Shown: piece after piece, positions 1 through 64,000 of the stretch | Position numbering within the stretch: position 1 is the first letter of the stretch | How the letters are laid out: the number at the start of each line of letters is the position of its first letter | Assembly: GCA_942159475.1 (NCBI GenBank) | Contig: OW804102.1 | Coordinates: 21,332,684 to 21,396,683, forward strand | Reading direction: 5' to 3' | Length of the DNA: 64,000 nt | Origin: Sthenelais limicola | Taxonomy: Eukaryota > Annelida > Polychaeta > Phyllodocida > Sigalionidae | Position numbers and translations under genes: made by a program | The notes under the pieces: generated by a model | Database searches by the model: none | Seen by the model: only the letters and a program-made list of their open reading frames with translations | Told to the model about the DNA's origin: nothing

Positions 1-1378
1 AACTAGTGAACTCAGTACTAGTAATTGAACATTAAATTATTAGCGCCTCATTCCATTCTCTCTATATATTGCTATTTTTGTTACGCCATGCAATTCAAGT
101 CATTCTCACAGGAGGGACACTTTGAGGCGAACATTCAGCAAAGTCTGTCAAGCAAGGAAAAACCATTGATTTATAATGATTGGAGCTGCAAATGAACAGC
201 GAGAAATGATAATGATAAATAAATGTTTCAGCTGCTTCAGTGTATTACCACACAACAAAAATACGTTTCACAATGCCAGAGAGCCGGTACTAGGGCCTAT
301 GCTACTCTGTACGATAGTATTCTCTGTATTGGACGATTCTGGGGCTATCACCACCTTAGCCAGAGAGACTAAAAGGATTAATAACCACGATTCTGGGCCT
401 GCTGGTGCAATATTTGGTGCATACTTCCGAGGTGAAGATCATAACTTTATCAAACAATTACGCCCCAGAGCCTGAGTTGTCCTCAATCCAGACCATTATT
501 TTTCACTCTAATTGACGGCACCTCAGCGTTCCGTTTTCCATTGGTATTCGCACAATTCAAGACATGCGTTTTTATTTTTCCTCCATAACCTTTAGACGAG
601 GTTCTCGTGTAACCTTTGTTATATCATATGAAGGTCATGGAATACAGACGTACGTTTCCAGGACTGTACAATTTATCCGCGTATCAACAAGTATTAGGGG
701 CCTTTCAACATGGTTGCATTTAATATAGGACATTGCCTTTTCAAACATATATTTATTCAAAAAGTTAGACAATATTACTGTGCCTGGAGGTTACACCTAA
801 ATTTACATATTTAGATTATACGTAGGATTCCATTTAGTTTTGATTACCTGTCAACACCTGCTTCCTTCCTAGTTGTGTTTTAATCTACTTAACTTAGTTC
901 CAAATTGTACCTACTCAACTCTTCCTGTTTATAATATATGCAGGTGTGTTAGTCGGGGTTGCGGTGGGTAAAGGAAACATATAGATACATTGTGTTCATG
1001 TTGTTAGTAGGTTCGTCCGTATCGTCATCCGTTTTTCAGTCTTTAGAGGAATGGGGAGAACGTCTTAGTTCGGGAGTCACCCCCTTTGAATTAATGATGA
1101 TGATAGAGAGCACATGGACATGTGGGTTAGACCACCACTCCTCTCACATAACCCATATTTAAGGTTGAGATGAGCTTGCTTTAAAACGCAGTTTAACATA
1201 ATAAAACGCGATACCAAATATAGTCAGATATACCTGATCTTCATCATTTCTCAGCCTAATTTAACAGAATTTCCCAAATGTGTAGAGCTGCCAATTTATA
1301 TTTTCTGATCATCTGACCCATAATAACAATGTACAATGGTGAATACACATAGTTCAATACAGTATTTGTCTATTGCAG
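1..1378. other. Intron or upstream region of the calsequestrin-like gene
   Basis: No exon could be supported here. The next upstream coding exon should end in phase 0 and encode the start of thioredoxin domain I, and I find no segment with that character. The stretch around 1195-1322 is a partial copy of the dispersed GTCAG...GAAAATGTACA terminal-repeat element, seen as its reverse end (ATTTTCTGATCATCTGACCC) near 1300-1320. The remainder shows nothing recognisable. Confidence 0.5.
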
Positions 1379-1463
1379 GAGACGGCGCAGGCGCTGGGGA
1401 GCAGAGGAGTAAAGGTAGCCATTATTAACGTAGAGAGCTGCCCTGACTTCTTACATCTACCAG
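1379..1463 (+). CDS. Calsequestrin-like gene, first visible exon (domain I)
   Basis: Acceptor TATTGCAG before 1379 and donor CAG|GTGAGT after 1463. Enters in phase 0 and leaves with one extra base. It encodes 28 residues including GVKVAIINVESCPDFLHLP. This corresponds to the calsequestrin domain I helix and strand before the segment read as LGLTEEDSIYVF in vertebrate proteins. The Cys in NVESCP is not in a CxxC pair. Confidence 0.75.
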
Positions 1464-4400
1464 GTGAGTCACTCTAACTGCTTGTACTGAGTCGCTCAAC
1501 CCTGCTGTACATAGTAACCCATTAAGGACGGCAGGGCTGGAATAGTGGTTCCTTTCTCAATGTTCCCTCTTTGGGTATGTTTACATCAGACATTCTGATA
1601 GTGAAAAATGTCATTTGGATACTTAACCGAATAGTGAAGTCATAGTCTTTCAAAGTTGCCCACCTGACACCTTTTTGTGACAAACTGCCTATCCTGAGTA
1701 ATTGTTTAAAAAGAAGATACGCCAAAACAAAGCAGGTGATGTGCATATATATGAAAATAAATCAGGACAATGTCTCGGTTGTCTTACAATGGGTCAGGGA
1801 TCAAATATGTACAATCGGCAGCTGTACATTAAAATGTTATCAAATCCTGTGGGTTATAGGCTAAAAAGGGATAAATACTAGGGTTAAGGTTAGATCTCCA
1901 CGCCTCCTCATCCAACTCGTTATTAACCTGAAGGTTCTCCAAGCTAAATAGGATGAATTCACTTCTTAGTTATTACCCTATTACCCTCAATTATTACCCT
2001 AATGCCCATTACCACGGCCGGCTGAAGTACTCTTGGTGTACAAGCGATGTATGGCAAACTGCACAATGTTAAAGTGTTATAGTCGGTCGGCCAGATATGG
2101 ACAGATACATAGAATATCAAGCGTGTGCACAACTGAGGTATGCGGTCAACCACAAATATAAACAAATGATTTACAGAACAAAAGTGAGCGATAATGGATG
2201 ATAATACTTCCATGTAAACATATCCTATTGAGCTCAGGATTTCAGTGTACACGAAAATAAGAATCTAGTGTACACAGACTGAAAATTGTGATTTTCGAAT
2301 ATTGCATTACATTTAATACTTGAAGCTATCATCAAGTACATTACATTTGTACACAATAGATTCATTGTTCATGACTCATAACAATGTTAAACTTGTGTTG
2401 TCCTTTAGATGTCGCGCCAGGAGCCATCCATGTCTACAGTAACCGCCAGTATGTGTACCAAGGATTACATTCCAGTCCTGCCCTCGTCTCCTTCGTACTC
2501 AAGGTCAGTCACATTAATGTATATGGTTATGCAATTATGTAAAACACATGACATGGGATTATTGGTCAATATTCCATGCTGAACATAACATGATTTCTAT
2601 AGCTTTTACACTGACATACAACTCCCCTAATTCCATGCAAACCAGGATCCAAGACAGTGGACATGCAAATCAGCTATTGACGGAGAAGCTATATTTCTTT
2701 ATTTATATATTTCATTTATTAAAGGTTGCTAAATGTGTATAAGCCTTTTGTAGTAGGATCAGAAATGCTGTATTCCGGAGTCCATTACAGATACATTCCA
2801 TTGATACAAATCTCTTATTGAGGGGGAATCCAGCCTGAGAACGTGTTTACAGTGTTCTGGTGAACCCCCACTGGCCTACGTAAGCCTATTAGTACAGGTG
2901 CACCACCACTCACTCACACTCTACGTCTACCTACCTCACCCCAGCAGCTCCTCCTTCTTATTCTCACCCACCCAGGACGTAACGCCCTTGAGTAGAGGTC
3001 ACTTTGGATCATTTATGATCCTTCACTAAATTCTCCACATTACTGTAGTCGTCCCCCTCCCCTCCTTTCCCCCTAACCCACTCCACCTCCTCCTCTTTCT
3101 TCTTTTTCTTCTTCTTCTTCGTCCTCCGCTCCCCTCCCTCCTCCCCTCCTCCTGCTCCTGCTCCACCCCTCCCCCACTCCACCTCCTCCCGCCTGTTACC
3201 TTTATACTGGGTCAGGCCATCACAAAATGTACAATCCACAGCAGTACACATTTAGTAATCTATGCTAAATTAGGCTCAAAATGATAAATACTAGGTATAT
3301 CTGAGTATATATTCCGTAGTGCGATGCCGAACACATTTTGTTTGGTTATGAGGATATGTATTTGGAACCTCATTATTGTCTCAAATCTGGGGTGTTTGAG
3401 AGTATCGGTAAGGGCGATTAGGGGATTTGCATGTCTCAGTTCAAACCTGACATACACATATTTAGCAACAATGGTATAGAAAAACGCAAGGATACTTTTA
3501 TGTGCCAATATCATTTGCACATATCAATGATCTATAAAAACCAGAAGCATGATGGGAAAGATGCTTTATTTCATGAAAACATGGAAAAACACATGGTTAT
3601 AAGAGATCAATGTTGAACATAACATGTTCTCTAGAGTTATACACTGACATACACCTCCCATAATTCCATACGAATCGAGCTACAAGATGGTGGACATGCA
3701 AATCCCCTATTGTACATTTTCTGATGACGCCATCCATTGGTAACTCTCCCTGCATCAATACCCCCCCCCCGCCTCCTGTGCCTCCACAGTTCTCCCAATA
3801 CCCCCCAACAACCCCCCCCCCCCTACCACCACCACCACCACCACCCAGGAAGCCACCTCCTCTACCACCTTCTCCTCCTCCTCCCACTCCTTGGCTTCAC
3901 CTCCAACACGTCCTTGGCACATTTCTTATGTAATGCTGCTCCACCTTAAGCAATTACGCAACAGAATATGCATCTGCTCCCTCTCGCTCTACAACCACAT
4001 GTACCATTCCATTAGTCTGCAGATAACCTTCTTTCTTTATATTATGGGTCCGATCGTCAGGAAATGTCAAATTGGCAGCAAAACACATTTTACAAAATGT
4101 TGCCAAATCAGGCTGAAAAATGATGAAAACTATAGATCTGAACATACTTGGTATTGTCTTGAACACATTAAAAGGTAGAATGGTGAATATTAGGTCAAAT
4201 ACCATTTTAATTCATTTGGTAATGCGTTCATTCAAAAGCTCTGCTCGGTTATATTGAACCGCATTTTGAAACTAATAATAGTCTTCAATTTGTTTTATTT
4301 GAAAGGATTGGTGAAGATAAATTGCACATTTTTAGTAGTAGCCGCTCTATTTGCTGACTCATCTAAATTGTTTAAAAATCCCGGAATCTCTCCAATGTGT

Positions 4401-7400
4401 AAAACAAACTCCGAAGATCAAATCAAGAAAGGAATGCTCTAAAACCATGTTTTCCTTGACTAAGGCAAACAGCCACAAGTATATCGCTGTCAGTAAGACG
4501 GAGGATAATGGGTTTATACCATCTCATCTCTTCTCTCATTCATCTAACCTACATCATTTATTAATATGTTCTCACTATCATTGTCAAACATGCATTTCAG
4601 GCCAAAACCTGATGACCCTATTTATAAGAGGATTTATTCCTAGAGCCTTCAGAAATATACACAAAAATTATAAAACAGAAAATGACCCCCTTCCTGGCTC
4701 GATAGCTTGTCCGGTTAGAGCTCTGTGCAGACACAAGCGGTAGCGACAGGAATAGAAACAATTATAGCCATATATCCACACCGTTTAACGATAATGGTGT
4801 TAGTTTAAAGCGGTGATGATAGTGTAAAAATTTCACCGTAAATTAGTTGTTAAATCGTCTTTAGAGTGTACATGGCGAAACACCATAAATAATATATCAT
4901 CATATTGGAGTGTGAGCCATGTAATCGCCGCCTTGAAAGTGTTGGGTCTATAAACAGATATAAACATATATTAAAAGAATTGATAATCACCATGTCGGGC
5001 CTGCTGCATAATCCCTCGGCTTCGTCTCTTGATTATACATCATGAAGTGCACCAGCCGTCCCTCAATGTCAAAAGGGTTTCCCGGTACATACATTGTTCA
5101 CAGGTTATAAATGATTTAAATCTCCCCAAATAGACTAAACAGATTAATGACCTCCATGTCAGACAGGAATTGGGGTTTGATATTGATAACAACCCTGTCC
5201 TCAGTGCCAGACATTGACCCTTAGATGTATGTATAGTTTACCCTGGTTACAGACAATCTGTGCAGAATATAACATGTTTCACTTGTTCTTACACAGACAA
5301 TCACCACTATTCCATGCTAATCTAGCATGTAGATGTTCTCTATTTGTATATACCAAGTAGAAAGAGGGGCCTGGAGTGACTTTGAAAAGGGCATATAATT
5401 GAACAAGTTCTTTAGGCTTTGATGTTATTACACTCACCCAGAAGTGAACCAAAGCTCATTACAGGTTTTGGCTGTGTGGAATTTCTCTGCCTCAGCCTCC
5501 CTAGAACTTTGCTTACTCACCCTACATGAAATATTAACACGTTCTAGAGACAAACTCCCTAAGTAGTTCTGATTAAATATAAACCTTTTCTATTATATTC
5601 TGAATCACCATAAAGTATCACAAGGTTAAAGAGATTACAAATTTGAATTCATTGAATTAGACTAGATATAATGACGCCAATTAGTTTATTTAATTTTCAA
5701 TTAATAACATTCACTTAGCTCCTAACACAGCAAACAAGAACACAAACAATAGAAAAGTATTTTAAAGTTTATATAACTACTTAGATCAACCCAACATATA
5801 TAGAGACAATGGAACGAGGTACTAGTTATATATATTGGACGAAATTGCACAACAATCTCCCGTCCAATTGAAGTATAAGTTTGTTTTGGGTTTTGTAGCA
5901 TCATAATGTATCTAAAAGCTAAAAAATAACAATTCAAATTGTTATTGTCCACATACAACAACGATATTGCAATGCACTCTCTGTATCAAACCTCTCAGGT
6001 GGAATGTGCTTATATATAATAAGGAACACACACTAGCATCAATAGAGAGGCGATATATATTGAGATGTAAGTGGTACAAACATGACTTGTCAGTATGAGG
6101 ATGCCGGTATACTACATGTAGTTCCGCATTCATTATTTATTCCTGCAGAAGCCTTATATCCAAAGGTCAGCAGTAGCAGGAGCTATGGGGGCTGCTGACA
6201 CCCTGGAGGAAAGCCCTGGAGGAGCAGCTCTCTGGAGGGAGATGGTAGTAGAGGAGGGGGAGATGCTCCAAAACAGAGTCATCCATCAACGTTGGTATAA
6301 GGCTGAGTTAGTGATGGACCACCTTCACTTCCTTCTTTCTATATTCCCAGTTGTCTTCCTCATACTAAACTGTACACCACACAAGGGGTACTTAAATGGG
6401 GTACTTAAATAGTATAGCCATCTTCCTTATTGTAGAAATAAATATTAATTCTATACCCTGTCAAATGTAGATGGTATCAGGCCCCATTAAGAGAAATCTA
6501 GAGAGGGTTAAATGTGTTGATAAGGACGTAAAGCAACTCACTCACTCATATGTGCATTCTATTACACATGAGTTAAGCTAAATAATATTATATGGTAGGA
6601 AGCTGTTGATCAATGTTAACCTGCAGCTGCTTCCTTGCTTTTGAAGAGAACTTGAATTTTGTAAATGCTTTTGACATAGTTTAGGTCGCACTAGTCAGCT
6701 GCATTGGCAGCTATTGTGATCGATACTAATCTTATGAAATTTACTCATTTGATGACTTATACGAGTGAATTTCTCAATATTTTTATACAATTATTTGAAG
6801 TTGAATCGGCTGAGAGAAAACAACCACCAGTGAGTGATAATATGTGAAGTCACCACAGGAAAGGATTTTGACAGGTTTCCAAAATAAATATGTGGACTTT
6901 TTAAAGCCCTCTAGCGAAAGCAAACCAACAACATTCCACAAAATGTTGGTGAAATGACTTTCAGGAAAAGAACAGAAACAATTGTTTTTTTATAGTTTTT
7001 GACGGATATTAACTGGGATTGCAGCTTTAATTACCGCGTGCAATTACGTCACCATGAACACACGCCTAATGATCATGGTTCTGCATAGTACTGTATCACT
7101 TGAAGCATATCTGTGCCTTCAGTGACTAAAATATGGCCAGGAAACTTATGACCCACACATTCAAGGTGCAAACATGAGTTTGGTATTAGCAAGGAAAGCC
7201 ACTCTAAGCCGGTATAAAGAGAAAACACATTATCTAAGCACAGACATAGGTTGCGTACTTAGGAAGCCAGACAGTAAGATATATATCAACTTAACTCTGC
7301 AACAAGTGCCCTTGTTCAAGGCTTCTTCAGTTAATATTGAACAAGTGGAGCACAAGCTTCGCGGTTTTGTTTTTTTGTACAGGTCATTTTTAAAGGACAA

Positions 7401-10400
7401 CAAGTGAATATTACATGAGAGGTGAGCAGGACCGTTGTGGGGCCACGGGCTTAAAGGTCCTGCTGATAACAGTTACAATATTGAGGTCATTAATCCTTAT
7501 TATCATTATCCTAATTTTGATTTCCGTCAGAGTGGTCGCGGTAGGCAGGAAAATTTGTATTTAAGCTTTTACATGTTCATCTAAGTTTAGTTGTGTATAG
7601 ATATTATATAGATTGATTCTGTTATAAGAAGAGTACATAATCGGAGTGAGCCCTCTACATAGCAGTTCTTCCAGGCCTACCAGAAAACGTATATATAATA
7701 ATACATATGGTATCTACAATCAATATACCATGGCAGTATTTTACAGTGCTGAAATCTCCAAAATTAAAAGGAAATATGGTAATGGGCCCTTGCGTCTGAT
7801 TGTGAATGGGTCCTAACGTCCGATATGGGGTGACCCCTAGCGTCTGAACTCCCGCCTGGACTCTGGGCCCTAGCGTCGGGACTCGTGTTGTTGGGCCCTA
7901 ACATCTGGGGCCCAATACGAGTACATTAATGATCCCAGATCCTAGATCCTAGATCCAAGATTCTAGATGACACACATTAGTAACCAAATCCCTTATTGAG
8001 CTCAGTCCCAAGGGCAGATGCATACGATAGAGAGATACTAAGGTACAAGTGAATTGAATTTTACCAGCCAGCAATTCCAAATTTCAGGAATAACTATGGA
8101 GAAAAAGGCAAACCCATGGAGGAGGGTACTATGACCCTAGCGTACGCAGAAGTCGAATAATCTTGAAGATAGATGTGTTTGGGGTTGTTCTTGTACAGAT
8201 CTAAATGACCCTTTACAGCCCTTCCCCCCCCCCCTTCACACAGGTAAATATCCTCCAGGTGAGTTACCTGTAGCTAATCCACACATCAGCAGTAAGACCT
8301 GTATGCGGCAGAAACTGGGACGTGAGGTGAGCGAACTCCAGTATAAGGTCGCTCTGCATTAACGGTGCATTCTTTCAGTGCAATACAGAATTAGTAACTC
8401 TAGACCATATTGCCTATAGTATATATGCCATTCGTAGGTCACTCACTCACTCCCTATATTGTATAGATAGATTGAGGTGACATTTAGACAGTTATAAATA
8501 ACTATCACATCTTCATCCTCATTATTATTGTTGTTTGTATTGGTGTGTACTAGGTAACCTTAAATATTTAAGAGTCTGGGACTTTACCAAACTTGAATGT
8601 ATAATGAATATGATACAGGGCTCAAGGAAAACACTTGTATGTTGTCAGGGTATATCTTTATGATTTTACAGAAAGAATCGTTAGTGAAAGGTCATATATA
8701 ATGCCTGTTTGATTGGTTATTAGTTTTGTTATTTTGTATCCATGCTGTATGAGGGTTGCAATAACAATACGTGTATTATACGTACACACTAAACACGTCG
8801 AATTGGGTTTTCTCTTTAGCTTTTAGATACTTTATGGCGATTTAGAACCAAAAAAATAGGTTTTTATTACAATTTCTTCTTTGCTAAGGGCATATGATAA
8901 ATAGTGAATAGAATGGTACTAGCAATTGAATATCTATTAGATTCAATTCCTCCACAATCTCGTGCAATAGTTACTCAATTACTAGAATCTCGTTCCATTC
9001 TCTTTTTATTGCAACAAATATTGATTTTTTTTAACTAAATCACCTTGTAACTTATTTTGTTGTAAAACGCTTCGGTAATGCTGGTGTCATTTGATGCATA
9101 TGAATGTGTTGCGGAATGCCGAGCTATATAATCCTTCATCTCAATGTGATATTCTGGCACACTTTGTCGAACCTACATAGATCTAATATTCAGCTGAGGA
9201 TCTTGACAAACCACATTATGTTATCATTTTCTTATACCAATGAATCTCCATTCAATTAAAGTGGAGTCCCAAGTGACCACATTTATTTGCTAAGGAAATA
9301 ATTTTCTCCCAAGTGATGACATTCACCGTTTTCCACTCAAGTTGAATATGAGGAAAATTGGAGATTACAATTTCCTTCTCCCTCATATCTAGACTCAAAA
9401 TCGCTCAAAATGTAATCCTATGTATCAAATAATGACATAGTTAAAAGTTTAGCTATGAAATGCACTCATAAAAGCTACCACTGTGAGACCCAAGTGTAAA
9501 GGAATTACATGTAGTTTGTACGTTCTCACAAAAGTTAACATATTTCCTGCAACAAGGCTTGCAAGAGGCAAAGGAATTTGGGTCAAATGCTGACTGAGGA
9601 GATAAACCCTAAACCCACGCATTGGTTGCAGGGTAGGGACCGTAGGGAACAGGGTATAGGGTATAGGGTATATGGTAGGTAGAGTATGAGTGCAGTAACC
9701 CCAGGGCCTGGTTAATAACACTTCTTTACTTAGGATTTACCTTCCTTCCTTGCTAAGCAGCTGGTTAAGGAATTCTTCAGGGAAATAATAATATCATCAT
9801 TAATGATAACAATATGAACTTTTGGCCAGAGAGTTCTTTATTGTCATTGATGTTTCGTCATCAAAATCAATTTTGATCACTTAATAATTAACCGAGTTTT
9901 TAGTTTAGGTTTAAAACGGATTTAGTCTTTCGAATACCTTCCGTTAGTATCACTTTTTAACAACTGCATTGTATGACGATTATAAGAGATCTTAGTAAAT
10001 CATTATGTACGACCGCAAATGACTTGCAAAAGGCCGCTGACGTATCTGTTGCTCCTTTGTCTTTCTCTCCTGTTTTCTCATTGATGGGAGGACATTGATC
10101 CCTTGGTTACATACATGTACATTTACATGCGTTGTCAGGTAGCCTCTGTCTTTATGGAAAATGTTGTTCATACAACAGGAGAAGGAGTAATAGACACAAA
10201 TAACTCCAAACACCACAAAAGAATTTGAATCCTGTTATTACTATTCAGTCAGAAATTGCACGTTGTCTTCTGCAAAGCATAACTTCCAGACCGTCACAGA
10301 AATTAAGTTTGAAAACAAGATTCATAACATTGGTACATTTTTATGAAATCTCCATAATCTGTTGGCTCATTTGTTACTACACATTTTCAAATTAACCTTT

Positions 10401-13400
10401 TGCATTTTGTATTCAACACTTTATTTTAACAATATTCCGGATAATAATTGGCTATACAATGGCTTTCCTTGTATTCACACTGTAGAAATGTCCTACCACA
10501 GCAAGGAAACTTAGTTTAGCCAGATACATTTTAAGTAAGGATTTGTTACGCAACATGCCCCAGGGATAGGGATAAACAAGCCCAGGGATATTGTGCATAG
10601 TGTAGGGGAGAAAGGTCAGACTATTCTCTCCCTGCCCCCTCTCCTCACTCCTTACACATATAATTACGGGTCAGGTCGTCAGAAAATGTACAATTCACCC
10701 TCAGCAATCCTCTCAAATAACTTCAATTTAAGACGGAAATTATGTTGAACATAACAGAACAGATTACTTTGATTAACGCATAATACCAAATATACTCAGA
10801 TATACCTCGTATTTCTCATTTCTTCAGGATGATTTATAGGAATTTGCTAAATGTGTAGAGCTGCCGATTGTACACTGTCTCACGCCGTGACCCATATGTA
10901 CACACAAGTACACAATCTGTGCAAAGTAATTTTTTCGAGTCTCCTATATCACTGAGTACCTGAGACCTCTTTCTCAGGTGCTGTTTTTGCAGCCTCAATT
11001 TATAATAACTATTAACACAACTACACAATGAATGAACTGAAATGAATGTTTTACTTGAAATATCTAAAAAGGTCAGTAAAAATACTTCGCTAATTATAAC
11101 GTTGTTCATGTATTCTTGTCAATTTACAACTACAAGATATACATGTATACAAATGTTACCATTGAAGTAGCGACTATATTTGCTCAAACTTCTTCTACAA
11201 AATAATACATTGCAATAATGGCATGGTCTAAGGTCAGTTGACGATACTCATTAGTTGGCCCTGCTTCATGTAGCTGGTGTAAAACTTTGTACAGAAGACG
11301 TCAGAGGATTATCATAATGTTGATGTGATCTTACATGTAGTTAATCAATTAGGATTTGGGTTTATTAACCACTTCTGGTCAGCATAGCCTTCACATTTGC
11401 ATGTCTACTACAGTGCATGCCGGGATGGATTTAGTTCAAATCTGACATACAACTGTTTGGCAACATTTCTATCGAAATATGCACGGATCTTTTCACCAAT
11501 ATCATAGCTTATATAAATGATCTATAAAAAAACAAGTGCATGGTTGGAAAGATGAAGTCTTGTTTCATGAAAACATGTAAAACACATGGCTATTTACATG
11601 AGACCACTGTTAAATATACAATGCTAAGCATAGCTTGTTTTCTATGGCTTTTACACTGACATACAACTCCCATAGTTCCATACGAATCGAGATTCAAGAC
11701 GGAGGCGACGCAACCCCCCTCTTAGATGCTTGTTATAGTCGAATGCAATGTGCTGCCAAAAGGTCTCAAGGAATGTTTATAGATATATCCGCTGGTTAGT
11801 GCACCAACTACGAGGGCCGTATAAAATATGAATGTAGTAGGCCTAGTGCTATATCGTACATAAACCCTTGAAACCTGGATGTATGTATACGTGTACGACT
11901 ACTAGTGGTCGGCGTCTATGACCTTGGCAAAAAGCCCGATAGTAACGTCAAGATCAGGTTCATGGAAGGTATGCTCGAACCTGACTCATTGTACCACATT
12001 GAACAGGCGATCCAGCCCTACTTATGTTTGTTATTATGGGCAAATATTACCACTTGCAACACTGGATTTTCTCTTTATCTTTTTGTTGGGCATATCTACA
12101 ACTAGCCATAATGTGCAGGAGGATGTACTAGGCTGACAGGGCACTAATCCTGTTAGTGGATCCCTAATCTTTCGCCTAGGGATGTTATATACATCAACAA
12201 GTAAAGGAAAGTAACAGAGTGCAGAGGATAGAAGTGACAGATTGGAATGTTTTTTGGGGTGTTTTAGGAATGTTTTAGTTAGGGTTGTCGTGGGTGTAGT
12301 AAATATCCACTTTAAATTTCTTAGTTGGACTTAGATATCCCCTCCCGCTTCTGACTATATAATTTTACCAACGTTTTGGATGATTTAATTTAATTTCATG
12401 GTCATCTAGGTAGATTGACATTCATACATCAATATTGGTAGCACACATACAATGCAGTAGAATACAGTACATATAGTAGAATATAGTCCATACAATATTA
12501 GTCGAGACAGAATGTAGGCCTATAGTAAAACATTTACTCAGGAATACAGGTCTGTTTAATCCGGACATCTAAAAAATATGGACAGTCAAGTACAGTACCT
12601 TTACTGAATATTTCTGACAACACAACACCCTGTCCCCCAGACACCTCAACAATAAGGACAATAAGTTGTGCCCATCACCATGGGTGTTCATCATTATGAA
12701 ACGTCACTGTACATATTATGTGATGTGCCACATAAAAATAAGCCATAACTTGCAAAGCGTTTTAGTAACAATATATCTTGAACACACGTATGAATACATG
12801 TACCACATTTAAAGACTTGCATTTATAAGGTCATTCAATGGAGTGTATTTAGGTACTTTACTAGTGATTGCCTACCCAGAAATATTTTTGTCAAACATAA
12901 AGAAATCAAACATTAAATCCAGAAATACCTTTTCGATCCTTTGTTTCAACTTTGTTTCAACTATTCAAATTATGATCGTACCTACAAATCCATTTTTCTT
13001 TCAATTTATGTCTCAGAAGAATGTCTGTTTGCTTGTGGTTCAGTTATCATATTATGATTAATAGGAAAAGAACACATTATAATTGATGTTTGTTAACTCA
13101 CTAATGAACCTCTAACGAGCATTATATTTTTGGGCCCCGTTGCTAAGTTATTTCGATCCATCTATCCCCCTCCCCTCACACACCTACCCCTCCTCCCCTC
13201 CTCCTCCTCCAGCTTCTCCTACCCTTCCTCCAGTAGCCTCTGTTAGGCTTACATAGGAGGTAGTTAGCAACTGGTTGCCATAGAAACGGGTAATCACCTC
13301 CCTGGATTATAGCCAGTACACAATCTCCAACACAGGCTATCGGTCAGTCGGTGGAATGGGGAGTCAGTCAGCTTCCTCAATGTTGAGCAAAAAACTGGCT

Positions 13401-16400
13401 TTAAGTTTCTGTCCAACACAGGAGGAGTTTTTAATAGACATGCCTACTGGAGGCGGGAGCCACTGCAGGGGCACAGGTGTGCTGCTCCTGTCAGTGCTAC
13501 TGGAGCAGGTAGTGCTTGCTAAGGGGAAATAAACACACTTACACTGTAGCCAGGGGCGGTAAACACTAGTAAACCATCGTCTCTCAATAAGGCACTGCCT
13601 CAAATAAAGCTGTCACAGGGTGTGGGGGAACCGTTTAGGACATGAAGGCTTTACTATTGCACGCTGACGCAGTAGAATGACTGGTAGTGATTTGGTGGTG
13701 CATCTACCCCACTTTCCCCAAAAACAAAACTTTTTTATTTCTCATATTAAGCATTTCCTTACAATATTTTGATAATAGGAAATAGGCAGCATTTTCTGGA
13801 CATCTGCAGTTCTTCCAATAGAGCATTTACATAAAATAAAATAAGTGAATTTCATATTTCATCAATAGGCCTACATCAGTTTTACTACATTTCGCTTATA
13901 GGCTGTATTTGAAGTACGGATGTGTTTTTGATCAAAATTCAACATTAAATAAAAATAATGTCATGAAGGTAATAAGTGTATATTATTAACAACTCCTTCT
14001 CTAGGGATATAAATATAAAAAGAGTTTGGTCTTAAGCATCTATAGTCTCTAGATTGAAAAGTCTAGGGCATATAACCACCTGAGCCAGGGACTAAAGAGA
14101 TTAATAAACTTCATTCAGGTTCATTAATTCTTTACCAATTTCTACACTGCTTTTATTTTCTCTGTCCAGAACAAGCAAGTAAACAGAACGAGTTCTAGAA
14201 AGTTACAAGAGCCCAGCTAAACGCCACGTTACAAATGTATTTGTTTCTGTACCTTATACATTTAAAACAATCCCTCCACCTGTATATTCATATGTATGTC
14301 TTTATGTTTTACAGGTTAACACCGCAGCAGTCAACAGTATTGACAGCAAGGCCCATAAGAAAGCCTTTGATAAGGTGGAGGGACCACGACTCGTCGGTCT
14401 CTTGAAAAAGGACTCAGAAGGTTGGCACTTAATTTAGACTAATTACATCATTTACATACTCATATTGCTAAGTGGAAATAGTTTCACACTAATGGCTTCA
14501 TAATCTTAGCGGCATAACCTTACTCACTGGATTTTCCAATTAACGTAGCTTAGTTAAAATATATGATAAATAAGAGTGGCGAGTAATATTTTAATATTTT
14601 AATATCAGAGTCTGTTAAGATCAGATCACTGATAAGTAGTCCATCACATCTCAGGAAAGTCAGTATGAAGTAAAATCTTCTTCTGTGTTGATTTATGATA
14701 TAATATTATAATAGAATTGTTCATTGTTCATGTAATATTACAATAGAATTGATTGTATTTAATGTATTGGCCTGAAAATGAAATAATAATAAAAAAAAAT
14801 TGTTTGGTGCGTGGGAGAAAAAGGTCTTCTCTGTCCAGTTGTCGGTGTCAGAATGACCAACAGCGGAGCTACGTCATAGTCCTTGCATTGTGGGTAATAA
14901 AGTTGATAAATTTACCGTTAGATGCCTTCACATAGATTATAAGCAATGTTTCTATTACCACCAATGATTGATCATGGTACCTCTTTACTTGCAGAATATT
15001 CAGAGTTCGCTCGAGCCGCTGAGGCCCTCCATCCTTATGTCTCCTGCCACATTGTTTCTGACGCCAAGGTGAGGTTATAGCAAGGGTCTACTTCATGCTC
15101 TAGTATCATGTACATATATTATATCTCTATAGTATTTCATATATTGGCCTAGTTTTCTATCTATGCTTTATCTGCATATTATGGGGCTAAGACTTCTTTA
15201 GGAATACATTGGAACATCTGGTATATGATATATGGAATGTTCCAATGTACATTCCTGAAAAGATCTGACCCATTACATACAGCCTTGTCTGTATATATCT
15301 GTCTCTATATAGCTGTATGTTGTGTATCGGTATTTTAAATATTAGAAAGAGAACAACAACTTCCTTTAAACTACCACCTCTGCAGGAAGTGACCATTTTG
15401 GAAAGGACAGGCTTGCTGCCCGAGGTGGGGATTCAAACCCACACCTGCATTTATATGTCTAGTGCTCTTGTTATTTGATTTAGCAAGATTCCCCTGTCCT
15501 ACTGCCTAAATCGTGCTTGTCAAGGGTCACTAAACTACAAGGGCTACCAACTGTTCATGTAGATCTATACATTAAATTGAATAATACTTTATTTTGCCAA
15601 AGTTGGGCATAATGTAGGTGTGTGACAAGAATAGTAAAACAGACCTTTGAAAAGGATCCAGTTCTTCTTGCCGTTACCAAGATCTAGATTGTGTGTACTG
15701 CCTTCTCAGTCACAACATGAGTTTATGTCACAGAATCCACATGAACTATCATCAGTGGCAATGATTACTTAAAGCTACAAGTCGTAATGTTCTGGGTGCT
15801 TGCTTTTCCTGGGTGAAAACCTACCTTATTGATATAATCTCTGGATGGTAGCTTAATGGCAGGTACTAGTTGTAGAAGCCTGTTTCCCCATGTATTCTGA
15901 CTGATCAGGCTACTCCTACCAGGCACGGTGATACAAAAGTGCATACAATGTGCATTTAAGTGTTTTATGAGGAATCTATGAAGCTTTTGCGCAAATTGAT
16001 GGCATCTTGTTCAAATCTGATGCATTTTGGTGGTAGTCAGTCCTTGATGCGCTGCGACATCGCCAGTTCCATGCTCTGAGCATATTGTGTCTATACATGT
16101 ATTTTTGAAAGCATGTATATTACATGGCAGCATAGCATGTGAATATGTAAATGTCTGTGTAATATCCTAAACTGTAAATAGTTTTAAAGATAAAGCACAA
16201 GTAGAAGTATCAAATTTGAACTTTTTGGAAATTCCAGGTTTAACCGCCTCTGTTTTGTTCCCTTCAGCGGTTGAGAAACTGAATCTATCAACAATTCGTC
16301 AAAATACTGTGGCTGGCATTTCATGAGATGTGCCAGGAGTTTCAAGAAAGCAATTATGTGATCTATATATTCTTTTTCCATTTTTGTAAAAGGTTGTGTA

Positions 16401-19400
16401 TAAAGATGGTCATTTTTGGGTTAGGCTGTCAAAATTGCAGTGAACAACATTTTGGCAGTGAGTTCATGTAATGTTCAAACTGAAAAAATCTATTTAAAAG
16501 TACTTTTAAATTTATCTAAACCGTTGGGACAAATCTTAAAAATGGAAACAGTTAGTTCATTTTGCTACCCTTCATCATTGCAAATTGATTTGCTCATGCA
16601 ATTAACAGTAGCTATGGATAGACAGCCGGTTTGGCTATGATCACTCTATGTTGGGTAAAGTCCTAATCCAAATTGCCAAAGGCCCCACACTCAACATTTC
16701 ATATACATATCAAGGTCAAATCAGTCCAATCTATCGTCATCATTCTCAGACGCAGCAAACAAGAAGAGAGAATTAACCAAATTTCAAACATGCTAAAGGT
16801 GTCAAACATTTAATTTCACTATCGCTCTGGATCGGCTCACTGGCATGTGTAGCATGTTATGGGTTCAAACCCAGGAGCGGGTACAGTTTCACCTCCTCCC
16901 CCACCCCCAGGTACTAGTAAACAACCACCATGAGGTGAACTAGTCCTGGTAAAAATTGTAAAAAAACAAAACAAAGAAAACTAACGTAACGTTCACGTGT
17001 TGTCTGGATCTCCCAGCATGGACTACTAAACCTGAGACTTAATGACCAAACAGAGACACACAAGACCAACTTAAAATCATCAACAAGTTCATTATAATAG
17101 TTACATTATACTGAGACGATAAGTCATAAACTTTATGTAACTTTCATCGGTAACTCAAGAGTGTGTATCTTTCAGTGCTTGAAATAATAAATTGCATTTT
17201 TGCAATAAGCATAGAATATGACAAATTTTCTTTATATTGTGATATGAGAACCATACTTAGAGCAACTGTCAGATTTTTCCTAAAAAAGTCGACTCCGTCA
17301 AGTAAAAACGGTATTGATACCAGGGTATTGGAGAGAACTTATAAATACCAACGAGTATGAGAAAGTGTAAAATCAGTAGCCCTACTTAATTAGAACTAGA
17401 ACTCAACTATTAAGTCCTAGAGTATATATAGAAGTTAACGACAGTACAGGAACGTTTTAACCGAAGGATTTAGGTGATAGCCCTCAGAGTTGCGTGTAAA
17501 ACTGACTCTCTGAAATTCTGTTTCTGATAACAGTATCAAGAAACTATTTGGGAATAAGGATATATTGGACCCCTGTCATTATTGTATCATGAAGGTATGA
17601 ATGAGAAATAGTGTTGTGTGTTTGAAACCCACATCGTTGCCAAATTGGTGATTGAAAATTTCTGAATGCAAACCGGTGAAAAATGTAGAAAATTAAGAAT
17701 TTTCAATGAGGATTAAAAAAAAACAAATCCTAAGATTATGTGTGATGCTGGTACTTTCAGGTATTAATGGAGGAGGGATTCCCGGAGCCCATCGGGGTAC
17801 GTGACGTCATCATCACTTGTTTCCCTACCTCAATAATCCTTTCACTCACCAGTCCGTAATGGAGGAACTATTAATATCATCTCCGTTTAGTCTAACAGCT
17901 TCTACTAGTCAACATAGCAGTTCCAAGGAGCTACAATATTCTACTGTCATTTCCCATCTTGTATCGTATAATCGTATAACACCCAGATTCTCCCTATTTA
18001 AGTGCATCAAACGCTCGGACAATTCTAAAATGAAAACATTATTGAAAAATACAATAAAAACATTTGACAAAACAAAAAATGCATCCTCAACGTTTTAGAC
18101 TGTTTTGATAGATCTGATGATGAATAATTACTGAATGAATGTGTGTGTGTTGAGTGTGTGTGCAACCCGAGTAGTGTAAGAAATAAGGTAGTATACTACA
18201 CCGTACAATGCGCTTACCAATCCCAACAACTGGTGGGAACTGTAGGTGAGGGTGATAACTAGCAGCACATTGCACCGCTTACTGCACAAAACGTGGTGCG
18301 AACAGTGAGCACGTTGTGGCACGATTACAGCAGGGCACTTTACTGTTATAGCTTCTTCTACACACACGGCGTTTATACCACCACTAGATGTTTTTTTATG
18401 ATTGTTTAATGATAGTTCTCCAGCGGCCTTTTGTAAGGTTGCACCAGGGAGGTGTATTAATAGGAGTGGGCGCATCCCTTTTACAATTTGCCTCTCTAAT
18501 GAATAACCCTTAGATTCCTTCCTTAGAATTGTATTCGGAAATGTTGTACACCAGCAGCTTATTCCGTGTAGATTAAAGTTGCCTTCCAAGCTATTTCGAC
18601 CCATAGATTCTTTTTCAAATTCACTTACACCCCATGTTCAATTAACCGAATATCTCAACATCGGGGCGGCACTCGGAGGAGAAACAAAGGAAAGTCAGCC
18701 GAGTGTCTGTCATTGAGATTGGATAAACCTATCTATATCTGGCAATCTTTCCATAGGTTATAGTCGACCACAACCTACTGTGAGAGAATCGGCTTTGTTG
18801 ATTAGCAAAAACGTATATATAAACTTCCTTGAAATACAACAAAGGAAATTCATCTAAAATCCGGAGTAGCGGTCTTCAATGCATAGAGAGGCAAATATTG
18901 AAAATATCATTGACAATAGCCTGACGCCACTCCCTCTAATTCACATCCCTGGTTTAATGTACATCCACAAGGACAGATTGAGTGCAATAGGAGGGACAGA
19001 GGACTTTACAGAAGACACACAACACTGTTTGCATGCACTTGTTCCTGCACTTTGTTAACTCTTTATATTGTAGATGGTAGTGTCCACGCGTGGGTGTTGT
19101 AGTAAATATTTGTACCCTTTATCAACCTTTCAACCTTTCTTTTCCTATTCTTATAACATAATCTTAAACTCTGGTTTAAAGTAAAAGTCAGATATAACCA
19201 CTGTGATACTCTCTTTTTGTCCATCCGATAATCGTTAACAACTTGTAATAAATGTTTGCATAATAATCTGTGGTAAATATGGGTAAATGAAGATATCGTT
19301 TGATAGCGCTGGCGAAAGGTTATGAGTTATGTTATTTACCTGTAATTTCCTTTCTTAGGCTTTGAAACATCTGAAGGGAAAGAAGCCAGGCACGATCCTG

Positions 19401-22400
19401 TATTATGAACCATACGCAGAGAATCCTATCCCTCTGACAGGCAAAGTAAGTTAGGATCGTTTTTAATTTCATGTAGGAACTAACGTGGGTTCAGTCCAAA
19501 GCATTCACGATAGTATATCTTCTCCCAACGATGCATTGAGTTTCCTTCTGTTTAAATTAATCAAATTTACTATATCGTACTCATGAACATTTCTGTCAGC
19601 AATACCATAGATCTGTCATGGTACTATACAGAGAGATATTTTTAAGTTCAAGGTATGACATCTGACGAATACCACCTTGTGCCATGCCATGGAATATCAC
19701 TTAGTTTGTATCCAAATTGATTGTATAGAATTTCAGCATCGTAAACGTCCAAATAAAGATTCATTCATTCACTAATTTGGGTTCTCAGAACGTGCAGTTG
19801 TTATAAAAAGTGTCTTTTATTTCATTTCAGGGGACAGCGAACGAGATCCTCAATTATTTCAATGAACACCAGCTCTCATTTCTGCGAAGACTGTATCCAT
19901 ACGATATATATGCTACAATGGTATTTGTATTTAAATATTTTTATTTAGCCAAGCGTCATGTGATACACAATATTCTCAGTCAAAGCTAATGGAAAAAAAG
20001 AAAAAAAGAAAGAAATTACCAGTACAGTTATACAAATCGAGCAGGTCAACAAAAGTGTATTACTGAGATTTACAATCAGAAATAAAGAAAAAAGAAAAAC
20101 AAATTATCTTAAAAACCTACAAAGAAGTTAAGATCAAGTGCAGAATGAGGAGCATCGTCATACTACATCAGAAATAGACATACGGGCGTCAACATACTCA
20201 TTATCAAGACAATCCATGAAAAGAAAGCCCCTTGTCTCTCTGCTCTTGATGTACAGGTCTACTTACAGGTCTATTTGAATTTATTTGAATTTACCTCTCT
20301 GAACATTTAACTAACTCTGTTGCAAACTCTTGCATAAACATAGCAGCAAAATATCATTAGTCTTGGGGCTAACAACGTAAGGCAGAGATTGAGAAGATTA
20401 GTAACCTCCATTTCAGGCGTCTTGGTGCAGTGTTTGTGTATGTTCCCTCGGCATTGCCTTAGGATTATACACAAAACAGTGCACCAGCAGCCCCTAAATG
20501 TTGGTAATAAGTCCTTTAATCAAACAACAAGCAAATATTTCCGATTGTCACAATAGTTGAGAACGCTGCTTAACTATGAGAGATCTTCTGCCCATCTTAT
20601 CTCCATCATCTCTCTTTTTTTTACATTCTGTTTTGTTCAAATGTATCTATTCATTTTAGATTTATATAAAGCAATAAGGTGAAAAAGGGTAGACATTAAC
20701 GTTAAGTTAAAGGGTTAACATTATTAGAGGATGGGAAGAAATGAACAAGGATGTGATAGGATGAGATAGGTGATGGCTCCAACTTATATAAATGATAAAG
20801 AGTAGTGAGTATGAGATCGGTCTCCACAATATTTCCCAAATAAATAATAGTATTGCCAAAGTACCGTGTTAGATCACCATCTAAGCAAGATTGCTTACAA
20901 TATATACAATATCTGGTTTACTTGCAGCATATATACGAGTCTTCCAAGCGGCTAGTTCTAGCCTTTCTGCTGCCACGTACACCTGAGGGTCTCACGCTGT
21001 TCAAGTCACTTAGACGTCTGACCAGCACCAACACCGCTGATCAGCAAAAGACCAACGTCCTCTATGTCAACATGGAGGACTTCCCAATGGTAAGCGTCCG
21101 TTAGTTTGTTCAAACTCTGTTATTCAGAGAGAAATACACATTCGGATAAACTGTTTTCGTTTGTGCCCTGATTTGGCTGTACATGAATAGGTAGAGTTCG
21201 ATTATTTATTAGAATTTTCATACAATAGGTTCCCAAGATGAAATCGTCATTAGCGGTTATATATTTTTAACAATAGTAAATTTATATAATACATCAGACG
21301 GTCAATATGATGTGATGAAGGATAAGAGCTAATGATAAATGAGGTGCGATGGGTTCCTGTCTAGTATATGCAACACTACTTTTAGCTGTAGTGAGTAGGA
21401 AAAATGGTTGCAACAACAAAAGAAAAGCTGCAAGTGGTTTGGGTCAGCACGCTATTTTAATTCAAGCTTCTACAGATAGATTCTATTTTTATGTTTGTAT
21501 TTGCAGAATATCGGAGCTCTGGAACGTGAGTTTAACGTGAATCTGGCCGAGCCAGTCATGGGACTAGTTAACATCACCACCGTAAGTTATTTATAAACGT
21601 GTGTATTTTCCTATGTTGAACTTCAATAGAAACAGTAATGCTGTGCATAGATTAATTTCTTTTTAAAGATATTAAAACCATAAATTATTCAGATATAATG
21701 TAGTTTAATCATTGGATTCAGGTCATGAAGTTTATCACAGTAAGTTACCTTTTGATATACAGTATTGAAGTCTTGAATGTAATAAAACGTTTCTTAGTCC
21801 TAAATCATGTTAGGCCTAACACAATGTATATTTTATTTTCAGGGTGAGGCACAGTGGTTCTCTAAACCAGATCTTCACCTCCTTCCGAAAGAAGATCAGA
21901 CGAAGGAGGTCGCTGATTGGTTTGCTCGCGTTGCCAGAGACAACATAAGAGTTGATGGACAAGCTCCTATTGAAACTGAAACTGGTGAGTATTCAATTTA
22001 AGATGATTTGCTAGTCATTTGGGCATTTATTGGTAATATTAATAAGCTTTATGTTTATCTGTACCGAAGTATCTTTGACTTGAGGCTGCTGAAAATAAAC
22101 GTTACCTCAAGCAGAAATTTGTTTGAAAATGTGAATCCCAAAATTTTACATATCATTCTGACATCTCGCTGCAAATCTGTATAAGGAGATTTGTAAGGCT
22201 CTAGGATAGTTTGCTCAATATCAATATACCTTTCTCTGTATCAAAACGGATCACATAAATATAATGTGTAGTATCATGGTATGTAATATATCATTGACAG
22301 AAAGTGGGAACTACCTTCATCAATGTTTGTGGCCCACTGAGAATAAGCCCTGCCATGAAGAATAAAACTGATTTAACTATAACATTTGCCGTGCAATGTT

Positions 22401-25400
22401 TCAGATGACAAAAAGGAAGAAGCGGCCAAGCCCGCCACGGAAGATGGAGACTTCAGACATAAACCTGATAAAACCCCAAAAGGAAAGTCAAAGGATGAGA
22501 AGGAAGAGGAGAAGGATGACACCTCTCCTACAGAGAATAATGGAAAGGATGATGGAGATGACGAGAAGGACGCGGGTGAAGAGAAAGCTAAGGCAGTTTC
22601 AGGTCATGGCCACAAGAAGGCTGACAGATCTGACTACCTTAAACAGTTTGATGACGGGGGGAAATTTTTCACAGGAATCTATACTCTCATTACTGACCCC
22701 ATCAAGGCTATGCTTGGAGTGACCTCAGACCAGGGAAATGGTGATGAGGAGTCAGATGATGTCACAGAAGCAGCTTCATCCACAAAGAAGGCCGCACCAA
22801 CCAAGAAAGCAAAACAGTCCCATGCATCTAAGAAAAATGCTGCACCCAAAGCTAAAAAGCCTAAAGTAAAGCACACAGCTGATCTGCAAGCGACTTATAA
22901 ACCCTCAAGCAAGGCTGATAGTCCTTATCTGAGGCAATTTGCTGCAACCGAATCTGATAAAATATTTAGTAACCTATTTAAGTTTGTTATATCCCCAGTT
23001 GTGTGGGCAATGACCCCATCTGAACATGTAGAACCTGAACCTGAATCTGTACATGGTGAGCAAGTTATGGTTCAAACATTGCGTAAGATGGACACGCCTT
23101 ACTTGCGCCAGTTTGCAGCTTCAGATGAAGATAAATTATTTACTAGATTATTTACGCTTATTGGCAGAATAGTATCCTACCCTTGTACCCTTCTTGTTGG
23201 TTCCTCTGATGAAGCCCCAGTAATAACAACTAAGCCCAAGGAAGTAAGGTGTGAAATGTTTAAAGCAACAGAAGAAGATAAGATATTTAAGAATTTATTT
23301 CGTTTAATTTATAAGCCTATATCTGGCATTGTGGCTGTTATTGCTAATCAGCCTCTATTAGAGGAATCCAATGAGGAAGGATCAGAGGAACACATCCCAC
23401 CAGCTCCTGTAATGGAAGCTGCAGTGGAAGTGGAGGAGCCAAAACAGAAAGTTAAGAAGCAGGTAAAGCAACAGAAGGTTATTAAGCAGCAAGTGAAGAA
23501 GCAGGCCAAAGTTGTAAAGAAAGAAAAGCCTCAGAAGGTGAAACAAGTTAAAAAGCAACAGCAACAGCAACAGCAACAGCAAGTCAAGAAGGTAGAAGCA
23601 CCTGCTAATCTTATGGATGCAATGAAACAGAAAAAGAGTGGACAGAAAAAACAATTACCTAAGATTGTACCAGCCTCTGAATTTAATGGTCAAGATTCTG
23701 ATAAAATATTCAAAAGTGTTTATAACTTAGTAAAAGGTTTAGTAGTCGGAGATAGTAATGTAGATGAACCCAAGGCACCTGAGCCTGCTTTTAGAAAACC
23801 TGTAACTAAAGCCCCCATTAAGGAAAAGGTTATCCCCAAAAGATCTCCAGTAAAGGTAGAGGAGGAGAAGCAAGATAAGGAAGAGGCTAAACCAGCTGAG
23901 GAAGCTGATGATGATAAAGATGAAGAAAAGGACATTAAAGATGATGATGATGATGAAGATGAAAAGAAGGACGCTGATAAGGATGAAGGACATAAACCTC
24001 ATGGAAAGCTTGACTCAGAGTATCTCAAACAGTTTAAAGCTGAACCAGAGGATAAAGTTTTGTCCCACATGTTCAAATCAACTATTGGAAGGTTGGTAGG
24101 AGCTGGGCCTGAGAAAAAAGAAGAAAAAGAGGTTCAACCCAAGGTAGAACATGAAGAACACAAAGTTAATGACGATGATGATGATGATAAAAAGGAAGAT
24201 GATAAGGATGATGATAAGGATGATGATAAGGATGAGGAGGAGGATGATGATAAGGATGAAGGACATAAACCACATGGTAAGCTTGACTCGGAGTACCTCA
24301 AACAGTTTAAAGCTGAACCAGAGGATAAGGTTTTGTCCCACATGTTCAAATCAACTATTGGGAGGCTGGTAGGAGCTGGACCTGAAAAGAAAGAGGTAAA
24401 GGAGGCTAAACACAAGGTAGAAGAAAAAGAAGAGGAAGCTGAACAGGAGGATGATAAGAAAGATGAGCCTGAGGAGAAGGAAGAAGCAAAGCCAATTGAA
24501 AGCACATCTCATGGTAAACATTCATCAGAATACTTGAAAAAGTTTGCCGCAGAGCCTGAAGACAAACTTCTTTCCCATATGTTCAAATCTACAATTGGTC
24601 AACTTGTAGGCAGTGGCAGCGACTCAGGGGAAAAGGAGGACGATGCAAATGGTGATGATCAAGAGGAGGATAATGAAGAGGAGGAAGACCAACCAGAAGC
24701 ATTCGAGCATGCCAAGGACTCTGACTACATGCAGCAATTCAAGGCAGAGCCCCATGACAAGATCTTCTCTCACATATTCAAGTCCACCATTGGTCAGCTT
24801 ATTCAGGGTGCAGCTGCAGAAAGCAGTGATAGCCCAAAGGCTGCTGATGCTACTAAACAAAAGCCCTCCAAGGCAAAGAAAGTACCCAAGAAACAGCATG
24901 CTAAGTCTGAAGCCAAGCAAAAAGTTCCAGTGAGGAAATACCGCAAGCCAGCCAAGGTACCTGATTTCAAACATGCTGAAGAAGCTCCTAGACACCATAA
25001 AAAGATTGATGCTGATATGTGGACTGGAAAGAATGAAGACAAATTTTTTAAATCTATATTCAATTTTTTCTTTGGCACCATTAAAAATGTAGTAACAGGA
25101 AATTTTGGGGGCTCCAAACCTAAGGTAGAGGAACCTGAAGAGGATGGTGACTGGAGAGATGCTTTAAATCAGGTTGTTCAAACCTTCACTGGAGGTGAAG
25201 GAGAAGGAAACACAGAAGATAAGGTGGATGCACTAAACACTGTTTTCGGTGAGGAGACTTACGGTTCAGAAGAGCAAGAAGAAGAAGCTCAGCAGGATGA
25301 GGAGGAAGAGGAAGGATCCGATCATGATTTCCTAGCAGATGCTTTCAAGCAGGAGGGAGGTGAAAAAGAAGACATTGAGGGAGGAGAAGAAGAGCACGAA

Positions 25401-26312
25401 TCTGAGGATCAACAGGATAACTTAACTGTTGACGAGGAGGAAGAAACTGATGAGAAACATGATGAGGATAATGGTGAAGAGGAGCAAGGAAAAAATGAGG
25501 AGGAGCAGGTAGGAGAGGATTCAGATGAATTCATTGATGCATTAAGCAATGGTGAAGAGGAAGATGAAGTAGAAGATGCCTCTGATGGAAAGGAAGAGGA
25601 TGGTGATATCCCACCCAAACAGGAGGAGGAAGACAATGATATTGACATATCCGAAGATGAAGGTGTTGATGGAATGAGCCAGGCAGAATTCATAGCAGAT
25701 GCTTTCCAAGAACCTGAAGAGGAAGAAAAGGCAGATCAGGAGGAGGAGCAGGAAGAGGAAAAGAAGCAGGATGAGGTAGAGGCTGGTGAGGAAGAGGAAG
25801 AGGTGAAGCAGGATGAAGACGATGATTCTCTATCTCAGTCTGATTTTCTTACTGGGGCTTTCTCAGAGGCAGAGGAAGAAGAGGATAAGTCAGAGGCTGC
25901 AGTAACAGAGGACGAAGAGGCTGACGAGGACAATGAGGTGGAGCAAAAGAAACCAGAAGAATCTGTTGAAGAAAAAGAAGATGAGAAGGAGGAGGAAGAA
26001 GATGAAGATGACGATGACAATACAGAAGCAGACAATAAACTTGATGCCATGTCAACTGAAGAATTCATTGACATGGCTTTCAAGGATGATGATGAAGATG
26101 ATGACATGTTTAATGATGTTGAAGACTTTGGAAATGACCCAGAGTACTTGGAGAAGCATGTTACTTACAGGCCATTCAGTGAGGACCCAAGGAAACAGTT
26201 CCAATACACAGAAGTAGATGATGATGATGACGATAATGAAAATGATGCAGATTTCCTTTATGAACACGGAGAAGCATATGACCGTCACAGACATGGACGT
26301 CAACAGTTGTAG
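1379..26312 (+). CDS. CASQ: Giant calsequestrin-like protein, 3' portion of gene (11 exons)
   Basis: Calsequestrins are lumenal sarco/endoplasmic reticulum proteins built of three thioredoxin-like folds plus an Asp-rich tail; they store Ca2+ at high capacity. Exons 1379-1463, 2409-2503, 14315-14420, 14995-15068, 17761-17796, 19359-19445, 19831-19920, 20928-21089, 21507-21581, 21843-21984 and 22405-26312 join in one open frame with matching phases. Family-like stretches include EALHPYVSCHIVSDAK (calsequestrins have a similar EEFHPYIPF-type segment), VLYVNMEDFP (domain III strand) and EPVMGLVNIT. No CxxC redox site is visible, as expected for calsequestrin rather than a disulfide isomerase. The start codon, signal peptide and first ~60-70 residues are outside the window. 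The stop is TAG at 26310-26312. The 1,302-residue last exon replaces the usual short acidic tail and is the striking deviation. There is no KDEL-type C-terminus (it ends HGRQQL); calsequestrins also lack one. The family is seen with good confidence; the function of the tail is unknown. Confidence 0.85.
2409..2503 (+). CDS. Calsequestrin-like gene, second visible exon (end of domain I)
   Basis: Acceptor CCTTTAG before 2409, donor AAG|GTCAGT after 2503. It completes an Asp codon from the previous exon and ends in phase 0. It encodes PGAIHVYSNRQYVYQG and then ALVSFVLK, matching the strand-turn-strand (SIYVF...EVIEYDG) and following helix at the end of thioredoxin domain I in calsequestrin. Confidence 0.78.
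3210..3727. mobile_element. ~520-bp full-length TIR element
   Basis: Starts GGGTCAGGCCATCACAAAAT followed by GTACAAT and ends ATTGTACATTTTCTGATGAC. The interior includes CACTGACATACACCTCCCAT and GATGGTGGACATGCAAATCC, segments also present (either strand) near 2608-2680, 11648-11715, 55240-55330 and 63200-63250. It has no coding capacity. This is the longest intact copy of the window's most common transposon. Confidence 0.75.
4045..4345. mobile_element. Diverged TIR element copy
   Basis: The left end reads GGGTCCGATCGTCAGGAAAT and is followed by TTGGCAGC and AATCAGGCTGAAAAATGATG, matching the copy at 56810. The right end is degraded (AAATTGCACATTTTT). No coding role. Confidence 0.5.
7784..7913. 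repeat. GGGCCCTAACGTCTGA-type repeat cluster
   Basis: Spaced variants of one ~15-bp unit recur: GGGCCCTTGCGTCTGA, GGGTCCTAACGTCCGA, GACCCCTAGCGTCTGA, GGGCCCTAGCGTCGGG and GGGCCCTAACATCTGG. Spacers between them differ. The second cluster is at 47593-47774. Confidence 0.75.
10661..10903. mobile_element. ~240-bp TIR element copy
   Basis: The left end is GGGTCAGGTCGTCAGAAAAT then GTACAATTC; the right end is GATTGTACACTGTCTCACGC then CGTGACCCATATG, its inverted counterpart. The interior includes CAAATATACTCAGATATACC, shared with a partial copy near 1220-1240 and with the 50280-50515 copy. Confidence 0.75.
11395..11720. mobile_element. Partial copy of the long TIR element
   Basis: Contains TTTGCATGTCTACTACAGTG, ATGATCTATAAAAAAACAAG, and TTTACACTGACATACAACTC with CATACGAATCGAGATTCAAG, in the same order as 3425-3700. 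Both terminal repeats are missing or altered. Confidence 0.65.
14315..14420 (+). CDS. Calsequestrin-like gene, third visible exon (start of domain II)
   Basis: Acceptor TTTTACAG before 14315; donor GAAG|GTTGGC after 14420. Enters in phase 0 and leaves with one extra base. It encodes AFDKVEGPRLVGLLKKDSE, which aligns with the domain II opening of calsequestrin (an AFENIEDEIKLIGYFK-like segment followed by a Lys/Ser-rich turn). No catalytic cysteines are present. Confidence 0.85.
14421..14994 (+). other. Intron with no distinctive content
   Basis: A 574-bp AT-rich intron between the two domain II exons. I see no repeat, open frame or structure in it worth annotating. Confidence 0.7.
14995..15068 (+). 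CDS. Calsequestrin-like gene, fourth visible exon (domain II)
   Basis: Acceptor CTTGCAG before 14995 and donor AAG|GTGAGG after 15068. It completes a Glu codon and ends in phase 0. The product EYSEFARAAEALHPYVSCHI is one of the clearest family matches: calsequestrins carry an equivalent HYKAFEDAAEEFHPYIPFF-like helix and strand in domain II. Confidence 0.88.
15069..17760 (+). other. Intron with possible tRNA-derived SINE fragments
   Basis: This 2.7-kb intron holds two short sequences resembling RNA polymerase III B boxes: GGTTTGAATCC on the minus strand around 15431-15441, and GGTTCAAACCC on the plus strand around 16862-16872. Each has one mismatch to the tRNA B-box consensus. Neither folds into an obvious tRNA, so SINE remnants are the better guess. 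No exon or other repeat was recognised. Confidence 0.35.
17761..17796 (+). CDS. Candidate 36-nt cassette micro-exon of the calsequestrin-like gene
   Basis: The acceptor is GTACTTTCAG before 17761 and the donor GGG|GTACGT after 17796. It encodes 12 residues, VLMEEGFPEPIG, phase 0 at both ends. Comparison with calsequestrin suggests the protein would read well without it (VSDAK followed directly by ALKHLKG), so it may be an alternatively spliced cassette or a false call. The splice signals are good, but the short length limits confidence. Confidence 0.5.
17797..19358 (+). other. Intron with no distinctive content
   Basis: A 1.56-kb intron. A 158-codon frame runs on the minus strand (18128-18604) but looks like chance: I recognise no family, and it contains a GT-repeat translation at its end. 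A short GTGTGTGT tract lies near 18140-18162. Nothing else stands out. Confidence 0.55.
19359..19445 (+). CDS. Calsequestrin-like gene, domain II exon
   Basis: Acceptor TTTCTTAG before 19359; donor AAA|GTAAGT after 19445. Phase 0 at both ends. It encodes LKGKKPGTILYYEPYAENP, equivalent to the Lys-rich strand and FYEAFMEEP-like turn of calsequestrin domain II. The EPYAENP turn takes the place of the EEP motif that closes the family's second thioredoxin fold. Confidence 0.85.
19831..19920 (+). CDS. Calsequestrin-like gene, end of domain II exon
   Basis: Acceptor TTCATTTCAG before 19831; donor ATG|GTATTT after 19920. Phase 0 at both ends. It encodes EILNYFNEHQLSFLRRLYP, matching the family's [20 protein letters not shown]-like helix that ends domain II and links to domain III. 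This is one of the most convincing alignments in the gene. Confidence 0.88.
19921..20927 (+). other. Intron with no distinctive content
   Basis: A 1.0-kb intron with an A-rich stretch near 19990-20100 and otherwise ordinary sequence. I see no repeat or coding potential here. Confidence 0.6.
20928..21089 (+). CDS. Calsequestrin-like gene, start of domain III exon
   Basis: Acceptor ACTTGCAG before 20928; donor ATG|GTAAGC after 21089. It encodes 54 residues, phase 0 at both ends. RLVLAFLLPRTPEGLTLFK corresponds to the calsequestrin domain III strand and helix ([21 protein letters not shown]-like), and NVLYVNMEDFPM corresponds to the LSIIWIDPDDFPLL-like strand. The usual acidic residues of domain III are largely replaced by neutral or basic ones here. 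Confidence 0.9.
21507..21581 (+). CDS. Calsequestrin-like gene, domain III exon
   Basis: Acceptor TTTGCAG before 21507; donor ACC|GTAAGT after 21581. Phase 0 at both ends. The 25 residues include LEREFNVNLAEPVMGLVNIT, matching calsequestrin's [20 protein letters not shown]-like segment. The proline-containing EPVMG corresponds to the conserved cis-proline loop of the thioredoxin fold. Confidence 0.9.
21843..21984 (+). CDS. Calsequestrin-like gene, end of domain III exon
   Basis: Acceptor TATTTTCAG before 21843; donor ACTG|GTGAGT after 21984. It encodes 47 residues and leaves one base for the next exon. TKEVADWFARVARDNIRV corresponds to the last helix of calsequestrin domain III (AEELEDWLEDVLEGEINT-like). 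In vertebrate proteins the Asp-rich tail begins just after this point, so the exon boundary separates folded body from tail. Confidence 0.85.
22405..26312 (+). CDS. Terminal exon: 1,302-residue modular acidic/KEKE-like tail
   Basis: Acceptor GTTTCAG before 22405; first codon is Asp shared with the previous exon; frame open to TAG at 26310-26312. From N to C: an acidic/Lys-rich lead (22405-22620); ten hydrophobic modules between 22623 and 25100, separated by charged spacers; Lys/Gln-rich basic blocks near 22774-22890, 23439-23663 and 24816-25004; and a final very acidic third (25101-26309) with five DFLxxAF-like motifs. No transmembrane segment is clear, although modules 2-5 and 10 are hydrophobic enough to bind membranes or other helices. 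The remaining exons are 36-162 nt, so this exon is more than twenty times longer. The tail resembles known lumenal Ca2+ partners only in general character: triadin/junctin have KEKE stretches and HRC has acidic repeats. I recognise no named domain. Confidence 0.85.
23439..23663 (+). repeat. Basic Lys/Gln-rich block with nine-Gln run
   Basis: This in-frame block is dominated by K, Q and V (for example KVKKQVKQQKVIKQQ) with a run of nine Gln at 23556-23582 encoded by alternating CAA and CAG. Alternating Lys/Glu or Lys/Gln segments of this sort resemble KEKE motifs, which in triadin and junctin bind the acidic tail of calsequestrin. Here the basic block and the acidic tail are in one polypeptide. 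Confidence 0.7.
23976..24395 (+). repeat. Duplicated 49-codon unit with identical protein sequence
   Basis: Units 23976-24122 and 24249-24395 encode the same 49 residues (from DKDEGHKPHGK to GPEKKE, including modules 6 and 7). By eye the two 147-nt copies differ at 11 positions, every one synonymous. The spacer between them is a GAT/AAG-rich acidic stretch that looks microsatellite-expanded. Confidence 0.88.
25320..26090 (+). repeat. Five DFLxxAF-like motifs in the acidic C-terminal third
   Basis: Short motifs interrupt the Glu/Asp-rich sequence at 25320-25352 (DHDFLADAFKQ), 25518-25553 (DSDEFIDALSNG), 25674-25715 (MSQAEFIADAFQEP), 25830-25871 (LSQSDFLTGAFSEA) and 26049-26090 (MSTEEFIDMAFKDD). 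The shared pattern is [ST]-x-[DE]-[FI]-[LI]-x-x-A-[FL], and four of five are followed by acidic residues. They differ from the upstream YLKQF modules and look like short linear helices in a disordered acidic chain. Confidence 0.75.
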
Positions 26313-29300
26313 CAGTGATGTCCAATAGAACTTTTACAATTTTATTCGATGAATAGAGAAAAGGCAGCATTGAGTTAATATTCCTAGGACACGATCATAT
26401 CATCAGGTATCCCTTAGTAATAGAGTTGATCTGATACAAGAACAACCAGTGTGTTGTTGGATCAACTCAAGATAAAACCAAACTGTGATGATATCCAGAA
26501 TACTCTACATTGTCTGTGATAGCTGCATTGGGATACTATATATAAAATACATACGCCTCAGCCTCACTAGCTGGAATCCGAGGATAGTGGGGTCTGAACC
26601 ATTGTTTTGTTGTGACTTAAACAAAACTGATATTGCCACAGTTATAGTCTCCCGAGTATGCTCTTGTTGCCTTTTCTATATTCAATCACTTAATGGTGGT
26701 CTGTGTAAGTGTTAGAAGGGACGGAGCAAGACTAGTCTTCATAAGTCAATATTTGACTTCGTAATTGAGTATTTCTCCTAGTTTAGTGGGTGAGGGAGTG
26801 GATGAACTCAGGACCGCTATCATGCTCATTGTATTCATGTCAAATGTCATTTTAAATCATATCATTACCTCAAACATAAACCTACCTGCTCAGTGAACAA
26901 CTGTGTGTATATATGTAAAAGTGCTCAAAAGTAAAAGTTGCAAGCTCTTATGTTCTTGGCTGACGATCCCCTGACTGTTGATTCGATGTGGAAAATTAAA
27001 GCTCTAAGATCAAAATTATTACTTCATCATTTATTAAGATGGGATGAAGAAGCAGAATAAGAAGTGAGGGTAGAACGTCAGCCAAGGTTTCCACAAAGCT
27101 AGCAGATCTCATTTACTTCATCTGAACTTGAATTGAATGTTTCCGCGTATGTTTGTCAGTGTATGAAATGGTTCCCTATCTCATTAGTGACTAGATGAGA
27201 GATGAGAGATTACGAGGTATGTCTGCTTGACGTGTTATTGGTAACTGGAACGAAATGGTAATCATCAAATACCATGGCCTCATGTTGATATTCATCAGAT
27301 ACATTGTACAAAAAGTCAACCGATCTTCTTCTTCGTCTTCCATGACAACCCCCAATTGATTATTATTACTCCTACCACTCGAAGTGTTTATAAGTTCAGT
27401 TTGCTGGGGTTGCTATCCTCCTTGTTCAGTCAAATGAAGATGCTCTGCAATAGCAGCCAGTTCTGTTTTGCCGTGCAAGTGCATGTGAGGTTGCACATGT
27501 GCTTCCGGAGTCCTGTTCAGCCCCACACCATCCCCTGCTATGTCCTCCTTGGCTTTTAACTACTGAGAGGTTAGGATTTCACTGTGGGTGTGACATTCAT
27601 GTCTTAATTGATGACAACTGTTTGCCTCATGGTTAAATGGTAGCTCACCATAGGTGTGGTAAATAATTGGGTCTTTTGCATAATTATTTGCAAGTGATGC
27701 AAGTGTTTCATACAGTTCTTGCACAGTAACATGGCTTCTATATCAATTTCTTAGTGGGCATCAATTCTGTAGCAAACATTATTATTTTGTGACAGAAGGC
27801 CTACAACTGCCATTCTGCAATTCAAAGCATTTCACTTTGCAATGTTGATATGAGACCTGTGAGACATCACAATGTAGCAAGAAGTGCAATATACCTAGCC
27901 ACAGACCTTGGTGCAGTGATATCTGTCAACAACCAGAGGCAGACATGCCTGTGTTTTGTGTGGATGTTCCTACAGCTGGTGATCACCTCTCTACTATATA
28001 TAATGGTTAACAGAGCGAACCCTTTAGGAGTTCCATCCATTGGGACTATGTTGGTGTGGCTCTGAGAGAGTGAGCATATTATGTTGATTCTAGTGCTACG
28101 ATTGCCATAATGGATAGATCGCAGCCATTGAAAGAATAACAATCACTCTGGGAGGCCATGCCACTTGCAATGGAATAATAAAAAATAGATATGCAATTGT
28201 CAACTGTATTGCAACAGGTAGATGGAATTAAAGGTCTACAGAACCAAGTGGATTCGCTACAAAGTCACGAGTACAGCAGGTGTGATGGTGGGGGCAGAGA
28301 GAGGTGCTGTTTCCTCCAGGGTTTGCCAGGAGGCGCTCTGTATCATTTACATGTTGGTGTTTAGTGTAAATCATGTGAATCACATGGTAAGGTGTGATAA
28401 TGTAACACATATCACACACTCAGGTTGAGCTTCAGATACAGCTCCCGTGATGTATTAATCATCGTACTGCACAGTGGACAATAATGTATAGGAGGTTCCA
28501 TGGATTCTCTTTGCTGACTCCAGAAGTTGCCCCAACACAACCAGACAACATGCTCAGCATCTCCCTGGAGAAATATTTCCTTATCACTTATTACAAAATT
28601 TACATTGATTAGCATTTGAATAATGAGTTCAATAAAGCAAGAATGATATAGGAATCAAGAACAATGATGTATAGAAATCAAATTTCAAAATCACTTGATT
28701 AAAATACTCCTGTGAGTTAACGAGGAACAAGGTAGAGATTGGCTTTGTTTATAGGTGTCAGACACAAACCAGTGGAGTCCACGCATGAGCAGTGAGGGCA
28801 ACAACAAACCACTACTCCTTGACATGCGCAACTGAATTTGTGAAACCTCCTATTATTGAGTCCAGCCAAAGGTGCTATGCCACAATGAAAGAAAGCTATG
28901 CATTTTAGGGAAATATAATGATGCAAATATTTCGATTATTTGTGACGATGTCTTGAACATAAATTTATGAGAGAGAAACAACATCCACATGTTTTCTCAA
29001 AGGTATAAACATTGCTTTTCGTAATTGCCATCATTCCACGTTAATTTCTTGCAAAGTACAGCATTACATTGATATCATGGTTAATCTACTGACAAAGGAT
29101 TTTTGTCCTGATATGTCGTGTAAAAAGAACACTACTGTACGCAAGTATTATCTAGAAGCAATGGATTTCTACTGATGGTACAAAAGGCAGTTTTGAAGAA
29201 GCCTACAGTCACATTACAGAGTATGAAATTATAAATCTAATAGTACGACCAAGGTTGTTAATAGTTTTTTGAGAGGAAAGTTTTTGTTTTATACTGGTAA

Positions 29301-31544
29301 TAGTACCAGTAGGTCCCAAAATGATATTTTAGGATATTAACAAGCGGAAAAGCAGAATGCTTGAGGCACAATTGTGCCAATGTCCGACAGTTAGATGGTA
29401 ACGTCTCCTTCATTAGTTTATTTATTAATTCCACCGCTACCCCTCATCCCTACCCCCCCCCCCCCCCCACCCCGAACCAGGCATTAGGACCTACATTTTT
29501 GTTTAATCGATCATGGGAATGGTCGCGGAATGCTTATAAATTTTCAGTGCCAAATCTGAAAACCCTGTAAGTCCCATTGCCCCTTGCCAGGCGTGCACAT
29601 AGAGATCCTATATAATTTGTAATTTATTTTGTAATTATTTGTAATTCATGCTCTGTGTACCTCAATCTTTAGGGATTAATCCATGGTCTAATGGTCTTAC
29701 AACGAGGAAGGTATATGTAGGGGTGGTGTCTGTTTATTCACATCTGCCACATTGGGATTATCTATAGGACCGCCTGTGAAGATCAGTGTTGTTCATACGA
29801 AGTTGTATTCTAAATTTGTTAAAGACAAATTGTACATTATTATGTATATTCAAAGTGAATAAGTCTTGCTAATGTGTTCAGTTCCATTAAAGAAAATGAT
29901 TCTGGAACAAAACACAGGTTAAAGGTCGTGTGGGGACAAAGTTGAGAACAGCGTCCACTCCTACGTTATATATACCACCTTTTAAAAATTAATTCAGGTT
30001 TAAACGTTTTCAATTTCTTGCCACATGCGATTGCCTGTTCTGCTGTGCCTGTTAACCGTTACTCGCATACTGAGATCTTGTTCATGTTCAAAAGGACAAG
30101 AAGGTTTGAGTCTCTGTTACAATATACACCCAACCAATTGTAGGCTAGTGAGTGTATTGGCAAGACACTTCAAAGGCTCTTTTAGCTTATGAAATAAATT
30201 GTCTCACCATGTTCTTCTCGCCATCTTTTGTCTAGGGAAAACCCCTAAGAAAGGTACACGGTGAAGAGGTATCTCACTTATACATCACAATTCTATGTAA
30301 GCATTCATCTCTGTAGAAAGTGTTGATTTGATTGAATTCGGTTCTACCAACATAACATAGAAGCAAATTGGTCAAATTGGTATTGAGGTGGTATATGTAT
30401 GCATCAGAGCTGGTTAATATCGAAAAGGTTTTAAAATAAATACTTGCGATGTCCCCTTGCAGGAGTTTCTTTAGAGGTTCCAGTGCATGACGTAGCTTCC
30501 CAACTCCAAATAGGTGCTTCCCCCTATTGAGAGTTTCATGACATAACTCGGTGCAGACTCTTGTACCAAAATTGACAGTAAAATAGACTCGCTTGCGTCC
30601 TTAGGCAAAACCCAATTTTGTTCAAGGGAATTAATAATGAAATTGACAATATTGAAATTTTGTCAGTAAATTATAGTCTAAGTTAACCAGGGTAGAGAAC
30701 GTGTCCGATTACTTCTCATGTGAATTTAAAAACAAGTTGTTCATTTGTGTCAGATATCGAAGGAAAGGTTACTAAGCAAAACAATGAATAGAAAGAAGCA
30801 TTACTGTAATTCGAAATTCCTGCATTACTAGGTCTAACGGTTAGGTCTATCGGAATTTAATGTCAAAATATCAGAAAAAGAGTGTTGCATTTCCCGTAGT
30901 TGACTTTTTGTATATTTTGTATATAATGTTTTCTTGTAAATAAAAAGCATTCCCTCGTTTCCCCGATGGTTAGTTTTTAGAGTTTTTATTTGTTTCACTG
31001 GAAAGATATTTATCCCGGAATTCGTTATTAAGCCTGATCTCCACTCGCACGTCAAACCTCATGTTGAAACTTCTGAGGAGAGTAAGCTATTTTTTCATTC
31101 GTAGTAAACCCCATTTGTTTCTAGATGAAAACTATTCCTCAGTGAAAATAAGTAAATAATTTAGTTCGAATTTAAAAGCTTCTTTTTTCTTTTATGAATG
31201 CTGATGGGAGGTTTGATGTGGTGGTAGGTATCGGGCTTACGTCTTATTAGCTAATGAAAAGATATTAAACAATGAAAACGTTACTTCAAAGCTTATTTAT
31301 CTCAGTCATAAATATTAATAAACCTGAAAAGGGTGGAATTGTTAGATGAACGAGGTGAGCAGATAAAGAGGCCAAATCGCTGCCGATTGAAATCAGAGCA
31401 AAAACGAAGTAAAGCAAATGGGAAATAACTAATACTCTAAAATCGATTTTGGATCGATTTTCTGTATATTGACCATGGAAGGAGAGAATAATGTTTAAGA
31501 CTATATGCCGCCCAGTAAACTACAGTCAGACAGTTCCAGACAGG

Positions 31545-31768
31545 GACACGTTGCATGATAAATTCGTCCTTAATATTTTCCTTCCTATATAAGCTACTTC
31601 TCCTTGCTACGCAGCTGGTGTGGATATTTTACAGAAGGAAATTGCTATACAGATTATGCTAGTTTGTATTCCTACAGTAGGAATGTCTTACCAAACAAGA
31701 AATAGTAAGGAAATAGCTTAGTAAGGAACATTTTGAGGAAGATTTCTTTTGCAACAGGCCCCTGAAAG
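31545..31768. mobile_element. Nonautonomous element with GCAACAGGCCCC-type end
   Basis: The right end reads GCAACAGGCCCCTG, the same as the perfect terminal repeats of the copy at 57651-57857. The left end, around CGTTGCATGATAAATTCGTCC, is diverged. The interior shares AAGGAAATTGCTATA and TTAGTAAGGAACATTTT segments with copies near 39.3 and 60.1-60.25 kb. Confidence 0.6.
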
Positions 31769-34350
31769 ATAACACAGATTGTACACCCTGTACAGGTTGG
31801 GTACAACCATATTGGAATGCCTCATAGTGTACATGATAAGCTAAATATTTCTTACAATAATAAGATAAGAAACATATGAAGTGGATTGTTCATATCCAAA
31901 AAGCACCTATGGAAGATTCTAGACCCTCTTGTCATACGAAATATAAATCAAAAGATTGACTAAAATACTTGTAAAAGGGTCTTAAAAGTGTATTAAAATG
32001 CTAAATTTGTTCTAATATGATTATCATAATTAGACACAACTCCAAGCTAAGGTTTTTAAAGCAGTTTTTATAGCAAGACCTGCATATACTTTATATGTAT
32101 TTAGAGTTAGTTATATGTATTTCAATCGATGATGTACACTCAGCTCTAAACTTGTAATAATAGTGTAGCCTTGCACACTGTCTAGCTGAAATAAAATTAT
32201 TGATGGAGGGTAAGAAAGTCTGAAAGCTTGTGTACGAGTAAACATACCAGAACACCATCTTTACTATGACTTTATGTATTAAATGAATGGTTGAAAATGT
32301 AAGGAGTATATCAATCCAAGATAATGAGTCCCATGGGTACCATAGTTGTAGTCTGGTAATCAATCTCTTCTCTTCGAAATTCCTTCGTAACCTAGCAGTG
32401 TTACTGTCTGGATCTGCTTTGGATTTTACTATGGCTCTAAACAGTCATTTAAAGATTCCCAATATACACCGATACAACCCCCTCTACCATGAAATAAAAA
32501 CATTAAAACAAACACAGTTTACAATTGTTTCTTTATTTAAATTGAGAAATAACAATAATGGGTGAAACTCCAATAGAGCGTTGAGAATTCTCTCTCGGAC
32601 ATACTAAAACATGATTTGTAAAACATACAATGTTTCTGTTTTATGTCTGTCGTATTTTGGATACAAATACCGGTAATGCCCTTTCCCATTCAAGTATATA
32701 GCTAAATTGATTCTGAACTAATGAGCGACCGAAGTATGTCGATTGGGTTGATTGATTTAGCCATTTTATATGTGGGCTGTCAATCAAAATATGAGTAATG
32801 TATGATGATTATAATGATTCATGTGGTTCATTCATGCCTGGATTCATCTACTATCTAAAAATGCACAGGACCTATTCTAAAAGTCGATCCCTATATTCGT
32901 CAAGCAAGCTTTCGTATGTATATGACGCCTCTCGCGTTGTGAAGTTATTTTGGGTTAGTTTTCTTGATTGCTTTTTGCAACTTTTCTTACATTCACTCTG
33001 ACCACAATATGGTGAAACAGAACATAGCATTCATAAATTGGCATGCACTCTCATCACATATCTTGTATGGCATAAGAATTTCGATAATTTGAATAAAATG
33101 ATGACAATAAGTTGCTTCATACAAACCTATACAAACGACTGGTGTATAATATATATATAACGGACATTGGTATCTAAAAATAGGCTTCTCTCCCCACTAA
33201 ATCAAACCTAATAGAAATATAACATTCTCTTATTCCCTCAAGTCATGAGTGGATAACAATTTAATGCTTGATTTCGTTTCTCATAGCTATTTACATTAGC
33301 AGTTACACCTTGTATGTAAGTATTACATAGTCTTCAATCACGCTTCAGAATAATAACTCTTGGAGATATGTCTCATGATAAAAATATATAATCTAGATGT
33401 CATCCCCTTCCTTCTAAAGCTTTGGAAGGGAATATTCAAGTGTTATCTGTGAAACAATGCCTGTCCCTTCTTAGCAAGATTGTCTTATACAGTTCAAAGA
33501 AGTCTCCACAGAGATATATATATAATTTCCCTCCCGATTCTCAGCATGCGTATCTAAATTTAAGCTGCAGTCTCAGTTAACATCTGTCAAAGACTAAAGA
33601 TTTTCTACTTTTTGTTCCGTTCTTTTCAAAACCATTTAAATGTCATTGACAAAATGTGTGATTTTGTCCGGTTATTCTTGCTACAGGGCTTCATAAAAGT
33701 CCACATTTATATTTTGGAGACCCGCCCAAATCCTTTCCTGCGCTGGCTTCACTTATTATCGCTCTGTGGTGGCCGTTTTCTCTCGGCCGATTTGGCTTCA
33801 AATTGTTGTGTATACATATACCAGCAGGAGAATATAGATAACTTCAGTCATATCAATTATAATATGAGTAAATCTTGTAAGATTGTGTTTGTCGTAATAG
33901 CTGAGAATGCAGCTTTAACTACCGCAATCTAATTTAAGCACTTTTTATTCCATTGCCGCAAGTCAGCCAACTGCATAGATCTAGTATTTATATGCTTAAG
34001 AAGCGGTTGGTAAAATGAAACCTATGTTTTTTTTTATACATTTTCTCTTCTATACCACACAACTAGATTACTGTTTTATTCACCTTCTCTCATAAAATGA
34101 TGCAATGTACATATCTTTTATTCCTACCTATCTATATTGCCAGGATAAATCTTATTTACAATAACATTGATTAGTCTAATAGGTGTGTGTTTATCTAATA
34201 GACTTAGCTCATATGAAAACGTGGGTCGCCATTGGTGCAATATGAGTTGCGACTGATGTCGCATGCAAGTCATCTGAAACCTTTACACAGGTTTTTTGTG
34301 ACTTGCCACAAAGTCTTTACTCCTCCAATGTGACCTGATGTGTGACACTA

Positions 34351-34566
34351 AAGGTTGGTCTCCACTGGCTGTGGTAAGCTCTGCGGTAAGCCTTGCGATG
34401 GTTTGTGCTGGTTATGTAGGTGGAGAGGAATGATGAGGTCCTGCCTACATGGATCACTGGCCATGTAGGCAGGTCCTCGCCACTTCTCACCATCACAGCA
34501 CCATCCCAAGGCTTACCGCAGAGCTTATCCCAGACCTTATACCGCAGCCAGTGGAGACCACCCTTA
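34351..34566. mobile_element. Palindromic MITE, ~216 bp
   Basis: The ends are long inverted repeats: the left arm includes GGTCTCCACTGGCTG and CTCTGCGGTAAGCCTTG, and the right arm includes the reverse complements ending in CAGCCAGTGGAGACC. No coding capacity is seen. A second, unrelated MITE abuts it directly at 34564. Confidence 0.75.
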
Positions 34567-34671
34567 AGTCCACTAAACCAATTCTCATGCGATTCTCACA
34601 GAAATTAGTGGAAAAGAGTTCCCAGCGGCGCAAAATCGCATGAGAATCGGCTTAGTGGACTAGGCCCTTAA
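34564..34671. mobile_element. ~108-bp palindromic MITE, copy 1
   Basis: Inverted arms contain GTCCACTAAACCAATTCTCA on the left and GAGAATCGGCTTAGTGGAC on the right, around a core with GCGGCGCAAAATCGC. Closely related copies lie at 35147-35253 and 36042-36150. The left end is truncated or changed where it joins the neighbouring MITE. Confidence 0.8.
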
Positions 34672-35146
34672 GACGCATAGGCACTATTACATTCCCATAC
34701 AAAAGGCGGGTAGTACACAGTTCAGTGTGTAGTAACAAATGTTAATGGAAGACGACTATCCCGCGACTATCATATTAAACTGCAGTCAACAATCCCCAAT
34801 TTCTAGAACAGTTTAAGAATGCATTTACATTGTAGTATGTTCAGACAATACCAAACAATTTCACATTATAGTTTATTTGCTGATGGTTCAGTATATTTGC
34901 TAGAGTCCCTTGAGTAACACTTTAAAGCTGTATTCTCTGCTCTTTCGGCCCAAAAATGGGTTGTCTAGAGTGGCAGACTGTTTTATCCGGTATTGATATG
35001 TTGCTGCTGTTATCAAATGCACAATTATATGAAGACACTCAAGTGAAGGTGAGTGATGATAAGATGAGTAGGAAAAGATTGGAACAAGAAGAAGACCATT
35101 GAGCTGAGAATGTGGCTTTAAAGAAAGTGATTGTAACGACTCTAAA

Positions 35147-35253
35147 GGGCCTAGTCCACTGAGCCGATTCTCATGCGATTCTCGCAGAAATTAGTGCATA
35201 ATAGTCCTCTGCGGCGCAAAATCGCCTGGGAATCGGCTTAGTGGACTAGGCCC
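35147..35253. mobile_element. ~107-bp palindromic MITE, copy 2
   Basis: Begins GGGCCTAGTCCACTGAGCC and ends GGCTTAGTGGACTAGGCCC, an almost perfect terminal inverted repeat. The core GCGGCGCAAAATCGC is shared with the other two copies. The flanking bases read TAAA on the left and TTTA on the right. Confidence 0.85.
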
Positions 35254-36041
35254 TTTACAATCAATTACCAAGTAAAACTATTACACTAATCAAAATGTGA
35301 CCTAAGGTCTACTTCATGCCCTTCCCCAAACAAACGAGTGTCTCTAGTCGTTCCCATAACACATGACCATTGTGCAAGCCATGTCGAATAGGATTGCATA
35401 ACTCGTACAAGTATACATATCAAATATATCCAGAAATTTTACAGTTCACATGCACCCCCCACATATGGTTCAGGACACCAAGAAATGTACAACCCGAAAT
35501 CTACGTATCTTAAGGATTGTCAACAGATTCTGTAAATTACAGGCCTTTTGTTTGTAGATGCGCACACCTTAATGCGACCTGAGAGAGGAGCCATTTTTAG
35601 AGCTCAGTCATAATATGAACATTTTGTTTAATTGCCTTAAACGCTTTCTGAATATAATGTAACTCTTCTTATAGACCAGTTATAAACACACCAGCTTTTA
35701 GTCTATACCTGTGTCAAACGATTATTGGAAATAAGGCAGTGATAATAAGTGTAATATTTCTTTAAATAATCGCTCGCACATCAAATTTGAGAGAAGCTAC
35801 GTTTTTATCCTTTGCACTTTATACAAGTAAATGCTGGAACTCATCTTATAATAAATCACGATATTTGAATAAGGATCAGAGGTATGAACCAGTTGTGATG
35901 TTAGTATACTACCCAAGGTGTTAGTGGAAGACGACATGAACTAAATAGTCTGGTAAAACAAAATACAAGAATAACATAAACAACGATATAAATATTTTGC
36001 AAATGCACCGTTGTACATTCCCTGGCGGACTTACCCATAAA

Positions 36042-36150
36042 GGGCCTAGTCCACTAAGCCGATTCTCAGGCGATTCTCACAGAATTTAGTGTAAAAGAGT
36101 CCCCTGCGGCGCAAAATCGCATGAGAATCGGCTTAGTGGATTAGAGCCTT
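36042..36150. mobile_element. ~109-bp palindromic MITE, copy 3
   Basis: Begins GGGCCTAGTCCACTAAGCC and ends GGCTTAGTGGATTAGAGCC. The internal GCGGCGCAAAATCGC core is intact. It lies about 300 bp beyond the stop codon of the transporter gene, so it may be within that gene's 3' untranslated or flanking DNA. Confidence 0.8.
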
Positions 36151-36447
36151 TCTCCAATGGATTTATAGTATCTGCGATTGAGAAAAGTTCCCTATGACAC
36201 ATTGATAGCACAATACTGCATTAACCCCTACACACAAACATGGCAAACCCTTATCTTGTCATCCAGAGTACAAACAAGAATAACGCAATTAATATAGCAT
36301 ACATTCTGTGAAATCAATCAAAACATTTTCTTTTTAGATTCTCTGAAGATTGAGTTCAAGTGTGGGTTTTTTTATATATAAAAATAATACATAATAAGCT
36401 ACATTGATAATATTTATGCATGTATTTACTAGATTACAATGTATGCA

Positions 36448-36626
36448 CTATGTGATGGTGTCCTTGGCATCTATGGAGAAGTCCATCTCTAGGTCATCGC
36501 GACCATGGCGTTGTTCATACTTGCCCACTCGTCTCATGAGCAGGCTAATTATACCCGAGATGAGGAATGCGGCCCCAGCCACCAGGAACGGTAATCGGTA
36601 GGACTTTGTGTAGTCATACAGCGTTC
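36448..36626 (-). CDS. SLC16-like gene, last coding exon
   Basis: Minus-strand acceptor AATTACAG immediately before base 36626; TAG stop at 36448-36450. It encodes the last helix (LPFLVAGAAFLISGIISLL), followed by a charged cytosolic tail ending DAKDTIT. The helix followed by basic residues (MRRVGKYEQRHGR) is typical of the transporter C-terminus. Confidence 0.85.
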
Positions 36627-39600
36627 CTGTAATTTGTCAAGGTGAAATGTGGCTGTTAATTTGGATTATCGTATGCACAAACAAACAGTTATTATCATAT
36701 TTGCTTATATCGCTGACTGATTTAGAGACACTTCTAAAACATAGGAGAATACCAGTAAATATTTAGAGATATCACTAGATTTGTAGATTATGGTGTGCAC
36801 AGACAGATATATGGGATGTTGGGGCATTTATTCAATAGTTATATTACTGATTATATAGAGATATGTCTGATCTAAATATTTTCTGATAACCATAAAATAT
36901 ATGAAGTGATAGCGCTAATTGCGCTAAACATTTAATGTTCAGTGATATCAGTACATTCTACAAAGATATTTCTAAATGGTATAATGGTTTTAACTTGAGT
37001 TTTGTCGATGATATAATGGTAGTTTGCTTCAAGGTTCACAATAGGGTAGTGGTGATTCCAACGTTTCGACTGTCATGTATTCATCAGGGAATTAAATTCA
37101 ATTCTCTCAAAGATATTTCTAAATGATTTAATGATAACGCTAAATAATTGACGGAGATCACTAAATGGTTAGCTAGTCTCCACTTATTTAGAAATATCTT
37201 TGAGAGAATTAAATATAACCTTTATTTCTGGTGGCAATATATCCTTAATCCTTTTAACAATATTTGTAAGAATTATTCAGAAATAAACCTAATGCCTACC
37301 TGTAATGGGTGAACCAATTGTGAAAGCAATACCTTGGAACATAGCCATGAGTCCAAAAGCATTGGTGAGTCTATCTAGTCCTAGCAGTTCCACCAGTATT
37401 ATTGGTCTTAAAGACGTCCATGCACCTGCAGATAACAATAATGAATCATTTTATTGTTAGTATTAATTCTTTGTATTCATTTGTGGGACAAAGTCAATTT
37501 TCATATTTAATACACATTTCCTTATATTTCAGTGACTGTCCACATTGGCACAATGTCTGAGTAGTATTATTGGCACAATGTATGATCATTGGCAAAAAGT
37601 CATAGTTTATTCTTCAATAGCTTAAGTCCGTTTCTGCACAGTTCAGGTCAGTCCAACCCGAAATAACAATATTCAACACCAACATCGCAAGTATACAAAT
37701 GATTATGTCACTACAAATGTCGGGTGTGCTGTTTACTATGAATTGAAGTATTTGATTTGATTTGGAAAGTATGAAGTACACAGTGATACAACTACTATTT
37801 TCCAAGGAATCTGTTTACGGGGTAGAACTAGGAGATATATAACGTATAGCAGTATATTTAATGTATATACATGTGTACATTAATAATAATCTAGAATACA
37901 TACCCATACATAGACCAAAGATGGCTGCCTCAAATGCTAATCCAGCGTAAACCTTTGTAAAAGGTATGGCAAATGTGATCGCTGAACCAAGCAGTAGAGA
38001 GGCGGCATTCACCCAAATAGGATCCACTCCGGGTCGATCTGTAGAGAGATGATTGCAATGGTTGCATTATTCCTCATGGCCTTATAAATACGGGTTCCAT
38101 ACATGGATCAGGGGGTAAATAAATGTACAATTGTTTTTTTCCAACCTGTTTTATTCACATATAATCGTACTTAAAATGTTTAAAATTGTAAGAGCCCAGA
38201 TGGCAGGGGAAAAAATAAAGGCTGTTGCAAAAACAAAAAAGGCTAACGATTATACGTATTTGGCATATCTAGATATATTTGACCAGTATTGTTTTGATAC
38301 TCATGCTCTGTTTATGTTGAACTGTTTGAGAACTTTATTTCTTATTTTTCTAAGTGAATAAGGGAAGGTGAATTGTACATTTTTACACAACTACACCCAA
38401 ATATATCATATCAACATGCAGTCCGAAATATATATGGAAATACACTCCTGTGAACGCACTGTAATCTTGCGACATAAAAGATAGCGTAAACATTCCTTTA
38501 CTATTAGATTAGGATATACAGCCCCATGAATACAGGTATTCTAAAAAAAATGAATTCCAACGTTACATACCTGATACATATCCGGCCACTAAGCGGCCGA
38601 CGATATTACTAACGCCTATGATGGAGACCAGTAGTGCCGCCTGTGGTTTGGCAATGCCACTAATGACTGCATAGTCAGGGAATATGGAGAGTACGGAGCT
38701 ATGGGCTGAAATAGACGAAACAAGTGTTACCAGTGGACAATATGATTGAAGAAATAAAGGGAAATACAATGTTACAAGTGGAAAATATAATTGATGAAAT
38801 GATAAAGGATTAATAATGGCTGACATTGAGTAGCTGCTGTTGGATTGTTTGGTGCATAAGCCTGTCACGTCTAAAGGAAGAAAAGGCCACATACTAATAA
38901 ACTTATGGTACTCATTCTATGTGGGCAAGGGAAATGTAGAACTTGTTTTCCGGCAAGGGAAATGTAGAACTTGTTTTCCGGCAAGGGAAATGTAGAACTT
39001 GTTTTCCGGCAGAGTGATACCCCGCCTCCAAACTCGTTCTACATTTCCCGCCCGCTCCTAACTCGGTTCCATAAGTGGTTAATATGATTTAAGACATCTT
39101 GAGTTGAAAAGTCAAGATTAATTATCCTTTAATACATGCATACAGAATAATTGTGGAATTGCCCCCTTTCAAAGGTATTATATAATAGAACAAACTACCA
39201 CTTGATGTTTTAGCTCAGCGAAGGATATGTGGCTTACGAGAACTACTTGAAAGAATCCACTGTAATAAGGAGTTAGGATGGGAAATCACCTCGGACCCGT
39301 TGCATAAAAGGTCGTTTTATAGTATGTTCCTTCCTTAGCTGCTTTTCCTTGCTAAGCAGTTGGTAAGGAATTTTAGGGAAGGAATTTGTCATAGAGACAG
39401 AGCTATTTCTCAGTCCTACAGAAGGAAATCTCCGACCTAAGCAACTGGTCCCAGACATGGTTGCAATTAAAAAATTATTTCTAACTTTCATTCAATTAAC
39501 TTCATTCAACTTTAAATTGACGATTTATATGCTCTCTGTTGGTTGTAAAAGTCTGTTGAATAGATGAAATGAACGTGTGAACTTGTGAAATCCTGGATAT

Positions 39601-42600
39601 AATCTTATAATATCATTGAAAAATTAAATCACTGTTATAATATTAGATATATAGTCTTAATCTTGGGAAAAGTGATAAGTGTCTTCTAGTATACACTCGG
39701 AGATCTCATTGTCTAGGATTTTCATTTTCGCATGTGTAAATGTTGAGAGGTAAATATTTCATTACACCATTTATTTGTGTATGGATGAGGACGCAAAGTT
39801 CGCCACACATGGGCAAGTTTCTTCGACGAAGCGTGATGAATACCAAGTAACCTTAAGTCTGATTAGCTCCATGACATAAACAACAACCCAATAAATAATG
39901 GTAAATCATCTGCCTTTTCTCTCTTTATCCTCTTCTCCCTTTCCCTATCCCGCTCCCATCCCCCTCCCCTCTCCTTCTGCTTCTTTCATTCTCTCTCTTC
40001 CTCTCTCTTCCTCTCTCTTCCTCTCCCCGTCTCATTTCCCCCAATGTTATTCCCGCCTTTTACTCTCTCCCTCCCCTGTTCTCTCTCTATCCTCCTCCCC
40101 CTCTCCCTCTCCGATCCTCCACTCTCTCTCACTCGCTCTCCCTCCCCTATTCTTTTCTCTCCTCCCCCCCTCTGCTCTCTCTCCCTCCCCCTCTGCTCTC
40201 TCCCTCTCCCATCTTCTATCTCCCTCCCTCCTTCTCTCTCTCCCTTCCCCACCTCCCTCTAATCTCCCTCATGGGACGGCAAAAACATGACGTCATAACG
40301 TTTTCATTGACGTGACGGTCATGTGATGGGTCATGTGCTCTTCAATTTTGACATTTGTCCATATAGTCCAGTAGAAATAGGGTTCAACCTAGAACAAATT
40401 GCAATAGAAGGTTTTTCAATGGTTTTGGGTACTTTGAGGCCTCCTTATTAACATACTAAAAGTCTACAAAAATCAAGATGGCGGAACATTCCAAAATCGA
40501 AGGTCAAAGGTCAAGGTCACCAAATCATTTTTTTAAAACCTTTTGAGCCATAAGTTTTGATTCATTGAAGATAGAATTTTCATTTTTTGCACACATATAA
40601 CCTGTAATGGACCCTTCATTCTAAAACAGTCATTTGACCTCTGACCCCAAGGTCAAGGTCATTTAAGGTCATCAAAAGATGAAAAATTGGGCTTTTTCAG
40701 GGAATTGGACTCATGAAAGTTTCCACTTTTGACAGGATATGACTCAAACTCATTCACAACATAATGTATATGAAAGCAAGTGAAATTATGAGCCCTGCAG
40801 TCAATTTTAAGTGCCCTGCCTCAAGTATTGACCTAACAACAGCCTAACGAATGTGGTAACAATAAAACAACAATAGTTGGGATTTTGACCTTATTAGGCA
40901 TTGAGCTCCAGATGAGCACCACACTATTTTGTATGTTTTGATCCATATCTCTGGATTTATTATGAATACTATTTCCATTTTTGGCACAAATAAGACCTAT
41001 GATAGGAGCTTCATTTTAAAATAGTCATTCAACCTCTGACCCAAAGGTCAAGGTCATCCAAGGTCACCAAATTATGAAAAATGAGGCTTTTTTAAGGAGT
41101 ATATCTTATGAAAGTTCTGTAGTCAATACAGTTGTTCTTGTATGATTGGTATAGTATGAAGCTGTTTGCGATTTATAGGTACATGGGGTATTGCCACCAG
41201 TGTGTATTTTGAGAAATTCAAGATGGCTGCCAAGATGGCTGCCATAACCAACTGATATTCAAAACTTGACTTTTGCTTATTCAAATCTTTGATGTTGTAC
41301 CAATTTTTTATGGTTTGAGGGGTCAAGGAATCCAATGAAGCTATTTCCAATAGTCTGCGACCAGTTGCCATAGAGATAAGGTTACCATGGTAACCAAACA
41401 TTTATCAGACATCTTTTTATTAATAGAAAAATAGAGGGAATAATGTGGGTCATGGAGTACCAGAGAGGGTATAATGGGGGCCATTCAGCAAAATAGAGGG
41501 AATAATGTGGGTCATGGAGTACCAAAGAGGGTGTAATGGGGGTCATTCAGCAACATAGAGGGTATAATGGGGGCTTATTCAGCAACATAGAGGGTATAAT
41601 GGGGGTCATGGAGTACCAGAGAGGGTGTAATGGGGGGCCATTCAGCAAAAAAGAGGGAATGATGTAGGTCATGGAGTACCAAAGAGGGTATAATGGGGGT
41701 CATTCAGCAACATAGGGGTATAATGGGGGTCATGCAGCAACATGGAGGGTATAATGGGGGTCATGGAGTACCAGAGAGGGTGTAATGGGGGGCCATTCAG
41801 CAAAATAGAGGGAATGATGTAGGTCATGGAGTACCAAAGAGGGTGTAATGGGGGTCATTCAGCAACATAGAGGGTATAATGGGGGTCATGCAGCAACATG
41901 GAGGGTATAATGGGGGTCATGGAGTACCAGAGAGGGTGTAATGGGGGGCCATTCAGCAAAATAGAGGGAAGAATGTGGGTCATGGAGTACCAAAGAGGGT
42001 GTAATGGGGGTCATTCAGCAACATAGAGGGTATAATGGGGGTCATTCAGCAACATAGAGGGTATAATGGGGGTCATTCAGCAACATAGAGGGAATAATGG
42101 GGTCATTCAGCAACATAGAGGGTATAATGGGGGTCATTCAGCAACATAGAGGATATAATGGGGGTCATTCAGCAACATAGAGGGTATAATAAGGGTCATG
42201 GAGTGACACAGAGGCTATAATGGGGGTCATTCAGCAACATAGAAGGAATAATGTGGGTTATTGAGTAACAAAGAGGGTATAATGGGGGGCCATTCAGCAA
42301 AATTGAGAGAATAATGTGGGTCATGGACTAACATAGAGTATAATGGGGGCTTATTCAGCAAAATAGAGGGAATAATGTAGGTCATTGAATAGCAGAGAGG
42401 GTGTAATGGGGGTCATTCAGCAACAAAGACGGTATAATGGGGGTCATTCAGCAACATAGACGGTATAATGGGGGTCATTCAGCAACGCAACATAGAGGGA
42501 ATAATGGGGGTCATTCAGCAACATAGAGGGTATAATGTGGGTCATGGAGTACCAGAGAGGGTGTAATGGGGGGGCATTCAGCAAAATAGAGGGAATGATG

Positions 42601-45600
42601 TAGGTCATGGGGTACCAAAGAGGCTGTAATGGGGGTCATTCAGCAACATAGAGGGTATAATGGGGGTCATTCAGCAACATAGAGGGTATAATGGGGTCAT
42701 TCAGCAACATAGAGGGAATAATGGGGGTCATTCAGCAACATAGAGGGTACAATGGGGGTCATTCAGCAACGCAACATAGAGGGTATAATGGGGGTAATGC
42801 AGCAACATAGAGGGTATAATGTAGGTCATGGAGTACCAGAGAGGCTGTAATGGGGGTCATTCAGCAACATAGAGGATATAATGGGGGCTTATTCAGCAAA
42901 ATAGAGGGAATAATGTGGGTCATGGAGTACCAAAGAGGGTGTAATGGGGGTCATTTAGCAACATAGAGGGTATAATGGGGGCTTATTCAGCAACATAGAG
43001 GGTATAATGGGGGTCATGGAGTACCAGAGAGGGTGTAATGGGGGTCATTCAGCAACATAGACGGTATAATGGGGGTCATTCAGCAACATAGACGGTATAA
43101 TGGGGGTCATTCAGCAACATAGAGCGTATAATGGGGGTCATTCAGCAACATAGAGGGTATAATGGGGGTCATTCAGCAACATAGACGGTATAATGGGGGT
43201 CATTCAGCAACATAGAGGGTATAATGGGGGCCATTCACCAACATAGAGGGTATATTGGGGGCTTATTCAGCAAAATAGAGGGAATAATTTGGGTCATGGA
43301 GTACCAGAGAGGGTATAATGGGGGCCATTCAGCAAAATAGAGGGAATAATGTGGGTCATGGAGTACCAAAGAGGGTGTAATGGGGGTCATTCAGCAACAT
43401 AGAGGGTATAATGGGGGTCATGCAGCAACATGGAGGGTATAATGGGGGTCATGGAGTACCAGAGAGGGTGTAATGGGGGGCCATTCAGCAAAATAGAGGG
43501 AATGATGTAGGTCATGGGGTACCAAAGAGGGTGTAATGGGGGTCATTCAGCAACATAGAGGGTATAATGGGGGTCATTCAGCAACATAGAGGGTATAATG
43601 GGGGTCATTCAGCAACATAGAGGGAATAATGGGGGTCATTCAGCAACATAGAGGGTACAATGGGGGTCATTCAGCAATGCAACATAGAGGGTATAATGGG
43701 GGTAATTCAGCAACATAGAGGGTATAATGTGGGTCATGGAGTACCAGAGAGGGTGTAATGGGGGTCATTCAGCAACATAGAGGGTATAATGGGGGCTTAT
43801 TCAGCAAAATAGAGGGAATAATTTGGGTCATGGAGTACCAGAGAGGGTATAATGGGGGCCATTCAGCAAAATAGAGGGAATAATGTGGGTCATGGAGTAC
43901 CAAAGAGGGTGTAATGGGGGTCATTCAGCAACATAGAGGGTATAATGGGGGTCATGCAGCAACATGGAGGGTATAATGGGGGTCATGGAGTACCAGAGAG
44001 GGTGTAATGGGGGGCCATTCAGCAAAATAGAGGGAATGATGTAGGTCATGGGGTACCAAAGAGGGTGTAATGGGGGTCATTCAGCAACATAGAGGGTATA
44101 ATGGGGGTCATTCAGCAACATAGAGGGTATAATGGGGGTCATTCAGCAACATAGAGGGAATAATGGGGGTCATTCAGCAACATAGAGGGTACAATGGGGG
44201 TCATTCAGCAATGCAACATAGAGGGTATAATGGGGGTAATTCAGCAACATAGAGGGTATAATGTGGGTCATGGAGTACCAGAGAGGGTGTAATGGGGGTC
44301 ATTCAGCAACATAGAGGGTATAATGGGGGCTTATTCAGCAAAATAGAGGGAATAATGTGGGTCATGGAGTACCAGAGAGGGTGGAATGGGGGGCCATTCA
44401 GCAAAATAGAGGGAATGATGTAGGTCATGGAGTACCAAAGAGGGTGTAATGGGGGTCATTCAGCAACATAGAGGGTATAATGGGGGTCATGCAGCAACAT
44501 GGAGGGTATAATGGGGGTCATGGAGTACCAGAGAGGGTGTAATGGGGGGCCATTCAGCAAAATAGAGGGAATAATGTGGGTCATGGAGTACCAAAGAGGG
44601 TGTAATGGGGGTCATTCAGCAACATAGAGGGTATAATGGGGGCTTATTCAGCAACATATAGGGAATAATGTGGGTCATGGAGTACCAGAGAGGGTCTAAT
44701 GGGGGTCATTCAGCAAAATAGAGGTAAAAATGTGGGTCATGGAGTACCAGAGAGGGTGTAATGGGGGTCATTTAACAAAATAGAGGTAATAATGTGGGTT
44801 TTGAGTACCAGAGAGGGTATAAGGGGGGTCATTCAGCAACATAGAGGGAATAATGTGGGTTATTGAGTAACAAAGAGGGTATAATGGGGGGCCATTCAGC
44901 AAAATTGAGAGAATAATGTGGGTCATGGACTAACATAGAGAGTATAATGGGGGCTTATTCAGCAAAATAGAGGGAATAATGTAGGTCATGGAATAGCAGA
45001 GAGGGTGTAATGGGGGTCATTCAGCAACATTGAGGGAATAATGTGGGTCATGGAGTGACACAGAGGATATAATGTGGTTCATGGAATAATATAGAGTGTG
45101 TAAGTGGTATAACTTAATGTTACACAGCTCAGGGGGGGGGGGCAGTCTAAATTCTGAGGCAAAAAGGCTTTACATAATATATGGATGGTCTTTAATGTCA
45201 ATCATGGAGTAACACAGCAGGTGTAATTAGGGGTCATTCATCAAGATAGAGGGTGTAATGTGGATCATGGAGTAATATAGAGTGGGTAATATGGGTTATT
45301 CATATATCTAATAGGCCGATGGAGATGTCAAATCATCGAGTCAAATCGCACTTAACCCCTTCAGGGTTTCGTGCGATTTGACCCGCCGTCAAGATTGATT
45401 TGACATCGAACAGAGGGCTATTAGATATTTTATTACATACTGATTTGTATATTTATCTGTTATAAATGTTCCGATTAGTGCTGTATGTCTTGCCAAATTA
45501 TTGCAACTTTGCTTGAAAACTTCCGAAACGTGCAAGGCAGCGCTACACAGCAGAGCGAAACGTCACCAAGTGCACAACATTGGCAAACCAATGAAATTGC

Positions 45601-48600
45601 GTCTTATGGGTCACATGTTCATGTCCCGCTCAAATAGCACATAAGTGCTATTTGACATTTCAAATAGCACCCCCGAATAGCACCCTTGAAATTGCACAGG
45701 TATGTAATAAAGCAACATAGAGATCATGGTGTGGTAATGCAGCAATGATGTGGCATAATGGATGTCATGCAGCAACATAGAGGGTGTAATCAGGGATTAT
45801 TTATCTGATATTAGATGGAACCTGTATGGGACTTGGGGCTGAGACAATGACAAAGGGAGGGTAGAATAGGGTGCCTCAGTAAGATGCAGGGTATAAAGGT
45901 GATACATCAGCAAGACAGAGGGCATAACAGAGATACATCAGCAAGTCAGAGGGTATAATGGTGATACTTCAGCAAGACAGAGGGTATGATAGAGATACAT
46001 CAGCAAGACAGAGGGTATGACAGAGGTACTTCAGCAAGTCAGAGGGTATAATGGAGATACTTCAGCAAGACAGAGGGTATAACAGAGGTACTTCAGCAAG
46101 TCAGAGGGTATAACAGAGATACATCAGCAAGTCAGAGTGTATAATGGTGATACTTCAGCAAGTCAGAGGGTATAATGGAGATACATCAGCGAGGCAGAGG
46201 GTATAATGGAGATACTTCAGCAAGTCAGAGGGTATAATGGAGATACATCAGCAAGGCAGAGTGTATAATGGTGATACTTCAGCAAGTCAGAGGGTATAAT
46301 GGAGATACATCAGCAAGGCAGAGGGTATAATGGAGATACTTCAGCAGAATGAAGGCTAAACTGGGGGTGCTTCTGCAACATGGAGGGTAGAATGGGGGGG
46401 GGTGATGGTGCTTCAGCAGAATTGAGGGTATAATGGTGATACTTCAGCAAGTCCGAGGGTATAATGGAGATATATCAGCATGTCAGAGGGTATAATGGAG
46501 ATTATTCAGCAGAATGAAGGGTAGAATGGGGATTCTTCAGCAAATTGGAGTGTTGAATGGGGGTGCTTCAGCAAGACAGAGGATATAATGGTGATACTTC
46601 AGCATTCAGACATACTTCAGCAAGTCTGAGGGTATTACAGAGATACTTCAGCAGTTCCGGGGGTATAATGGAGATATATCAGCATGTCAGAAGGTATAAC
46701 AGAGATACTTCAGCAGAATGAAGGGTAAAATGGGGATGCTTCAGCTAGTCAGAGGGTATAACAGAGGTACTTAAGCAATTCAGAGGGTATAACACAGATA
46801 CTTCAGCAAGACAGGGCATAATGGAGATACATCAGCAAGACAGGGCATAACGGAGATACATCAGCAAGACAGAGGGTATAACAGAGGTACTTCAGCGAGA
46901 CAGAGGGTATAATGGTGATACTTCAGCAAGTCAGAGGGTATAACAGAGATACTTCAGCAAGACAGAGGGTATAACAGAGATACTTCAGCAAGTCAGAGGG
47001 TAGAATGGAGATACTTCAGCAAGACAGAGGGTATAAGAGAGGTACTTCAGCAAGACAGAGGGTATAACAGAGATAATTCAGCAAGACAGAGGGTATAATA
47101 CAGATACTTCAGCAAGACAGAGGGCATAATACAGATACTTCAGCAAGACAGAGGGTATAATGGAGATACTTCAGCAAGACAGAGAGTATAAGAGAGGTAC
47201 TTCAGCAACACTATACCCTCTAACTTGCTGAAGTATCACCATTATACTCTCTGTCTTGCTGAGGTATCACAATTATACCCTCTGACTTTCTGAAGTATCA
47301 CCTTTATACCCTCTTGTCTTGCTGAAGTATCCCCATTATACCCTCTTGTCTTGCTGAAGTATCCCCATTATACCCTCCTGTCTTGCTAAAGTATCCCCAT
47401 TATACCCTCCTGTCTTGCTGAACTATCACCGTTATACCCTCTGACTTGCTGAAGTATCCCCATTATACCCTCTTGTCTTGCTGAAGTATCCCCATTATAC
47501 CCTCTTGTCTTCCTGAAGTATCACCGTTATACCCTCCTGTCTTCCTGAAGTATCCCCATCATACCCTCTCACTTGCTGAAGTATCTCCATCTGGACCCTA
47601 ACGTCTGAGGACAGGTGGGCCCAAACATCTGAAATAATTACTGAAAATATGCGAAAGTGGGCCCTAGCGTCCAAGGTTTGGGCCATAACATGTGAAGGTG
47701 GGTTGGAAATCTGAAAATAAGTGAAAGTGGGCCCTATTGTTGTTTGGCCCTACCGTTGTTGGGCCCGAATGTCCATACACCTTGTCCAGTACTTACAATC
47801 AGGGGTTTATGGCAACAAATTAAATATCATATTTATTTATTTTCAGAATGGGATTATAGTTTTTATTTTGACTATTTTCAGCCTATTTCGTCCTATCTAC
47901 GCAAATTATGTGAAATCTGATTGGATGAAAGGGAATCAGATTGACATAAGGGATGATGCTCTTTAAAATTGCAATGGTAACCATGGGAATATCTCGTTGC
48001 TAAGCAACCAAGGCAGATAAAATATTTTCAATGACCTCATTGGATTCCTTGGGGTCGATTTAGGGGGGGTAGGGGTTATCAAATCAAATGTATCTATAAG
48101 ACCTATGGATATATAGGCTGATTTCCTGTCAGCCAATCAGATTTCACCTTATTTGCATAAATAGGGGGAAAATGGCAATAATAGGTGAAAATAGAAAATG
48201 GCAGCCTACCACATTTTTTTCAGCATCCTTCAGAACACCCATAAGAATTAAGAAATTTAAATAAATGTTGAGATCAAAAAAGGTTGCCAGACAGTTCTGC
48301 ACTATCATATGCTTTTGAGTTAATAAAATACCCAATGAGGCCAAAATCCTACTCTATATTTTCTTAGATACCACATTTTGTTAGGCTGTTGTAATGTCAG
48401 TTTTTCAAGTAGGCCTCTGTAAATTGGCTTTTGGGTTCAGAATTTCACTGGCTTTCATGTGTACATTATATTTTGAATGAATTTAAGTAAAATCCTTTCA
48501 ATGGGGGAAACTTTCATAAGTCATATTCCCTCAAAGGCTTCATTTTTAATGGTTTGGTGACCTTCAATGACCTTGACCTTGGGGTCAGAGGTCAAATAAC

Positions 48601-51600
48601 TGTTTCAAAAGTAAGGGCCCATCATAGGTGGTATGTATGCAAAAAATGAAAATTCTATTTTCAATAAATCAAAATATATGGACCAAAAGGCAAAATATTT
48701 TTGATGCTTCATTTTTTGGTGACCTTGACCTTTGACCTTCGATTTTGGCATGTTCCGCCATCTTGATTTTTGTAGACTTTTAGTATGTGACCAAGGGGGA
48801 TCTTAAGTACCCAAAACTGTTGAAAAACCTTCTATTGCAATTTGTTCTAGGTTAGGCCATTTTTTACCCTAGATCTACTGGACTAATATAAAAGGCTATA
48901 CATAGAGTGTGGATATCGCTATTAAAAAGGGTTTCAAAATCTATTTTTTAACCCCAGATACCTTCACAAACCACTTATATTTCGGTGGATAAATGTTTCT
49001 TTTACCATAAACTACTTCTCCCATATAACCAACCACATTTATCTTAGACCTTTAGAAAAATACCCATCAAAACTATTTTCGGCCTATAAAATTTAAATCA
49101 AAATTTCTTTTTCTATTTCCAAGTAGTCAGAAACACGATGTAAGACCTGAGACGTGCTCCTTTTTGTACATCCCCTTCACCTATGAATAAACAATGCTTT
49201 AAATTGAATCGAATATTGATTTATCATATATTTAGTGTCTAACATTTCATTACACTATAAATATGCGTGTTGAGGACGAATAGTTCACCACACTCGAGCT
49301 AGCTCCATGCAAATATAAGTCTGTTTGATTACAACAATCCCTGACATAAACAATCCCACATATATATAATAATAAACGATTTATTATTAGGATAATTATT
49401 TATACTCATTTAGGATCCAATGCCATGTCTAATAATAGTCTACAAGACAATGAAAAAACTTCTTCACTGTCAATATACAATCGTCGAATCCCCAATGGTG
49501 CAGAACTAACGACGTCGTTTACCTGGGAACGTGGGTTCACACAATGAAGTGTATTGCGTTTTCTATAATTATTTATAACTGCATTGGTAACAAAAACTAC
49601 GGGTTTTCTACTTATTGTGTTCCCTTCTTTTCCAACCAATCTAGAAGCCATTTGACCAATTTTGGAGGATTTCTCCGATTATTTATGCTACAGGGCTTCC
49701 ATGAATTTCTACATTAATCTTATATTTCGGTGGCCCGCCGAAATCATTACTTGCAGTGGCTTCATTTATTATCGCCGACCGGCGGCCATCTTAATTGGGT
49801 CATTGATTCCCCCTAGCGAATAACCAAACCTTGCCTTTTCCTTTATTTGTACGTACCAATAAATATGAGATATTAAGATAAATGACTGCCATATGAATGA
49901 GGCATGCTAAATAAATTTAAATAGCTAGCTGGTCGTCGTTTTCAAACAAAGAATAGAAAAATAGTTTTAGGGAAATTCACATTCGATTCAGATTTAAACA
50001 AACTTGAGAAGGAATAATATAACAAGGGATAATGTTCTAGTAAAGCCACATCCAATAGTTGCTTTTCAAGCTGAATTGTTCTCAAGCTCAAAAGAAATCT
50101 TATGAAATTCACTCAGCAGCTGATCTATGGGACACCAGTTATATAGTTATAATGTCAGCTGTCATTTAATATCAATGCTTGATCTGTTTCTTTAAAAAAA
50201 ATCTATTTTGAGGAATTGATTAACTAGAATACATTCTGCAGAAATCAGACATTAGGAGTCATGGGCCATCAGACACAGATATATCAGTCAGGGCATCAGA
50301 AAATGTACAATTCCCCTTCATCAATTCTCTCAAATAACAAACATGTTCAAAAGTTCAACATAGAGTTCAACAAAAGTTGAATTATCCCATTTCAAAATAT
50401 ACTCAGACAAACCTGTATTCTATCATTTTTCTGCCAGACTTTTGTTTGGTTTTGTATAATTTTCTCAGCCACATTTAGCATAATGTACATTTTCTGACGA
50501 TCTGACCATACGTATGTATCAATTAGTCAGTCTTATAGTCAGCAAGTATCAATAAAGCAGGTCTTGTATGTCAGAGACAACATCATTGATCTATTTAATA
50601 CACCTTATGTCAGTCGCCCACTTCTCTTCCATGAGGTATCAATTCACGAACTATAAATGATATGGAGTATATGGAGTTCAATATGCAAATTAATCATGTT
50701 GTTTATCCAGCCTGGAGCTAAGTTAATGGTGGAACATGTAAGTCATTATGGATATCATTATACAGGGCCAAGATTGAGATCACCGTTTGTTTGCTTGTTT
50801 GTTGTTGTTGAATTGAGATTATCACAGGTTCAGTCTCAGTTAATCTCCATTAAACTAAATATTTTCTGCTTTTTGTTCCATTCTTGTCCACCCAGCTGAA
50901 AGTTATTTGACCACAATTTCGATTCACAATGATTTCCCCCAGTTGCTTTGCTAAGGACATATCGAGTGGACATTATTTCTTATCCGTTGCACTTTGTATT
51001 GTATTGTACTCTATGGAGATTTAACCGTGCGATATGGTGTCTAAAACCACTAGTGACAGCCATTTTTATGTTTGCATTTTTTAAAATCCTTCCTACCTAG
51101 TTTTCAGCTTTATAAATCGGAAACACCTATTTCCCTTTTGCCTAATCAGAAATAGCTTACTCAGTGTTCAGCTATATAAACATGGAACACAATTATTCCT
51201 TGTTTTGCCTAATGAGAAATAGCATACTTACTTGTCCACAGGACTCCACATGCCACACACATGAGGAAGAGTGGAGACTTGAGCAGCCCCAGACCGAGCA
51301 TATCATGGAGCAGCTCTCTGATGCTCTGACCCCCCATGGAGTCTGACAGCCCGTCCACCGACCCCTTGGACGAGGGGATCTTGAGCAGGCTCAGGGTCAG
51401 GGGTACATCAGGGTCCTCGTTGTAGCGCTCCAACCTGCGCACACTGCCACTGTAAAACACATCCTTCCTTGACATGGGTTTGAGTAACTCCTTGCTAACA
51501 TACACCTTCTTCCCTCTACACGCTATGTATCTCCGAGCAGTTTCTGGAGACTTTAGCGAAACTGCAGAAGTGATGAAAGTGGGTCTGTGTCTCACTATAG

Positions 51601-53018
51601 GCTGACCAATAGGCTGAGTGACTGATGGGATATCACCGAAGCTTTTAGCCTTTGGTTGGCTCTTGAGTAACTCCAAAAATGGCTGTTTTGCTTTCTGGTC
51701 TGGTGGGTACTTCTGCTCAACGTCTTGTTCATCATAGCTGTCCTCTAGTTTCCACGAAGAGCTGGAGTTGTTGCTGGTTAAAGGTCTGAAGAGGGCGGCA
51801 CAGACTGCGCAGTGCAGGACAAGGGCTGAGAGGATGAGGAGCCCCCCTCGCCAGGAGTACTCGTCCAGAAGTATCCTGGATAAGGGAGCGTAGATGAAGG
51901 TCCCAAAGCCTGAGCCACTGTTGGCTATACCGTTAGCTAAGGCTCGCTTCGACTCAAAGTAGAAACCCACGATGAGGATAGCAGGAATGTATATCATGCT
52001 CACGCCCAGACCTGAAAAAAACAATTGATATTTCTTTAAAAAAAACAATTTATATTTGTTTTTAAAAATAACTTATCTTTGTTTAAAAAAACAATTTATA
52101 TTTGTTTAAAAACAACTTATATATTTGTTTTTTTTTTTAAATTATATTTGTTTAAAAAAATAAATAAGATTCATTCATTCATTCATTCATTCACTTACAC
52201 TTTGCTTGGAATTGAGAATGATTACCATGTAGGGAATCTAAAAAGTGTTTCTATACTTCATGTTTGATTTTTTGTAATGTTTGAAAAAAAAGTTAGGGAT
52301 ATTTTTGGGTGGACAATAACTAGTAAAGTAGCTAAATGTACTTCATGGAATGACCTTAACAATGCAAGGACATATTCAATATGTTGTCTTGGTAACGTTT
52401 ATCTTGTGAGCTGCATAGATGGTATGAATAACTGCATGTAATCAAGATCGATGATTAGTACTAAGATTAATGTAGACCTTGTACATATGCCCAGATGGCA
52501 GGTTTCTGAAAAAAAGATTCATGTGCAAAGGAAAAGACTAATGTAGACCTCATGCCTAATTCTGTATTTGAGACTATAGAATTGTTTATATTATATCTGT
52601 CGTCCAATAATAGGGAGTTTCCACAAGTCTAACGTACACGTAAACGTATCCATTATCTTAATATATATAATAATACAAATATACATTACAAGGAAAAAAT
52701 GGATTCAGCAAAACATGGGGGGGGGGGGGAGACCTACCGTAACATATAAAACACAATCTCACAATTTATTTGTTATACATACAAATGCGACGTAGTTGAC
52801 AAAAAAGATGTGGATACGGTTACGTAATAGAGATAGGTTTGCTTGCTAAATCTCCTTATTGAGTGAGTACTTACCGCCGCAGACGCCGTATAATAAGGTG
52901 AGCACGTGTAGTGAAGGGGAGAGGGTGCTGAGGGCGAATGAGGTGGCAGCGATGAGAGTGCCCAGTAGCGCCACCCGACGGCAATCCCACATGTTGACCA
53001 TCACCGCCGTTAGGGGAC
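36448..53018 (-). CDS. SLC16 (monocarboxylate transporter)-like major facilitator, 3' six exons
   Basis: SLC16 proteins are 12-helix major facilitator carriers for monocarboxylates and related small molecules, with N and C termini and a long loop between helices 6 and 7 in the cytosol. Exons in transcription order: 53018-52875, 52011-51232, 38705-38571, 38038-37904, 37425-37300 and 36626-36448 (stop TAG). They give about 498 residues. Diagnostic segments are FYFESKRALANGIANSGS (the family's YFxKRRxLAxGxAxxGS signature after helix 4), SIIGVSNIVGRLVAGYVSDR, and LGLDRLTNAFGLMAMFQGIA. The helix 6-7 loop in the second exon is long, about 150 polar residues, as in the MCT9/12/14-like branch. The first exon with the PDGGWGW-type motif and start codon was not found and is probably beyond the window. 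The substrate is unknown. Confidence 0.85.
36627..37299 (-). other. Intron with a short inverted duplication
   Basis: The sequence AAAGATATTTCTAAATG occurs at about 36961-36977 and again at 37110-37126, and its reverse complement appears at about 37189-37205, each near AGAGAATTAAAT-like flanks. This may be a small local rearrangement or MITE remnant. No coding sequence is seen. Confidence 0.5.
37300..37425 (-). CDS. SLC16-like gene, exon for helix 10-11
   Basis: Acceptor TATCTGCAG before 37425 and donor ACAG|GTAGGC after 37300 on the minus strand. 126 nt, phase 1 at both ends. It encodes LRPIILVELLGLDRLTNAFG and FQGIAFTIGSPITG. The LxGLDxLTNAFGL segment and the G-x-x-x-G-S-P-I-x-G helix are strongly characteristic of SLC16 transporters. 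Confidence 0.9.
37904..38038 (-). CDS. SLC16-like gene, exon for helices 8-9 region
   Basis: Acceptor TCTCTACAG before 38038; donor ATGG|GTATGT after 37904. 135 nt, phase 1 at both ends. It encodes DRPGVDPIWVNAASLLLGSA and a following helix VYAGLAFEAAIFGLCMG. The junction with the previous exon restores AGYVSDRPG, the loop after helix 8 that carries Asp-Arg in this family. Confidence 0.88.
38571..38705 (-). CDS. SLC16-like gene, exon for helices 7-8
   Basis: Acceptor CTATTTCAG before 38705; donor TCAG|GTATGT after 38571. 135 nt, phase 1 at both ends. It encodes SSVLSIFPDYAVISGIAKPQ followed by a helix with SIIGVSNIVGRLVAGYVS. The FxPDYAxxxGI and GxxNxxGRLxxG patterns are standard SLC16 features. 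Confidence 0.9.
38924..39051. repeat. 28-bp tandem triplicate with an inverted fourth copy
   Basis: GGCAAGGGAAATGTAGAACT begins at 38924, 38952 and 38980, a 28-bp period with essentially identical copies. At about 39030-39051 the sequence CTCGTTCTACATTTCCCGCC is the inverse of the same unit, so the block can form a hairpin. It is intronic and has no coding role that I can see. Confidence 0.8.
39290..39450. mobile_element. Fragment of the CGTTGCA-ended nonautonomous element
   Basis: Begins around CCCGTTGCATAAAAGGTCG and contains CCTTGCTAAGCAGTTGGTAA and AGGGAAGGAATTTG. These segments recur near 9740-9780, 31.55-31.77 and 60.1-60.25 kb. The right terminal repeat is degraded. Confidence 0.5.
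39913..40264. repeat. ~350-bp polypyrimidine (CT-rich) tract
   Basis: The plus strand is almost purely C and T, largely CTCTCTC and CCCTC units. This creates a spurious 130-codon frame rich in Ser, Pro and Leu. Such homopurine-homopyrimidine tracts can form triplex (H-DNA) structure. A purine tract of similar length occurs at 61041-61381. Confidence 0.85.
40361..41400 (+). repeat. Left inverted arm, with internal duplication
   Basis: This arm is inverted relative to 47970-48888. It contains a direct duplication offset by about 400 bp: CATTTGACCTCTGACCCCAA near 40632 and CATTCAACCTCTGACCCAAA near 41026, each followed by GGTCAAGGTCAT. The right arm has a single equivalent, so the left arm gained a copy or the right arm lost one. 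The inner end holds the palindrome GTTACCATGGTAAC (41381-41394). Confidence 0.75.
41428..45080 (+). repeat. 31-bp satellite array, subfamily A
   Basis: The monomer is AACATAGAGGGTATAATGGG followed by GGTCATTCAGC, 31 bp. A common variant pair reads GGTCATGGAGTACCAGAGAG then GGTGTAATGGGGGGCC. Length divided by period implies roughly 115 monomers. Variants are not random: ordered blocks repeat as higher-order units, clearest at 43261-44328. Monomers have no shared open frame. Confidence 0.92.
43261..44328 (+). repeat. Two tandem 534-bp higher-order satellite units
   Basis: The marker GCTTATTCAGCAAAATAGAG recurs at 43261, 43795 and 44329, exactly 534 bp apart. The two intervening blocks keep the same order of monomer variants, including the rare CAGCAATGCAACATAG insertion and the AATTTGGGTCATGG variant. 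By eye they are nearly identical. The third copy, after 44329, diverges in monomer order. Confidence 0.88.
45304..45428. mobile_element. 125-bp nested palindrome inserted in the satellite
   Basis: Three perfect inverted pairs are nested around one centre: ATATCTAATAG (45304-45314) with CTATTAGATAT (45418-45428); GATGTCAAATCA (45324-45335) with TGATTTGACATC (45396-45407); and GTCAAATCGCAC (45340-45351) with GTGCGATTTGAC (45371-45382). The satellite is absent inside. This is consistent with a small foldback or MITE insertion. Confidence 0.8.
45429..45711. mobile_element. 283-bp element with perfect 12-bp terminal repeats
   Basis: TTTATTACATAC at 45429-45440 and GTATGTAATAAA at 45700-45711 are perfect inverted ends. 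Inside are repeated CAAATAGCAC units (45631-45640 and 45661-45670) with an inverted GTGCTATTTG (45645-45654). It directly abuts the nested palindrome on its left; the two may be parts of one composite insertion. Confidence 0.7.
45880..47205 (+). repeat. 31-bp satellite array, subfamily B
   Basis: The monomer is AGATACTTCAGCAAGACAGA followed by GGGTATAACAG, 31 bp. It shares TTCAGCAA and AGAGGGTATAA with subfamily A at the same spacing, so the two arrays are diverged branches of one satellite. GATACTT and GATACAT forms alternate irregularly. Confidence 0.9.
47212..47585 (-). repeat. Inverted block of subfamily B satellite
   Basis: From about 47212 the monomers appear as reverse complements (TTATACCCTCTGACTTGCTG then AAGTATCACCA). 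The switch is abrupt: AGGTACTTCAGCAACACTAT then ACCCTCTAACTTGCTG. About 12 inverted monomers face about 43 direct ones, giving a potential hairpin centred on 47208. Confidence 0.9.
47593..47774. repeat. GGGCCCTAACGTCTGA-type repeat, second locus
   Basis: Several spaced copies occur: GGACCCTAACGTCTGAGG, GTGGGCCCTAGCGTCCAAGG, GTGGGCCCTATTGTTG and GGGCCCGAATGTCC. The same motif occurs in a cluster at 7784-7913. It lies between the inverted satellite and the right foldback arm. Confidence 0.7.
47970..48888 (-). repeat. Right inverted arm of the foldback-like element
   Basis: Read on the minus strand it follows the left arm: TAGTCCAGTAGATCTAGGG, CCTAGAACAAATTGCAATAG, AAGTCTACAAAAATCAAGAT, GGTCAAAGGTCAAGGTCACC, and finally AAGGAATCCAATGAGGTCAT. 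It lacks the left arm's internal duplication. A 13-bp near-palindrome, GTTGCTAAGCAAC, sits at 47996-48008. Confidence 0.78.
50280..50515. mobile_element. ~240-bp TIR element (GTCAG...CAGAAAATGTACA ends)
   Basis: The left end reads GTCAGGGCATCAGAAAATGT and the right end GTACATTTTCTGACGATCTG, which are inverted repeats. The middle includes AATATACTCAGA and ACCTGTATTCTATC segments also present in the 10661-10903 copy. It is noncoding, so a nonautonomous DNA transposon. Confidence 0.8.
51232..52011 (-). CDS. SLC16-like gene, large exon: helices 4-6 and central loop
   Basis: Acceptor TTTTTCAG before 52011; donor ACAA|GTAAGT after 51232. 780 nt, phase 1 at both ends. It encodes LGVSMIYIPAILIVGFYFES, the signature KRALANGIANSGSG, and helices 5-6 ending ALFRPL. 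A polar loop of about 150 residues follows (Ser, Lys, Asp, Pro-rich), then the start of helix 7 (SPLFLMCVACGVLWT). The loop lacks any domain I recognise. Confidence 0.9.
52012..52874 (-). other. Intron with poly-T and ATTC microsatellite
   Basis: This 863-bp intron contains AAATTATATTTG-type A/T-rich repeats near 52060-52160 and an ATTC tandem at about 52170-52192. A poly-G run lies near 52720-52730. No coding sequence. Confidence 0.7.
52875..53018 (-). CDS. SLC16-like gene, first visible exon: helices 2-4
   Basis: Acceptor TTGACAG before 53018; donor GGCG|GTAAGT after 52875. 144 nt, phase 1 at both ends. It encodes GPLTAVMVNMWDCRRVALLG and a hydrophobic stretch with LHVLTLLYGVCG. The NxxxCRRVxxxG loop and the G-V-x-G-G-L-G junction to the next exon fit helices 2-4 of the family. 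Helix 1 must come from an exon further upstream. Confidence 0.85.
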
Positions 53019-56000
53019 CTGTCAACAACAATTTTAACAGTTTTAATTTGTTTATCTTTATTTTGAAACAATATTACAATGGGATATTTATATTATCAGT
53101 TGGATTTAACATGAACTAAGACGTTAGAGAAAGAAGGAAATAGAAACATTTACCACAATTACACAAACATCACAATTAAAATTGGTAGGTAGTATATAGG
53201 GACTTTATGAAAAAGAGAAATTGTAAAATATCTAAAATAGTAAATTAGGTGAAACAATCATAACCAAATGAAAGATTCACACAAGTCTAGTTTCCAGACA
53301 GTGGGTTCCCTTTATATGACCACTACATCTTAGAAACCCCCTTTTTCCTTATACTACTCACTACCAAGGATTACCATGTTATCTGAAAGAGACCAACACA
53401 GCAATCTAGGCTCGGAGCTGAGAGAGTCCCTCCAAACTGAGGGAAAGCCACTCGCCTTCAACCGCAAAATGCCCTTAAAATCGACGGACATGCACGTCTC
53501 CCATTTGATTTATTTAATAAACATTTATTCTGCTTTGGATCAGATCAAGGGGTAATTCACCCACTGGGCAGGTATGTAAGCCCTCTTGGCTCTTTTGTTA
53601 TAACACATTTCTGTTGCATAAGGCTCTGTGTAGCCTTTTTTCTTAAGCAACAAGTCCTCTAGAGTGTGCCCCACCAAATTATCAATCCCCCAAAAATAAA
53701 TATCATCAAAATAATCGCATCGAAATGAAAGTCTTAAAATTCAAAGTCAAATATGCATGCTGTTAATTGAATATATTAGATATTTAGTTGGTATAAGTGA
53801 GGAGTAAATATGAACAGAACTAGTACTGTTGAGTTATACGAATATTCTGTTTAGGGATTCTTCCCCTGACCAGTTCCCCTTGCGCGTGCCTGGCACCCCC
53901 TGGTGGAAGTTTCCACTGTTACAAGATGTGTAAGACAACTTTATAGGACGATGAAGAATCGAGTAGAGTATGAATATAGTTTAATGCCTGGTACAGGTGT
54001 AATATACCGTAGATCGTGTACAGGTGTGGTGGTAAGTAACTAGACAGTGGTTATATATGTTCTTATATAATGGGGAGTCGTCCAATCACAGCTAATTAAT
54101 CATCAGTGTGGCGTTAGCCTTCATACAGGCAAGAGGTATTGAATTAGAATTTAGGAATGTATACTTATGACGCAATAAGGTAAGGTCCTAGCCACTAGGA
54201 ATAACCTATACACACAATGCATTTTCTTTGCAAAAAGTGTACTGACACAATTTGTCTTGCCTTAGATTATTCAATAGGCCCCTGGATTGTGTTTTTGGAA
54301 GGGATAGTGATCCCCAACTGTCAGCACAAGTCAAAGAAAATGATTCTTCTTTGTCATACGAAATACTTCTCCGTAGATATACAACGTAAGTACATAGAAG
54401 ATGTAATTTAAAACTATAATTACCCCTGGTGTGCCCTCGAAAAGATCTCATTACAATACATTGTTTTTATAATGAACTATATCTATCAATCATGCCTAGG
54501 AAGTGGCGGAAGAGGGGTGAGAGAAAAAGGAGGTATAGAGAGCGGAATAGGGATGAGGGGGAAGGGAGAATGAGGTGTAAAGAGGAGAGAGGATACGTGG
54601 TGCAGGGCAAATGAGACAGGGAAGAGGGAAGAGAGAGGGAGGTAGAGAATGGGTAGGATGACAGAAGGAACGTGAGAGTTTGTATCTACTTTAGCAAAGA
54701 GGTTACAACAAATTAACTTGCCTTCCATCTGAGGCTTGGATTATCATTACATGGTGAATTTCCCCTAAGTGCCTTGATTTATTTGAGTTACATGAAGGTA
54801 TAGAAAAGGAAAATAAAACACCTGTATGATTTGACGTAAGGTCACGTTTAATCGTATAATACATTGACTGTTTAGTCCTACGTAACTTGTTTGAGTACTT
54901 TTCCATTAATGGTGAATAATGTCTATACATTTGCTAAAATTGTCATTAAATTCGGATTGATTCAATTGATCAGGGTTGACTGAAAATAATGTCATTATGT
55001 GATGTAATGTTTCTTCCCGAATAAAAGTTCTTTGAACTTAAAAAGAACTTTTTTTACATGCATTAGTTAGTGTGGATCAAATTTCATTTGGTGCAGCCTA
55101 TCAAATATTTCAATTTGCAGAGGGGCAGAGCGGAAGGAATGGGCTCATGTAAGCTGTAAATATTATAGCCTAATATAACTCCTGCTAGTTTTCTAGGGGT
55201 ATTTGCTCATTTCTGTGGAATCCATCCACATTCACCCCAAATCCAGAGGCCTCAATTGGGGATATTTATTTCCACCATCTTGAACCCCACTTGCATGGAA
55301 TTATAGCAATTGCATGTCAGTGAGAAATCTATATAAACATTTCATATTCAGCATGGAATATTTATCGATGATCCAATGTCAATATCCATGAGTTATACAT
55401 GTTTCCATAAGACAAGCCTCGATCTTCCCCATTATGCATTTGGTTGTTATAGATCATTTACACAAGCTATGATATTGCTGACACACTTTCTTCAACTTCA
55501 TCTTTGTCTCATTTGGTTCATAATAGTTTATATCAAGTTGAGGTGCACCTGCACTAAACGTTCTTATTTTGCTTCATAACGGACCATGTTTCTCAGTACA
55601 AACTATTATACTGTACAGCTTACGCAACCAGGCTCATCAATCTTGTAGTCAATATACACATCCCTAGGCATGTGTAATGAATGGACTTGGCGGTTTCCGC
55701 CTGTGTATTCTATCAGTTATTCTTATAAGTTCTTTCTGCACTTTGATTTTTGACTGACTGTGGTTCTCTTCAGTGCAAACCATTATATGGTTGACAGTTG
55801 GTGTAATGAAGTCTCATCAATCTTGCGGTGAAAACATGTCCATGCATGAACTTGGATGTTTCCACTTTTGTATTCGAGGTGTTTTTCTTTTAAATGTTTT
55901 TCTGAGAACCTGAGGTAACACCCAGGGAAAAGCGATGAAGATGTGTAAGTGATTTAAAGTAATTGTCCAAGCTAATTTGGGACAAGTTTTCTCTTTTTTG

Positions 56001-56227
56001 CTTTAGATTGCTATAAATGTCCTTAAGCAATGTTTAAGGGTCATAGAAGTTTCTTTATAAAGGAACTCGAGTACTACCTAGCTTATATTCTGTAATGTGA
56101 CTCCACTGATATGTTTTCCTATTGTGGTCATTTGTGGCTTTATTCTGCGGTGCATTTTCAATGTGAATATTATCAAAGAGAAATGGAGCTGGTTAGAGGA
56201 GTCTTTATAGTTTTTATAATATTACCA

Positions 56228-56330
56228 CTGAAGAAGGAGACAACCCATCTCCGAAACATGTATGGTCGTGAATAAATAAACAACACCAAAAAAACTTTAT
56301 CTCTCAGTGTCTTATTGGGTATTGTGTCTA
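56228..56330 (+). mobile_element. Penelope-like element tail with hammerhead-like core (candidate)
   Basis: CTGAAGA (56228-56234), then a five-pair stem GGAGA/TCTCC (56236-56240 with 56248-56252), then GAAAC (56253-56257) and GGTC a few bases on resemble a hammerhead ribozyme core. Penelope-like retroelements are known to carry such motifs. Stem I does not pair convincingly and there is an extra A before stem II, so it may be inactive or coincidental. An imperfect duplication (about 55575-55695 versus 55765-55870) upstream could be pseudo-LTR-like. Confidence 0.35.
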
Positions 56331-56466
56331 TCTCATACCATCCTGATTTTATAATATTAATATATGGCAGAAACTACCAAACCGCATATTAGCTGCAATA
56401 AACACGCGATTTGGTGGAGCCCGGCCTTTAGAGGAATATGGGTAAAGTCCCCGCCCCCTCTCATCC

Positions 56467-56530
56467 CTCCCCCCCCCCCCCAAAAAAAAAAAACAAAAAA
56501 AAAACAAAAAAAAACAAGCAAAGTTTTTTT
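56467..56530. repeat. Poly-C and poly-A low-complexity run
   Basis: A run of C's is followed by A-rich sequence with interspersed C's. It generates meaningless Pro/Lys frames on the plus strand and Gly/Phe frames on the minus strand. Confidence 0.85.
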
Positions 56531-56804
56531 TTTAAAAAAAGTTTGAAAAAAATCTTTACTTAGTTCCCGCATCACACCTTTGGAGACTTACAATGGAATG
56601 AATAAATCCCAAATGTTTCTTATTGATTTCTTTCATTATCTTCTTTTAAGTATGAATAATCCATCATTCGAAGCAATGCAGGTGCGCCACCCTGCACATA
56701 GAACACTTGAGTTACGCTTGGGATCTTTCAGAAGTTCTTTATCAAATGATGGATGCCCATTCATACATCCACCTCCGCACTATCTAGCACCCGCCCACCA
56801 TAAC

Positions 56805-57020
56805 TTGACGGGTCAGATTGCCAGAAAATGAAAAATTGGCAGCTCAACACATTAAGTAAATTCTGCCAAATTAGGCTGATAAATGATAAATAATAGCTAA
56901 TGTAAGTATAGTTCGTATGGAGTTGATTGAGAAGATCTGTCTGGTTATGTTGAACGGTCTGAGAACCTAAATTTTTCTTGAAAGGTGTGCTATTTCAGAG
57001 GATTGATGCAGGCGAATTGT
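56805..57020. mobile_element. Diverged TIR element copy
   Basis: The left end is GGGTCAGATTGCCAGAAAAT then AATTGGCAGCTCAACACATT. The right end GGCGAATTGTACA is degraded. It shares TTAGGCTGATAAATGATAAA with the 3210 and 4045 copies. Confidence 0.55.
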
Positions 57021-57650
57021 ACAACCGCAGGTAATTTCACTCACAAGGGTCAACCATTTCATTCTATACATTATATCATACTCTCTATACTCTACCCTCT
57101 CCCAATGTCGCCAAGTGTCAGTATTATGATGGATATAGTCTCAGTCCCTATTCAGTCAGATGGTAATATCTATAGAAAAGCGGATGAAGGTGATTATGTG
57201 GTATTAAAGTATTAAACTTCAAGTATTACCTACACTATTGATCACTATGCTATAATATATCATAACAAAACTTTATATAAATGCCCTCACACATCTTTCT
57301 TGTCCCCATATATATACAGGTGCATTGTAGTTGTTTGCTTATAATAGAAATTCAGACATACAATCAGAGGGCATAATATATATACACCTCTTAAGTCAGC
57401 CACAACATAAAGATATTCTTGGTCTTGGTCTTTTTTTCCAGCCATCCTGAATATTGTTTTAAAAATCGGTTTATTGGTCACCACCTAAACATGTTCGTTT
57501 TAAGTCGAGCTTCAACAAACTCTGTTTTATTAATACAAAGCAATGTTTCAAACAATATCATGGCGTCAGTATAAACATTAATTTATGTAGAATTTCTCCC
57601 AGTAGCTCCAGTAGTTTTTGTTAAGACTGAATATATTAAGAAGATGGTCT

Positions 57651-57857
57651 CCAGGGGCCTGTTGCAGAAGCTTTGGAAAGGAATGTTGTGTGTGAATTCC
57701 TACAGTCTTCCTTTTAGTTCAGTGGGAGTACAAATCCATTGTGTGTTTAGATTATTCCTACCAGCTGGGAATGGCATGTAGGAAGGATTTTCTTCCTACA
57801 TGTGAAGGAATTCACACAAAATACTTCCTTTCCTTAGCTTATACAACAGGCCCCTGG
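57651..57857. mobile_element. 207-bp MITE with perfect 14-bp terminal inverted repeats
   Basis: CCAGGGGCCTGTTG (57651-57664) and CAACAGGCCCCTGG (57844-57857) are exact reverse complements. Subterminal sequence is also inverted (TTTGGAAAGGAATG versus CTTCCTTTCCTTAG). It is the best-preserved member of a family with diverged copies near 9.7, 10.5, 31.6, 39.3 and 59.7-60.25 kb. Confidence 0.85.
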
Positions 57858-58459
57858 CATTCTTCAATCGCTATACCAAGCGCCCATTTAGTTTTACGCA
57901 AGCTATGGTTTAGGAAAAGTACGAGGATATGAAATTTCATCTATTCTTATCATAACAACGTAAATACCAAGATTTTACCAAGAATCTCAGAGAAATGAGC
58001 AGGGGCTATAATTATTTCTTACTCTTCTGTCCTATATACTGACTCACATAACCCAAAGCACATCATGAATATTTATATATACTATATGACAAATGTATTT
58101 TCTCTATGCCTGTACTCATGTTACATTTGATTAAGCATCACCTATTGTTAGCTAGTCAAAACCTAATGCAGAAGATTCTAATTTGCTTCACTGGTAAATA
58201 ATTCATTATATTGTACAACAGCTATCGCTATGATACCTGTTTGGTTAGGTGTGTTACATATATATATCTTATAATGACGTTTCCTAAATTTAACTATATC
58301 AATTACATGTATGTATGAAACCTTACGTCTTTCTAAGTAATTTCACTCCCCGTCCCCCCTGATTCCCTGGCCTAAAGCTAAATTGGTTTTGGTAGGCATC
58401 CCGGGTATGTTTATCAATTAAAACTGTATTCTCATAGATCTATTACGACAACAAATCTT

Positions 58460-59000
58460 ACCAATTTGGACCACATTATGACCGATAGGATTGAATTTAT
58501 CAATATTTTGCTGGTGTTATATGTTTATATGATAATTAAAGTCGAATTGGCCGAGTGAAAACAGTGAGCGATAATAAGTGAATTCACCACAGGAAATGAT
58601 TTTGGTGAGTCTTCGGAATATGAAATATGGGCATTTAAAAGTGCTGCAGCAAAACATAATCACACACAATCTTCCAAAGTTTGGGTCAAATGACTTGGGC
58701 TGAACGAAATTAGAAGATCTTTAGTTTTTAACCAATATGTTAACTCAGGGTGCACCTTTAACATCAATCAAAACCAAAATATCTTCTCATTTTTTTTTCT
58801 GTTTTGTCCCTGCCCATCTAAGTCATTTTACTCAAATCTTGGAGGACTTTACCCGCCCGCTTTTTGTGCAAGGATTCATAATAGTCCACATTGATATTTC
58901 GGTGACCCACCAAAATCCTTCACTTCAGTGGTCTTATCGTTCACCAGCCCTCATTTTCTCTCAGTCGAGTCAACCTGGTGTTTCATGTGATTTCTATTGT
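58460..59000. repeat. Dispersed repeat shared with 6.8, 33.6 and 49.7 kb
   Basis: The first half (GTGAGCGATAATAAGTGAAT, CACCACAGGAAATGATTTT) matches 6826-6870. The second half (AGTCCACATTGATATTTCGG, TGACCCACCAAAATCCTT) matches 33695-33740 and 49705-49750. Together these indicate a ~500-bp noncoding dispersed element. Confidence 0.65.
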
Positions 59001-59994
59001 CAGACAAGGAGTGAACTGAACATTGTCTATCAACGAGAGTGGCAAAATCATCCCAAGCGATCATAATGAGGAGGAAGTTGCTACCATGCATGCATATGTG
59101 CAAAACTGATTTATATTTCATGTTTGCCTTGCGCTGATGAATTATACATGTATTGACTAGTGATATTGTTCATTTTAATATTTCAGAAATGAGGAGGAAG
59201 TTGCTGTTGCCATGCGTGTATATGCGCAAATGCGATATATATTTCATGTTTTGCTTGCAGCGGTGAATTATAAATGGAGTGGCTAGTGATATTGCCTTTT
59301 TAAGTTTAGGTTTGCCCAAAGACCTGCCCCCATCCCAACCCCTTTCCTCCAGTTAATCGCGTCAGTGGATAAGGGGCTTAATAATGGGGTTCATAATACA
59401 GTTCAGCACAAATGAAAATGTTTCCTGAATCTAGACAATACCAACTGACTCAACGTCCACATCAGTGGAGTCACGCCTTTATAGGGTAAAAGATGGCAGA
59501 AAGTGAGTCGTAGTGCACCCAAGTTAGTCCCTCTCAGACCTTAGAACTCCCCTCTGGCGGCGAGCATGAGAGACTAGGGGTCATCCTAAGTGACTCCTGC
59601 TGCAGGAGGGCTACTAGGGTGCAGTCTGTGGTTTGACTCCCAGCCATAACTGGGTGCTAACGAGGTGACAAGTCTAACCGAGCATGAACAAGGGCCTCGT
59701 TGCATAACAAATCATTACTTATGCACTTGTCAACTGCAACCCCTACCCCTGAGGATATGAAGGCGGGAGTGGGGGCGATGTCCTGGGTATTTTGGGAAAT
59801 ATGATGAAATCCCCGATCCCCTAGGGCAAGACATTTTTGTTTAATTCACCGACCGATTACTATTGCAAATAAAAATTACAAAAAAAATATAAACAGACAT
59901 TCCCACACCTAGGGGAATGTTAACTAAGGAAAATCCCCGTCTGGGTGGGAGCATATTTTCATGGACATCCCCCTACCATTCTTTCTTACCCCTA

Positions 59995-60062
59995 GGGGTT
60001 GGGAGTTGGGGGGTTGGGGGTTGGGGGTTGGGGGTTGGCGGTTGGGGGTTGGGGGTTGGGGA
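59995..60062 (+). repeat. GGGGGTT tandem tract (G-quadruplex-prone)
   Basis: About nine G-runs of three to six bases separated by TT, with two single-base interruptions. It lies inside a long, insertion-expanded copy of the CGTTGCA-ended element (59694-60255). Plus-strand DNA or RNA could form a G-quadruplex. Confidence 0.8.
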
Positions 60063-61040
60063 TTGCAATTGTCAAGTGCATTCATATTTTCCTTCCTTAA
60101 CTACTTTTCATTTATACACAGCTCGTAAAGAACTTTCAGAAAAGGAATTTGCTATATACAGACAAATGCTGATTTATATCTCTCTAGTAATCAACAAATA
60201 AGCGAGGACACATAGCTTAGCAAGGAACATTTTAGTAAGGATTTGTTATACAACAGGCACCAGAGAGCTGGCAGCAACTCAACAAAGTCCGACCTATATG
60301 TCATCCACCATTTCAAGCATTCCTTCCTACAAATAGTTAGCAGCCTGTATCATATAGTTATGTGTTACATATAAAATAATATCTAAAATAATATACCTCC
60401 TCTTACATGTCTTATACATTCCAGTGTATACTGGAGCCTACATATAGGATACTATTTATTTATTTATTTATCTATTTTGCCCTCTATCCATAGCACCATA
60501 ATTGTATAAAATTCTCAAGTACTACATCAAGTAAATATTGTAAACCCCATAGCGGAATTGCACATAATATCTATCCAAAGCATCTTGGATCAGATGGGAA
60601 ATCCCGCAAAGGGAATCTGTAACCTAAGCATAAATAAAACTCTTAAAAAAATACTTTTGGTGGTTGTCCAGGGGTAGGATGGGCACCTCGCAACAAAACT
60701 CAAGATCTGTATACTTTAGAAGCTAGAACAACTTTGTTTGATTCAGATTTCTACTTTTGTGTCATTTCGATCACCTTATGGATTATTAATTATTATTTTT
60801 AATTGTTTTGATTAGTATATTAGTAATTATTGTTATAATTTTCGTTCTGGTTCTTGGTGTTTAGTTTTCAGCACATTACTTTGGCCCTGGTATGCAATGA
60901 TGGAGTGCGTCTCCACCCCTGTGTTTGGAATATTGCCCTGTCAACATGTTGTTCATGCATGCTTGCCTTTAAAAAGCAGCTGCCTGCGTGCATACCACAA
61001 CACGGCGCCAGTACAATCCAGTCACCAGATTCATATTGGT

Positions 61041-61381
61041 GCGGGGGGAGTGGGGAGGGGAGGAGGGGGAGGAGAGGGGAGGAGGAGGAGGGGAGGGGGA
61101 GAGGAGGGGGAGGAGAGGGGAGGGGAGGGGAGGAGGGGGAGGAGGAGAGGGAGGAGGAGGAGGGAGACGGAGAGGGGAGCGGGAGAGGAGGAGGGGGAGG
61201 AGGAGAGGGAGGAGGAGAGGGAGGAGGAGAGGGAGGAGGAGGGGGACGGAGAGGGGAGCGGGAGAGGAGGGGAGGAGGGGGAGGAGGGGGAGGAGGGGGA
61301 GGAGGAGAGGGAGGAGGAGGAGGAGAGGGAGGAGGAGGAGGAGAGGGAGGAGGAGGAGGAGAGGGAGGAGGAGGAGGGAGC
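61041..61381 (+). repeat. ~340-bp pure purine (GGA/GAG) tract
   Basis: The plus strand is almost only G and A in GGAGGA, GAGGGGGA and GAGAGGGA units, with one internal repeat (GGGGGACGGAGAGGGGAGCG-like at about 61166 and 61242). It creates overlapping low-complexity Gly/Glu/Arg frames that are not genes. Confidence 0.88.
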
Positions 61382-63179
61382 TCACCCTAATTAGTATTGA
61401 AAAACAGCACATTTCACTAATCAATTTCCGGACGCTTTAAGGGCAATACATCTTGTGATACATTCGACATACTCTAACATTATTCTTGGTGCTACCATAT
61501 TATGTGCCTACTATTTTACCATGCAGACGCTAATTGTTGATTTGCTATTTTATATATATCAAATTAACCTTTATATCACAGAGTTGCTATTCAACTTATC
61601 AATGTTGGTGCTACCAACTTCCCTCTTCCCGTCACCCCTACCCTCCTCCTCTGCCATTCCCCCCTTTTTTTTCTCTCTCTCTCTCTCAATATTTCGGATC
61701 TGCAGGGCCAGTGAAATATTAATATTTAATTGATTGTTGACTTAGATGTTCGTTTGTGGGGGAAAGAATCCTAAAATATGTATATTTAATGAAGTACAGG
61801 CACACAATACGCATTAGTGTATGTATTAGATTCTCAATAAACACTGCTTCCCCTTTTTAATTGAACGGTATAAACTCAAAGGATAAAGTATGAAGATACC
61901 ATTAAATGTTCACGTAGGAATACCAAGTTTCTGATTATTTTTTAGTTACAATATAATACTATTCCAGTGAACTAGAAACAAAATCATTGTTTGATATTTT
62001 ACCAGTTCGGTCCCATGGCTGGTCTTCCACTAATGGTCTTCCACAACATTTTGGTAAAGTCAATGTTAGATGGGTTAGAAAAGAATGGACAAGCCTCTGA
62101 TCCCTCAGTCAGCAAGTGTTTATCACCTATCTGGCGGGTAATATAGGATGCCATAGGTACAGCATTGGCGCTCATACCACAACCAGCAGGTCAATAAAGC
62201 CTGTGTATTACCCACTGCATTTGTCATTCAATTCCATCGAATTTTCACTATCTTTGCACCATAATTATCAGGAGAAATATAATAAATTCAAAAATTACCC
62301 TCAGGCGATCTCCAAGTTCCATATTACACTTGGGTTTTGAGAATTTGTTTGTTGGCTATGCTAACTTACGGCAATCATTATGCCTGTGTGTACTATGCAA
62401 CTTTATGATCGCCTTCAGGCAATTCTGCCTATATACCAGCCGACTGTACATTTTTGATGACCTCACCCCTTATACTCGAAGGAATATGCTTTCCTTGGTA
62501 TGTAAAGCCATGAACATACATGTAGAAAAATGAACATAAGAAATATAATAAGGGTCAAGGAGCCGGAGCACAATAATGTAGCGTTTGTATAAATGTTTAT
62601 TTGATACGTTGAATTGATGTAAATGTAGGATTTGTAACGGACGTAAATCATAACGATATGTGAACTTAAAAATAATAAAATCCACTCGTAATTGACCAAG
62701 GACGGCCAGGAAGATCCATGTATTCATAGGGGGTTGAATCAGGAGTCCTTTTTCTGTTTGAATTCTGATATATATGTGCCAATCAGAAATAAAACTGTTA
62801 CATACATACATACATACATTTCAAATCCTTCCTTTGACGGTCACCTCAAAATGAGGGCACCCAAATACCTTTGACCTCTCATAGAACCCAGAGTTCTCAA
62901 AGCTTGGTTCAGCAGTTATTCAGGGTATGTTCCCCTGATGACCCTACTATGTTGCTATGTGGTAGTACACCACTGAACACCCTATACATGCAAGTGTCAG
63001 ACACATGAGTCCATCATGACTTATATACAGAAAGGTGCGATACAATTACCCTAAACCCTATAGGCTTTATCACCCTAGACCTTTGTGTCTTGAAGTCAAA
63101 TGGGATTCCCTTTAAAAGGCATTTCTTCCGTCAGAGCGGCGTCATTCAACCGCTATAAGGGTTTGTTTGGTATGTGTCA

Positions 63180-63760
63180 TTATGGGTTACCAGGGCGTCA
63201 GAACATGTACAATGGGGGAGTTGCATGTCCACCATATTGAATCCTGATCCCCATGGAATTAAGGGAGTTTAAGGCATCTCATTCCATCTCATTCCACCAT
63301 CACCTAGAAACCTTTTTGTTCTTTATATATCCATATCCACACGCGAAAGTGAAGTGACAGGCTCGAGGTGACAATCAGGCAATTAGCTTGATCCTCGATA
63401 AATTTGGGCTAGCAAATCTCATAACCCCTTTATAACCTCCTGGATAGATAAAATGTTTTAAAAAAAATGTCAGTGTAAAAGCCATAGAAAACATTATTAC
63501 GTTATGTTCAGCATGAAATATTTAACAATGATTTTATGTAATTTCATGTGTTCTATGTGATTCAATAAAACATTTTACAGGTTTTACATGTTCTCATAAC
63601 AGAAGTGCTCATCTTTCCCATTATGCATTTGGGTTTATTGACCATTTACACATGCCATGATATTAGGAAAAGATCCTTGAAACTTTCAATAAAGATTTTG
63701 CTAAATATTTGTATGTCAGATTTGAACCGAATCAATCCCAGCATACACTGTAATAGACAT
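63180..63760. mobile_element. Reverse-oriented copy of the long TIR element
   Basis: Starts GGGTTACCAGGGCGTCAGAA then CATGTACAAT and includes GTTGCATGTCCACCATATTG, CAGTGTAAAAGCCATAGAAA and CCCATTATGCATTTGGGTTT. These are the inverse of segments at 3425-3700 and 11395-11720. The far end was not resolved. Confidence 0.6.
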
Positions 63761-64000
63761 GCACTGTGAGACATGTAACTCCCCTATTCGCCTTCCCTAA
63801 TGAGCTCAAATAGCCCGCATTTAACACAAAAATGGGATAAAATACAGTTTAACATAACCAAACAGATATTCTGAATGGTGTGAGATATTTCCCTAGTAAT
63901 TGGTAACACACGACTGTCTTCTATTTAACGACAGAAGTAAGAAAAACACTTCAGGACTTACAGTCCAACAACTCAAATTAATTTATTTTAAATTTGTATT

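Follow-up and report, generated by a model that had tools for sequence, protein, structure and literature searches.

A gene on the forward strand of the 64,000-nucleotide stretch of Sthenelais limicola DNA analysed here (the window) joins a calsequestrin body in frame to a 1,302-residue modular tail encoded by a single terminal exon at 22405-26312, an architecture that an earlier note on this DNA had pointed out and that is confirmed at the level of the sequence. The full model consists of 11 exons and 1,713 amino acids, 411 in the body and 1,302 in the tail, and it combines a signal-like start, homology of the body to calsequestrin, a charge shifted away from that of the vertebrate family members, internal repeats and, in the repeat pair M6/M7, a codon pattern that points to constraint. 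We give about an even chance (roughly 0.5) to the reading that this calsequestrin-family protein resides in the ER/SR lumen with its division of labour turned round, the body serving as a docking head and the tail as buffer and scaffold.

The calsequestrin body

Nine exons of the body lie in the window between 1379 and 21984, all with AG/GT borders, matched phases and a frame that runs into the tail exon without an internal stop. These are exon 2 (1379-1463, phase 0 to 1, in calsequestrin domain I), exon 3 (2409-2503), exon 4 (14315-14420), exon 5 (14995-15068, where EYSEFARAAEALHPY aligns with HYKAFKEAAEEFHPY of CASQ1), exon 6 (19359-19445), exon 7 (19831-19920), exon 8 (20928-21089), exon 9 (21507-21581, where PVMGLVNIT aligns with PQIGVVNVT of CASQ1) and exon 10 (21843-21984, with a phase-1 donor). 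The reading within the window amounts to 1,607 residues, 305 of the body followed by the 1,302 of the tail. The earlier note had counted ten upstream body exons; nine are found inside the window, and a candidate for a further one lies upstream of it, at C9:21320528-21320845.

The assignment of the body to calsequestrin, made in the earlier note, is borne out by the searches. The body matches the Pfam calsequestrin family (PF01216) at 1.2e-36 and 127 bits, where the gathering cut-off is 27. Without exon 1, the PDB search at E up to 1 gives 11 matches, every one a calsequestrin; with exon 1 included, 11 of the 13 matches are calsequestrins and two, at E 0.05 and 0.93, are unrelated proteins. Protein disulfide isomerase or ERp44 as the closest family was considered and rejected, because the Thioredoxin_6 match is weaker (7.9e-11) and all 11 PDB matches below E 0.001 are calsequestrins. 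The alignment covers residues 49-363 of rabbit CASQ1 and has DGVxRV at its start; identity is 29.6% (88 of 297 aligned positions), and 93 of the 120 hydrophobic positions of CASQ1 are kept hydrophobic. By this homology, the body is predicted to fold into three thioredoxin-like domains that lack a redox CxxC. The absence of redox cysteine pairs, also claimed previously, holds by inspection, as the four cysteines at residues 16 (in the signal-like stretch), 54, 127 and 219 include none in a CxxC.

PMC7016017 counts calsequestrin among the components gained at the base of the animals, with unusual losses, and PMC7582152 names five sites as fully conserved in all the homologues used (R33, K180, D307, P329 and G332 of CASQ2). 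Three of the five (R33, P329 and G332) are kept here, and K180 is replaced by Ser and D307 by Asn, with the CASQ2 numbering mapped via CASQ1 at an offset of 19. The mapping of the R33 site is tentative.

The charge of the body is unlike that of its vertebrate counterpart. Over 305 residues it carries a net charge of -2, compared to -62 for the 296 residues of rabbit CASQ1 in the same span, and the 89 acidic positions of CASQ1 that align to it are occupied by acidic residues in 24 cases and by basic ones in nine. Similarly, residues 33-411, which include exon 1, hold 44 acidic and 41 basic residues. Judged by sequence, the body is without most of the acidity that characterizes vertebrate calsequestrin. 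The charge was compared with vertebrate calsequestrin only, and bodies close to neutral may be usual in this lineage. Of the earlier note's interpretation, the calsequestrin body without a redox pair, the modular tail in frame with it, the KEKE-like stretches and the long acidic end are supported, and the loss of acidity from the body had been overlooked in it. Since this acidity is mostly lost, the protein appears to be more than a calsequestrin to which the motifs of its partners were added, and the buffer appears to have moved to the tail.

The modular tail

The tail contains 162 Asp and 216 Glu, 378 acidic residues altogether, and has a net charge of -183. The modules occupy its first two thirds, with KEKE-like stretches and two basic blocks between them, and an acidic terminus closes it.

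Ten hydrophobic modules had been proposed, and ten candidate copies of a module of about 34 residues were recovered, of which seven are clear, two are marginal and one is weak. M6 (24006-24107), M7 (24279-24380, identical to M6 in protein sequence), M8 (24516-24617) and M9 (24711-24812) formed the starting profile. Scored with these four alone and compared to 200 shuffled tails, M2 (22911-23012) and M3 (23085-23186) reached 23.9 and 16.7 bits while out of the seed (best control 4.6 in both cases), and M4 (23232-23333) reached 16.9 bits out of a six-copy seed (M2, M3, M6-M9), where the best match in 500 shuffled tails was 9.3. In the six-copy round, M5 (23655-23756) and M10 (24993-25094) obtained 0.9 and -0.5 bits, with 12 and 25 control matches as good, and they exceeded the controls after re-seeding only, M5 once M4 was in the seed (5.6 bits versus a best control of 5.5) and M10 once both M4 and M5 were (8.7 versus 5.7). 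M1 (22620-22721) never rose above all controls, with 5.5, 3.2 and 2.4 bits over three rounds and 1, 5 and 7 control matches as good.

Comparison of M6 with M7 and their flanks (44 codons) reveals 11 differing codons, all of them synonymous, and 0 amino-acid changes, while random changes would give 20-27% synonymous differences. This pattern speaks for translation and constraint in that pair only; the codon evidence is weaker for the other pairs among M6-M9, because these differ by 7-15 amino-acid-changing codons per 33, alongside 10-17 synonymous ones (10 synonymous and 15 changing for M8/M9). An AlphaFold2 prediction for M6, made from an alignment of the ten module copies, which are paralogous within one exon, places helices at residues 5-8 and 14-31 (mean pLDDT 72.5, pTM 0.31), so that the modelled module has two helices, a short one and one of 18 residues. 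Taken as raw values, the highest helix moment over 18 residues lies between 0.39 (M6, M7) and 0.73 (M4), depending on the module.

The basic Lys/Gln blocks described earlier are two in number, at 23427-23615 and 24888-24947. KEKE-like stretches, which had likewise been suggested, are present in the tail only, where the rule set in this analysis finds 13 overlapping ones compared to 0 in the body. A clear membrane span was not found in the tail and is judged unlikely from the sequence, because the highest 19-residue Kyte-Doolittle mean is 1.41, below the usual membrane-span threshold of 1.6. According to PMC8080761, triadin and junctin of vertebrates bind CASQ1 at its acidic end through their KEKE motifs.

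The long acidic terminus (25104-26309) is as the earlier note described it, with a net charge of -150 over the last ~400 residues, and five short hydrophobic motifs are embedded in it. They begin near 25317, 25518, 25677, 25833 and 26052, span 25317-26081 and are spaced by about 50-75 residues. The pattern [SDM].{1,2}[DE]F[IL].{1,2}[AGL][FLMS] was fitted after inspection, two earlier versions having given 1 and 3 matches, and in this form it is observed 5 times compared to a mean of 0.006 and a maximum of 1 in 1,000 local shuffles. By eye, these motifs look like the opening half of a long module.

The same data could be read otherwise, with the gene encoding an ordinary divergent invertebrate calsequestrin that polymerizes and buffers in the usual manner and whose tail is a fast-drifting, repeat-expanded acidic end without a role of its own. 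The level of identity to CASQ1 fits this, as it is close to that of C. elegans calsequestrin (30%, PMC8080761), and so do the module pairs other than M6/M7, which differ at 7-15 of 33 residues, and the ease with which acidic and K/E tracts expand. In addition, the sampled invertebrates have a single gene where one is present, with few acidic C-terminal residues, according to PMC7582152, whose sample is without mollusc, brachiopod or echinoderm. Mere drift is, however, difficult to reconcile with an M6/M7 protein sequence that is held while the codons change, with the recurrence of short motifs in the acidic end and with a body charge close to zero, and we therefore regard this explanation as possible, though rather unlikely.

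The N-terminus and the compartment

Exon 1 was not found in the 64-kb window, and it was not recognized in the 30 kb upstream by motif, by CASQ1 similarity or by a stricter signal scan, although its piece HDGVQRVTEV is present in the CASQ1 similarity scan at E 6.8. The candidate at C9:21320528-21320845 (window coordinates -12155 to -11838) precedes the window by about 12 kb. It begins with a hydrophobic stretch that resembles a signal peptide, and it joins exon 2 in phase 0. It was one of 8 candidates from a loose signal-and-donor scan over 100 kb of the same genome and was chosen by the DGVxRV motif, carrying HDGVQRV at the place of YDGVDRV in CASQ1. The choice is supported by the later alignment, which is ungapped through the exon 1/2 junction and in which the addition of exon 1 raises the PDB match from 125.6 to 131 bits. 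Instead of a signal peptide, the hydrophobic N-terminus could also be an uncleaved anchor; the protein would then be anchored like triadin, which has a type II topology.

A signal-like start followed by a long, acidic, repetitive tail would also suit a secreted protein built on the calsequestrin fold for a mineralizing or other Ca2+-rich extracellular matrix, and the sequence does lack a KDEL-like end. To our knowledge, vertebrate calsequestrins lack such an end as well. The earlier note held another Ca2+-rich compartment, such as a biomineralizing one, to be equally open. Positive evidence for it was not found in the literature covered, and we consider the secreted form improbable. By term search, PMC8217771, PMC4877012 and PMC7333891 mention calsequestrin once each, in a reference on Stains-all staining. 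The compartment that we infer instead is the lumen of the ER/SR.

The junction of body and tail

The terminal exon (exon 11, 22405-26312, 3,908 bp) encodes the 1,302-residue tail and ends with a TAG stop, in agreement with the single 3.9-kb exon of the earlier note in its coordinates. An AG precedes 22405, and the phase-1 acceptor corresponds to the phase-1 donor after 21984. The open frame around the exon extends over 22383-26312, and its run of 1,309 codons compares to a longest run of 165 in 300 base-shuffles of the exon.

It is very improbable that the tail exon is part of another gene or of a minor isoform, with retention of the last intron yielding a tailless body that ends in ETETGEYSI, since read-through past the last donor does reach a stop within five codons, but the splice phases match, the charged frame is open back to the acceptor and the whole window holds no alternative acidic exon on the forward strand. 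By the rule of 11 or more D/E per 20 codons, the last intron contains no acidic exon, and elsewhere on the forward strand of the 64 kb acidic windows occur only near 61.1 kb, within a GGAGGA repeat. Furthermore, no Met precedes 22710-22712 in the exon, a position 102 residues into the tail, so that a separate gene would leave a long open charged frame untranslated; by eye, the residues after this Met do not resemble a signal peptide. A separate gene and an alternative short acidic exon, either of which the earlier note had named as fatal to its proposal, consequently find no support in the sequence and are judged unlikely.

Searches for relatives and the surrounding DNA

Taken singly, the modules M1-M10 have no match in Pfam at E up to 5, and the module profile has none in the PDB at E up to 1. 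RE_NgoFVII_C was rejected as a relative of the tail: the whole tail reaches 24.9 bits (curated cut-off 23.8), no single stretch passes, the best one being tail residues 618-657 over M7, and we read the score as a sum of weak matches over the repeats. Protein database searches with model residues 1-560, with the body within a 780-residue query and with tail residues 60-820 returned no match. These results have no bearing on novelty, because the collections searched yielded no calsequestrin either and proteins of about 400 amino acids fell outside the length limits of the two body-containing queries. No relative was found among viral and prokaryote contigs when these were scanned with residues from window positions 24000-25119, five of the six patterns having fallen in charged or basic linkers.

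In the own genome, a query with M2-M4 (145 of the 1,302 tail residues) produced 6 matches. Five fall in the tail exon; the sixth, on a different contig, has an E of 2.6 and is not convincing. The body query returned 9 matches, which are the nine exons of the gene itself. A CASQ1 query gave one match, at E 6, and also missed the body exons described here, so the genome may still contain a classical second calsequestrin. A search for the family gave no signal at any place, its 14 controls among them. The exon matched by CASQ1 (L026:1510-1680, minus strand, contig C7) presumably belongs to an ERp44-type thioredoxin protein. The titles and abstract beginnings covered by the literature searches show no calsequestrin with such a tail.

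Elsewhere in the window, a Major Facilitator Superfamily transporter exon is present at 51209-52069 on the minus strand (MFS_1, 7.6e-15), and 38563-38916 on the same strand reads like another, with no Pfam match. Large 31-bp satellite-like tandem arrays occupy 41431-47590, within which the sequence at 47212-47590 appears to repeat the neighbouring block in reverse complement, and the GGAGGA repeat at 61054-61377 has acidic or Gly-rich frames on the forward strand. Upstream, near C9:21303860 (locus L003, -28.8 kb in window coordinates), an open frame resembles, by eye, a non-LTR retrotransposon endonuclease. In the window (1-64000), a tRNA gene was not found and none of the Rfam families reached its gathering score.

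Relation to known proteins and proposed function

The protein shares with calsequestrin (CASQ1, CASQ2; PF01216) a thioredoxin-fold body, as predicted by homology, DGVxRV near its start, the lack of CxxC, a signal-like start and an acidic end, and it differs by its near-neutral body, by the replaced K180 and D307 positions and by a modular tail of 1,302 residues in place of a few dozen Asp. Its likeness to triadin and junctin, drawn from their general description, consists of long charged KEKE-like stretches and a hydrophobic N-terminal stretch that is possibly uncleaved, whereas the calsequestrin fold and a tail without a clear membrane span separate it from both. Again by description, the protein resembles histidine-rich Ca-binding protein and further acidic proteins of the SR in being large, acidic, repetitive and presumably lumenal, but these are not known to have a thioredoxin-fold body. 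By sequence, the body is a calsequestrin, yet not of the acidic type of the known vertebrate members, and it is joined to a tail that is far longer and modular.

According to the reading we prefer, the thioredoxin-fold body, having lost most of its acidic residues, would probably act as a docking or assembly head, and the low-affinity Ca2+ store would have moved into a presumably largely disordered tail with its 378 acidic residues. The KEKE-like stretches and helical modules may connect one tail with another, with a partner or with the membrane on its lumenal side. Acidic segments take turns with KEKE-like ones along the chain and could pair between tails, and the helices might provide cross-links or contacts with the membrane surface. 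Because buffer, KEKE-like stretches and helical modules would all reside on one chain, a single polypeptide could cover the work that is divided among calsequestrin, triadin and junctin in vertebrates. More tentatively, and with considerable doubt, we suggest that the fold gave up Ca2+ binding to become an assembly head, and that a store with buffer, KEKE linkers and helical modules on one chain replaces the calsequestrin-triadin-junctin system in this lineage.

The body of calsequestrin and its acidic end are commonly regarded as a single polymer that binds Ca2+. If the reversed arrangement is true, this would be a natural protein in which the fold is kept and the charge is placed in a modular tail, separating assembly from buffering, and it would offer a test of whether lumenal Ca2+ stores need triadin-like partners. 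The gene suggests that the internal calcium store of this animal may have been reorganized along new lines.
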